Shown: in pieces, positions 1-64,000 of the stretch | Layout of the letters: each line of letters starts with the position of its first letter | Numbering within the stretch: position 1 is the first letter of the stretch | NCBI GenBank assembly: GCA_038030265.1 | Contig: CM075940.1 | Coordinates: 17,311,604-17,375,603 of the forward strand | Length of the DNA stretch: 64,000 bases | DNA from: Corythucha ciliata | Lineage: Eukaryota; Arthropoda; Insecta; Hemiptera; Tingidae | Direction: 5' to 3' | Made by a program: the position numbers and the translations under genes | Notes under the pieces: model-generated | Told to the model about the DNA's origin: nothing | The model's input: only the letters and a program-made list of their open reading frames with translations | Database searches by the model: none

Positions 1-671
1 GCACAAGAAATCAAGTTCAATGGACACTCCTGGCTCTCTACCGGATCCTTCCGCTATTCTCTCCCATCTGTCGGCCGCTCATTTCCGCTCGACACTCGGC
101 GATGAAATCAAAAGCTTCACATGCTCGTCCACGCCATCGATTCCCCTCAATCACTCATCGTCGAATGACTCTTTCCCATCGTCGGCTTCGCTCATCGATC
201 CGGGGCCTTCCGACGCCGCCGCCTCCAAGCACAAATTGAAACTCGAGTCTTCCACAGGAGTTGATTTCCGATTGGGAGGTGGACTCAGTGGTGCCGCTCC
301 GTCGTCACTTGCCCCGTCAAAGCCGCCAACCTCCTCCTCCAAACTTCCGGCCTCAACACGCGAACCGTCGAGCTCGACTCACACCTCCAGGAATCATTCA
401 CAGTCAAAATTTATGGCTCGAGAAAGGTTTATTTCACGCTCGCTTAATAGCTTAAAACATGTTTTGCCTCCTATACTTACCCTCCCACCCTTCTCACTTC
501 AGATTTCGCTGCATTGTGCCATATCCACCCAACAGCGAGTACGAGCTCGAACTAAAAATCGGTGACGTCATTTATGTTCACAAAAAAAGAGACGACGGAT
601 GGTATAAGGGAACCCAGGAGAGAACCGGACGTACGGGCCTTTTCCCTGCGAGCTTCGTTCAAACCTTCTGA
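1..671 (+). CDS. SH3RF: SH3RF/POSH-type scaffold E3 ligase, C-terminal part
   Basis: This is the 3' end of a gene that begins outside the window. Coding exons are 1-426 and 503-671; the donor (AGAAAG/gtttat) and acceptor (cttcag/ATTTCG) join in phase to give [12 protein letters not shown]. The first exon is serine/proline-rich and disordered and is open to the window edge. The last exon encodes one complete SH3 domain of about 55 residues with the ALYDY-like YPP start, the acidic RT loop, DDGWYKG and GLFPASFV, and ends at the TGA 669-671. Such a C-terminal SH3 after a Ser-rich linker, with [11 protein letters not shown], is characteristic of POSH/SH3RF proteins, which are RING E3 ligases that scaffold Rac-JNK signalling at membranes. 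The RING and other SH3 domains are not in view. A polyadenylation signal (AATAAA) lies near 1102. Paralogue identity is not resolved. Confidence 0.85.
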
Positions 672-1227
672 GATCCGCTTCATACCCTTCTTGAAACGTC
701 TATTTAGACCTTTAAGGTAGATTTTTAAAATTTCACTAAGACTATCAAGATGGGTATCATACTGCGAACGCTTGGATCTAACGTGTTTGAAGCTAGTCGT
801 TTCGTCGAATCAAGACAGGAAAAAAAAACGATTACACTAAGCCGTAAAATTGGGTTTTAAAAACGTTCAAATTAATTATCGATAATAATGAAATAATTAC
901 GTGCTTTTCCTACTCGAAACACTGAACAAATGATGTTGAATTTTAAAAAATTCCTTTTTAGACCTTTAGACGAATTCTTAGTACCTATTTTTATACATCC
1001 TGATCTTTTCAGAACTAGAATTAATTTGTATGCATCCTTACCGATTCGCGCCAGTTACTCATAGGTTCATAAATTAATTAACTTTTATATCGCGAAACTT
1101 TAATAAATAAATTCAAATTGTAAGTTACACAAGTGGTTCCAACAAGGGCAGCACCAACAATAACCAAATTAGCGTAGCGCGATTACGTCTATCCTACTGA
1201 ATTTACATCATTTACACATAAAATCGA
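672..1227. other. Convergent 3' intergenic spacer
   Basis: AT-rich DNA between the stop codons of the POSH-like gene (+) and the NDUFV3-like gene (-). It should contain both 3' UTRs. An AATAAA on the plus strand at about 1102-1107 is a candidate signal for POSH. No other gene is visible. Confidence 0.6.
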
Positions 1228-3071
1228 TTAATTATTCGATGGTTGAGGCAGTCTGAACTTCAACATTTCTCGCTCGGCCTCAAAGTACGAGTAGCCGTCA
1301 TAGGAGAAGTATTCCGGATTTTTGTAGTTGCCGGATTTAATCGCTCCGGGCCCCACTTCTAGCGATAGGGTTTCAGTGAAGAAAAAAAATTACGAAATAT
1401 CCACCTCAACCAATAAGAGAGGCTTACCTTGTGACGGTACTTTTAAAACTTTGTCGCTCAAACCGGCCACATCTTTGATTTGTGTACTTTTGGGCTGCAC
1501 TGAGGCGCCAGTCTCAAGATGACGCTTGGAAAAGGACACCTAAGGGAATCATCAAAATTGGAAACGTGTTAGTTAATCGGTAAATTTGAAGCTTTTTAAA
1601 ATAAGTGTTTCGATTTAAGCTGGACGCGGCTTATGAGACTCGTCCAAAGCTCAATTGACAGATGCAGCTGGTCCCGGCCAAAACGCACAGCATGGGATTT
1701 TCGCGACGCCGCGCCGTTGGTATATTGGCCGATTTTCTCGGTTTCAGAGGGGGCGAACAAGCTCCACGAGCATCGAAGCTCTTCGGAGCCTTCGATTGCG
1801 TGGACGTCGTCCGTGGGAAAAGTCGTGCAGCACCTGATAAAGGCCTGAGGCATGAAGAGAACCCCTTCAACAGGTCGTCGGATCGAAAAATTCGTTGAGG
1901 TTTTCGGATTTTTCCGGCTCATCAAAGCCCCCCTACACATTCTCATACAATTTTAAATATTGGCCTGTGCTATATTTGAAAAAAAAAAAAAAAAAACCCC
2001 AGGGCTCAAGCGGGCGATATTGAGAGTAAAAACATTTCGATTTTCATCTTAAAATTACTCGTTTTTAGGGAACCGTGATTCTGCAGGTGTATAATGTTCC
2101 ACATAACCTTTTTATAGGTCTCATAATGAAATTCCGGACCAAAAAAGCCAGTTTTGTGGCCTATCCTATAATGTACTCATTTATCGAGCCTGCAAGACGC
2201 ATAGCCGAATGGTTCGATGACGTCCTAGCGTGACTTAGGTACTTTTAGTTAATCAAACGCGTATTTTTTTTCATTGTTTTATGAAATAATTCTTCCTTAG
2301 CTCATCCCGTGTATTGGAGCTCCTTGAGCTGTATGCTCGAACCACTATAACCTTCAAGTCGAGAAAGATAACAGTTGAAACCTTCCTTCCCCGGCTCACT
2401 AGAATCACAATAACCTTCACCACATAAAAGATAGGTTTCAACTGTTATCTTTCGCGCTGATGTCTTGTTTCCAGCGTCCCTTCGGAGTTCGATTGCCAGT
2501 TCGCCCGTTATTTTGAATTTCGTAGTCTGCGAATTCATTAAATAAGCGTCTCACAGTACTCTACGTGTTTTAGGAGTGGCAAAAGCGACTAGAAGTTGAG
2601 TGGTGGTGACCACTCAACCTTGAGTTGAGTGAAGATGGTGACCCAGGGCAGTGATGCTATGCTATGCTATGGGCCACATTTCAAGGTGTCTCAGGGCGGG
2701 CCTCACTGTTGGCGTGGTGCACCACAGAGACACACTAGGGAGTCCGATTTGGCTTTGGTCTGGTCCAATTCGGAGGGTTGTATTGACCCAGACCTCTCGA
2801 CTATGAAACTGTGTCGACAAGGCTCGAACTGGTACACGTACTTCTGATATGGGTAGAAAGCAGAAGTAAAGCCCCCCTTCCCCCACTAAAAACTGTAATA
2901 CAAAATGCACTATTAGAAGGAATACATAAATCGTTTTGTTAGTACGAAAAGGCCCGCTCCTCGAGCTATTAAACTCTATGACATTTAGTATTATTGGTTA
3001 ACGCGAAAAACATTGAAGATTAAACTTACAATACGCCTGCAAGACAAACGATGCCTCAAAACAAGGGACAT
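1228..3071 (-). CDS. NDUFV3: NDUFV3-like mitochondrial complex I 9-10 kDa subunit
   Basis: Three exons on the minus strand: 3030-3071, 1428-1539 and 1228-1358. All borders are GT-AG and the phases are 0 and 1, giving 94 residues. Exon 1 encodes MSLVLRHRLSCRRI, an arginine-rich, acid-free start typical of a mitochondrial presequence. Exon 2 is a short polar linker. Exon 3 ends with YKNPEYFSYDGYSYF, then LKFRLPQPSNN and TAA. The YKN...YSYF...KFRxPQPS pattern matches the conserved C-terminus of NDUFV3, the small accessory subunit on the flavoprotein arm (N-module) of NADH:ubiquinone oxidoreductase. It is structural, not catalytic. Length fits the short isoform of the family. The 1.5-kb first intron holds a dispersed repeat and a perfect 20-bp hairpin. 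The gene is divergent from the IMD-like gene and convergent with POSH. Confidence 0.78.
1611..1890. repeat. Dispersed diverged repeat (family H), copy in NDUFV3 intron 1
   Basis: The stretch starts with cgatttaagctggacgc followed by ttatgag, which recurs at 58577, and contains cgattttctcggtttcag, which has a diverged relative near 9370. The later part (ttcgattgcgtggacgtcgtcc, then ccccttcaac) resembles segments near 39780 and 60730-60895. These are old copies of one interspersed repeat; the open frames seen through it carry no recognisable protein. Confidence 0.5.
2363..2453. repeat. Perfect 20-bp inverted repeat (hairpin) in NDUFV3 intron 1
   Basis: The arm at 2363-2382 (gaaagataacagttgaaacc) is the exact reverse complement of 2434-2453, with a 51-base loop. 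The sequence ataaccttca occurs near 2347 and again in the loop near 2410. It may be a foldback remnant or an intronic RNA hairpin. Confidence 0.75.
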
Positions 3072-3846
3072 TTCACTTTTTTGGTCCTCCGGGCCCGATA
3101 GAAAATGAATATCTGATATGAAGGAGAGATAACCCGAGCCCCGATAGTATTACCCTCTTCAAAATCGCACGGAGTGGTTGCCAAACCACCCACCCCTCCC
3201 AAAATCAACGAATTAATGATTAGCACAAAATTTATTCGGGGAGAAATTGTGCGTCTTCGGACTAAGGGCAGGAAGCAAATGTGAAATTTTGGGGTGTTTC
3301 TGCCAGTAGGAGTCCTGCCGTGTCAGGTGTCACAGTTTTCAAAATGCGAATTTCGTCTCACACTCACAAATAACCCCACACTCCCACAAAAATGTTGGAA
3401 TAAAATTGCCATTTGTTTAAGGGCCGCTCTCCGGAAGGATTTCATGCTCATTGGCCAAATTTTTCCACTTTATCTTCCCTACTTTGGTGGAGTTGCTGGA
3501 TGCTGTTCGAACAACTTTTTATTAATACGACTGAAATTTAAAAAAAAATGGATGTCTATTCCCGCTTGCCTGCTGAGTAGAGAAGTAGGATGAATCCTGG
3601 TTGAAATTGGTCCTGATGAACGAGAATCAATTTCAAAATGTTACTGCATTTCATTTACTTTCAAAAACCGCTCTCTTTGGGTAAATAACTGAACTCGCGA
3701 TATTATTCAACCAGTACAATTTCGCAATTATTGTTTTATTCGACTTGATAAACGCAACATTTTTGCTGGAGTTTCCATTTTTTTTTTTCTTTCTTTGTTA
3801 TGAGAGCAGTTCATTTGTGCAATTAGGTAGTACGAATTAAAAATAA
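3072..3846. promoter_or_regulatory. Divergent intergenic region between the NDUFV3-like and IMD-like genes
   Basis: These 775 bases separate two start codons pointing apart, so both promoters and 5' UTRs should lie here unless upstream non-coding exons exist. No TATA box or NF-kB-type site could be called with confidence. No open frame here resembles a protein. Confidence 0.4.
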
Positions 3847-5610
3847 ATGAATAACGGTGTGAAACAGAAAGGAAAAAGCACTTTCATAAACATTTTTAAA
3901 AAGAAAAAAACCCCTGGTGATGATAGTGACTCGGTAAATTCCTTAAATGGTACGTTCAAGACTGGCCGCGGTTACGTGGAAACCGACTCGATTCCTCAAC
4001 CACCGCGGCCGCCATCTCTGTCCGACCATCAGAGTCACAACGTCAAACTGTCACCCAGACTGAACCAAAAACAAAAAGGCGGTGCTTCACAGGCAAAGTC
4101 TAAACTCAGCGAGAGTCCGCCGGAGTTGGGGCAACGCTCTTGCGGGCCTGAAGACGAGAGCGATGACGCTGGATCCCGTAAAAGCGGGCCTTATAGTAAG
4201 CGCCTATATAAGAGCTCTTGACCAACACCCTTTTCTCGCTTAAATATTGTATTCAGACAGTTTGGAACTAATCATTCGAAGCATGCTGAAACCAGTGCCT
4301 GATTTAGACTTCAGACGCCTTTAGGCTGAGGTGTCTGTCCAGTGTGTAGAGGAGGGGGGGGGGGAATATTCCACTTCCACCACTATAGAATTAGTGGCTT
4401 TTTAGTTGACTTTTTCATTTATTACGCTGTTGAGTACTACATTCTTGTGATTTAACTTAATTTATCAAGCAACTTTAAAGTGGAACTGAATCTAGCTGTC
4501 ACCTGCCCGCGAGGGCTGAATATTGCGAGTCGCCTGTAAACCCCACCCCACCACACCTATCACAGAGTACGACAATTTCTAGCCTAAATGGGCAATCTTT
4601 GCCACCATCGTCAAATTGGCTTGTGCAGGATTGCTGTTTTCAATCACAGACGTGAATTTCCCAGAAGGGAAAATAGAAACGCAAAATTCGGAATCTTAGA
4701 TGCAGTTTTTGGCCTCTTACTTGACACCCTGGCAGAGAAGTCACATAAGTGCCAGTTTTTCTCCTCAAACAACAGGGCCGGCCAGAAATGGCGAGATTCC
4801 TGCCGATTGAGCTAAACAGCATTAATGGAGCCTTTGATTGTCAATTGGCACAGCCCCCTCCCCGGCCAAATAAACGAACCAATGACAGACTACTATCCTA
4901 ATCAGGCGCTGGTTGAAACCGATTTTTTCACCCGTAAATTTACAAATTCATAATTTGGAGCGATTAGTTCCAGAGGATCAACACGAACAACAGACATATC
5001 CGGGAGGGCCCAGTGCTACGATCAACGTCACCAACATTACCGGAAATCAATACGTTCGAATTGGCAACAATGTAGTCATTGGATCTCGTATCGTGTACGA
5101 TTACGGTGATCGAAGGAGGACGTCTAGTTCCGAACCCAAAGCGAAGGATACCGACGACGAGGAGGACCCTCGACAGGAAGTGCTGGATCAAATAAAAAGC
5201 ACGTATTTGAGGGAATGACATGAAATTAACCACTGTAACTGATTATTACCCCCAAAATAGAAGGTTTTAGGTGTATGGACAATTTGACTGATGAGGATAA
5301 GACGAGAGTTAAAATGAATTTCAGCGGTAAATGGCAAACTTTAGCCGCTAAAATGGGATACTCGCAGCAGGAAATCGAAAAATGGGAAAAAGACCGCAAT
5401 TTCCCTCGAAACAAAAGCGAAGTAATTTTAACGTTCACCTCCCTCCCTCCCACTAACTTACGAATTATATGGCTCCACACCTAGGCTATTGGAAAACTCC
5501 TCGAAAAATGGGAGAAGGATTTAGGCGCTACAGTTGGAGCACTCTGCGTTATCCTGCAAGCTTGCAACGAATTACGCACAGCTCATCTATTGGCTTTGGC
5601 TCACGGTTAA
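3847..5610 (+). CDS. imd: IMD-like innate immune adaptor (RHIM-like motif + death domain)
   Basis: Proposed exons are 3847-4195, 4974-5202, 5271-5421 and 5485-5610, about 284 residues. The last two junctions are strong; the start of exon 2 is uncertain, with 4906 as an alternative acceptor of the wrong phase for this donor. Residues 1-116 are basic, then Pro/Ser-rich and disordered. Residues about 133-151 read INVTNITGNQYVRIGNNVV, matching the IN-x-x-N...V-x-IG pattern of the cryptic RHIM used for amyloid signalling by IMD and PGRP receptors. Residues about 194-284 form a death domain with WQTLAAKMGY, the repeated EKWEKD and a C-terminal helix rich in Leu/Ala. RHIM plus death domain without a kinase is the architecture of IMD, which links peptidoglycan receptors to FADD/DREDD and TAK1 and so activates Relish. 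No IAP-binding motif typical of insect IMD is evident. A RIPK1-derived or FADD-like adaptor is the alternative. Confidence 0.72.
4196..4973. other. Intron 1 of the IMD-like gene
   Basis: A 778-base non-coding stretch between the two N-terminal exons, containing a 12-base G run near 4350. No further exon could be supported, although a small one cannot be excluded because the exon 2 acceptor has a poor pyrimidine tract. Confidence 0.45.
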
Positions 5611-5955
5611 CTCGAGTTGAATCATTTTTTTTTTTTACGTATATGGAGGGAAAATAATTTATTTTTCTTCGATTTTTATCACAATCTAGTGTATCACATA
5701 ATGGTTATATGAAAATAGGAACGATGTTTTGACAATACAAAATTTAAAGCCTTTGCGCGGCGAATCATGAAGACTGATGCTTCAAAAACAAACAAAAATC
5801 AGTCTCATACCCTAAAAGTAAGGATAAATAAAAATTAAAAAAATGTAAAGAATTATATCACAGTGTCAGGCCCTGCTCACGAGCTCCCTTGCGGTGGACA
5901 CAAGTCACTGATCAAGAGCTTGTGAACTGGACCTATAAGGATACCCGAAGTGCCT

Positions 5956-5993
<38 letters not shown>

Positions 5994-6064
5994 AACAACA
6001 ACAAACAAGAACAAAACAAGAAACAAAAAAAGAAAACAATAAATAGTGAGCAACAGTAAAACAA

Positions 6065-9000
6065 TTACGGTGTTATCGCAGAAGTGTAACCGTCAATTTT
6101 CCCAATCGCAGGAATCTCTGACGAGAATTCAGACGTAGTCCACAAGAAGTGATCCAAAGTTCGCTCCGTGCACTGAGCAATGAATCGTACGAAAGGCCTG
6201 ACGTCGCCGCCGTTTCCTATCTCGAGTAGCTCGTAGTACCTGTTTGAAAGTCTCAAAAATAGAGTACAGCCGAATTCGGTCTTGATTGTATAGCAAGCAG
6301 GGTAGCTGTCCGAAAGACAGTTTAACGGTGAAATTGCTGTTTTGAATGGGTCAACCTCGCGAAATTGGTTTTTATTTAAAGAGAAGCTTCACAGATACCC
6401 CCCCCCCCCAACTCACCAATAGAACCGGAAAATCCGTAACCGTCAATTTTGCTCCGGAAACCGGCTACTCAGCTAGAAATTGCCATTTTAACCCTAATAT
6501 TTGGATTTTGTTATAAAAACTAGCTGAATAGTTCTCCAAAACTGTAATTCATCAAGTTGAAACTTGACATGTAAATCGTCAATTCATCCTCAGAAATTGA
6601 ATGTGCACGGCAATGGTCGTTTCCCTGGTGCAACAGCTGGGGAACTGTTGTAGCCTTCTACTCAGAATTTTCTGTCCACAAACTGACAATTTGGCACCAA
6701 GAAAACGATATTTTATGAGCTTAACTTGAAATTTCGGTTCACTGGGACTCCCCAGGCTTGGTGACTAGTGTGCTGAAGATTTCTCTCCACTTTAATAATT
6801 TATGATCCCCCGTTCATCTGTTTTTCTTCATTCTATTTTTGTCGATTGAAGCCTTAACTTTCGAGGTCTAATTTATAACAACTAGCAAGTTAGATCTCAA
6901 ACTGACCCTTCCGCCGCATACACGCCCAGTTTCTCATAATGGTCACACACCTATGTACTGCCAAGATAGTCCTTAAATCGAGTTTTTGGCCCAAAAGATG
7001 TCCAATTCAGGTCAGCTATCCAACCAGTTACCCGGAAAATCAGGATCTTCCGGGTTTTACGTTGTCCTGGAAACTGACTATCCACGGCGATCTCAAATGT
7101 GTGGAATCGTGTAGTCGAAAGGCGAAAAATCTTAAGAAACTGCTAGGAAACTTCGAAATTTTAGCGCCTGAGCCCTGATTTTTGGTTCGAGGTCCTCAGA
7201 AAGCAGCGACTGACAAGTGAAGTCAAACTTCATCGCCCTACACTTGTCCATTCCTTGAGATCACGCACCAAATAATTGAGTCCTAAGGGGGGGGGGGAGT
7301 GAAAGTATGTGCTCCCCCGTAAGAAAACCTCATGCGGATTTCCCAACAGAAATTGAATCATTTCGGCCTGAAACAGACTAACAGGTGGGGGAAGGGGGCA
7401 ATCGGGCTTTTAAGGGTCAATTAACAGCGCCTGTAAAAGGATAGTGAGGCATTGGGGGCGGAATTCAAATTTTCACCGCCTCAAAAACCAAGTTTCGCCG
7501 CTAAAAATTAGGTGAGCTTTCAAAAGGGGGCAAATTAGAAAAACCAGCCGGCCGAGTAATCATGTGAGTTCGCATGGCTGGATATTAGGGATCGCAAGGG
7601 GAGGGGGGTGAACGAATCGCGCAGGCTCTTTTCCTCCACGGCGAAGAGAGTTTGGTGAGAGGAGGGGGGAATGTAGTCCATGTGAATACCACAAACCACA
7701 GCACGGCATTGACAATAAGGACAGGGAAATACCACGTATTCCCTTTCCGAGGCAGTTTCAAGGAATAAGCGGTCAGTTTTCGTGCCGAAAACTAAAGACT
7801 CCTTGGATCAATCGGCGCTTTTTTGGGGGCGAATTACTGAGTTCCACCTGGAAATACTCCGTGGTCAAATAAGACCAGGGACAACCAACGAGAGACCAAG
7901 ACGTTGGGATCGCGTTCAAAAACCACTCAATCCACAAATAAACAGCTAAGAAACTCACTTTTGACGATCCTGCTTTAAAATTATCACTGGAGGAAACCCG
8001 GCTCTCATTAGAATCATGTTCATGACAAGACGAGCGGTTCGACCGTTGCCGTCGTAAAACGGGTGAATGTGAACGAGGCGATAGTGAGCAAGAGCGGCGT
8101 GCTCGACAGGGTGTAAAGTTTTTCCCCACGTGTTGATCCTTTACAAACAAGAACAAAAATATCACTCAATGTATGACATTTTGGCGTGAGGGAGAGGGTT
8201 ACGGAGAGGCGCTTACCAAATTTCAAACTCATTCATCAGCTTCACTATTTCTGAAGGACCGGGAGGAATGTGATCTCCGACGAACACCTGGGCACGCCGA
8301 AAAAAACCACCTTCGGTGGGGTCAACGTGGCCTAGCACACGTTTATGAATTTCAAGGATATTTTCTATGGTTATATTGCTGTGCCTGAAATAAGTATGCC
8401 ATCAATACATATTCTAGAACTACGAAACCCTGCGGACCAACCTGTTTCCCAAAGTAGCATTCAAGTATTTGACAGCAGAATCTAAGCCTAGAATTTCATT
8501 ATGCTCAGCGATGCTTTTACCTCCAATTGCCATACGTGTTTCAACGATTGATCGCGTCTGCGACAGTGTCATTGTGTTGCCCTCTATTCCAACGGTATGA
8601 TAAATGTGCTGTAACGCAAAAGTATATTACACAAAATCATCACGAAGTTCAGACGAAATCAGGCCGTCTCACCTGAAAATAAGCCTCACGCTTGGCTTTT
8701 CTCAACGCGAAATTCGACTCTGGAATGCTCGCCACACGATCACGTTTTTCGTCGATTTTTTGAAGAATCGACTTATCGATTTCTTCGACGACGGCGGCTA
8801 CACGACGTCTGTTGTCGAGAGCGCCCTGATGACTAGGAGATATTATCAATGCCTGAAAAATGATAAGTTCTCATTAAAATATGATAGTGTAGAAGGTGGT
8901 AAAGGGTAGGCAACTGCCCACGCTTCATCAATTAGAGGGTAAATAAAGTGCGCCTTAAACAGGCTCCCAGGGTACTGCCCCCCCCCCTCTGGTACATTCA

Positions 9001-10212
9001 GGCTTACCCCGACATGAGGGACTCTGCCGGTGGTAGACAACCATTTTCGTAACTGTTTTTGGGATCGTTTTTTGACGCTCATAGTGCGCCTCTTTTTGTT
9101 TCTTCATGATATGATACAAATCGTATCACAATTAACAAGATTGTCACGTGGATACCAACAGTGTTATTTCATTTTACACCCCTTTCGTACTTGAGCCTCT
9201 GGAACACATTTTTGCAAAAATCGCCCATGGGTTAAGTGACCGTTTTTCAGGGGGCATCAGGGGAATCTTTAGGACAATGGAGCTGTGACAAGTCAAGAGG
9301 CACCTACGGGGGCATCAGCCACAATCAGATTGGGCACAAATTAGCGTTTCGCGATATCAGCCGATTTTCTCAGCCTTCAGAGAGTACTAAAAAGCGAAGG
9401 CCTGGTTGATGGTGCACTTCAACGGTACGAAGCCTTGGGACGGGGGCCAGTCTGAACGTCACCAGGAAGGTGGTTCAGGTCACCAAGACGGTGGTCATGT
9501 GGGTACCAAAAGGCCTCGTTAAGAAATCTGGCTGCCAAAAACCTCATCCCACTCTTCAAGACCTCTAAGGGGACCTCGACAGAAGGATGACACTTGGTCA
9601 CCACTTCTTCCGAAAGGAAATAGGTAGTAAGAGATAATTCGAGTTCCCCTGTTTTCTAAAGTTGGCAATCCTGCGTTTACCTTAAAATACATATGATCTG
9701 CGGCAATCACATCCGAGCGAACCGTCTCGATGAAATGCCCGTACTGATTGAGAATGTCCGGATGGTTCGGAGCAAGATTTATGGCGTGATCGAACAGTTT
9801 GGTCGCTCTTTCAAGTTTTCCTTCTTCGTACAGGTACATTGCAGATTTCAGACACGTCAGAGCCTCCGTTACTTGCAGAGCTGAAACGATATCTCAGTGA
9901 GCCACATAGTAAGAGTTGGTGGACATAACTTAAAACATAAGACACTGATGTCCGTCAATAACATCAAAAAGTCGCTCTAGTCTGGGCTAACTAACCAGTT
10001 GACTCTTTGTCATTGTGAACCGACACAAGCGCAGCGTCTGGCTCGCTCGTTACTTCCATCAAATCATGGCCCATATTGTACACTTCGAGCTCATTGTGCA
10101 CCTCCTTCTGTTTCTTCATGATATGATTCAAATGTCTCAAATAGACATCGTACGCGTAGTGAATTACGATCGCGAATAAAACTGCACGGGCAACTGTTAG
10201 AAACAGAGCCAT
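6065..10212 (-). CDS. FICD: FICD: ER protein adenylyltransferase (Fic AMPylase)
   Basis: Seven exons: 9996-10212, 9681-9880, 8673-8852, 8442-8608, 8217-8384, 7959-8138 and 6065-6239. All phases fit, giving 428 residues (human FICD 458). The ATG at 10212 sits in CACCATGG. Residues 3-20 form a signal-anchor helix, expected to place the rest in the ER lumen. Two TPR motifs follow ([19 protein letters not shown] and neighbours, about 80-160). The inhibitory helix TVGIEGN carries the autoinhibitory glutamate (about Glu208). The Fic motif [12 protein letters not shown] is intact at about 336-347, with catalytic His336. The 128-residue spacing between the Glu and the His agrees with the family. FICD AMPylates and de-AMPylates the chaperone BiP, so both activities appear preserved here. 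The C-terminus ([20 protein letters not shown]) is well conserved. Intron 6 is 1.7 kb. Confidence 0.95.
6240..7958. other. Long intron 6 of FICD
   Basis: Non-coding stretch with several G/C homopolymer runs (near 6400, 7290, 7600). Weak copies of phrases such as aattgccatttt are present. Short open frames here do not resemble proteins. Confidence 0.5.
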
Positions 10213-11149
10213 GGTGAAGACAGAAACAATATTCGTGAAATGGGCACCCGACTTCAATCCACGGGACGCGTCTGGCTGACGAAAAATACACTAAATATGT
10301 CATGAATGGCCATCGAGAGATCACAGTCCAGGCTGAAAGGGTTTTACTTCATACATTTCAGTTCAAAGAGGGTTTACACGTGATTACCAACTTATCGTTA
10401 TCAAACGATAAGAACTCTTAGCACCCATTGGCTTGTCTCAAGACAAGGGTAGTGGGAAAACAGCAGTTTCGAACCCACATTTCAAGTAATTGTAGTACTG
10501 GAATCGCTCATTTAAGACCTCACCCCCCCCCCCCCGACCATGGGTAAAGGTCGGCATTTTTCGCTGAGATCCTGGGAAGCAGTGCAATGGATTATTTGAA
10601 GAGAAATCACACATTTTTTAACCGTTACCAGGAATTCCCCGCCAGTATTCATCTTCGTGCGCTTGTGTGAGTGCGTAAAATGAGTCCCCACTACAACTCG
10701 CCTATGCCATGCCCGTAACCGTAACCCATCAATCAGTTGACTGGGACTGGGAGCTCTACTGCTCTAGTTTCAGATGGTTGTGTCACTGTCAGTGCGTGAG
10801 CTTTTTTTTTTAATTTGTTTTATTTTAATTTCACGTAGCTGAATCTCAGTTGTCTTTGCGACGACTGCTATTAACGGTAAGACGTAGCTTGGCCCTGTGT
10901 TGGTGGAAAAGGAAAATTTTAAATAGCTGGCTGGGGCAATCGGCCACTCAGTGGATGAGGGGAAGAAGCCCTCACCAGTTTGGACATCTGGGGGTGCTGT
11001 TGGGACTGCTTAGTGGCACACAAAGAGCCAGGGTGTCGTGGCCCTGGACATTAACCGTAGAAACCTCACAATTCAACGATGATCCTGTTGATTTAGATAC
11101 GTCGCAACCGTTTGGTGTGGCATAAAACATCCAAAATACGTTTCAGAAA
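10213..11149. other. 5' flank of FICD
   Basis: This stretch should include the FICD promoter. It holds a small perfect stem-loop at 10390-10411 (CTTATCGTT / AACGATAAG), a C run near 10525 and a T run near 10803. No gene is visible. Confidence 0.4.
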
Positions 11150-11890
11150 GAGAGCACAATTTCACCGTGAATCGCCAGTAGTTATGCCATTTTCAGTGGG
11201 CGAGTAGTCAGTTTTGCCATGGCCAAGGCACAAGTTGTCTGTGCAGCCATTTTTAAGGCGCGAATGGTCAGTTTGACCAATTTTAGGGGCTTGATTAGTC
11301 AGTCAGTACTCAGTTCATCCGTTCTTAGGGTGCGAGTAACCAACGGGGTGGTGTGGTGGCGGAGTTTCTCTTCGGAGCGGGAACGAATGGCCAGTTTTGA
11401 CTTTTTATGGGCACAAAATAGCCAGTTTGGCAATTTTTTTTGGGCAAAATTCTCATGTTAGTCATTTTGAAGGCGCGAATCAGTTTGACTTTTTTTGGAG
11501 CGCGAGAGTTCGGTTAATATAATTTTTGGGGCATGACTCGTCATCATCTGTGAGGTTTAGCCATTTTGACATTTGACAATTTGTAGGGCACAAAATGTAA
11601 GTATAGTGTTATTATTGGGGCTTGATTGACACTTAACTATATTTTCAAATGTCAGTTCAGTCGATTCGGGCGCGAATCGTCAGTTTTACCATATTTTGAC
11701 ACAAAACAGTCAGTTTTCCAATGTTTACGGCGTGAGTTGTCCGAAAAAGCTCAACGTATGGCACGAATGGTGAAGTTTGCCATACCGCAAGCTGGCTTGC
11801 CTGGTCGGTTCAAGGTGTGAATTGCCAGTGCAGTCATAGGCTCGTAACGTCAGTTTGCCAGTCGGGTGTGTGAATAGACCGTTCAGCCGT
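11150..11890 (+). repeat. Degenerate short-period array, family A
   Basis: The stretch is built from imperfect repeats of about 25-35 bases around cagtttggccattttta, then gggcgcgaatcgt. Examples of the word cagttt are at about 11198, 11267, 11391 and 11690, usually followed by gccattttt-like text and a gcg/gaat word. Units vary in length and are heavily substituted, so there is no fixed period and no spacers. The same family occurs at 31490-32560, and inverted at 21840-22330 and 40610-41510. Confidence 0.7.
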
Positions 11891-14800
11891 TATTTGGGCG
11901 CATTTAGGAGTTTGGGTATAAAAAAGCTTTTCCCGAGGGAGGGGGGTGGTTTTGTTAAAGCCGATCATTCAGTTTACCGGATCTCGAATGTAAGTTTATA
12001 GGCTGAACAAACAGATGAACAGGCCAAATATTCAGTTGTCTTGGCAATCATAGTGGTCTTATTGTTGTGCGAGTGTGTTATATGGCGTAAAATGGTTTAT
12101 GACAGCTGGCAGTTTTGGGGACTCAACATTTTTTCCCACGTCAAGCTTTGAATTTTCCCACTACGTATGCCAATGCAGCTCTGGTTTATAACTTTTTATA
12201 ACTCATTTTTTTATTTACATCTCAGCGAGTAACAGTGATAGGATTACAGTTAACATTTTATACTTACTATATTTTGTTAATCATATTAAAATGTAAAACA
12301 CTAGTAGTTTTTGTTCGGATTACAATATTCAAGTACATGAACAATATTATTTTGGATGTTCATTTAATTTAGGCACGATCTTGGAATATTTGTCATTTCC
12401 GAAAGCAACGCGGTGCATTGCTGTTACATTGGTATTATCTGTGTTATTCTTATGAAAAGAGGGAAGGAATTGTGCGCTAAGATTTAGTACTGACATAATG
12501 AGTTTTGGAAGGATTTTGAATTGGCTCAAAATTAAATTGGAAAGAATCAAAGCAACGATTACATGAAGTGGAGTTGACTAAAGTGGCAATTTAAAGCTAT
12601 CATGCTTTTCGTGTAGGATTTTTTTTTTAATTCCTATTAGATATTCAGTAAAATGTAAGTTCTAGCCCCCATTCTTATAGAGTCCTTTATGCATAAGAAA
12701 AGTCGTATTTTGATACTTCGCGTAGTCATGAAAAGGTCCTTTGTTCATGTGAGTAGGGTAGGCTGTGTCAGGAAATCTAAATAATAAGCGAAGAGTGGAG
12801 CATTCATATTCATCTTATATTTTAATTTTGTCAACGTGAAAGCTCATCTCTTATTTCTAACAATAACTGTCATAAATTTAAAATCGATCTTTTCAAACCA
12901 GCTAAACATCAGTAGGGGAAGGGGAGGGGGGGTATCTGAGTTGTGTTAGATTGGAAATCGACAAAGGCCTCGCGATATTATTTTTCTCGGCGTGTATTGG
13001 AATTACGGTTGACATCCAAGCTGGAAAAATTTCCCCTTTCGCGATTTGATGCTCCTACAAGTAATTTTCCCTTATTATTCATTTTCACTGTAGCTTTTAG
13101 CATTATCAAAGTAACTGTACTGCTACTTTTGTCTCTTTCATTCTTTTCGTAGTGGTGAAAAATAGGATGTGAAAACAAGATGCAAAAGCTACAGGAAATA
13201 CGAGAATAAGTAGCTTAGGGTAAAAATTAGACATTTTATAACATTGTATGGTCTTGGTGATGCGTTAGGGTGGTGGGTAGGGGGGGGGGATACAAGGCAC
13301 GCGCCAAAATGTCATTATGAACATCATAATGTTGGACTTCAAAACTAAGTGATGATGAAATGCTAAGCTATTACTAATTTAGCGTGTATGTGTGTACATA
13401 TTTAAAATTAAACATTGTTCGAGGATATGTATCATATAATCACGCGGTGGATGATGAAAGGGAAGAAGAATAATAAGTTAGGAAGGTTTGGGGGGTTTAA
13501 CACTGACAGCCTGACAGATCCGCCGGTATTACCCTCCCACAATATTTCTTTAATTCACTGCTTGGAAGTAAAAGGTGTCTTTAACTCGACTCAGGACGAA
13601 TATAACAAAACAGATAGAAACAACCGAGCACAATCTTACAAAACTAAAATCATTACAGTCTGGTTCTTACATTTTTTAAAGGAAAATGAACATTTAGAAA
13701 ATAGAAGAAAGTTATTTGGAAAATTGCAGTACTTATTGAAGAACGTCGTGGAAGACAAAAGTTGAATGACGACTAAGTCGCTTTAACAGAAACAGTCAAA
13801 CTATGGGGGTGAATTTACTATAGCAACGCTTTCCTGATTGGGATTAGTGAAAATATGATTCATGCTAAGGCACTTTTGAGGTTGAAATAAAAAAAGTAGA
13901 GTAGCTAAAACGGACTACAACTACCCACGATTAGACCCAAATCTGTCGTTTTTATAACATCGTTATACTAATATTGCGTTTATTAGGTTATGAATCAGCT
14001 GCACACGCTCATTGCTATTTTAGTGCGGCAGTCGTTTCCACCAGTGCTAATCAGGTTAACGGAAAAAATTTTTAAAGGCTGAGGTGTAAAAATAAGACGT
14101 AGAAGGGGAAATATTTGATTAGAATTAGTCTTTCCTGAGGAATCCGTTGAAAATCAACTATCCGTTAATGGAATATCCGTTTTAAAATCGTATAAATATG
14201 TCCTACTGCAGTGCCACACTAAACTTCACTCTAACCTAGCAGCTAACTTCTTCAAATAATATATTTTTAAATATATTATTCAAATGCTTTGTTTGTTATT
14301 GTCGATATACTCGAAAGTTATTGAGAAGAATGGCGATTTTTAACTTAAGTTTATGCTTTGCTTCATGCCTAAAGCATGACATTCTATTGAAATTTTTCAG
14401 AAGCTTATTTTCGAACTCAATCAGATATAAAGCTTCCTGAGAAAACAGTATATTAAAAACAATTTCAATCTTTGAATTATATCACAATTTATCATCAAAT
14501 GGATACTATCGCGTGGTTACAATAGTTGAATTATTAAAAGAAAAGCCTCAGTATAATACATGCTTTGAGCAAGACGAATGACTAGAATAACGGTACCTTT
14601 AACTGAACTGAACCTCAAAACAAATGACTTGCTCCTCTATTTATCAGCATAAGTCTACAAGTTAAGCGTTAGAAATGAAATATTGATCGCACATTTGCCT
14701 CGGTAGCAAGTTTTGATCAATTCTAGATCGAAAAGTCGGCAATTCTTGACCTTTAATGTTGATAACGAACAATAAACTAAACATTTTAACACGGTAATAA

Positions 14801-15219
14801 CTCTCGTCTAATTGGAACAAATTCGAATAAATAATTGCTGGTTTTTTAACAAGTGATATGTAAACGTGAACATTAACTAAAGTATCAACGATTGTGAAAA
14901 AAATGAGGTCAAATTTGCTCCGAGCGTAACACTCGATGGGACTACATTGCGGGCTCCTCGTAATCCCTGCCAGACGAAATAAACGTGTTACGAGTTGAGC
15001 ACTGTTGGGCAGGGTGGCCACAGTCCAGGTTAAGAGGGGAGGGGGTTTACATATCGACTCCAGATCTTTTAAATGGACCACTCTGCACTATTTGAACACA
15101 CAAGAGGCAACCTGGATTAATTGGACCAAAGAGCTAATCTTAAAGCGTAGAGGCCCATAAATCAAGGGGGGGGGATATCTCGTGGATTGGTTGTTTTGTA
15201 GTTAGAGCTTTCTGTGGTA
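11891..15219. other. Gene-free AT-rich region
   Basis: No exon or repeat family could be supported here. There is a perfect 12-bp AT palindrome at 14255-14280 (AATAATATATTT / AAATATATTATT). Two open frames of 116 codons (13415-13765, +) and 139 codons (14662-15081, -) show no recognisable domain and no splice context, and I do not call them genes. Confidence 0.45.
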
Positions 15220-16290
15220 AGCATTTTGGGGTTTGAGCGTTTCACGATTACAGCTTTTGGAGGTGAGTGCATTTTGAGGGAGCGTCTGAGCGTTGTTGCG
15301 ATAAGAGCAATTCGAGGTTAGAATTGAAAAAAAGCGTTCATTCGCAGCTAAAATTGAGAAAAATCCCTTATTTCAATTCTTCGCTATAAGTATGTGATAA
15401 TGCATCGTTAATTCGCTGCTAAAATTGAGAAGAAGCGCTTATTTAAAGCTAAAATTGAGAAACGCCAATTCGCGTTTTCTGGAGGCATTTTCATGGCTAA
15501 AATTGAGAAAAAGCGCAAATTCGAAAATGTGAATACATCTCCAATTTACTGCTAATATAGAGAAAAAGCTCTGATTCACTGTTGAAATTGTGAAACAGTG
15601 CTATTTTTTAAAAAAATTAATGGCTAAATGTAAAAAAAAGCTAATACACAGCTAGAATTGAAAGAAAGCGTTAATTGGAGGCGAAATATGAATTCACCGC
15701 TAGGTAATAATTCACTGCCGAAATGGAGAAAACCCGTGAATTCGCTGCTATTATGAAGAAAATTCTTCAAGTCATTTCTTCAATTCGCTGCTAAAATTGT
15801 GAAAAAGCGCTAATTCATGGCCAAATGAGAATAAAAACACTGATTCACAGTTAAAATTGAGGGAAACGCTAATTCGAGGCTAAATAATAATTCACTGCCA
15901 CAATGAAGACAAAACGCAAATTAGCCGCTAATATGAAGAAAACGTTCTAAATCGTGGCTAAATTCGTAGCGCTGTGCTACACTGTGGCTAAATTGTGAAA
16001 AAGCGCTTATTCACGGCCAAAAAATGTGAAAAACCGCCCATTCCCACTGCTCAAATTAAGGGAAAGCCCTAATTCGAGACTAAATGTGAATACATTTGAA
16101 ATGGATAAAAAGAGCTAGTAATTTGCTACTACATTTCAGAGAGGGTCAATTTGCATTGGATTTCACAACGTTTGGAATGGAATACCAGTACGTTTGGTAT
16201 TTACATTTCTATTTGCTGCATCAACAGAATCTGGGGGAAAAGTTATAGTTTCATCACGTGCGGAACAACGGTCGAAGACGGTCCCATATT
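15220..16290 (+). repeat. Degenerate short-period array, family B
   Basis: Repeats of the phrase gctaaaattgagaaaaagcg followed by ctaattc(gc/ac)ggc, about 28-36 bases each, with many substitutions. Good units start near 15348, 15418, 15448, 15492 and 15790. The same family is at 44620-45100, and inverted near 31230-31460 and 53380-53990. Confidence 0.75.
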
Positions 16291-17660
16291 AGGTAAGAAC
16301 TAAAATTTGGAAAACCGCTCATTATTTGCTGAAAAAATCAGAAAAAGCGTTAGTTCACTGCTGAAATTCAGGAAAAAAGCTCATTCGCAGCTACAATTGC
16401 GAGAAATAGCCGCGAAATTACATCATTTGGAGCTAAATGTCCGCAAAATTGCAAGTTGCGGGTCAAAATATTCGGGAATTCGCAACTTATGGGGTTTTAA
16501 ATAAAAAATAAAAATTAAAAAAAAAAAGTAATCGTGGAGCCCTGGCTTAGAAGCGTATCAGCCAAATTACAACATTTGAAGTCAAATATTAGCGAAATTG
16601 GAAGCTTCCTGTCTGAAATTCACGATATTGCACGTTTCACGTCTTTATTTCGTGAATTGGAATGTTTAGGGATTTTTTTTTTTTTTTTCTGTGGCTTAGA
16701 TGCTGGGCACTGACTGCAATCAAAGCCTGGCGAATAAAGCCTCGAAATTACGTTTCTCGGATCTGCTAAATTGCTAGTTTCCGCTCTTTATTTTATCAAA
16801 AATGCACGTTCCTGGTCTTTGATTCGGCGAATTTGAAAGTTTGAGGGTTTTTTTTTTTTTCTAGTGACCACGGACCAGACAGCGCAGTGCCCTGACGAAG
16901 AATAGCCGCTTTTTAAAAAAAAAAAGTCACAAAATTCTAGTGCGTCAATTATCCGCGAAATTGGAAATTTTCTGGTTTTTTTTAATTAGCTGGCTTCCTG
17001 CCTTTAATTAAGCAAGTTTCACGATTTGATTAAAGTGAAATTGCAAAAGTTTGGGGTCTTGTTTAGTGAGTCCCTGGACCTTGAGGTGGCCGATCCCGAC
17101 AGCGCCCATAGCCTCACGAATAGCCGTGTAATCTTACTATACTTATTGCAATATTAAATGACAAGCTTTCAGTTGAACGCAAGTTTCCTGGCTGAATATC
17201 CGCGAAATTGCAAGTTTCAAGTCATCATTATTGTGAAAATGCAAGTTTCATGTCTTAATTCTGGCACAAATGCAAGTTTCTGGTCTTAATAATAGGCAGT
17301 TATTTCGTAAGCGTTTGACGCTTAAAGTTAAAGGTTATGTTACGTCACAATAAGCGTATCATTCAAAATTTGAGTTTAAGCGTTAACCACACACGCTTAA
17401 AGACCCGTTTGGAGGAGATTGGAAGTTTCTTGGCTAAATTTCCGCGAGATGGACATCTTAAGGCCTCAATTTGAACGAAATTGCCAGTTTAGGGTCTTGA
17501 TGCAAGCAAAATTGCCAGTTTCGGAGCCTAATTGGCGGCGGAACCCATGCTAGCCGGTACCAAATAGTATAGTGCCAAAGTCCTGACGAATACTCACGAC
17601 ATTGGAAGTTTCCTGGCTAAATACCAGCGTGTTTGCAAGTTTTGGGTTCTTTTTTTTTTT
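16291..17660 (+). repeat. Degenerate short-period array, family E
   Basis: Repeats centred on gcgaaattggaagtttcctg, then gctaaatattc or gtcttaatt, of about 30-40 bases. Examples lie near 16593, 16960, 17200, 17412 and 17600. Poly(T) tracts (16672-16690, 16848-16860, 17648-17668) interrupt the array. The segment grades out of family B. A segment near 17337-17356 (acgtcacaataagcgt) also occurs near 21742. Confidence 0.65.
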
Positions 17661-18458
17661 TTTTTTTGCCGCCGAGCGGCTCTGGATCGGTCCGACCACC
17701 CCACCCCCTTGACCTGATGAAACCCTTAACCCCCTCCTCCTTCTCTATCATTATCCGATGGGTTCTTTGTTGAGACGATTACTATCGGGGGAATGCGAAA
17801 AGCTGCCAAAGTTCCGGCCGTCTTCTGGTTGGTGTTGGTGGGGGGGGGGGGAGCTCCCAAAACCCACCCCGGGATCCGCGTCTGGCCACGACGAATGAGC
17901 ACTTTTTATCAATTAAAGCCTCGATCGAGTGTTTTTTCTCAAATTCAGCGCCGAACTTGGCCCAAGAACTAGCGCACTTTCTCAATATTAGCCGCCGGTT
18001 GTCAGTTCAGGAGATTGTCCTTGAATTTTATCTGCGGGTGTATTTCGGAGATAGTTCAGTAAATTGCCACTGTTTTCAGACCGAATTGGATCTTTCTTTG
18101 AAGTTTTTGCAGTTCTTCCTTTCCGCAACCGTTACTTTTCTTCCTTAAATCCAGGGCACGACAGTGCCGTCAATGTGAGATGCCTCAGAAAATCCTGACT
18201 GGGACGGTCAGCCCCGCCTATTTGGTTGCATTGTGTGGTCAGGGAATTGAAGCAGTACGGGCCTTGAGGGGGCAGGGATTTGAAAAGGTCAAAGAATATG
18301 TCAAAGTTTCATGCTGTGGCAACTCTGGAAACAAGGAAATAATATAAACTTACCTCTTCGTCGGGTAATCTTCAGTTACAGAAGTGCTTTTGCTGAAACT
18401 GAGCGGAAAGAAAACAAAATTGACTGTTTTTCTTGATAAAAGGATTCGCGGGGTTCAC
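17661..18458. other. Stretch downstream of the Fife-like last assigned exon
   Basis: On the minus strand this follows the last confident exon of the Fife-like gene and should contain its remaining 3' end. One candidate microexon of 16 bases is 18354-18369: acceptor aactgaag, donor gtaagt, in-phase reading DYPTKR. After it, an acceptor near 18330 would lead to a stop within a few codons. No PDZ or C2 domain is visible. Confidence 0.3.
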
Positions 18459-21400
18459 CTTTTTGCTGCATGCCTAGAACGGACTCAGTTATGGGCGACG
18501 AACCGAGATCTTCAAGGAGCTTTCTAGAGCGTGTCGGCATGTCCGGAAGCAGGGGCATGGCTCGTGGCGTACTATAGTCGGTAATGGGTGAAAAGTCTGA
18601 CAGTCGCTCGTAGACGCCCGACGTGTAATCGTCAGTTCGAAATGTCGACGCTATACGGTCCATCGAGCGATCTTCGGGCGTTCGATGTGACAGATACTCG
18701 CCCATGTTTTCACGACCGATGAGGGCGTCAATTGATTTTAGAACGCTTGACATGGCGTAGTCCCCCGTCAGTGACGTCGTGTCCCCTAGAGGAGTGTATC
18801 CTGAAATATATATGTGCCTTAAAAGTAAAATTAAAACTTTAATTCAACAATGGCTAAGCAATTACCTAATTCGGCGCTTTCCCTTAATCTTGCTAGCCTT
18901 AAAAGCTCTTCGTGTAAACGTGCATTCTCCTCAATTTGTTGCCTTCTCCTTGCTATTTCCGCTTTAATTTTGGCTTTTTTTTGCTCCCGGCTCAAAAGAT
19001 CTTCTTCTTCATCACTTTCGTACGGAGACGGCTGCCATGACCGAGGCTTGTGGTGTTTCGTTATGTCCCTTCTTCGTAAATCCAAGCTATCACTGTACCG
19101 TCTCATTTCATATCTTGACGTTTTTGAATTTTTTTTTACACTTCAATCTAATTTTTGAAACAAAAAAAGTTCTAACCTCATTTGATCGTTACCCATGTGG
19201 TCCTTATCCAACACACTATTTATTGCAGTCTCTCGCAGAGCACCACCGGCGACCGCGTACGAGGCTAAATATGGGTTTGAAGAGTCCCAGTCTAATAACT
19301 TTCCATCGTCAATTGATTCGTATTCGTAAGATTTATACGGAGGTAATAGGGACGGATGAGGAGTTCCGAAATATCCCTTTATAAATAAATAATATTTGAA
19401 TTACCAATTAAAGGCTTACAGCGCCGGTGTGTCACTCACCCGATTATACTGAGCCTCGTCCTTTAAACCGCCCATTTCCAAGTGTAACTTTGGGTCAGAC
19501 AGTTGTCGCCGGTGGGCTCGGAGCTTTCTCGACCTCCCAATCCCCGAGTAGACCATTTTTCTTTGAATGTCCAACCTACCTCACCGCAGGAACTAAGTTC
19601 GAGAGTATGCCTCCCAAAACCCCTCAAGGTGTAATACCTGCTCTTGCTATTCCTTAGTATCTCTTTATTCCTTCGGAATAACCGATCTGTCTCCCACTCC
19701 ATGTCTGACAGTCTATTCAGACCACGTCTTTCCGTGAGTGGAGTCTTGAGGTCACGCGTTAAATGATCTTTTATCGCCTGAAAGCCCACCTTTCAACGAG
19801 GTTTGTGAGTCAATTCAAATGCCTCAATTATTTTATTAAGTTTTCACCTGTTTCGAGTAAGAAGAATCATTGCTTCTGAAAGAATTGAGCAGATGTCTCA
19901 GATCCGGAGGAAGACAAGAAGCGATTTCTGAGTCCCGGCTGTAGTCAACTCGGACACCACCACTGCTGCTGATCACGCTAGAGCCTGAACAAAACATTTT
20001 ACTTAATTTGAAAGGTTGAATTGTGGAAAATAGGGTTTTAACCTTGAAGAAGGCCCAAGGCTGATCCTGGTCTTGGGACTGTGTCTGAGCCGTAACTCGA
20101 TACTTTTCGAAGATTAGTTTCACTAGAGCTAGGCCTTTGAAGCATTAAATTAGAAGACGTTAGCTTATAACTACCGTCAGAATATTGTCGTAATGGTGAG
20201 TACGATCTAAACGAAAATAGTATAAACGAACAAATCGATTTAAAACTAACAGTTCACGCCACCTAAACTTGTCGTGAGGGCTTTTTGATTTATTTCTATC
20301 TCTTTTCTTCGAGCTGTGGAACGGTAGAGCTTCTTGATCGGGAGGAATCGAAGGTAGTTTTCTCCTAGTCCTCAGTGATTTTTGAGAATCAGTTTCACTC
20401 ATTGTGTCCGAAGAGTCGCCACCGTCCCTCGTTCCCCTGGGAGTACCGACTGGGGTGCTCTGCGGTGTTCCCAATGGAGTAACAACTGCAAAAAAAAAAA
20501 AAAATCGATTAACACGCTTAGAGCTGCTAGAAGCAAAATATACAAATTTTTTACCCGCGTTAATCGATTGATTGGGCAAACTGGAAGATATTAAAATGGG
20601 TGGATTGGAAATGAGGCGTTGCTGAGCCGCAAGCTTGTCATTTGTCAAAAGGGTGTTCGGTGCAATTTGATTTGAAACGAATTGTACAGGGACGGTGGGC
20701 TGACTCAAAAATTGAGCGGCCATCATTTGCTGGAATGTGACACCTCCTGAACCCATGTGTTGTGTCTGACCGAGCATTCCTAGATTTCCGTCCTTCTTTT
20801 GAATCTGAACAAAGCGTATTAAATTGTCAATTAAATTAAATAAAGTTAAAAAACTGGTCCAACCACCTGAATCGGTTTTTGCTGATCTGCTGAGTGCGGC
20901 AATGATCGCTTGATCTTTTTCAAATGCTGAGCATGGTGTTGAAGTTGCATGTGTTGCTGGTACATTTGTTGTTGCTGGGGTGTTAAATTTTGCATATACA
21001 TTGCCTGTGCCTCAGTATTTTTCTGAAAAGTCTGTTGTTGCTGACTCATCAATATTTTATGCTCATTCTCCATTTGACACTCAAATTCATCCTTGTAGTC
21101 TACATTCTGATCGACAACGTTGCTATGTTGAATCAGGGCCTGAGCCTGTTGTTGTTGCTGGTGCTGCTGCTGCTGCTGTGCCTTCTGGAATTGTTGGTGA
21201 GCCTCCTGTTTGGCAGCCTGTTGTTTCGAAGCCTGAACTTGTTGAGCCGTCTGATAGCCCTGGAAGGCCAATTCGTTTTCATACTGCTGTTGACGGCTGC
21301 GTGCGTCCATTTTTGAGTACGCCTGCTCGCTCAAATAATGTTCGTTTGCCTTCATCTGAGCTTCAATCTGCTGCTGTTGTTGATACGACTGTTGAGGGTG

Positions 21401-24400
21401 TGACTGACCAAATGAGTGAGACTCCTGCCCGAATAAATGTCCTTCCTCGTGTTTGTCGTCAGGATAAGGGACTGATGGTGAGGTACTGCTACTCAGTCCT
21501 GTAAATATTTCAAAAAGTTGTAACCACGCATCGAGTCGGTATTTTAGACTCTTTCTGAGAGAAACCAATTGGGATCTGGGGTCTAAGTTCCTTGTTTTCG
21601 GTTCAAATGGCCAGTTTCTGGAGTGAAATTGTTAGTTTCTAGGATTTACGGGGTGGTTTGTAACGTTTTTGAGTCCAAATATTGTCTAGTTACCGCACGG
21701 CTTTCTGCTGCAAAAACTTTCAAGTTTAACGTTTAAGTGACGTCACAATAAGCGTGAAAAAGTCAAATTTGGAATTTCAGCGACAGTCACACACGTTGTT
21801 TGTGGGTGTGGCTAATGACTTTGTCGGGATGTGGAAAATTACTTAATGTGCCTTGAACATAGCTAAACTGACGATTCGCGCCCTGAAAATGGCAAAACCG
21901 TGCATTCGCGCTCTAAAAATGGTAAAATAGACCATTCCGCACACCATTGAAAATGGCAAAAAACTGACAATTCGTGCCCTCAAATAACCGCAAACGCCCT
22001 AACAATTTGAATCTTCAAAGTTTTTATGGTCAAACTGGTCATCGCCCCCCCCCCCCCGACTTTTGGATCGTTTTGCCCCTTGAAAGTGGCTAAACTGACT
22101 AATCTGGGCACAAAAAATGACTAAACTGACAGATTCACGCCTTGAAAACTAGACTTGAATTGACGTTCATGTGACCTTGAAATTGCAAAAACGACCATTC
22201 TCGCACCAAAAATGGCCAAATTGATCATTCGTGTTATGAAAATGGCTGAGCTGATGATTCGTGCTTAATCACCAGCAAACTGACTATTTATCGCTCTGAA
22301 AATTGTAAACTCAATCAATGAAGAGAATTTGGGTTCCGAGCTATGAATTTAATGAGCCCCTCCCACGAAAACTGTCAGTCTCGTCCTAGGAACTGTCAAT
22401 TTACTAGTCCTTGAAACTTCAATTTCGTCCTTTAAACTGCCAATTCCCCCCCCCCGGAACTGACAGTTATGACTTGGAAAGTGTCAATTTCCTCATTGCA
22501 TAACAAAAGATCCCTAGCCGAGGAAGCATACAATTCAGGCTCAGACCATGGGGTTTTTAAGCCCCTTCACCGGAAACAGTCTAAAATACTAAAAACTGTC
22601 AATTTTGTCATTAGAAACTGGCAATCCAATCCTAGAAACAGTCAATTTTTCCTATAAACTGTCAATTTCGTCCTTGAAACTGTCAATTTCGTCTTGAAAA
22701 CTTCCAATTTCGCCCGAGAAACTGACAGTTTTGCCTTAGAAACCGTCAATTTCCTCCTACATACATGATTTGGAGGACCTTGGATCAGAGAATTCAGGCT
22801 TAGAGACCATGGGGTTTTTAAAAACCCTTCACCGAAAAAAGTTGTCCTATATACTGTCAATTTCGTCCTTGAAACTGTAAACTTTGTTGTTCAAAACGTC
22901 AATTTCGTCCTGGAAACTATCAATGGATATTATTTTCCCGGATGCTTTCTATTTCGTTCGATAAACTGTTAATTTCGTCCTTGTAACTGTCAATTTCGTC
23001 CTCGTAACTGTCATTTCGTCCTGGAAACTGCCGATTTCGCTCTAGAAACTGTCAATTTTGATAAATTTGAAAAAGAAACAAGAAGACGAGGTTCTTCTTG
23101 AAACGCATCTTTACGGAGTCAAAAAAGGAAACCGCCGAGAATGCATGGGTTCGTCTACCATATTTTGGAGCAGCTTCATTAGGCTTGGATCGCCTCCTTA
23201 AACCGAGGTTATGAAGTGGCGTTCAAGAGCGACAACAGTCTCAAGAGCATACTGAGAAAAGGAAAGGATGCCACTAAACCCCAGGAAAAAAGTGGGGTCT
23301 ACAGGCTTCTGTGAGGTGGGTGTGGAGAAGCAGCATACTGCGGCCGCACCGGACGCAAGTTCCAGACGCGCTTCAGAGAGCACCTCACTAGGTCCGACTC
23401 GGCCTTTTACAATCATATAACGGGCTGCGGGGAGATGGGAGATCACCAAGCCCAAATAACAGCAACTGAACCTTACGGCAAACGCTTGGAGTGCCTGGAA
23501 AAAGTAGTAATAAGAAAAGAACTGGAGAGTAGTCCACATTGCCTAAATGATAGAAGTAAGGGAGGGGCCTCCCCCCACTACTCAGTCCTTGAGCACCTTC
23601 CCCCAAATCAAGGTTCAAAAAGATATAGCATAAGGTCTATTTTAAAATAAAGCAACCGATTCTAGTCAGCTTTGTGATCACAAACGTGAGCGATATAACT
23701 TACTATAATGGACCCGTAAATTAATATTTATTAGGACAATTATACTTCAACTTTAACGCCCCTCCTAGTGGTAAGATTTTTATTTCATTGTAATTTGGTT
23801 AGTTTATTTATTGTCGTTAAACTATTTTCAAAATTATTGTAGATATGGGCTAACCCTAGACTGGAGTCAAAGAAGGCGTTGAAAATGGCCTCGAAATCCC
23901 GAAAAATAGTTCCGCCGATAAATAAATAAATTCGTGAAGAAGACTAAATTTTTCATATTGGTGTCCTAGAGGGAGCACTGGATGCGCAAAAAACTAGAAA
24001 ATGGGGCTAGATTTGACGTAGTTACGGGACTTGAGGTCTCTTCACATTGGCTGTCTCAAAAAGTGGGAACACAACAGGAAACCCCCTTCACCCTATCGAA
24101 AACCCCGCCAGTACTTCTTCAACCAATAGCAAGGGATTTTCGGGCCCGTTTCAAGCTCTGGGTGACGTCAGTGATGGTACCGCTGCTCAATGGACCTTTC
24201 AAGCTCTAGTTATAGTATCTCTATGGTGTGGACGGGTGTAGCGTGGAGGAGGGCGGCACAATGTATTTAGCTCCCCACATGGTCGGCAACCGAATGATCC
24301 GGTCTCGATTAGATCTACTGGATAAAATTCCTACCTAAAGCTCGGCTGAAGTCTGCCAACATGCCACTAATAGTGCCGGCTGTAGCTTTGGGTTGCGAGC

Positions 24401-25237
24401 TAGACTGACTTGCTAGCTGTTTTTCATACTCCGCATCGTTCTGTATACAAAAAGAAAAAAAAAATTATCACTTTAGTCAAACACTTGGTTAACGATGTTC
24501 TTACCTGCATATCCGCGAAGCCTTTCCCTCGTTGTCCATACTGTTCTTTTTGGAATTGAGTTTCATTATAGTCGTCACACCACATTTCTTCGTGCATGAA
24601 CCCTGCCTCTGGTTTCATGCCCTGATAGTGTCCTTCGAGCTGTTTATTCTGCTGCATTAACAGGCTCGATTTGCCGCGTGGATGGATCTGTTGACGTTGA
24701 ATTTGTTGAATTTTCTTCATTTGCTGGTATTGCATCTCTTGTTGTTGTTGTATCATAGCATTTTTGTATGATTGCTGTTGTTGAGCTTGAGCCTCTTGTT
24801 GACGCTGCTGGTTCAGAAGTTGTTGTTGTTGCTGCTGCTGCATCTGTAGTTGTTGTTGTTGCTGCTGCTGCTCCTGCTGTTGGTGTTGTAGTTGCTGCTG
24901 CTGTTGCAACTGCTGCATTTGACTCTGCTGTCCTAACCGTTGGTTCCTTAACTGAAGGGAAGATTGCTGTGAAGCCTGACCCATGCTCTGTTGAACAGGG
25001 CGATTGGCGCTCTGGTTCGTTTCACTGAAAGAGAATCTCTCGTTTGAGTACCCCTGAAGCGTTTTCTCAGCCGTTCGTCCGTTGTTCACGCTTGAAATCC
25101 CTGCCTGTATCATTTGTTGGCCTGATTGAAACTTTGGTTGCTGAGAAAGTTGTTGTAACTGCTGTTGTTGTTGAATTTGTTGTTGCTGCTGGATCTGTAA
25201 TTGTTGTTGTTGCTGCTGCTGGATTTGTTGTTGTTGC

Positions 25238-25272
<35 letters not shown>

Positions 25273-28200
25273 TTGTTGAAGTTGTTGTTGAATTTGTTGT
25301 TGCTGCTGAGCCTGTTGTTGTTGCTGTTGAATTTGTTGCTGCTGTTGAGCCTGAAGTTGATGTTGTTGCAACATAAATTGATGTTCCTCTTCCTGTTGTT
25401 GTTGTTGCTGTTGTTGTTGCTGCATTAAAAGGGTGTTTATCGCTTGATCGCTCAGTTCAATGTTTTTCTCCAAAAACTGTTTGTAAAAAAATAAAAATCA
25501 GCCCTACTCTCATAAATTCACCCCTCCCCCCATCTATCACTCACCGCTTGGTATCTGTTATCCAGGGGATCTTGACTTACTAGCTGAACGCTCTCGCTGA
25601 AACCGTCCATTTTTCTGCGGGGGGGGGGGGATGAGACAATTTCGGACTCACTCAGCTGCCACATTCAAGGTATGTTTAATGTTATTTTTCTCACCTGTAA
25701 GGGGATGGCTTGCTAAGAAGAGTCTCTTGGGACTGTTTAACATCGCTGCCATTTCCATTTTCGTTACCTGAATTGAACAAAAAAATACTGTCAATCCCAC
25801 GCGTCAACAAGATTTCAATGGGAGACTTTCGAGTCTTGGGAAAAAGGGGAAAGTGAAATAATCGTGTTAATCACCTGATTTGGTTAACGACGATTGATTT
25901 CTTAAAAAATTCTGATTGCTATTTAAAAAATTGTTGTTACTTCTGAGTAAGCCCGTGGAACCAGTGGATGGGAAAAACGTCTCGTCTTTTTTTGTAACTT
26001 GAACTGGATAAAAATGAAAAATCGTGGTACAAGCACAGAAGTAAATTGTGTGTTTCTAAATCTTTAGCAAAAATAAGTGAAAAAAAAAAACAAAAACGTT
26101 GCGTTAAAAACTTCTTTAAAGTCTCTCATGCGTTTTACTGGAAAATACAAAAAAAAAGCTCGTATTCTACAGGGTCTCAAGAACATATGTATCCAAAAGG
26201 TTCTTGACTTCTTGTACTCGCTATTATTGCGAACGCTCGTGCACTGTTTTCTTTATGGTAAATTTTTGTTGTCATACTATAAATGCAAAGGCTGTCTGAT
26301 ACTGTGGAGTCAAATTTCGTCTTTTCATAAACGAGCATCGATGCAACATGCAAAAACTGTCGTATTTTTTATGTTTCTCCATTTGTCTACCGCCCAACTC
26401 ACACAATTTTTTTTTTTTTTTTTATTTTAACGCCTCACTAAAGAAAGGAAAAAAGGGAGAACAAACAAGCAACATCACAACTTCACAGGTGTAGCACGGC
26501 TGACAAAACAGATTCAATCAATCGAGCTGGGGGATGGGGCATACGCTACTGTTCGATACCACAATGGGTTTGTTTTTACTTTAAAAGAAACTACTAATGA
26601 ACAAGAGTTAACGAACGCGAAATTTTAATATTTTTTGTGTGTATTTGGGAAAGGTGCTGGGAGAAGAAAGGAAACGTCATGTCGAGACTTGAAATAACTT
26701 AGGTTTCTGTCTTTGTTGAAAGAATGACTAACGCCTGGAGTGGTGGGGGCTGCAGACCTGTTAAAAGTGATGAGAAGAGGGTAAGGGACTGATATACATA
26801 ACAAATTAATGTCACTTCTCTAAACAGGTTGCTTCTACCTGACATGGAGAATAATCTCTTGCCGCTTTTATGCTGTTTTGCCATATTTCCGAGAGCATAG
26901 AAGTTTCCTTCAGAATTTTGGAATGTTTATTAAAACAATAGACGTGTGACAAGCAGCCTTACTAATTATGCTATGAAACGCTAAGCCGCAACCTTTTGTA
27001 ATGCAGGCGTTCAGTGATTTATTTATAATGTTTTGCCATATTTTCGAGAGCATAGAAGTTTCCTTCAGAATTTTGGAAAGTTTATTAAAACAATAGACGT
27101 GTGACAAGCAGCCTTACTAATTATGCTATGAAACGCTAAGCCGCGACCTTTTATAATGCAGGCGTTCAGTGATTTATTTATAATGAACTTGCTCGGCTAA
27201 GAGGTACCTGTTTTAAGTTGATTTAACTTGTCATCGATTTAGAATTTTTCCGCTTTCTCACGAGGCCCCCCTCCCTCTTATTTTTACGTATTGAAAAACG
27301 ATTATTTAAAGAGACAGAAATGGTTCTATTCCAATGATTCCGAACAATATCGGCCCCCCTCATCCCACCACAATTCTTTTGTTCCCCATTTCATGTTGAC
27401 GCTGTCTTGAAAAAAAAACAAAACAAAACAAAACAAAAAACAGTCTTTTGTCACCGTCAAAAGTGCAACAAGGGGCATGAGTGTTGACAAATACTTTTTC
27501 CATCCACGTCCACACGCATGCAACACATGCATGTCAAGAACATCATAATCGAACAAAATATTCATTCTTTTTTTTTAGCTGAATCGATTCCTTCAGCGCT
27601 TCGTAGGAATGATTTTGGCCCCCTCCCCCCTTTCTCGTGAACTCCTACCCGAGGAAATAGTGCTAATGGTCATAGAACAGAAATTTCAGGAACGTCAATT
27701 TATTTTGTGCGCGTGTCTTAACTATTTTTAACATATTTTTCAACGATTGGGTTCCGTCCTTCAAACTTGTTAACCCACTCAATTGAAAATGATGGGAAAA
27801 GCCATGTTTTTCATTGTTCATTACTGTTTTTCGACGAATGAAAACCCTTTTCATTGCTATTGTTTTGAAAAGGGCGAAGAAGTGAGAAAGAGAGAGAGAT
27901 TTAAGTCAATCATTTCTTAGAAGTGTGCCGGGGGGGCGGGGGCAAATAGGAGGGGTCCCCAGTCATTCACCCGATTGAATTGAGGGGCGAACTGAGATTA
28001 TGTAGCAAACCAAAACAAATGTCTTGTGTGCGTTACAGATTTCTTAAGGGAAATCGGCATTATTTGAAAAAGCGTTTGTATTGATTTGGAAAAGAACGTA
28101 ATGGCTGAAATATAAGGGACAGGAAAAACACTGGCTGACCATTCCCCTCCCCCTTCCACATACTAGGCTATATCATTTGCGATATTTTCCTAGCGAATGC

Positions 28201-30279
28201 ATTGTGTGCTTTTGTTGTACAGTGGTAAGAAAAAATGATTGAAACAAAAAAAAAAATTTTTTTTTTCGTATCAAATCATTGGCACCACTATTTAAAAATA
28301 TGCAAGAAATATAACGATATCCAATAATGGAGGTCTAGAGAACGCGTTACCTCCCATAAGACGGCGTTTTCTCAAGCTTGTTACACCGTCACTAGTGGGG
28401 CTGGATATTTCATCTTCTTCCTCGGGTATCGTGTATACCTCGCCCGGACTGTGATCGTAGAAAGTCTCCATAGTGAGCTGTTGTTTCGCTTCATCTTTTG
28501 TTGCGGTCGCGGCTAAGAGTTCAGTCTGGTTATCTTCATGGGAGAGGGACGAGGAGGTTGGTGGGGACAGGGAGAGACGGATTTCTGGTGAATTCAACGA
28601 AGGCGCAGAGTTGGAATACTCACAGTCAGGCAAGCTCGCTCCAGTTGTTCGTGTGTCGTCGTTTCGTTTGTCGTTCTCCCAGCTCTGCAAGAGTTGAGAA
28701 TTAGTAGCTTATAAAGGGAGCGGAGTTTTGAAATTGTGAGCGGTTAAATTGGGACAAACGATCACACTTACTGCACTTTGGAAGTAAGGAGGTTTCTGAG
28801 AAGTGTAACTTTCTTGTCTTTGTAGCCCGAAATCTTTTTTTGAACTCATTGAACCATCGTCCTGCATTTCTTTCACTTGTTGATTGTCGGACATCTGAGG
28901 TAAATGATTAGTCAAACTTTGGTGTTCATCCTGAGACTGCCGGTACTTGTCTGTTCGATGATATTCGTAATTATTGTCATTCGACTGTCCGAAATGATCT
29001 TGAGGTCTATGGTACGGGTCTTGGTGCATAGTTTGGTACTCCTGTTTCTGAATAGCGTTGCTCATTTGTGACTGGAAACCCTGCTGAGCCTGCGTCAATT
29101 GAGGCTGTGGCTGTTGTTGCTGCTGAGGTCGTTTCATGTCTTGCGGCCCAGACATGTACCCTCGGGGTTGAAGATTCGGGTGCATGCTGGGCGGTTGTTG
29201 GTGATGTGGACCCTGCAGCGGTTGTTGCATGCTCTGATGGTGGGGTAAGACTGGCGGCATGTGTCGTGGCATGTCGTGCCTGATTAGAGCATGAGGTCCA
29301 GACATTCTCATGGGACTGGCGTTGTGAGTGGGCCTTAACGGGGAAGAATGGATTTGATTCGTTTAGTATTAAATTTATTATTGCAATAAAACTCGATTGT
29401 GAAAAGAAATCTAACATTGGTTTAGCGGGAGTGTCCATCGCTTCGGCTTTAGCCATTACGTTCTGTATCAAAGCCCTTTCCTCGGCACTTAAGTGACTAA
29501 GATCTAAATTTGATTCTTCAGGGCCTGAAATAAACAAATATTTATTCACATACTTTCTCGTGCGGTCACCTAGAACGTTCAGACTGCTGCTTTGTTTTAA
29601 ATTATGTATGCAGAGACGAGGGGTTTTGAAGAAATTAATTCTGAAATCCTTGTAGACTACCACAAGACTAAATAAATTAGTATTTCAAAGTCTTTTATAC
29701 GACTACTTATAAAGTAATGACCTCAAAAAGTCTGGCATTGCTAACTTTTGAACAATCCACAGCAAATAGCCCTTGATCTAGACGTTTTGAGCATTGAATG
29801 CTCAATAAAACTGTAATTTGTAAATAACGTCGATATTTTGTAGGTATACCACAGAAAATGGACGCGATGAAGCCGCCGATTCAAGCTTATTTGAGCGTTC
29901 TTTTTTTAAAAAAATCCAGTTAGTTTTTTAATCGTTACTACACATATGAAAAAAAAAAAACAATAACTAGTTTGTTCAAATATTGTAAATTGTATGTACG
30001 TTCATGCATTTCCCTCGCTCTTGAGCCCGACTGACTGCTGCGATTGGCTCGTTATAGACTTTTTCAAGTTTAACTAATGGACGAACCTCTAGGTAGTGGC
30101 GGCTGAGGTCGAAGTATTGGCGGTTGAATGCCGGCTGGTCTCATCGGCCTGGGGTATGTCATCTGCTGAAGTCTTGGTTGCGAGGGTCTTATTTGACTGG
30201 GAGGAAGTTGTTGTCCTGCCCCCTCGTTTTCACCCTCGCCGATTAACGAGTTGAGCATTTTACTCGCGAAGCTGAACAT
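18459..30279 (-). CDS. Fife/Piccolo/RIM-like presynaptic active-zone scaffold protein
   Basis: Nineteen exons join in perfect phase: 30087-30279, 29416-29524, 28772-29333, 28351-28684, 25875-26003, 25695-25767, 25545-25614, 24505-25476, 24335-24440, 20867-21498, 20555-20804, 20263-20485, 20043-20206, 19848-19984, 19638-19777, 19440-19533, 19177-19376, 18866-19101 and 18459-18800 (4,966 nt, about 1,655 residues). The start is MFSFASKMLNSLIGEGEN. Exon 2 has DLSHLSAEERALIQNVMAKA, the helix that precedes the zinc finger in RIM/Piccolo/Fife proteins. The centre is Gln-rich (exons 8 and 10). Exon 18 has HHKPRSWQPSPYESDEEEDL followed by a basic helix, IKAEIARRRQQIEENARL, which I associate with the region before the PDZ domain of Piccolo/Fife relatives. 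These proteins organise vesicle release sites at synapses. No PDZ, C2 or complete zinc finger was found, so the protein is either short or its 3' exons are unresolved. The exon chain is far more certain than the family name. Confidence 0.7.
20867..21498 (-). repeat. Gln-rich coding segment (exon 10)
   Basis: The exon encodes a disordered segment dominated by Gln, His, Ala and Met, with runs of up to five Gln. Long antisense frames in this exon are artefacts of CAG/CAA repetition. Confidence 0.8.
21600..22339 (-). repeat. Degenerate short-period array, family A, inverted, in intron 9
   Basis: Repeats read ctaaaaatggccaaactgac, then gattcgcgccc, the reverse complement of the 11150-11890 and 31490-32560 arrays. 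Clear units are near 21865, 21906, 21950, 22116, 22207 and 22239. It lies in the 2.8-kb intron between exons 9 and 10 of the Fife-like gene. Confidence 0.7.
22340..23060. repeat. 21-22-bp tandem array, family F
   Basis: Tandem units of gaaactgtcaatttcgtcct with a period of 21-22 bases, clearest at 22600-22760 and 22840-23058. In one minus-strand frame they encode a KLTVSRT-like seven-residue repeat, a by-product of the 21-base period. No CRISPR structure: the units abut and have no unique spacers. Two short phrases (accatggggtttttaa and an accompanying ttcaggct) recur at 22530 and 22788, indicating a larger duplication. Confidence 0.75.
23060..23650 (+). mobile_element. Penelope-like retroelement relic with GIY-YIG endonuclease
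   Basis: Two adjoining frames resemble the 3' end of a Penelope-like element. The first (about 23070-23206) ends with WVRLPYFGAASLGLDRLL, like the conserved linker after the reverse transcriptase. After a one-base shift near 23207, the second frame runs to 23650 with EVAFKSDNSLKSIL, SGVYRLL, AAYCGRTGRKFQTRFREHL, then KRLECLEKVVIRKEL, the GIY-YIG endonuclease pattern (here VY and YCG). A TGA at 23312-23314 sits exactly where a Cys is usual. The frameshift and stop mark it as dead. It lies in antisense orientation within intron 9 of the Fife-like gene. The RT core is absent. Confidence 0.72.
24505..25476 (-). repeat. Polyglutamine-coding repeat tract (exon 8)
   Basis: The 324-codon exon contains several runs of CAA/CAG Gln codons (longest about 17 residues near 25245-25275). 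The antisense frames rich in Leu or Val over this stretch are shadows. Mixed CAA/CAG usage suggests selection for the protein feature over pure microsatellite expansion. Confidence 0.85.
26004..28350. other. Intron 4 of the Fife-like gene
   Basis: A 2.3-kb intron with poly(T) and poly(A) runs, and the 155-bp tandem duplication at 26874-27183. No coding exon could be supported. Phase continuity between exon 4 and exon 5 is exact without one. Confidence 0.55.
26874..27183. repeat. Tandem duplication of a 155-bp unit
   Basis: Unit 1 (26874-27028) and unit 2 (27029-27183) are adjacent and almost identical. They begin with tgttttgccatat and end with tgatttatttataa. I see only about four substitutions (for example gcaacc/gcgacc, ggaatg/ggaaag), so the duplication is recent. 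Confidence 0.9.
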
Positions 30280-31489
30280 TTTCAACTTGTTCTTTCAAGC
30301 ACCTCGGCTTAACCCCCGGGTGTTCCCCTGGCCTCGGCTCCGGACTTGTACTCTCACACACACAAAATATGTAATTAAAAAAAAAAATCAACCCATCATT
30401 TTCCCCCTTTTCAAGTGTGACAAGTCTACGCGGACGACACACTATGATGTAGTACGCCCCAATCGATAATCGTGACCCGCGCAGGCGTTTCCATTTCATC
30501 GTTTCTCGTAAATACGTTTGCCTCATACCTTTTATTAACCTTCCAGATGGCATCTTAAGAGCTTTCATTCAGAGCGAAAATGAATTTCGATGCATGAGCA
30601 GGCCTTAGCTGGCAGCATTTTGAACTAGAACCTGCCACGTCCTGGCAGTTTATGACACCCATGTCATTCATCCATTTCTGACAAAAAACGAACATTCATC
30701 CCCGCCCCGGTCATTTTTTGCTTCCCTGATTTTAAACTAGCTGTTTTGGTCCCAGAATTTCTTTACTGTGCCGAATATTTTTTTTAAAAAATTGGTATTC
30801 TAGTTTCGGCCCGAATACGTAGCAAAGATTTCTGTTCACCTCTGTCTGAAACCTACACACTCAAGGGAAAGCGGCTAAGTCTTCTCGTCTCGCTTGATTC
30901 GAGTGAAATTACTGAAGTTGGGGCCCCCGGGCCTTGGATAAGATTTGTCTTGGTGGGGGGGGGGGAGGCTCAAAAGTTCCTAGTTTAGTTCCAAAAATAT
31001 CACTTTCTCGGGGAAAAAATTGTCGGTTATTCAATATAGTCAGAATGCAACAACGACAGTTTTCCGGCAGAGATGTTAGGTTTTGACCGTTAACTACCTA
31101 TCTGTACTAATTCAGTTTCTGGGTTCGGATTTACGATTACCCGCGCCGAGTTTTGAGTTGATAAACTACGGAGTTCTCTTTTTGGTGATTCATTCCTGAA
31201 TATAGGCAGGCTACGCCCCTGCAGTGAATAGCGATTTTTAGGCTTTTACCAAAAAATAAGCGTTTCTCCCCAATTTTATTTGCGAATGAGTCTTTCTCGA
31301 TTTTAGCCATTGAGAACTAGCAATTTATTTTGCTTTAGGCATGAATTAGCACTTTCCCAGCAATGAAGTAACCGCTGGAAACCGTAAATTTTCTCAATTG
31401 AATGAAGTGAGTAAGACCTTTTTCTTCATTTGAACCGCGGAAACAGTGAATTTCTGATTTTTCAATTTTAGCTATGATTGAGCGCTAAT
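30280..31489. other. 5' flank of the Fife-like gene
   Basis: Likely promoter side of the Fife-like gene. It contains G and C runs (near 30955) and, at 31230-31460, phrases of family B in inverted orientation (ccaattttatttgcgaatgag, tcgattttagcca). No gene was found. Confidence 0.4.
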
Positions 31490-32560
31490 CAGTTGAGGTG
31501 CAAAATCGTCAGTTAAAGCCATTTTCAGAGAGTGATCGGTTAATTTATGCCATTTTCAGGACACGAATTCGTCTCTCCATCTATCGTCGTCTATTCATTT
31601 TTAGCGCACGAGTTTGGCCAATTTTAGGGCGCGTAATTAGCTACGTCAAGCAATTTTTTAGCTCGGAAGTACTCCAGTTCATCTATTCTTGTGGGGGGGG
31701 GGGGCTCCTGTTTGGTGAGGGGATGACGGTGTCAGTCTATCGTTTAAAATGCGTGAATTGCCAGTTTGGCCATTTTTTGGGTACAGATTAGCTATTTTGA
31801 AGGCGCCATTCGTCCAGTTACGCTGTCTGTAGGATGCGTGTGATCAATTTGGTCAATTTTGAGCACGATTTGCCAGTTTGCCATTTTTAGGGCGCCAATT
31901 TTTATTTTTGTTATTTTTAGAGCGCGTATATCGTCAGCCTAGGCGTTTTTGGCGAAAATTATCAGTTTAGCCTTATTTGATGCGCATAGTCTCATTTTTG
32001 CAATTTTTTACGACACAAATAATCCGTTAAGCCAGGGCGGAACTAGTCAGTTTACCATTTTTTAAGACATGAAATGCCAGATTGGCTATCTTTAGAGCGT
32101 AGATTGTGATTGCCGCCATTTTTAGGGCATGAATAATCAGTTTTGACTATTTTCAGGGGATGAATAGTCAATTATTCTCAATGAATCGTCAGTTATACAT
32201 AAGTCAAGTTTAGCCATTTTCAAGGCGCGAGGCACGAATGGTCAGTTTAGCTATTTTTATTTTAGGAATAGCCAATTTAGATGTTTTTAGACTGAAAATA
32301 GTCAGTTAAGCGAATCATAAAATGTTGCTTCAATCAACGCCGATTATCCTTGCTTTCGTGAATGATCATGATTTTAGCCATTTTCAAGTGGCGAATCGTC
32401 ATTTTTGCCATTTTTCGGACGTTAATAGTCAGTATATATTATCAATTTTGGAACGGAATTATGTAGTCAAGTTTGCCATTTTAAGGCGCCAAAAGTTCAT
32501 CAAGCCATTTCTAGGGCGCGAATAGTCGGTTTGTCATTTTTAGGGCATGAATTGCACTAA
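31490..32560 (+). repeat. Degenerate short-period array, family A
   Basis: About 35 diverged units of gtcagtttagccatttttag, then ggcgcgaata, spaced about 25-35 bases. Clear ones are near 31607, 31753, 31870, 32095, 32218, 32365 and 32506. It lies immediately upstream of the 1.8-kb inverted-repeat element. Confidence 0.75.
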
Positions 32561-32733
32561 AGTCAAGGTAGAGTAATTATGCACTAATGGTGCACCTCGC
32601 TGGGTCCGAGAAAATCGGTTGAAATCAATGACCTCGCGAAACGCTCATTTTGGGCCTCTTTAAGGGGTTCTGGCGGTCACTCTAGTTGCTTTTCGGGCTG
32701 GAACCGCGTTATATTTGTCGGTTGATCATGGCC

Positions 32734-34548
32734 ATGGGCGTAGCCAGAGGTGGGCAGTTGCCCTCCCCTAGACTCGAAAGCGAAGACTTAGTGGGGCGGC
32801 TGCCCACCCATGGATACTGTCGGAGTGTACAAATCCTTCAGGACCGCAACATTTTGTTACGTTCACGCTCACGAAAAAAATTAATTGCCCAATTTAGCTC
32901 ACTGAAAACCCCAATATCGAGGATTTTTGCGCCCTAAAAATAGATTTTCGCAGATCTGACTCAACTAAGAGACGAATTTCTCATAATATGAATAGCATCA
33001 AACCCCCAATTTAAAAAAACATTTTCACGCGTTTGGCTCACTTGGCGTTGGCAAATTCCCCTATCTAAAAAACATCAATTCTCGGATTTGTTACCCGAAA
33101 GCCTTGAGTTTTGGTGGATGAAAAAACAATTTTGTGGGGTTGCCTAATTCAACAACTGATTTTGCAGATTTTTCATGCCAAAATGGCCATTTCCGCAGGT
33201 TCAACTAACTGAAAACCCAAGTTCTCGGATTACGCTTCTCCGAAGTCTAAAATCGCCAGCTTAGTGATAAAATTAGCAGTTTTGCGCAAGAATCACAATA
33301 TCAATACCTATAATACTAGAATCGCCATGTTTGTGCTAAAATCGCCAGTTTCTATGTAAAATTTTTAGTTTCGAGATAAAAATAATTGATTTATTTTTAG
33401 GGTGGTGAGTCGTAATAGTTTCGGCGTTTATATCGCGTAAATTTTTCCAGTCAGAGGGTAAAAGCGTCAGTTTTAGTGTCCAACTTACTGAGCAGAACAG
33501 AACTTACACGATCAGAACTTACAGTCCAACGTACAGAAAATGTTGAGTTCTAAGGGGAAACGCTCAGGAGTAAAATATCCAGTTTTGGGCTACAACAGTG
33601 TAATCACTTTTGGGGTGGAATAACCACCAGTTAGAGTAAAATCGTCAGTTTAGGTAATTAACGTGAGTTTTTGGGATGAAATCGTAAGTTTTGAGGTTAA
33701 AACCGTCATTCGTTTCGGATGAAATTGTCGGTTATTGTAATGAAATATAGGGAACAACACTTCAGATCGGGAGTAAAATCGTCAGCTTCAGAGTAAGATC
33801 TTTCCTTTTCGGTTGAAACAAAGTTCTTTTCATGGTAAAATAAACCTTTTTGGGGTAAAATATTCCTTTTTGACGGGGATCCGAAAAGTTTTGGGGGAGT
33901 ATTGTGGTGAAATTGTCGGTATCATCGTCAGTTTTAGTGTATAACGTGAGTTTTGGAGGTAAAATCGCCAGTTGTGATGAGAAAACTTCAGTTTTGGGGT
34001 AACACTTCGGCTTTTGCGTGAAATTGTCTGTTTCAGAATAAAATATTCATGGCGTTTTCCAATCAATGCAATACACATGTGTGTTGTAAGTTTTCCCACC
34101 CGTCCTCTCTGATTGAAACAAATGTTTACGGAGAGGACGGTGCACTACACTTGTGTAGTGCGTTGAATCGAAATCGCTATCAGTTCCAGAGTAAATTCTT
34201 CAGTTTTGGGTTAAAACTAAATTTCAGTTTTCATCTTCTCTCAAGCAAGTAGTTGAAAATTCGGACTCCCTGTATTGGAAGGCTAAACTCTTCCTACAAG
34301 TATCAATATTTCTGGGGGAAAACATTGTCAGGTTTTGGACAGAAAATCTTAAATAGAAGGCTACAACGATATTTTACAATAGGAAATGTTAGTTTTTGAC
34401 GGATTCTGACCATTTTTGTGAAAATTCAGTTATACTGAGGGGAACAATTGACGATTTAAAGTGCCTGTATCTAAATAGGCGAGCCAGAAGTTTTCTGGTG
34501 CATCTGACATCTTCTGCCCACCTCTAGGCCAAGTGCTGGCTACGCCTC
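32734..34548. mobile_element. 1.8-kb non-autonomous element with inverted ends and 11-bp target duplication
   Basis: The left end reads atgggcgtagccagaggtgg. The right end, reverse-complemented, reads gaggcgtagccag, then after a 10-base insertion agaggtgggcag. Both ends are flanked by the same 11 bases, tgatcatggcc (32723-32733 and 34549-34559). The flanks join to a sequence whose relatives, without the insert, are seen near 40060 (gagcattgtccgagggactt), so an empty-site equivalent exists. The interior codes for nothing. It consists of family D phrases (about 32860-33240), then family C phrases (ggtaaaatcgtcagtttt, about 33240-34260). Related left halves are at 51486 and 62702. The superfamily is unknown. 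Confidence 0.72.
34069..34161. repeat. Cluster of three palindromes inside the 1.8-kb element
   Basis: A near-palindrome at 34069-34086 (caatacacatgtgtgttg), a 10-bp stem CCGTCCTCTC (34100-34109) with GAGAGGACGG (34131-34140), and the hairpin gcactacacttgtgtagtgc (34142-34161) follow one another. The surrounding family C phrases are interrupted here, so this may be a separate small insertion. Confidence 0.6.
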
Positions 34549-34559
34549 TGATCATGGCC

Positions 34560-35510
34560 CGAAGGATTCATAAACCAGGTCTGGCTTTTTCCAACAAAAT
34601 GAACGTGAAATTTGTGGTGACCGCTAAACATCCGTCGTTAGGATGTGGAGAGGTGATTTTGGTGATGTTTTCGCGAAAGTGACTTTTGACTCCAATGTAG
34701 GGGCCCTTGTGCCACAGGCAATCACTCCAAAAATATTTTTCCCCCGTTTCAGTGGTACTGGATCACGTAAATTTTGTCAGTTTGGTCTGTTTTTGTTTTT
34801 CTTTTGTGTGTATCTTACTATACTTATTGTTCCTTATGGAACTGTGGGAGTAACAATGGTGGACGTCCCTTTAAGTGAGCCGTTCGGGTTCAATAACTAG
34901 TGCCGGTTTGATTGGCTGGTAAGCCCGTTCCCCCTCTCCCTTCTAGGTTTATTATGAAGTTATTGGATATTTTTTAAATTTCTAATTAAAACAATTAATT
35001 AATAATGGTGGATCAAGTTGCGATTTTCCGATAATTGAGATAGTTGACTGCCTATGCTCTCATTCACCCCGCACCTCCAAACAAGTTAAAAAGTGTTATT
35101 TTAAGCTTTTGCTCCCACTTCCCGCCAGCCCTATAGTCATTGACGATCACCTACCTACGGATTCCACAAGTCTGAGCCACCATCCAACTACTTAGGGCTC
35201 AGGACCACCCAAACCACTTGCCTGCCGCTAAGGCAACGCAGGTCACACACAGGATATTAAGGGAAGGTTTTCTTGCTCGTTTGTTTTTGTTTTTTCCCTT
35301 TAAATTTCTTCCGAACGAACTTTTTCATCTTGTCCCAGTAGAATTGAGGAAAACACCTCCCCCTCCCTTCAGCCCTATCAGTCCCTGTCAGGCCCGAACT
35401 CAGAGTTTTTTTTTTGAAAGAGACAATGGGCGACTAATTTCCGTTCTTACTCAAGCGAATAGGATTTTCTTGCTTATTATAGCTGGGAAAATAAACAGAG
35501 TCCATAATAG
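34560..35510. other. Region upstream of LARGE
   Basis: No repeat family or coding exon could be supported. The missing 5' exon of LARGE should lie here or within the repeats upstream. An open frame at 35218-35526 is out of frame with the LARGE membrane exon and does not resemble its family. Confidence 0.35.
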
Positions 35511-38500
35511 GTCGACGACGGAATAGAAATGTTTTTTCTTTTGCCGCCGTACGATACTGGCTGAGCAGTTTTTTACTTGGAGCGTCGGTGACTTCATTCC
35601 TATTTTATTATCTCTTTCTTGACCACCACGGTAAGCATAAAAATTTAACGTGATTCATTTTATTTGTATCGTTGTTTTTTGTGCGTGTGTATGCGCTTTA
35701 AATGTCGAAGCAGACATATCTTGAGTTTTCGGCCCTGAAAACGGAATATTTGGCTGTATAAGTCATAAAACTGACTAATCACCTCAGAATAAGGCCACCC
35801 ATCCCTGGTTTTGTTAATGACGTCCAAGATGGGTCTCTCGTTTTTTTTTTTTAGTTTTCAAAAGACTTTCCCACTTTTTTTCCTTTCGCAGTTCCCAAGA
35901 ATGTCCTCGGATTCAACGGGCGGGAGGCTCGACTTGCGGGTCGGGTTCGTGAAATGGAAGAGCAGAATCAATTGCTTCGACACCAGTTGAGCATTTCCCA
36001 AAATCATCTGGTCGCCGCTATGAAAATAGGCAACGTCTCTTCCGTAAGAGAGTCGGTGTCTCCTCTGCCCACCACCACAAACTCCGAGAGGAGAAATACG
36101 CCGGCCTGTCCGACTCAGGTTGTTTCAGAATTAAAGCCAGAACTGTTTTCAGAAGTCGTAATTCTATTTTTATTTTAAAAGGACGAAGACGTTCCAAAAT
36201 GTCACGTGATACACATAGCCATAGTCTGCGCTGGATACAATTCGAGTCGATCGGTGGTAACTCTACTCAAGTCGATTCTGTTCTACAGGAAAAACCCATT
36301 ATTTTTCCACATGATATCCGACTCTGTAGCTCAAGTCATCCTTCAGACTTTGTTCAATTCGTGGAACGTCCCCCAAGGTATGCAAGTCAAGTTAGCGCCA
36401 GCTCTTTAGCTTAATCCGTCCTCTTTTTAATCGTCCAGTCGATGTCCACTTCTACCTCGCTGATAATGTTATTAATGACGTTTCCTGGATCCCTAATAAA
36501 CACTATTCCGGTGTATATGGGCTGATGAAACTGACTCTTCCGAAAATCCTTCCCGAATCTTTGGATCGGGTAATAGTTTTGGACACTGATGTGACGTTTG
36601 CAACTGACGTTGCCGAGTTATGGAAAATATTTTCGAAATTCAGGCACAAACAAGTGCGTAGAACAACCATAATAATGAAATTCTTCCATTAAATGGATGT
36701 TTTTTTGAAATTGTTTCAGAGTATTGGTTTAGTTGAAAATCAGAGTGATTGGTATTTGGGAAAATTGTGGAAAAAACATCGACCCTGGCCAGCCCTTGGA
36801 AGAGGGTACGCGATGACTTACATTTGTTTCGAGATTTTCGTTTTAATTTGAAACTGAATTCAGGTATAACACGGGCGTAATAATGCTCGATTTAAAACAA
36901 TTGAGGGACGGTGGCTGGGGTCAGCTGTGGCGACAAATCGCCGAGCGTGACCTTATGACTCACTATACGACCAGCCTAGCCGACCAGGACATTTTCAACG
37001 CCATAATTAAACAGTACCCCGACTTGGTGTATAAGTTACCGTGTCAATGGAACGTTCAGTTGAGCGACAATACTAGAAGCGAGCTGTGTTATTCTGAAGT
37101 TACTGATCTCAAGGTAATTATAACTGTGGGACTATATTTTGTTCTTTAGTGACAAACTGGATTGTTTCTACAGGTGATACATTGGAATTCTCCAAAAAAA
37201 CTCAAAGTCAAGAATAAACACGTTGAATTTTTTCGAAATTTATATTTAACCTTCTTGGAATATGATGGCAACCTGCTGAGACGTGAGCTTTTCAGTTGCA
37301 ATTCAACTCACTCTACGCGTCTAGAGCACGAGCTGAGCAAAGTACGAGGCCTGTACCCCCTTCCCCTACATGATATCTCTAACTCTCGTACTTCTTTCAA
37401 GTTGAACGAAGAAGATCTATGTTATGAATTCAGGAGAGCAAGACTTAACAACTATAGGAGTCACTTATATTTCCTTCATTATGACTATGAACCAAGCCCA
37501 GAAGGTAATGACGTAACGCTTGTGGCTCAGCTATCTATGGACAGGCTTCAGATGGTTGAAATGATGTGCAAACACTGGGATGGTGTGTTGTTTGCTTAAT
37601 GTTTATGACATTGTGCGTGACAGACACTTTATTTTCAGGTCCAATATCTTTAACGTTGTACCTTTCCGATACTGAAGCCCAACAATTTTTAAGTTACGCT
37701 CTAAGCTCAGAAGTTTTGAGTAGTAGAAAAGACATCGGTTACCATATCGTTTACAAAGAAGGAGTAAGTAAGTTAGGGCTGTTATATTGAACGGTATTGA
37801 GCACTTTTTACTTTTACAGAACTTTTACCCCGTAAATTTTCTTCGAAATGTTGCGCTACAACAAGTCCACACTCCCTACGTTTTTCTGACAGACATTGAC
37901 TTTCTTCCAATGTTTGGGCTCTATACTTACTTGAAGAAATCAGTTCAAACTCTTGATTTAGACAGTTCTAAAAAGGTAATTACTCGCGCGTTATTCTGCC
38001 CAGTACGCCCCTCATTGAACTGTCACTTCTCCAAGGCCCTAGTCGTCCCAGCGTTTGAAACTCAGCGCTACCGTACCACTTTCCCACGTAGCAAGGCTGA
38101 ATTGATTCGAATGCTCGACATGGGTACGCTTTTCACATTTCGATACCACGTGTGGGCCAAAGGTCATGCTCCGACTAATTACGTCAAATGGCGAGCCGCT
38201 ACCAAATCTTACGCTGTGAATATTATATCCACCCCCGCCCCCCGGCTCTCATTCTGTGTTCCTAACTCCCCTCGTTTCAACTTCTACAAGGTTCAATGGG
38301 AACCAGACTACGAGCCGTATATCGTCGTTAAAAAAAGTCTGGTCCCAGAGTACGACAACAGATTCGTCGGCTTCGGTTGGAATAAAGTCTCTCACATAAT
38401 GGAACTAGAAGCCCAAGGGTTCTCATTTATTGTTCTTCCAAACGCTTTTATCATTCATATGCCTCATGCCCCGAGTTTCGACATCGCTAAATTCAGAGGC

Positions 38501-38668
38501 TCGGCTCAGTATCGAAAGTATGTATTTTGTGTGTGGGTGAAACTATTAATGGACGGCAAGCGCATGACGTCATTTTTATTGTTCAGATGTCTCAAAATTT
38601 TGAAAAACGAATTCGTCAAGGACTTGGAACAGAGGTATTCAAGAGCTTTTGAAACTGAAGGAAGTTGA
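35511..38668 (+). CDS. LARGE1: LARGE xylosyl- and glucuronyltransferase (matriglycan synthase)
   Basis: Twelve exons: 35511-35630, 35892-36118, 36182-36377, 36439-36653, 36720-36805, 36864-37113, 37174-37582, 37639-37763, 37820-37975, 38036-38215, 38291-38517 and 38587-38668. All phases fit and total about 757 residues. The first listed exon has no ATG, so one short 5' exon is missing. It encodes RRR followed by a hydrophobic segment ([20 protein letters not shown]), a type II Golgi anchor, then a coiled coil ([13 protein letters not shown]). The GT8 domain has [22 protein letters not shown] and DTD in VLDTDVTF. The GT49 domain has the DID in TDIDFLP plus GFGWNK and [14 protein letters not shown] alternately adds xylose and glucuronate to alpha-dystroglycan so that it binds laminin. 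Both catalytic motifs are intact. Confidence 0.95.
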
Positions 38669-40600
38669 TCTTCAATGACTGAGAATCTACGTGCGTGTTT
38701 CTTTGTGTATTCGAGGGTAATTCATTGTGATATTAACCATAATATGTTTTACTCCTATTGTTAGTTCAAGTTGTTTAGAATTCAACGTTTTTTAATCACG
38801 AACGAATTTTTTTCTTCGACAATCATGACAGGGCCCCTTTTCTTTCCTAATGTAGCCGCACAACCAGACTGGTCTCGACCTCGTTGGACTTGACTCCCTC
38901 CCTCCTGGGCACAAATGTTCCTAACCATTCCTGTTCTCCTGACTCTAAGATGAATGGAATCAAAACACCGAGCTTGACGAAAAATTGATCTCGTGGTTTA
39001 AGTTAGTTGTGCAGGCCATTCTTTTTTGGTGTTATGTGACGAATTTTGTCATTTCGGTACCAGGAACTTCGTCAAGAAAAACAAACGCGAATGTTCTGCG
39101 GGTTTTATTGTGTATTTTCCGACCGTTTTTGCCGTTTCGTGTGCCAGGATTGACGATGAGTTCGCCAAAACTGGAAAGGTCAGTGAAAGTCGCTGGCTTT
39201 TCGGTGTTTCGCGGTGATACCATGTCACGGTAATACAAAGAGAGCAGGACTGGCCAGGAAAAGTGAAAATACGTGAGACGCTCGAAAAAGGTACGGTTTT
39301 CGGGTTCCCCGCTCTAGTGAAATGTGCCTGACTCAAAGGTCACGGTGTATGGTTGATGGAACGAGTGAAAGCCCCGTCGGTAGGTGTAACACCGCCTGTC
39401 CGACTCTTAGCTTGCACTGTCCCCATCAAGAGTTGCTTAGTTCATCACACTCATAATTATAAGCGCGTGAACTGCCAAGGTCCTACCCACCACCACTAGT
39501 GCTCTCAATTTAGCTCTATTCGCCTAAAAACTAATAATTTTGCCTTCGACAATGAAAAATGTCCCGAAAGCCATATAATGTAGCCGCAATTCCTGGTGAC
39601 AGCCACGTGAACTGACTGGAGTCAGGAAACAGTCGATTTACCCCCCCAAGTACCGATTTCGCTAAAACCGTGTAATTTACCGCCATAAACAGACTATTCA
39701 GCCTCATGACGGGTGATTTTTACCTCGGAAACTGGCCATTCGCTCATGAGTTACGAGTTTTCGTCGTCTCAACTCCAGGGCGAGGTCCGCGTGCGTCCTC
39801 AGCCTTCGATGGCGTGGCCTACGTCCGCAAGAAACTGACCAAAAACGCCGGAATCTTTGGGAAAACCCGTTCAACTGCTCGCCTTGTGGAAAATCCTCGC
39901 CCCAGCTGCCTGAATTTTTTGTTTACATAGAATCCTTCAATTGGAAATTGGTTCCCTTGGAAACCAATAACAACGGAAAACGCTCATTTTTGGCCACTTT
40001 TAAGGTGCGCTGAACGCTCTAAGGTGGGTTTTTGAGTGAGACCTGCTGCATTTATCAATTGAGCATTGTCCGAGGGACTTATATCCCTGTGTCCAGCTCG
40101 AATCTCTTCTCAATTTAGCCGGAAATTACCGCCCGATATTCGAGAAGCCGTCGAATGGGCTCTCGCGGTGGTGCCACTGTTTCTTTTGGGTCACCAAAAA
40201 GTCCAGACAAATAGCCTCGATGGGCCGTTTTGAAGTCGAGAAATTCTGATGAATCCAACGACTCTGCGAAACATTTTTGGACACTTCAGGGCAGTGGCGT
40301 GCCAATGGGGAAGGTTTTGGGGGTCAGAACTCCTCCCAGAGTACTTCAGGCCAGCATAGGTAAGGAATAACAAAACAAAAAATAAATAAATAAATGAAAA
40401 AATATTGAAATAAAAAACTATAAAAAATTTAAAGAACGAAAACAAACGAATCAAAAAGCAAAACGGATTTGGCCCAAAAAATTCTATATTTATCCCTGCT
40501 AAGTATGGCATCAATGGTATTTATACCACTGACCAGGCTGAGGACCCAGGATAAAGGATTTTCTCGAGGGGGGAGGGGGGATTGAGAAATTGTGTGCTTC
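38669..40600. other. Intergenic stretch downstream of LARGE
   Basis: No gene found. Segments near 39755-39905 and 40130-40290 resemble the dispersed family H text seen at 1611 and 60660 (ggcgtggcctacgtccgc, cccgttcaactgctcg). The segment at about 40040-40080 (cagttgagcattgtccgag-like) resembles the sequence into which the 1.8-kb element inserted at 32733. Confidence 0.4.
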
Positions 40601-41510
40601 GCTCTACTAAGAATTCTTCGCTGCCTAAAAATAGCTAAATTAGCTATAAAACATACTCGCGCCCAAAATTGGCAAAACTGACGATTCACGTCTTGAAAAT
40701 AGCTAAATGACTATTTATGCCCGGAAAATAGTCAACTGACTTCACGTGCCCTAAAAATGGCTAAACCAACGATTCGTAAGGCCCTTAAATTCCTGAAAGA
40801 TCATGATTCCCGTCATGAAAATGACCAAACTGACAATTCGTGCATTGGTTTGACAGACTATTGCCCCCTGAAAACGGCTACTCGCGCCCAGGAAAGGCCT
40901 AAACAGACTATTGCAAAACTGACCAATGACGAAACTGACCGTTCGCACCTTGACTTGACCATTGGTACCCTAAAATGGCAAAACTGACTATTTCCGACTT
41001 GAAAATAGCTAAACTGAGTATATGTCCGCTAAAAATAGCCAAACTGACAATTTTCTCACTGAACAGGTGATTCCTGCTCCAAAAATGGCATAAGAGACTA
41101 TAAGCACGCAGAAAATGCCCAAACAAACCGTTCTCGTCGTGGCTTAACATACTACATATTTACTTACGCCCTATGAAGGGCAAAACTGGCCATATGCGTC
41201 CTATGAATAGCCAAACTGGGCATTCAAGTCATAAAATCGGCAAAACTGACTTCCATCAGTTTTGAGCCAGAAATGTGCTCTAAAAAAAGATAAACTGACA
41301 ATTTGCGCCTTGAAAATACCCAAACAGACGATCTGAATTTGACCTGAAATTGAAATTGAATCAAATTTGACCTGAAAATGGTCCATATGTTTTGCCCTAA
41401 AAATGGCAAAACAACAATTAGCACGTCAAAAATCGCCAAACTGAGCCTTCACGGCTTGAAAGTTTTTGAACTGACGATTCATGCCCTAAAAATAGCAAAA
41501 TTTGCTATTA
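40601..41510 (-). repeat. Degenerate short-period array, family A, inverted
   Basis: Units of aaaatagctaaactgacnat, then ttcgcgccctg, spaced 25-40 bases. Clear ones are near 40665, 40696, 40745, 40970, 41005, 41036 and 41400. It is the reverse complement of the 31490-32560 array. Confidence 0.72.
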
Positions 41511-42389
41511 CTGCCATAGAAATTCCGCCCTGTATAGAGGCTACAGGATGTTAATGGCGATTCGTGCCAACAGAATGGCTCTCTGTACCAAAAAAGTGGA
41601 GTTCGCGAACCGAACATGGGCTGTCTCCACCTTACCAATCGCCCCCCACACCCCTCCCAGCAACGCACCCTAAAGGACTGGATAAACTGGCCACTCTCGA
41701 GCTGTACAATTGCTTGACGGGCTAATCAAACCGAAGATATATAAATAATAATATAATTATGTAATTTTGAAAACCCATCCCAAGAAAAAGTCTTGGGCGC
41801 CCCACTGCTTCAGGGGCTGCTGCGTTTCGGGGTGAAACCGGGCTGTATTTTTTCGCTAAACATGCTTCGAGGGACTTCAAGCCATGTCTGACTCTAGAAC
41901 CCTAGAGATTGCGACCATTCCCTAGGGTTTGCGAGGAAGATGTGAGAAAGTGACCTCCAAATTTGATGGTCTTAGCACTCACAAACCCCAATTACGCTAA
42001 TTTTGCTCTTTCATAAAGCCATTGACTTCCTGAAAAGCCAATTTGGCCCGCATTCCAAAGATAAATTTCGCCTGGCTCCTTTCAACTACACAATTTCGCT
42101 TGCTTGGCCCATTCAAAAGCCAATTTTGTGTGATGGGCACACTAAAGCGGTTTTGTCTTACTCGAAAAGCCTATTTAGTCGATCCGGCTTATTCAAAAAT
42201 GAAAAGTAGTAAAGTTAGCTTATTAAAAACAATTTGCGGTGGGTTGGGAAAACAACATTTCTCGGGGTTTGGTTCACTGTAAAATGCTATTTCGAGGGTT
42301 TCAGTGCATAAAAAGCAAAATTATGCTCTTTTAACTCATCCAGAAGACAATTTCGCATTTTTTTTGCGAAACACAAACAATTTTTTTGT
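41511..42389 (+). repeat. Family D repeats flanking the Ty3 fragment
   Basis: From about 41990 the text consists of diverged units like gcccattcaaaagccaattt, then tgcgggtttggct (about 30 bases). The Ty3/gypsy fragment breaks off within this array near 42390. The part before 41990 shows no gene. Confidence 0.55.
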
Positions 42390-44010
42390 CAATTACCCTT
42401 TGAAAGCACGGGACGCCATTAGTTACACCGGAAGGAATCCTGCAAAAATGGTACAGCTGACCACAAGCTTCAAAAGCGGTGTATGGTTTCTCGTCGTCGG
42501 AAATAGGGATTTGGTGGTACGCACTTTTTAGGTCAATTGCGCTAAAAACAGAATGCGTGGCCACTTTTCGAACCAATTCATCAATGTTTGGTAACGGGTA
42601 TGTATCTAGCAACGTGAAGCGATTGATAGTCTGAGAGTAATCGATGCATAGCCTTTTCTTTTTTTCATTTTGCACAATGAGGACTTGAGCTCTCCATGGT
42701 GAACAACTCTCTTCAATGATTTCGTCCTTGAGTAATTTAGTCACTTCCTCTTTGATAAACTGGTAATCTTCAGTTGAGAAACGCCTGGATTTCGTGGCTA
42801 TAGGTCTACAGTCCGGAGACAGATTTGCGAATAATCTTGGAGGGTCGACTTAAGCGCACGCCGATGCACAAACAGATAAGGTAGATTTGTCCCCTCCAAA
42901 TGAAACGTTAACGTCTGAATGTTGTTTCATCAGATCGTGACCGACGAGTAGATCAGTGCAGAGGTCACGAAGCACAGCAAATTGAAAATTTTGGTAAAAA
43001 TGACCTTGAAGGTGGAAATCAGCAGTGACATAACCCTTGATCGTGGAAGACAGCGCCGTAGAAGCCATAGATACTTTTCCTTCTCGAGCGTCAAAAGGAA
43101 TTCCATGGCGTTTGATGAATGAAAAATCAACAAAACTTATTGAACTTCCAGTATCTACGAGACAATTGGCAGGAATATTGTTTAGCTTCGCTTTTACCAC
43201 ACTTTTCGAGAGAATAGTAGTTGCTACTCCTCTTAGTAATGCTGAGGAAAGAGAACTTCGCCCTTTTGACATACAAACTTTTGCGAAGTGTCCTTTCTTT
43301 TTACAGTTATTGCACAGAGATTCACGAGCAGGGGACATTTCTCGAAAGTGACGTCTTCCACCGCAAAAGAAACATTTTTTGTCCGATTTCGTTGTTGCTG
43401 CAGCTAGAGGTTCACTTTGAGGTGATTCAATATGAGTGTTCACTGATGAACAACTAGACACATCAACATGCGATGATTGAGAGTAAAACTCCGAGTGATT
43501 ATGGGCCATTTCCAAAGACTGAGCTTGTTTTACTGCTTCCATAAGAGTCAACGCGTCGTTTTCGAGTAGACGTTCTCGAATGTGAGGGGAAGCAAGCCCA
43601 GCAATAAAAGCATCGCGAATGTACCCATCTCGGTGGTCAACCGCACTCACAGCTTCGAATCCACAATCTTTGCTAAGAATTTTTAGATTCTGAACGTATT
43701 GATTGACTGATTCTCCAGGTTGTTGTTTTCTGACCGCTAATTGGTGTCGCGCAAAAACTTCGCTCTTCTTTTTGGCATAGATTGAGTCTAATGATTCGAT
43801 AACGGTTGCATACGACTTGTGTTCTTCAATCAACTCAAATACTGAAGGTGAGAGAAAACTGATGATTATCTTCAGTTTGTCATCGTCTTTCGTGATTCCC
43901 GCGATTTCAAGAAAGTTATCGAACGTAATCTTCCAATGGTTCCATTCTTTTGCAGCAGAAGGAGAGTCAGAATCCGTCTCAAATTTGTTTGGACGAATAA
44001 ACTTCTCCAT
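42390..44010 (-). mobile_element. Truncated Ty3/gypsy-type LTR retrotransposon (gag-protease-RT)
   Basis: On the minus strand an ATG at 44010 opens a 386-codon gag-protease frame. It contains an alpha-helical capsid-like region (about residues 1-170), two zinc knuckles, and the aspartic protease motif LVDTGSSISFV followed by GHDLMKQH. A TAA at 42850-42852 ends it. Beyond this stop the same frame continues without interruption into the N-terminal half of reverse transcriptase, with LPNIDELV, FSAIDLKSAYHQIPI and FQRVID. Similarity ends near 42390, before the YxDD box, where repeat DNA begins. The first knuckle lacks its final Cys; the second (CNNCKKKGHFAKVC) is intact. No LTR or primer-binding site was identified. 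It is a 5' fragment of a degraded element. Confidence 0.85.
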
Positions 44011-44619
44011 TTTACGATTGTTTTTTTTTTAAGCAAATAAAATTGTCATAAACGAAATGCTCTACCAAAAGTGGCTTTTATTTGCTTAAAACTTTGCATG
44101 GAACGAAATGGATTATTAAACAATATGATTTCAGGTAGACAAATGTTTACCACAGAACGGTTGCACGTACATGCAATATGATGGCACCAATGGAAAGAAC
44201 AGACGTTTTTCAGTGGGAATTGGTCCAGTTATCTCCAGAAGTAGTTGTGCTTTTCCAGCAATAAGTCAGATTGTGAAGGTTTTCATCAATTTTAGCCAGT
44301 TTAGCCGTAAATTGATCGCATGATAGCGAATCTTGAAATGCTATCCAGGTTTGGCAAATTTCACAAAAACTTGCCTTATTAGTGAGGATCAAAATACCAA
44401 ATTCAGATCATCGCACCCCTTCGTAAAATTTCGAAGAATTGAACACATTTCGAGTAAAAAGAGCTTTTTTTGGGTGTTCTTTGCAATAGGCATTTGCGAA
44501 TAAATTTAGTTTGGCGGAAATTCTCCATTTTCAGGGTGCAGTAAGTCACAAGTCAGGATTTGTACGGCTTGTGTTTTTGTGATTAGTGCTTTTTATGGTT
44601 CAAGCTCATTAATATGGGG
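44011..44619. other. Upstream flank of the Ty3 fragment with a 16-bp inverted repeat
   Basis: TTTTAAGCAAATAAAA (44027-44042) is the exact reverse complement of 44076-44091, lying just upstream of the gag start. It may belong to the element's leader or to an older insertion. I could not recognise an LTR. Confidence 0.45.
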
Positions 44620-45100
44620 TTCAAGATTTTTGTGGTTTAGCTGTTCAAAGTTGAGAAAACCGCTAATTCATGACTATGAGCGTTTGAAATGAAAACGCTA
44701 ATTTGCGTCTAAAATTGGGAAAATGCTCAAATATCCAAGTAAAATTGAGAACAATACGCTAATTCACGGTCATAATGGAGAAAAGCGCTTATAGCGGTTA
44801 AAATTGAGAGAATGCCAATTCGCGGCCTTCTGGTGAATGCAACCTTAAGGCAAAAATAATGGAAAAACGCTAATTCGTGACTAAGAGTGAAAAAACCATT
44901 TATTCGCAGCTAAAATGAAGAAAACGCCATTTCGCAATTTCGCTGCTGAAATGGAGAAAAATATCCAATTCACGGCTTAAATTAAGAAAAAGTGCTAATT
45001 CGCGGCTTTAAATTGAGAAAAAGCGCTAATCTGCGAATAAGGTGTGGAAAAAGAGCTGATTCGCGGCTAAAACTAAGAATAAGCCACAATTTAATGCTAA
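44620..45100 (+). repeat. Degenerate short-period array, family B
   Basis: Clear units of gctaaaattgagaaaaagcg, then ctaattcgcggc, at 44690-45085, about 28-36 bases each. This is the best-preserved example of the family that also fills 15220-16290. Confidence 0.75.
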
Positions 45101-47067
45101 GTGGAGTCGATTTCATCCAAGTTGTCAAAATTAGGCGCTGAAATCTCCAGGTTTTCTACACTATAGTGTATCAATAGCGAAAAAATGAAAGTATATACTA
45201 TTCATTAACTTTGTTTTTCAGGTTTTTTTCTTTGACAGGCATTTGTTGATTATCCTCCCCTTCCCTATCGCAAATATGTGCATGACGCTTAGTAGAAAAC
45301 CCCCTTTCCCCTCCAATACTGAACCTGGCCTTAGCCGGCAATTTCATGCAGCGGAGAGGCCCTGCGTTCCAGGCAATTGAAGAAAAAAAATGTGACATCA
45401 CGCGTGAATATATTAAAATTCGCCGCAGAATGAAGGAAAATAAAAAAAGGCTTTGATTCATTGCCGGTGGAATGCAAGGAAAAAAGGATACAGAGAACGC
45501 CCCCCCCCCCCGCCGTTTCTTTCCTGGCCTTGGAGGATATAGTCAGTTCGAGCTCTTTTTTTAAAAAAACAGATCGACTTATTTAGAAGAGACGAATGAC
45601 TAATTCGAAGTTCCGGGGGACAATACAGCCGCCTCCACCTCCGCAATTTTGTTTCTGTTCTCATTTGTTGTTGTTTTAAGATGCATCCCGTTATTGTCAA
45701 GAGTTACGAATTGCCTTCCCACTGAACCATTCCGCTTTATGGAAATCACGCATGAATGAAAGCGTGGGCATTCAAGTAACGACGCGAAAAAAAAGTGGTT
45801 CATCGTGGGAGGGGAAGGAGGGTGCTTGCCTACCTGAGAAAGGCATGAGTCGTGTAGACTTATATGGTAAAGAGAACTGACAAGATTCTTGACCGTTTGT
45901 TCCTTGATAGTTTCGTCATAATCTTTCTTTTAATTTATTGGAGATTCGAGGCAGAGTATTTTCATCTTTTTCCCAAGGTCTTGAACTTTTTGAATGGAGT
46001 TTGAGTGGATTTTTGTAGCTGTTTCTCGGTTTCCGAGCGAAGAAACCATCAATTTTAAATGACCAAGAATATCTGGCTCGCTTTGTGTGTTAACTGAGGA
46101 AATACCGTTGCCCAATACATCTATAAAAAACTATTCTCGACTTGAAAAACAAGTAGGGCAATAGGCCTTAACCAAAACTCAAAAATAGCAACGTTTTATC
46201 GAAAAAGCGATACAAACAAACAAAATTAACAACAAACCCAAAGAATATTGAATTGTTTATATCTATTCGTCTATGTTTTTGTTCGCCCCGAAAGCACTCA
46301 ATGTCTGGTTCCCCATAACCGAATTGGGGGCTATTTTGAGTTGTAAGACTAATAGTTTTGCGGCGTCTATGTTTAAAATAGCGAGCCCCTAGCGCCGGGA
46401 GATCTTTCACAAAGTAATGGCGAATATTCAACTCTTTACATTTTTTTTTTTTTTTACAAAAAGCCTAATTGCCCTTTACTGGACCATTTTTGTTTATTGT
46501 AGGCAGTCCAGGTCTCACCTTCGCGTCGTACGAGTCCTTCGTGTTTTCTCGTCCCACATTTATCGAATTATTGCACGTTTTTGAGCACGAAACAAGGTGG
46601 GTAGGCCTTCCCACACGTTTTTAATCCTCCCCGGATGAATCGAGAAGAAAAAGTGACTCATTTTGGTGATTCCGGAGGAAGTAAGGACAAAACCTCGTCA
46701 GAGGAAGGACTAGAAGAGCGAAAGAATGTATTGTTTCCCTTTGTCTATTGGTTTGCGATCGATGCATTTCAGCTTTTAATGAATTGTTTGTTGTCGAGTA
46801 AGGTAAAGTTGGTGCAACAAGTAGGTAAACAAGGAATTATTTCAGCGCCCCTAAGCCGCTGGTCATTAAATGAAATGGTGGGGGGGGGGCGTCTTCGTAT
46901 CTGTTAAGCACTTAAGTAATGTACTTATTATTCAAACATTTCTTGATGTTTTGTGGTGAGTGAAAGGGCGGGGGTCTGAGTTGCCGGCTGTTGAGGCGCC
47001 GTACTAACTTGATCCAAACGTGTGGCGTAACGCAAGCATGCGCGAAGCTGCCCCGCCCCACGCGATC
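45101..47067. other. Intergenic region before the small heat shock gene
   Basis: Nothing recognisable. Open frames of 60-90 codons on both strands (for example 46168-46431 and 46635-46907) have no similarity that I can identify. It should contain distal regulatory DNA of the heat shock gene. Confidence 0.4.
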
Positions 47068-47076
47068 TATTTAAAT
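47068..47076 (+). promoter_or_regulatory. Putative TATA box of the small heat shock gene
   Basis: TATTTAAAT lies about 165 bases before the start codon, just after a GC-rich stretch containing ccccgcccc. It would place transcription start near 47100 with a 130-base 5' UTR. I did not find a convincing heat shock element (inverted nGAAn repeats) nearby. Confidence 0.4.
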
Positions 47077-47233
47077 CCATATGAATGTCCTTGCATTCGT
47101 GCAGTTTTCGTGTGTCCGTTGATTGAGGAGCTGTGATTTTTTTTAGATTTGAATTTTTATCATTAAATTATCTATTTACTCACAAACAATATTAATTTAA
47201 AAAAAGGACAGTGCCCATAATTTTGAGTTTCTT

Positions 47234-49758
47234 ATGGCTGATCAAGGCGTGAAAAGGAATATCCCAATCAAATTGGGCGACTTCAGCGTTATTGACTCGG
47301 AGTACAGCAACATCAGGGAGAGATTTGACGCTGAAATGAGGAAAATGGAAGACGAGATGACGAAATTCCGTTCAGAAGTGATGAATCGGGAGTCAAACTT
47401 TTTCAAAACAACAACCAGGTAAATTTGTTTCCTCTTCATTTTTTACATTCACTCTCAACAAATTTTTATACCCGGCTTTATCTCCCCTCCCCTACCCCCC
47501 TCGCCAAGAATATTTCCAAATTAGCTGCACCAACTATAAATAAGTTGTGTTTTTTTTATGCTTGGCCTTCTCGCTCTTTTACGTTGTTCAAATATTCCAT
47601 TCCACCCTATAACGGCGATCATTAAACGCAGACTCGCAATTTGTACTTAAACAAAAGTTTGCCGCTCGTAACCATAGTACACCGTCAACCTTGTCCTAAT
47701 TTCTCGTTTGCTAAAAAGAAAAGGAATCCTCTTTTTTTTCGTCAATTCAACACCGATGATGCCGTTTATGGTGGTTTTTTTTATGTTTTAAAAAAAAAGG
47801 CGTTTTAAGGCATAGTGTTAGTGAGTCACCTTGATGGAATGGATTTGTTTGTACAAGTGAGAGGAGTTCATCGTTCGTTGAACTTACTTCCAGGCTGTGC
47901 GTTATGAATGTCAAAAGATCTTCAAAAACAAAATAAAATAAATAAAAACAGGTCCTCGTACGATTATTTTGGCATGAGGATTATTTATTTATCAAGTTTT
48001 TAACGTTTATTATACGTAGACGTCGCTTTTGAATCGTTTAAACTCTCAGAAATCTTAATAAGTGGTCCCCCTCCCCCTTCTAACGATCGTAACCGAATAA
48101 CGAACTTACGAGTGATTTAGTCTCTTATACTTATATTTGTATTAAAGGAGTGTTAAGTCTCCCCCCCCCCCTCACCGTTCGAAAACCTTAACAACTTGTC
48201 TCCTTACAAGTTTGCCCCTCGTCCTTCACCTACAACACGTTTTTGGTCCTTCCTATGGTAAATCTCCGTCCTTGGGGGAAATCGTGTTAATGTCGTTTAC
48301 TTCCATGAATGGATATTGCCGGTTTGTTGGAAAAAAAACTTGCAATTTTTTACTATAAAAAAAGTATGCAATGAGGCTATTACAATACACAATTATTTTT
48401 TCTAATTCATTCATAGGAGGGGTGGGGGCTATTTGGTTTTTAAGTGGCGAAAGTTTGAACTGCACCCACTGTGTAAGGGTTCAATTGTTCACCTTTCTCA
48501 ACGTCTCTTCAAGTACCTCCTCGCGTTGTGCAACACTCTTTTTTTGCAGGACGCAATAGAGTCGAGGAAACAAGAGAGAGAGGGCGGAATCAGGTTAAAT
48601 CAATAAAAGGTTCCGGTTCCAAAATGAGTGATTGGGCGGGGGGGGGGGGAGAAAACTAAGATAAAATCGAAGAGAACATTTATCTTTCAATACATTAGAA
48701 ACTGCTGCGCCTCCCTCCTAAAAAAGTGTTTTGTTTAAATTTGTCCCTACCTGTACGTAGTCAGATTTATGTCACAGTTATTTTTAACACATTGTATTGC
48801 CTTGAAGGTCCCTAGCCAAATTCGTTATGAAAGCGCGAAAAATAAATAAGATTTGTCACATATTCAAACCAAACTTTTTTTTATTACTTAAGCACCCCCT
48901 CTGGCAATTATAACGCCTCCTCATTATTAACATCGCGGAAAAACCACAATTTGCATGCTTCATCTTGTCAATCCTTCATTCCCAGGCCAATACGAATCAC
49001 TCAAAATTGGGGGGACGGGCAAGGTTTGCCATTATTCGTGAAAAATAATTTTATAAATATTTTGAATGCTCCCAATGGATCATGGTCTACTGCTCGCGAG
49101 TCAAGGTAAAATTGGCTTTCTGTAACAGTCAACCTCTCTCCATCACAACGAGAATGAATTGAACCCTTTTTTCCCTGTAGTTCCGAGTTTGGTTGTCAGC
49201 ATTTATTGCTAGTAAAGAATTAGTTTTGCTTGGCGCGCTTTATAAAAACATTATTAATACCAAAATTTAACGAGTTCCCCCTTCCCGTCTTCAATTTTCA
49301 GCTCTTCGTCAAACACAGTCTCGACGAGCAGCGGAGGCCTAGCCGACAAACCACAGCAGTCCTCATGGCTTGAAACCCTCGACTCCCCGTTGATTCAAGA
49401 CGAAGGCGACAACAAAATGTTGAAATTACGTTTCGACGTGTCCCAGTACGAACCAGAAGAAATAGTCGTTAAAACTGTCGGCAACAAACTTCTCGTAAGT
49501 CTTTCTTTTCTCTCTTTTTGTTCGTCTCTTCGTTTCTTAAATTTGGTAACTTTTAATTGAAAGGTCCACGCAAAACACGAAGAAAAGTCAGAGAGCAAAT
49601 CTGTCTACCGAGAGTACAACCGGGAGTTTCTATTGCCCAAAGGAACAAACCCAGAGTCGATCAGGTCCTCACTCAGCAAGGACGGCGTTCTCACAGTTGA
49701 GGCCCCTCTCCCGGCTCTCGGCGGACCCGACAAGCCCATTCCAATCACGCAGCATTAA
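47234..49758 (+). CDS. Small heat shock protein (alpha-crystallin domain)
   Basis: Three exons: 47234-47418, 49302-49494 and 49564-49758, giving 190 residues with phases 2 and 0. The N-terminal region carries a short charged helix (RERFDAEMRKMEDEMTKF). The alpha-crystallin domain begins near residue 92 with MLKLRFDVSQYEPEEIVVKT and contains LLVHAKHEE, REYNREFLLP and SSLSKDGVLTVEAPLP, the A-x-x-x-n-G-v-L hallmark. The C-terminal tail IPIT is the I-x-I motif that docks neighbouring dimers. Such proteins are ATP-independent holdases in the cytosol. The N-terminus recalls HSPB1/CRYAB-type and lethal(2)essential-for-life-type proteins, but I do not assign a specific orthologue. The 1.9-kb first intron is unusual for stress-inducible genes, which are often intronless. 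Confidence 0.93.
47419..49301. other. Intron 1 of the small heat shock gene
   Basis: A 1.9-kb AT-rich intron with G/C homopolymers (near 48155 and 48635). No exon, repeat family or mobile element was recognised. Confidence 0.55.
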
Positions 49759-51485
49759 TTTTGAGTGAATAACTTCAACGCCCACAAGTGGAAAAAAATA
49801 TGCTTGTACATCGTCATACTTCCGCTATGATGAGGTTGTAAGAAAAAAAAACTCCCGTGTTTAACGTTCGCATAACGACATTTGTTTTCCTAATTTATTT
49901 TAACATGACATCCTTTGAAGATATTTGTATTATTTTACCAATTTCAATGTTGCCTTTCTATTTTTCGAACCACCAGTGCCTAAAAAATGAAATATTGTCC
50001 CTACTTTAAGCAACAGAAGGTAAAGCTAACGGACGAAAATAGTTCAGTTTGCGTCATTTAAGAATTGTTACAGGTTTACCATGACTATTTTATATGCTAC
50101 CGTCACCCCCCCCACGCCCCGCCTAAATTTTTCTTCATTCTGAAAGTAAGAAAACTGTTCCTCAACTCTTGAAACTGAGGTCAATTTTTTATTCGGAGAC
50201 GCATTCGGCTTTATGGTGCTTTAAAAGTTTTTTTTTTTTTTTTTGTAAGCTAATTTATCTAACATGAAAATAAAGATGTAATTTATACGATTCATTTGAC
50301 AGTTTCTTCGTGCTTTCGTTCCTGTTGTGAATGGTGTGTGTCCCTCGATGAGCAAACAAGCATTTAAGCTTGTAACATCCTCATCAAGGAAATACTCGAA
50401 CTCCTCCGTAATTTCGAGTTGTTTTGTATTCAATTTATGCGGTACACAAAAAATGACCGAGTCATCAAGCGTGGAAGTGGGAATGGCGCGACGGAGAGGG
50501 ATTGATTTCCCCCGGTCGTACCCCCCCCCCTCTGACCATGATGTTTCATTCAAGATGACTCATACAGTTTGGGTGAGGCGCCTCCGCACTGTTAACGATT
50601 ATTTTTAAATGGCTTTCTGCGTCATTCGACTAGTGTCTGGGTTAGTTCAATTCTTGGGCGATCCCCAAGTATACGAATTGTGTAACCTAATTAGAGACTA
50701 TTTAGTCTATTTCTGCTGCTTCCTGAAGAAGGAGCGGGTGAAAATTGTCTTATTTCACCCTCGAAACTGGCCAGTATTCTCCTCTAACTAAACTAACAGT
50801 ACAGGAGATACAAAGAATTACCCCGGAAACATATTCATCCAGATCCAAAGCACCCTAAAACGCTAGAATCGTGGGGTGAACACCTTTCAACTAAGGTGAC
50901 CAGACATCCTTTCTTGGCGCGTCCGGGCTCGTTTTTCAGATCTCCGGGGAAAGATCAAACTTGTCCTCCTTTTCGATCTTACAATGAACCGACCGATTGT
51001 CTGGTTTACCCACCAACATCAAGCGTGGCGCTTAGCGGCATTGTCCCCACCTGTCACCGTTTCGCACTCACGGTTCTCATCAGCCCTGGAGAGCCGGGTC
51101 CTCCCTGGATCTGTTCTGCCAGTGCCCGGATCTAAACATTTTACCTTAGTAAAATCCCCTCTAGGGTGAGGGAGCTTGATTATGCCACCCATAGGTGTAG
51201 GGAGGGGGTGCCGTTCGAACAATTTCGCGAAATTGTCTTTTTCGATGAGCTATCACCGTGAAATTTGGTTTTTAATTAGTCAACGCAGAAATTTATTTAA
51301 TTTCTTTTTCTAGGATCAAACTTCCCACGATTTGTATTGAGAAGGACGACCTTGCGATCTTATTTGAAGGGAGTTAGTTGAGACCCGCGAAATTGACTTT
51401 TGGAGTGGTCATATCGCGCGAAATTGGTTTTCATGGGGAAACCGGCCCCACGATATTAGTTTTTGACAAGTCAACTCCGCGATCA
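49759..51485. other. Intergenic region downstream of the small heat shock gene
   Basis: The first few hundred bases are probable 3' UTR. A 110-codon minus-strand frame (50221-50553), containing IPTSTLDDSVIFCVPHKLN, looks less random than its surroundings and is followed on that strand by an AATAAA near 50193. It could be a terminal exon of an unassigned gene, but it matches nothing I know. Confidence 0.3.
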
Positions 51486-52000
51486 TGAGCGTAGTCAGAT
51501 GGTTGCCCTCCACTAGAGACGAAAGCGATGATTTAGTGGGGCAGCAGCCCACCCCTAGATACCATCGGAACGTACAAATCCTTCTGGGTTGCCACATTTT
51601 GTTTCGTTGACGCCCACTAAAAAAAAAAAAAAAAAACTAATTTCGAGAATGTTTGCGCCATAAAAATACGTTTTCGCAGCTCTGACCCAACTAAATGCAA
51701 ATTTCTCAAATTCGGCTTTGTAAAAATCCAATTTTGCGACTTTTTCTCGCAATTTTTTTTTGCGCTGGTCACTGAAAAAATAATTTCGCGGGATTGGCAC
51801 TACAAAACCCGATTTCACTCACTTTGCCCACAAAAACCATTTCTGCGCGTTTGCCTTACTTAAAACCAATTGCTCAAATTTCGCTACCTAAAAAACATCA
51901 ATAGGCGGATTTGATAAGCCGCCCCACTAAATTGGTAGAGCGAAATCCAAGAATTTTGTTTTCAGTGAGCCAGATCCAGGAAAATGTTTTTTTTAGGTAA
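51486..52000 (+). mobile_element. Partial copy of the 1.8-kb inverted-repeat element (left half)
   Basis: It begins gagcgtagtcagatggttgc and continues with the same internal order as the copy at 32734: ttgccctccactag, gatttagtggggcagc, tacaaatccttc, then family D phrases (cgttttcgcagctctgaccc). Divergence is considerable and no right end was found. An A run (51618-51635) interrupts it. Confidence 0.6.
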
Positions 52001-52379
52001 GAAAAATCAGGAAAATTGATGGCTGATCGAAATCTGAGATACCTTTTGGGTTTTCAGAAGGTTCAGGGGTTCAGAAAAGTTTGGACTGACAAATAAGTTT
52101 TTTTGAATAACAGACAATTTTCAGGAGTCAATGTGCCATTCCTGGCTCAAAAACTCTTTTATTTCGTGAGCGTGAGGGGCGTACTTTCAAATTGTTTGTC
52201 TGACCAGTAAAATCCCCCTTCCCCCCCGTTGATATAAAACGATTCTAAGGAATAAAACTGAATATAAAATGAAATAAATTTTAATGAAAGAGATAGGGAA
52301 ACTACTTTCAACGCACTTCGAACCAGAGGTGTTTTATTTTAAATTCGTACTTCTACTGGCTTATCTTTTCTTGAATTAA

Positions 52380-52620
52380 TTTACCGTCCGTCTTTCCCTT
52401 CCCTCAGTTCAGTCCGAGCCAGGGAACAGAACATAGTATCAAGTTGTTCAATATTTTTTACCGTTTCGACTCTCGTCCTGTGCGATTGTTTCGTCGTAGC
52501 GATAGTTTCCCGAAGAGGGCTCGAGTGGAAGCCGCGGATTTCCGTCTGAGCTCCAGCGTTTCATTTGAAGATTTAATTATATTTTCTTCCTAACGATTAT
52601 CGCGCCCTTTGGGGCGTGAG
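52380..52620. other. Possible unassigned exon, strand unresolved
   Basis: This segment is more GC- and CpG-rich than its surroundings and lies after a strong acceptor-like tract on the plus strand (cgtctttcccttccctcag at about 52406). The plus-strand frame from it reads FSPSQGTEHSIKLFNIFYRF and stays open to 52590. The minus strand is open too: from an ATG near 52567 a frame starts MKRWSSDGNPRLPLEP and reaches a donor-like cg/gtaaaaaa. I cannot assign a protein family to either. Confidence 0.22.
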
Positions 52621-53202
52621 TAACAATGCCGTTAACAGAATGGTGTGTACCCTGTCTCGCCTGGGTTGAAATTGGACAAAAAAATAATAAAATGAAATTA
52701 CCAAAAGGCACTGTATGGCGGCGAGGTTTATCTGGGACCAGCTCCTATACCGTTGGCGGTTGTAGATCCTGTCTGAATCTAGGAGGTGCCTCTCTTCCGA
52801 GGAAAATCGTCCAGCGACAACAAACCAGATAAGATTTATACTTTATACTCGCGTCGCTTTTATCAAAGGTATTTTAGACCCTAAAATTTTGCCGAAGTAC
52901 CGATTTACACTTTGGAGTAATTGTAAGCTTAAGAACGCCCCCCCCCCCTGTCTACGATAGAACTTCGTGCATACTTAAGAATCACACTCATTTTTATTTC
53001 GCGCTCTTTTCTTACTTGATAGGCTAATTTTTATTAAGTTATTTTTGCCCATAATTGTAAGATTTGAGAATAAAAGTTGTTTCCTTGTTTTTGTAGCCCC
53101 AATCACTGAACATTTTCGTTTACCCCCTTCTTCAACACACTTTCCGGCGTCGGAAGAGCCCTCGTAACCACCCAACGAAAGGGTCCGTGACTACAGTTAC
53201 AG

Positions 53203-53233
<31 letters not shown>

Positions 53234-53329
53234 CAGGAATACAAGGCGATGGGAATAGAGATTCTGATGGGGGGAGGGGAGATTGTTTGTGCCTCTTCTG
53301 TCCTGGTTATTCCCAATTTTTTCGTGGGC
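52621..53329. other. Intergenic stretch with a long poly(T) tract
   Basis: Nothing coding was found. A run of about 30 T (53205-53233) is flanked by ordinary sequence and could be the poly(A) tail of a minus-strand retroposed copy, but no body was recognised. Confidence 0.35.
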
Positions 53330-53990
53330 TTGTCCCAAAATGCGATTTGTGATTTTTCAATTTTATGCTCCAATGGACCTTCAGAAACTAAAGATAGCGG
53401 TTTATCGCTAATTTTTGCTGCAAATGACCGCAATTTCTCAATTTTAGCTACCTAAAGGACCTTCGGAAAATGGGGGTTTAGCGTTGTTGTTGCTGCTGCT
53501 GCTGTTGTTGTTGTGTTCTCCCCCCTCCTCAATTTTAGCCGTGAATTCAGTAACCACGAATTAATGTTTCTTCCTCAATTTTATCAGCAAATAAGAGCTT
53601 ATTCTCGATTTTTGCCGAGAATGAAGTTTTTTCTTCAATTTTAACCCGGAGTAGACCCAAGAGCGGCACAGTTGATAGGGATTTTCCACAATCTTGCCCA
53701 CGTGAGGTCTTCCGTGAACAGTGAATTAACGTTTTTTCTCAATTTTGGCCAGGAAGTTGCATCGAGGAATCGCAAATGAGCACTTTTTCTCATTTTTATT
53801 CACAAAAATGCGTATTTGTCTCAATTTTTTTCCAAACTTTTAGCCGCGGACTTTCCCCAAGAACTAGAATTAGTCGTTTTCCCTCAATGTCAGCGGCAAA
53901 TAAGTGTTTTTTAAATCAATTTTTGCGGTAAATGAGTGTTTTTGCTGCGGATCAATGCTTTAATACTTATAAATCCACATTTTTTCATCT
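53330..53990 (-). repeat. Degenerate short-period array, family B, inverted
   Basis: Units such as tttttctcaattttagc, then cgcgaatgagc, recur about every 30-40 bases; clear ones are near 53435, 53535, 53575, 53632, 53738 and 53790. This is the reverse complement of the arrays at 15220 and 44620. A short ttgttgctgctgctgctgttg microsatellite lies near 53490. Confidence 0.68.
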
Positions 53991-54951
53991 TTATTAGCTC
54001 CTACTTGTTTTCAAAAAGCAGTACATTTAACGAGTTTCCAAGGCTTCATGTGTACAGAAGTACCGAATATTCCGAAAAGCAGTACATCTGACCAACCTAT
54101 TTATAAGGTAAAATGTTCAGTTTCATTATCACGTAGCCAGTTTCGGAGTGTAGGTGGGGTTTTCGAGGATCGACATAGTTTGGTGGACGAATATGTTGCT
54201 TTCAATGTATGTAAGTAGATATTCAGCCGAACAATCCACATTTCGAGTTGAAAATCACCCGTTTTTGGCCTTAAAAATCCACAATTGGAGGCTAAATTGA
54301 TCGTTTCCGATCAACTGCCGATATGAACTGCCTTTTCGAGGAATGAAGTTAGCAGTTATTGGTCGTATGAGCTTTCAGGGCAAAATCTCAAGTTTTTTCC
54401 TAAAAATCTCTTTTTGGCAAAATTCCTAATTCCTCAACTGTAAGTGATTGGAGGAACAGCTACGGTGGGGGGAGGATCGCAACAGTCCTCAGGGTGATGC
54501 CAGGCCCTGATTGCCTGATTCTAGTTACAGGCCAACCACAATCTTCATTACAACTTGCTTTCCTCGGTGAGGGGAAGCAATTATACCCTGCAGTGTAAAA
54601 TTAAGTTTTCATAAGAAATTGTTGATGTTTCCACTAAAAGCTCAAAACTTACAAATTGCAACAAGCGTCATGAAGTTGGAGCGAATAAAGTGAACTTTTC
54701 ACTAAAAGCAAGTCCAACGGTCAATAATTGACGGTTTGACAACACAGCACTGAGCAGATCTCTGGCGTCACTGCCCTTGTGTCATTCTACGCTATCAGAG
54801 AATGTTATCAGACTTTGTTTTTCTTGTGCGTGTGGTTTCTCACACGAGTAGTGCGGCTTTTAAAAATGATTAATTGACTATTTTAGGCAAACACAAAAAC
54901 AAAATTTTGGGCCTTTCATTTGCAGATTTTCAGTTTCCAAGGCGGAGAAAA
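53991..54951. other. Upstream region of TEX261
   Basis: Phrases resembling family C (gtttttggccttaaaaatcc, aaaatctcaagtttttt) occur at 54110-54430. The remainder presumably includes the TEX261 promoter and 5' UTR. No promoter motif was called. Confidence 0.4.
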
Positions 54952-57041
54952 ATGTGGTTCATGTATTTGCTGAGCTGGCTAGCGCTATTCATCCAAGTAA
55001 TCTTCATGACAATTGGAATTGGTAATATTTCGCCTATCTGCCTCTGTATAATTAATGAGATGAGGAGAAGCCGGACAGACCCTCTTTTTTGACCGGCCCT
55101 CGCACCTGTTACCTTAATTTTTTTGACTAGCTTTGGTTGAACGTACTACATTTTACGTTGCGTAGTTGGTTGCGTTATTACTATGTCAGTTCGAAGGCTG
55201 GTGGAAACGCCTATCATGGCCTTGGCAGTCGAAAAACTGAATGACTATGATAAAAAGACACGATTTCCCCCAAAAGCATTTGACCCACCCTTGAAAACTG
55301 CGTTGGCTGTGTGATAAGTCCGAGCCCGACGTACTTCTGGCTCGAGCATGAATCGGCACTGTCCCTCTCTCCCTTGGGGGCAAAGCGTTGAATCAGTATC
55401 CGTCCCAAGAGCTGCTCCAAAAAACGTCTTTTTGTAACACCCAAGCATCTGATTTTGCATGGGTGATGTCAATCATGAGTTGGTTTGTCTTCCCCCAGCT
55501 CAACTGCTCTAAATGACAGACAAACGGCGTCAAAAGCAACTTCTTTCTGGGCCACGTAGTCAGTTTTTGGACAGAATTACCTGTTTGTAAACAGAAAAAT
55601 TGAGAATCTTCGACTAAATTGAATGATATCGGGCCTAGCAAGTTTTGCGAGCGAAACTTCCGGTTTCTTGGTCATTCCAGTTTCTAATAGTTGAATGTTA
55701 GCTCTGGCTAATGAACCGGATATTCGGGTTGGGTTACTTGGTTTATCAATTTTCGGGCCGAAAACTGTTAAGTTGGCTCACTCGGCCCAAAGAATCGTTA
55801 ACCCAAGAACCGGCCAAGTCCCTGAAACTACCACGGAATGGGAAATAAGCGGTATCTCATAGTGGAATTCCCCCTAAGACTGTCAACTTGCATTTTAAAA
55901 ATGTGTATATATAGCCTTAAACCAACGGTTTTCGTACAAAAATCTCGTTATTCAGCCCTTAATAGGCCTCCCTATATTCAATATGCACTTTTCTCCTACG
56001 AAATCAATCGCAATATGGCCCGGAAATTTCCCAGAGGTGGCTGCCGAACGTGGGAAATATCACGTTTCAGGAAAAATAAATGGACATTTTTTCCCAATAA
56101 ACACTCATATTTTGCTACAAAAACAAATTTTTGCCTAAAAAATTACAACCCGACTTATGAACCTGCTCTCATGAACTCTCAAGGACAGAAAATGGTCATG
56201 GGTCTTCTTTGGGGTTCGAAAATCGGCGATTTCGTGACGTAAACTGAGTATTTAGGCCCGTATTCATAGTCGCTACTTAAGTTAAAATTCTCTTAAGTAA
56301 AAGTCAATCCAGTTTTTGTTGGAATAAAATCATCTGTTTTGACGCCCACTTAGGGAAATTTAAGTTTAAAAAATGTCTATGAATATGGGCCTTAGTCTCC
56401 GGAGCAATCAGAGGGATTGTGAGTGGCGCTATTATTTGTTTGTTTGCTCGTAATTTCTGCTTTAAAGCCAAAATGACATTCTTTTACAGTGTCACGATTA
56501 TATTTGTTCGGACGTTAAACCTAGATATTTTCGGCCTAATGAGACAAGTTTGACAGCCACTACTTCCCTGGCCAAGTGTGTTATTCCCAAAGCTGCTCGC
56601 GAGCACTAGAAGATTTCAACTCTGACGATGGACATATTTTAGTTTTTTTGTGTTTATTCAACGAAACGGTCAATAAAATCGAAGGAGAGTGCCCGATTTC
56701 ACGATAGAAATAGTCAAATATGAATGGGGGATGATGTTGGGAGTTGGACCCACCCGAACAATCATGAAAAGTGTACCAAAGATGCGGTCCAGTCTTCGTT
56801 TCGATCTCAGAAGTTCGAACTTCGTCCCTGAAACGCTATGTTGAGTTCCACTTGGCTGGAAATTTTACCAAAGAAACAGTGTGCACGCTGCATAAAAGCC
56901 AAATTGCAATCGGGAACTCATAATACTGCTAGGGACTGCAAATTTTAATATTCAAACACGCTTTAGTAAGTATATATAAGACTACCAATTTATGCTGGTG
57001 ATGTATATCTTCATATACAGGGTGGAACAGAATGAGTGTGA

Positions 57042-57078
<37 letters not shown>

Positions 57079-60048
57079 GAAAATAGGTCTCATTTGTGAT
57101 CGAAAACACCCTACATACCATGGTCCGAAAATCAAAATCCTACGAGATATGATTTTTCTAACGTTTTTTGTGGCTTGCATCACTTTTCTTAACTAAATGC
57201 AAATAAATCGGCTTACAGCTGACGGCTGAGCAACTGATCTGAGCGGCTGATCTGTAAAACTTTAAGCCGCTCTCGAGCACACAGAAAATAGTTGAATTTT
57301 ATCGAAAATGGCTAATCCTGACAGAAAAAAGTGAGCTCTTTCCGAATCAGCCGTCAAAAGTTACAAAATGTTAGCAGGTCAAAACCGTACGAGATATGAT
57401 TTTTCTAACGTTTTCTATGACTCACATCACTTTTCTTAACTAAATGCGAATAACTCAATTTCCAGAGCAGGATTATTCGACTGTGAAACTTGAAATATGG
57501 CCCCCGACACTCTTAAGGGGGAGTTTTACATGTGTTTCCTCGACCCCCCTCCAATCATACCTCGCCTACTCCGTGTTACCTAAATTATCGCCGTATTTCT
57601 GCACCAATCCTGGATTTCAAGGTCTCATTTAAATCTTCAGGAAATTCCGCACAACCATACGACCTTGCTTTCCTAAATAAGTCGTCGAAAGAGTGTGAAT
57701 TTTCAAGGTAAAAGTTTATGTGCGTTTTACAGTTATTTTAGGGCTGAAATATGAAAAATGAAGATCGTACGGTTGTGCGGAATTTCCTGAAGATTTAAAT
57801 GAGCCCTTGAAATCCAGGATTGGTGAAGAGATACTGCGATAATTTAGGTAACACGGAGTAGGCGAGGTATGATTGGTGAGGGGTCGAGGAAACACGTGTA
57901 CAACTCCCCCTTAAGGGCAATAAACCGTTTTTCTTTTACACGAAAATCTGCCTTGAAGCAGTTAATTTCCACCTTTGCTCTTGGATTGAAACGTATGTTA
58001 ATGGTGATGATGGGGGGGGGGGGTAGAATTGCTCCGAACCTGTATTTAATGCAAATGGAAAACTTTGAACAACTTATAATGTTGCGACGTCAACTGACTA
58101 TTCTGTACGAAAACTGTTAGTTCAGTCATAGTAACAAAATATTGAGGTTATTCTAGTCCAAAAACTAACACACACGTAAACTAAGCCGCAGAAACTGATT
58201 GTTTGGTTAAAAAGCTTAACCTGGAAACAATCTTCTCTCGTCAACTACAAATCTTATAGCTGTGATATCTTGTTTATCGGTCCAAAACTGGTGGTTTGAC
58301 GTTGAAACTGACTCTTTGACCCAAATACCGTTCAATCAAGCCCAAGAAACTGAATAGTCGACTACAAAACGCGACGAAATCTTATTGTCGGCACGATAAT
58401 CCGTAATTATGACCAACTACCTTTTTAAAAAAGTCAAGTTTTGTATAAATATCAGAGAAGTTGGTTTTTAGGCGAATTCCACTTGGAAATCTGAAAATTT
58501 GACCCTAAAATAAAAAATGTCGAGCCAAAAACTAGAGTTTTAGGAAAAACGTTATTAATATTATTAGTTTTCAAGTCGATTTAAGCTGGACGCTGTTTAT
58601 GAGCCCGTCGGCTAATGCTTGATTGACCATTGCAGCCGGTTCCGCCGTAGCGCCACTGAGTGGAGGCCAGCGTCGCTTAAATTCGCCAAATGTTTGCTTA
58701 GACATCGATTTGGTCGATTGAGCCCCCCCCTCCCCGCTGTGGTCTATTGAGGTCCCGTCTTATCGGTCGAAGCTCTTTCTTGGTAACTTGGACTTCAAGG
58801 CTGTTAAGTAGGCGCCCTCCTCCCCCACGTTGGCGACCATTCTTGGCCACTCGGAAAACGTACCAGAGAGGTCGAAAAGTACGGAATGGATTGAATGTAC
58901 CGTCTGATGTTCGGATTAAACTCATTAGTCCTAGACCACGGGCACCATTCGTTTCCACCAATTTTTCTTTTTTCGAATTATTTGTTTCTTTCGTCATAGG
59001 GTTGTCCACCACCACGAGCTTCGCCCGCCGGGGTGGTTGGTACTTCCCTGAGACCACCTCATTCAAGGTGCACTTGCCCTTGTAGGCTGTGGGCGCGCAC
59101 CTAGGCCTTTAAACCCAGGAGATCCGGAAGGCTAAACCTAACCACTCCCTCTTTTCTGAGACTCGTAACCACCAGGCTCTGAAAGGTCGCCTTGGTAGCC
59201 CGATTTTGAGGGTTCTAAAACTTTCGTTTCAATCTCTTACGAGGCCATGATAACCCATTACAGTAATTCGTTTCGTATTTATTTTGTAGCGGCTGGACTC
59301 TACTACATTGCTGAACTCGTAGAAGAATACACTGTAGCGTCGAAAAAAGTGATAACGTGGATGACTGCTGTAAGTTCTTCTATTAAATATAGCGCGAATC
59401 TCATTAATTTCGTCTTTTTTTAATAGGTTGTGCTAATCATTTACATCCTTTTAATCATTTTCGAAGACTTGACCATTCACATGATTTTGTGTGGGATTCT
59501 TAGTCAAATAGCACACTTGTTCATACTGAACAACTTCCCCTACGTGGAAATTTTGTCGCCGTCGTTCATTATGGCTGTGATCATGTTTTTCGTAAATCAC
59601 TATTTTGCGTTTGTATTTTTCACAATTACTTCGTACACGTTTTCAGAAGTGAGTACCTCTTTATTTTTCCCTCGTACCATTTTAATTGTCAAGTTAACGT
59701 TTTTTTTTTCTTTCTTTTTCTTTCAGACGATAGGCTACTTCACGGTGTGCCTGTGGCTCGTTCCTTTCGCTCTTTTCGTGTCCTTGTCCGCCAATGATAA
59801 CGTCCTGCCTACTGTCTCCAGCTCTGCAGGTACGAGGCTGCTGCTATCGAGAATGTTTTAGTGCATTTCTTTTTTAAACATGCATTTTGTCTAATAAAGG
59901 GAATTTTATTTAATTATTTTAAGGTTCAGAGTCGGATTCCGTTCTTGGCAGCTATTTGTCGAAGAAAGGCAAAAAATACGGGCTTCTCAGCTTTTTCCAC
60001 TACGCTCACGACTATGTCTTACCGCAGAGATCCAAAAAAATGTTTTGA
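54952..60048 (+). CDS. TEX261: TEX261 / SVP26 family ER-Golgi membrane protein
   Basis: Five exons: 54952-55021, 59290-59369, 59427-59648, 59727-59829 and 59924-60048. All phases agree, giving 199 residues (human TEX261 196). The start MWFMYLLSWLALFIQV, followed by AAGLYYIAELVEEYTVASKK, is the family signature. Four to five hydrophobic segments follow, including a conserved ILSPSFIMAV...FFVNHYFAF segment and YFTVCLWLVPFALFVSLSA, then NDNVLPT and a basic cytosolic tail. In yeast the orthologue SVP26 is an adaptor that loads type II membrane proteins into COPII vesicles for ER-to-Golgi transport. The first intron is 4.27 kb, far longer than the other three (57-94 bases), because it contains mobile elements. 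Confidence 0.95.
55022..56254. other. Intron 1 of TEX261, first part
   Basis: Between 55186 and 55641 the minus strand shows several overlapping open frames whose segments read like broken coding sequence (CRFMLEPEVRRARTYHTAN; LMIDITHAKSDAWVLQKDV), possibly a decayed transposon gene. I do not recognise the family. Phrases like ggccgaaaactgttaagttgg (55755-55830) belong to the word-like repeats. Confidence 0.25.
56255..56391. mobile_element. MITE with TTA target duplication (PIF/Harbinger-like)
   Basis: A 137-bp segment starts GGCCCGTATTCATAGTC and ends with the near-perfect reverse complement, gtctatgaatatgggcc. It is flanked on both sides by TTA (56252-56254 and 56392-56394). Short size, terminal inverted repeats of about 16 bp and a TTA duplication fit PIF/Harbinger-mobilised MITEs. 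It lies in TEX261 intron 1. Confidence 0.8.
57139..57456. repeat. Direct repeats of about 68 bp next to a foldback element
   Basis: 57139-57207 and 57386-57454 share tacgagatatgatttttct, then aacgtttt, catcacttttcttaactaaa and tgc-aataa, with few differences. They are about 247 bases apart. Immediately before the first copy is a run of about 35 A (57042-57076). Confidence 0.75.
57510..57917. mobile_element. Foldback (long inverted repeat) element
   Basis: The arms are 57510-57667 and 57761-57917, about 158 bp each, and are close to 90% complementary by eye. Landmarks are cttaagggggagtt, cctcgcctactccgtgttac, atcctggatttcaagg and ttcaggaaattccgcac, all in reverse order in the right arm. The 93-base centre is unique. 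No protein is encoded. Transcription through it, as in the TEX261 pre-mRNA, would give a long hairpin RNA. Confidence 0.88.
57918..59289. other. Intron 1 of TEX261, last part
   Basis: Word-like repeats (aaaactgantgtttgg-type, 58080-58560) precede a copy of dispersed family H that begins at 58577 (cgatttaagctggacgc). A 122-codon minus-strand frame at 58698-59066 lies in that repeat's continuation and is not a supported gene. Confidence 0.4.
58577..58690. repeat. Dispersed repeat family H, second clear copy
   Basis: It shares cgatttaagctggacgc, then ttatgag, cttgattgaccattgcagc and ggtcc-like text with the copy at 1611, about 75% similar over roughly 70 bases by eye. Confidence 0.55.
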
Positions 60049-60929
60049 CGCTTGATGCTTTGAAACAGAGGCAGTTTGTAGATTGAATTGGATTGTTTGT
60101 TGTTCAATTTTATGAATTCTGTAAACTTGTGTCTAGTCAAAAAATGAAGCAATAACTCGAGGCTTAAGTAATCGTCCGACCATCATTGAAAAATCAAGTC
60201 TGGCTGTGATTAACGTGGCTCTCAAAATTTCTTGTGACTCGATTACACTAAAAATTTGTACGTATTGTTTCACTTGTTCCATTCATAACAGTTTTTAACA
60301 TGGTACTTCGTGTCCCATTTCTGCCCATGTGCTCATTTCTGGGGTATATATTTGTACCTCAACAGGGTGTCCCTGAGACTGAAGCAATTTCGATGCTCAA
60401 ATTCCGAAAGTACGTAATTTCTGCTCGATGGTGTGGCCGCCGCCCGCGGAAAAATTTTAGTGGACCCTGGAAACGGACCAAAGGGGCTAAAAACTCTGGA
60501 ATCTCGTAGATAACCCCGGTCAACGATTAGTCTGATCGGAAATCCGTTTCGTTTTTCCGATTCCCTGTGTCTCCTCAACATGTCCCGCCCCCCCACGATA
60601 CGCAGTTTCGTTCTATTTTAAGTTTTAGCCATTTTTCATGAGTTTCTCTGACATGATGGCAGTCGGCTCCGGCCAAAACACACCTCTAAAGTGCGTCAGC
60701 CCCCCCCCCTCCACAATGGGAGCAAAAATTGAAGCTCGCTGGCTTCAAGGTGTCTGCGTCGAGCCTCTTGCTTGGACATCAGGGCAGTCGAAAGCTAGGC
60801 CTCCGTTCGTGGGGAAATTCGTGCGACCCCGGAAAAACGAGCTAAAGTTGCCAAAACCACCGGAATCATTGGGAGTACCCCTTCAACGGCTCTGTCTTTT
60901 TCCCAATCTGCTCTTTCAAAACAAAACTT
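60049..60929. other. Downstream of TEX261
   Basis: Probable TEX261 3' UTR at first. From about 60380 to 60900 two related segments resemble dispersed family H (gaatcattgggagtacccct, then tcaacggctctg; tggtgtggccgccgcc). No gene. Confidence 0.4.
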
Positions 60930-62697
60930 CACGGGCTTAGCTCTTTAAAAACCCCGAATTTCATGATTTTGCCTCTTTCATGAGCAAAATTTCGAAGGTT
61001 TTACTCTTGATAAATCAGTTTTGCAGTTTTGCCTCGTTCTAAAAACTAATTTGGTGGTTCTTTCAAAAGCCCAATGCTTGGTTTTGGCTCCTTCAAAAAC
61101 AAAAATGTCAGATTTTCGCTCTTTCAAAAACCAAATTCCGTCATTTTGGGATAATTCATGCCCCGATTTCGCGGATTTTCACCCTTCCAAAACCAAATGT
61201 AATGGATTTGGTTTCTTCCTACCCTAATCTTGCTGATTTTTGCTCCTTCGAAAACTACATTCCGTGGGTTTGGCTCTTTTCAAATTCAGGATCGCAGGTT
61301 TGGCTAATTTGAAAAACTCAATCTGAGATGTGATGGGGGGGGGGGAACAACATTTTGAGTGGTAGGGTGGGGTGTTTGTCTGGAGTATGCTAGACTGTAA
61401 AATCAAATAAATGCTTAAATATTGTTAAATTAAACTTCGGTCTCGGTTTGATGACGAACTGGCCGTATTACAGTGAAGATTTAATATTTGGCTGAACATC
61501 CGAGAAAACTGAGAAATCAAAAGTACCAAAATAAAACGTGGGTTTCACCCTTTCAGAAACCAATTTCGGTGTTTTGGCCCTTCCAGAAGTCAAATTTCAC
61601 GGAGGTTGCTCAATCAGAAAACTAATTTCGCAGGTTTGGCCCTTTCAAACATTGATTGCGTGAGTTTGACTTTGAAAAGCCCCAATTAGACGGATCCTTT
61701 AAATCGTCATTTTGCGGGGCTGGCTTAGGTTGGAAATTTGGTGTTTTCCTTTCTTAACTAGAGATTTCGCTTCAGTCACCGACTTTTTGATCCATGATTG
61801 CGACTTTGGTTACTCATAAAACGAAAGTCACGGACTGGGCTCTAACAACACTGTTTCGCTGGTTTGGGGGCTTCTTGGGTTCGCTCAACAACAGAATTTT
61901 GAGATTTTGGCTGTCCTGATCGAACGGGTTTTCACCTTCGTGAAACTTGATCTCCTCGGAAGTTGTGAATTTACCACGAATTGGGCAAGAAACTATGAAT
62001 TTTGGCTGATTCGCGTTCAAAAATTGCCTATACTGCCTGGTGATTTGACTATTCAGCCCAGGATGTACTCCTCCCCACCAGAGCTGCCGCACGAGGGGGG
62101 AGGAAATGGCGCGCGGAGCACCATAGCATTGGGGGAAGGGGGTTCTTTAATAATAAGTGCATAGTATCTTTTGGCATAAGCGAGGCCCCCTTGACATCAA
62201 ACATTTCAGAGGGCTGAGTTTGAGTCACTCGCACGAAAGATGCTGAAGCTTGTAGGGCCTCGTTTTGCGTTGAGTCTCCCTCACCTAATTGAGTTCCTCT
62301 CGTCAACTATGAGTCACCCTCAATCTACCACACACTTTTTCTTGGCATGATGTTATAGAGCAAATTTCAAGGGTCTGGATCTTTTCAAAAACAAAATTTT
62401 GTAGGGTTAGCCCATTCAAAAACAATTTCGTGGGTTTCGCAGCGTTAAAAACCAAATATCTCACTGCTGAACCACTCAAAAAGCAATTTCGAGAAGTCAG
62501 CTTATTATAAACCATTTTTTCAGGGCTGGTTGGCTACCAGAAAAACAAAATTTAATGGAATTGGCTAATTGGCAACCAGTTTCGGCCCCAAAAAAGTTAT
62601 TTTGTGGATTTCGGTGCTACAAAAACATAATGTGGCGCAAATTAAAAAAGAAATATCGTGAATTATCTTGCTCGTAAAGAGCAATTTCACAGGTTTG
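60930..62697 (+). repeat. Family D repeat region
   Basis: Diverged units of about 30 bases: tttggctctttcaaaaaccaa followed by atttcgtgg. Clear at 60945-61300, 61540-61700 and 62370-62560. A 250-base stretch at 62040-62330 is unrelated and contains nothing recognisable. Confidence 0.65.
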
Positions 62698-62699
62698 AC

Positions 62700-63640
62700 C
62701 ACGGGCGTAGCCAGAGGGAGGCAGGGATAGGCTGCTGCCCACCACTAGGTACTTTCTGAAAGTATAAATCCTGCAGGATAACCACATTTGGTTTCGTCGG
62801 AAGTCACATAAACAAAATAATTACGAGGATTTTTGTTGCGCACAAAACAAATTTCAGCAAGGGTGACATAATTCAAAGACTATTTTCGCGGTTTCTGCGC
62901 CCTGAAATACCGTTTTCGCAGATCTGACACAACAAAAAAGCCAAATTTTCAGATTTGGCTTCTCTGAACAAAAAAAAACACCTGAAACCCCCAGCTTAGT
63001 GCTAAAATTGCCAGTTTTTGGCCAAAATCACAATTTAAGAGCATCGTAAAATCTCAGTTTTTTGTGCTAAAATCGCCATTTTTGCGCTTATAAGGGCCGG
63101 GTTGACAGTGTCTGTTTGAGCGTTGTTAAGGGTTTAAACGTTTCTGTATGCAAAAGGCTAATTTTATGATTGGGGTATAAGCTCAGCTTAAGGATAAACG
63201 AGACTTTGAACCCATGTGGTCAACCCGGGCCTAAATCGCGATTAAATAGCCGTTTTGAGCTAAAATTACCAGATTCCAGGTAGACCCACTGAAGTTGTTT
63301 AAGGTGAAATCGCAGGATTTCCAGGGAAAACATCAGTTATCAGTTGACAGCTTTAGGGTAAAAACTTCAATTTTAGGTTAAAACTCGTCAGTTTTGTGAT
63401 ACAACTGACGGTTTTGAGCTAAAACCTTTAGTTTCAGGGTATTTCTCTTTGAGGGAAAACTGGTAATATTAGGTGAAATCTTCAGTTTTGTCTTGAAATC
63501 GTCAGTTTTCAAGGCAGTCGTAAACAGAGTTTGGCGTGAAATCATCTGTTTACGGAAAAACGCCAGTTTTGAAGTTAAATATCCAGTTTTGAGGTAAAAT
63601 CATCATTTTTAGTGGGAACCGCTAGTTTCAGGATAAAATC
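62700..63640 (+). mobile_element. Second long copy of the 1.8-kb inverted-repeat element (left part)
   Basis: It starts cgggcgtagccagagggagg, follows the same internal order as 32734-34260 (gctgcccaccactagg, tacttt, tataaatcctgcaggat, ttttcgcagatctgac, then cccccagcttagtgctaaaa) and runs into family C phrases (taaaatcgtcagttttg). No right end or target duplication was found in the window. A MITE (63094-63231) is inserted in it. Confidence 0.65.
63094..63231. mobile_element. Second MITE with TAA/TTA target duplication
   Basis: A 138-bp segment begins GGGCCGGGTTGACAGTGT and ends with gtggtcaacccgggcc, its imperfect reverse complement. It is flanked by TAA on both sides (63091-63093 and 63232-63234). 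Its size and target match the MITE at 56255, but the end sequences differ, so it is another family. It interrupts a family C array. Confidence 0.78.
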
Positions 63641-63649
63641 GTCGGTTGG

Positions 63650-63900
63650 CTCATTAAAACCAAATTTCACGCTATTAACCAGTTCAGAAGGCGATTTCGT
63701 GGAGTTGGCGGATTAAAAACAAAATTTCGCGAGCCTGGCTCCCCCCTGTAAATGCAAAATTTGCCAGGTTTCATCGCATCAAAAACAAACTTTTTCGCTT
63801 TTGAACCATCCAAATATCCAATTTTGATGAGTTGACGCTTTGAAAAAAACAATTTCGCTTTTTCAAACCCCTAATATCGTGGATCTACGATCTACATTAA
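63650..63900 (+). repeat. Family D repeats
   Basis: Units such as ggcggattaaaaacaaaatt, then tcgcgagcctggct, of about 30 bases up to about 63880. The final 100 bases of the window show only G-rich simple text. Confidence 0.55.
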
Positions 63901-64000
63901 GACTTTCCGTCCAATTTGTGACGAGGGGGGCAATGCGTCAATTCAGCATGTGTGGGGGGACAGGGGAGATTGACAGCCCTGCTCCCGTCACACATGCACG

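Follow-up and report, generated by a model that had tools for sequence, protein, structure and literature searches.

A probable non-autonomous hAT-like transposon with two families of degenerate tandem repeats in Corythucha ciliata

Introduction

Members of the hAT superfamily of DNA transposons are described as having short terminal inverted repeats (TIRs) and 8-bp target-site duplications (PMC3942097), and Tip100, a hAT element of morning glory with the TIR CAGGGGCGGAG, is reported to have made 8-bp duplications in medaka at 3 of 3 reported insertion sites (PMC12511174). Galileo, a member of the P superfamily, is described with duplications of 7 or 8 bp and with three copies whose TIRs are extended by internal tandem repeats (PMC4168063). 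A bacterial MITE with an internal minisatellite has been reported (PMC4596501), and the periodic An/Tn clusters (PATCs) of Caenorhabditis elegans are described as a class of non-coding DNA (PMC7725773). Judged by titles and the opening lines of abstracts, the combination of a hAT element with internal tandem repeats was not found among the papers listed, which is no proof of its absence, and a search for the element's end sequences as printed text returned no transposon paper by title.

In this study, we describe an insertion of 1818 bp at positions 32733..34550 of a stretch of 64,000 nucleotides (64 kb) from Corythucha ciliata, hereafter the window, and we show that it is very probably a non-autonomous DNA transposon of the hAT type, long dead, whose interior holds two arrays of degenerate repeats in series. 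Moreover, we demonstrate that repeats with the same unit lengths are found in the window outside the recognised copies of this element.

Results

Boundaries and target-site duplication

The 11-mer TGATCATGGCC is present at 32723 and at 34549, and the identity cannot be extended beyond these 11 bases. In the preliminary description it was taken as the target duplication of an element at 32734..34548. The identical flanks are real, but the 11-mer is made up of the 8-bp ATCATGGC together with TG and C; these extra bases also form the outermost positions of the element ends, a match that would be a coincidence of about 1 in 64. With a duplication of 11 bp, three bases precede GGCG on the left versus two on the right, which puts the inverted ends out of register, and for this reason the 11-bp length was rejected. 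Flush ends are obtained with duplications of 10, 8, 6, 4, or 2 bp and with neither 11 nor 9 bp; the end match is best with 8 bp (13/15) and reaches 12, 12, 11, and 11 of 15 with the others. In the 10-bp reading (12/15) the terminal C common to five ends falls outside the element. All five ends found in the window with at most 3 mismatches (CATGGGCG, CATGAGCG, CACGGGCG, CAGAGGCG, and CAGGGGCG) begin with CA while the outer neighbouring base varies; since the consensus used for the search began with CAG, this result is biased towards CA starts, though mismatches were allowed. Because 8 bp gives the best flush ends together with the shared CA start, the duplication is best read as ATCATGGC and the element as 32733..34550, so that the existence of the element stands and its coordinates are corrected. 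The length of the duplication was observed in one insertion, as the window holds no second copy with both ends.

32725..32732, no strand: left copy of the 8-bp target-site duplication ATCATGGC, identical to 34551-34558 (flush-end analysis)
32733..32747, plus strand: left terminal inverted repeat CATGGGCGTAGCCAG, 13/15 against the reverse complement of the right end
34536..34550, minus strand: right terminal inverted repeat, CAGAGGCGTAGCCAG in inward reading
34551..34558, no strand: right copy of the 8-bp target-site duplication ATCATGGC

The end motifs GGCGTAGCCAG and AGAGGTGGGCAG lie at both ends in inverted orientation and without mismatch, as had been described, and the spacing between them is 12 bases longer at the right end than at the left. 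The first of the two is also exact at 62704; with at most 2 mismatches it occurs 10 times in the window against 6.3 expected, which is unremarkable alone. In the joint-configuration test the ends match 13 and 14 of the 14 fixed positions of CAGNGGCGTAGCCAG, and under a simple independence model about 5e-10 such pairs of ends with an 8/8 duplication would be expected by chance in the window.

Modules and coding content

Between its ends the element is composed of the following parts:

32733..32872, plus strand: left-end module with a subterminal hairpin (arms 32749-32763 and 32794-32808); nhmmer matches 51485-51616 (E 4e-23) and 62701-62797 (E 3e-8)
32854..33220, plus strand: family D, 10 degenerate units of about 30 bp, called by a profile trained on the array region itself; the weaker array
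33240..34045, plus strand: family C, 24 degenerate units of about 20 bp with the consensus TAAAATCGTCAGTTTTGGGG, likewise called by a profile trained on the array region itself
34046..34182, no strand: long imperfect palindrome beside or inside the C array; nhmmer minus-strand self-match E 3.8e-9, DNA fold z -5.7
34240..34550, plus strand: right-end module with AGAGGTGGGCAG (minus strand, 34514-34525); nhmmer matches to 30964-31149 (+) and 6565-6704 (-), E about 1e-9

Both arrays are periodic, with a lag of 20 in 33240-34060 (z 7.5) and a lag of 30 in 32860-33240 (z 3.9), the mean shuffled maximum being 2.6, and the C-type units are 64-83% identical to a reference unit. The earlier view that the interior consists only of two phrase families is thus right about D and C and incomplete, in that the palindrome at 34046-34182 (137 bp) and the right-end module at about 34240-34550 are also present. 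The palindrome is possibly a nested insertion or a fold-back; its only other matches in the window at E < 0.01 are C-like repeats belonging to this element, and no second copy of it was found there. The 15-bp hairpin of the left end has a fold z of -2.8, and equal stability was reached in 1 of 200 shuffles.

No stop-to-stop ORF of at least 120 aa overlaps the element, which agrees with the interior having been described as lacking coding potential, and the element therefore looks non-autonomous. Nor was a hAT domain found in the 17 ORFs scanned against Pfam, out of 25 ORFs of at least 120 aa in the window. Rfam gave 0 matches at gathering scores and tRNA genes were likewise 0; the 21-base end motif had 0 exact matches among viral contigs.

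Coding sequences also lie elsewhere in the window. Two ORFs at 42331-44028 contain aspartic protease and reverse transcriptase domains of a retrotransposon remnant, which we take to be Gypsy-like. A LARGE-type glycosyltransferase is encoded at 37153-38668 (Glyco_transf_49 in 37772-38668; best match 71%, best named relatives from spider and cockroach, which points to an arthropod as host), and an exon of an Erv26-type membrane adaptor at 59427-59858 (Pfam PF04148, E 4e-29).

Copies of the element in the window

The window contains three left ends and, besides that of the first copy, two right-end modules, which are distributed as follows:

51484..51960, plus strand: second copy, left end CATGAGCGTAGTCAG followed by D repeats; right end not found
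62700..63720, plus strand: third copy, with left end CACGGGCGTAGCCAG followed by D and C in that order; no right end found up to the edge of the window
30964..31221, plus strand: fourth copy, represented by its right end alone, with terminus CAGGGGCGTAGCCTG (31207-31221 read as reverse complement); no left end found
6565..6704, minus strand: right-end module without a recognised terminus (E 8e-10)

By the joint score of end and duplication, the window yielded no right end for the copies at 51484 and 62700 and no left end for the copy at 31221. The reading as a mobile element is borne out by the loss of homology between copies at the proposed left ends: for those at 32733, 51484, and 62700, local alignment scores were 226, 86, and 93 over the first 300 bp inside and 20, 20, and 24 over the 300 bp outside, where the shuffle means were 21-24. 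Homology running past both ends, which had been named as the observation that would speak against an element, was thus not seen on the left. On the right it was not clearly seen either, since the copy at 31221 scored 81 inside and 30 outside, the largest of 100 outside shuffles being 31. As the aligned pieces of the copies are only about 60-67% identical, the family appears to be old.

Two of these copies had been placed at 51486 and 62702, both with the order end, D, C. With the coordinates corrected to 51484 and 62700, this order holds for the latter; the former has the end and D, and no C match was found in 51600-52140. In 51610-52200 the D phrases are in forward orientation as far as about 51900, beyond which they match the other strand (at 51954 and 51986), so that the interior of the copy at 51484 is possibly a fold-back. 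The C array of the first copy is colinear with 62982-63649 of the copy at 62700, and the two arrays aligned in their true unit order score 173, as against 84 +/- 13 (maximum 119) in 300 shuffles of the order. Because the unit order is shared, the ancestor of the copies at 32733 and 62700 already carried C, which was not regrown in each copy.

Similar repeats outside the element

When trained in the element, the C profile has 53 matches outside it (shuffles 10.2, largest 14) and the D profile 25 (shuffles 4.0, largest 9). The copies at 51484 and 62700 account for 14 of the C matches and 9 of the D matches, and the rest are elsewhere; D-like phrases at 60900-62600 and the C' repeats at 22350-23060 lie outside recognised copies. 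For families A, B, and F, no such ends were found with as many as 3 mismatches allowed, a search that more decayed ends beside them could escape. The link that had been drawn between the word-like repeats and a mobile element therefore holds for C, which travels with its unit order, and does not extend to the word-like repeats in general, given that C- and D-like phrases and families A, B, and F occur outside.

A period scan was performed over 637 overlapping windows of 400 bp at lags of 17-45 bp, leaving out those with strong lags of 1-7. A strong period was found in 46 of these scan windows, compared with 1, 1, and 0 in three Markov controls; it was 20 or 21 bp in 11 of them, 30 or 31 bp in 26, and other in 9. 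Seven of the last group fall on long glutamine-rich ORFs (20.8-21.4, 24.9-25.3, and 28.8-29.4 kb) and two have a period of 44, so that 37 of 39 non-coding positive windows have 20-21 or 30-31 bp. Averaged over the whole window, lags 8 and 9 are raised besides 21, 30, and 31. Tandem Repeats Finder, which favours better-kept copies and is not confined to 17-45 bp as the lag scan is, also gave periods of 12, 13, 15, 23, 25, and 155 bp, among others. The 155-bp unit at 26867-27185 (2.1 copies, 96% matches) is a better-kept duplication, unlike the degenerate arrays.

Arrays of several families with units of 20-21 or 30-31 bp, in most of which A/T runs are phased at about 10 bp, are found outside the element at 10950-11500, 15200-16000, 16850-17500, 22350-23060, 31500-32560, 40750-41350, 44650-45100, 53330-54000, and 60900-62600. 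Cyclic profiles were made for families A, B, C, C', D, and F. Matches are strong between regions within a family (z 7.3-12.1), and a weak likeness across families is seen for A-C, C'-C, A-C', and F with C or C' (z 2.9-4.3, 60 permutations); B and D reach z 2.5-2.7 with other families in one pairing each among the pairs above z 2.5. Part of the agreement in unit length may therefore reflect common descent, given the weak likeness among A, C, C', and F and the dependence between regions within a family.

Helical phasing and predicted curvature

The A/T content of the arrays is correlated at lags 10, 20-21, 30-31, and 40, and the rest of the window has the same peaks, weaker. Along the unit, the one-turn harmonic of A/T content is the strongest in 11 of 13 array regions, which were selected for periodicity and among which families recur. 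Curvature was predicted from wedge angles. The predicted curvature of the consensus exceeds that of column-permuted units in 10 of the 13 regions (p <= 0.03), and that of the real sequence exceeds dinucleotide shuffles (z >= 2.3) in 10 of 12 array regions versus 2 of 7 control stretches, namely 28292-29362 (z 2.5) and 54100-60800 (z 4.4). The region 51000-51450, which has little array signal (0.167 versus 0.160 and 0.138 in its two shuffles) and a curvature p of 0.72, was left out of the real-sequence test. The predicted excess over shuffles is not significant for family F (z 0.3) or for the D array of the element itself (z 1.5), whose consensus gave p 0.12 against column-permuted units, and for single regions the run-order control has little force, with p between 0.04 and 0.79 among the 13. 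We regard the helical phasing of the arrays, with predicted curvature raised in most regions, as a lead and not a result.

Discussion

The assignment to hAT is based on the exact 8-bp duplication ATCATGGC beside flush ends in one complete copy, and on short CAGNGGCG-like TIRs as in Tip100, to which the termini CAGAGGCG and CAGGGGCG fit fully while all five ends start with CA. The terminus CAGGGGCG, at 31221, equals the first 8 bases of the Tip100 TIR CAGGGGCGGAG. Against the assignment stand the occurrence of both ends in a single copy, the lack of a hAT domain in the 17 of 25 ORFs scanned, the 12 additional bases between the end motifs on the right, and the identity of about 60-67% between the copies. 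The copies share their ends and the first has no ORF of at least 120 aa, as expected for a non-autonomous element. Classical MITEs are short (under about 600-800 bp), homogeneous, and of high copy number. With 1818 bp and aligned pieces about 60-67% identical, the element is too long and too heterogeneous for that class, and we therefore file it as a non-autonomous hAT-like element and not as a classical MITE.

A plausible course of events can be outlined from these features. A transposase of hAT type, supplied in trans by an autonomous relative elsewhere, would have bound the ends and the subterminal repeats, excised the element, and joined it to a staggered target, giving rise to the 8-bp duplication. 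The ends would be the part required for movement; the D (~30-bp) and C (~20-bp) degenerate arrays, already present in the ancestor, would have been carried as cargo, and the element would since have died.

It had been proposed that the duplication does not fit the 8-bp superfamilies, and its length of 11 bp appeared to point to an unusual one. That proposal is withdrawn in favour of an 8-bp duplication with flush ends starting with CA. Duplications of Mutator-like elements (MULEs) are commonly 8-11 bp, and a non-autonomous MULE with a target duplication of 11 bp (or 9-10 bp) would account for the identical 11-bp string that does border the element on both sides. We consider this highly improbable and have rejected it, because 11 and 9 bp do not give flush ends, and the 10-bp reading, at 12/15, leaves the shared terminal C outside; there is hence no satisfactory duplication of 9-11 bp with flush ends, and the termini resemble those of the hAT element Tip100. 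P-type elements can have CA...TG ends. An element of the P superfamily, or of another group with 8-bp duplications such as Merlin, would be compatible with both the ends and the duplication, and Galileo duplications are reported to be 7 or 8 bp (PMC4168063). Such an origin is unlikely in our judgement, given that the CAGNGGCG-like terminus fits hAT and Tip100, in a comparison made with hAT ends. Finally, two end-like words could have come together amid degenerate repeats with no transposon involved, for the neighbouring DNA is rich in repeated phrases and the count of GGCGTAGCCAG is 10 versus 6.3 expected (at most 2 mismatches). Chance can hardly be credited in view of the joint expectation of about 5e-10 for ends and duplication, for which it was rejected, and of the homology between copies, which stops at the left ends. 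The hAT-like transposon is the reading that we retain.

As a transposon, the element is ordinary, one more old hAT-like passenger. Its arrays raise a wider question, as at least three groups of repeat families (A, C, C', and F, weakly alike; B; and D) share within 64 kb the same two unit lengths and an A/T rhythm of about 10 bp. We tentatively suggest, as an idea that is rather doubtful at present, that the word-like repeats of the genome might be one physical kind of DNA, with units of two or three helical turns and A/T runs one turn apart, curved or easily wrapped, for which hAT-like elements would be one vehicle. The length of the units might then depend on the helix, by way of nucleosome wrapping or turn-wise duplication, and not on the sequence. 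Should the pattern prove to be genome-wide, it would provide natural material for testing whether minisatellite units owe their length to helix geometry or nucleosomes, and whether such DNA is seeded by transposons.

In PATCs, the A/T runs are spaced by about one helical turn. They resemble the present arrays in being non-coding DNA with A/T runs one turn apart, and differ in that the phasing here lies inside arrays of degenerate 20- or 30-bp units. Among transposons, Tip100 and its relatives are close in their CAGNGGCG-like termini and 8-bp duplication (PMC12511174), whereas the copy described here has no ORF of at least 120 aa, carries the inner end motif GTAGCCAG, and is strongly degraded. 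The Drosophila hAT MITEs BuT2 (PMC3942097) and mar (PMC3517528) are reported as gene-less copies with hAT ends, those of BuT2 being short and having 8-bp duplications. The short BuT2 copies of D. willistoni, described as 532-927 bp and thought to be products of internal deletion, differ from the 1.8-kb element with its tandem arrays. Non-autonomous elements with an internal tandem array are described in miDNA4, a MITE of Xenopus tropicalis, and in the Helitron-Helentron elements DINE and CgHINE (PMC9659126). According to these descriptions they are of the Tc1/mariner and Helitron types, whereas the element of C. ciliata combines hAT-like ends with two array families in series.
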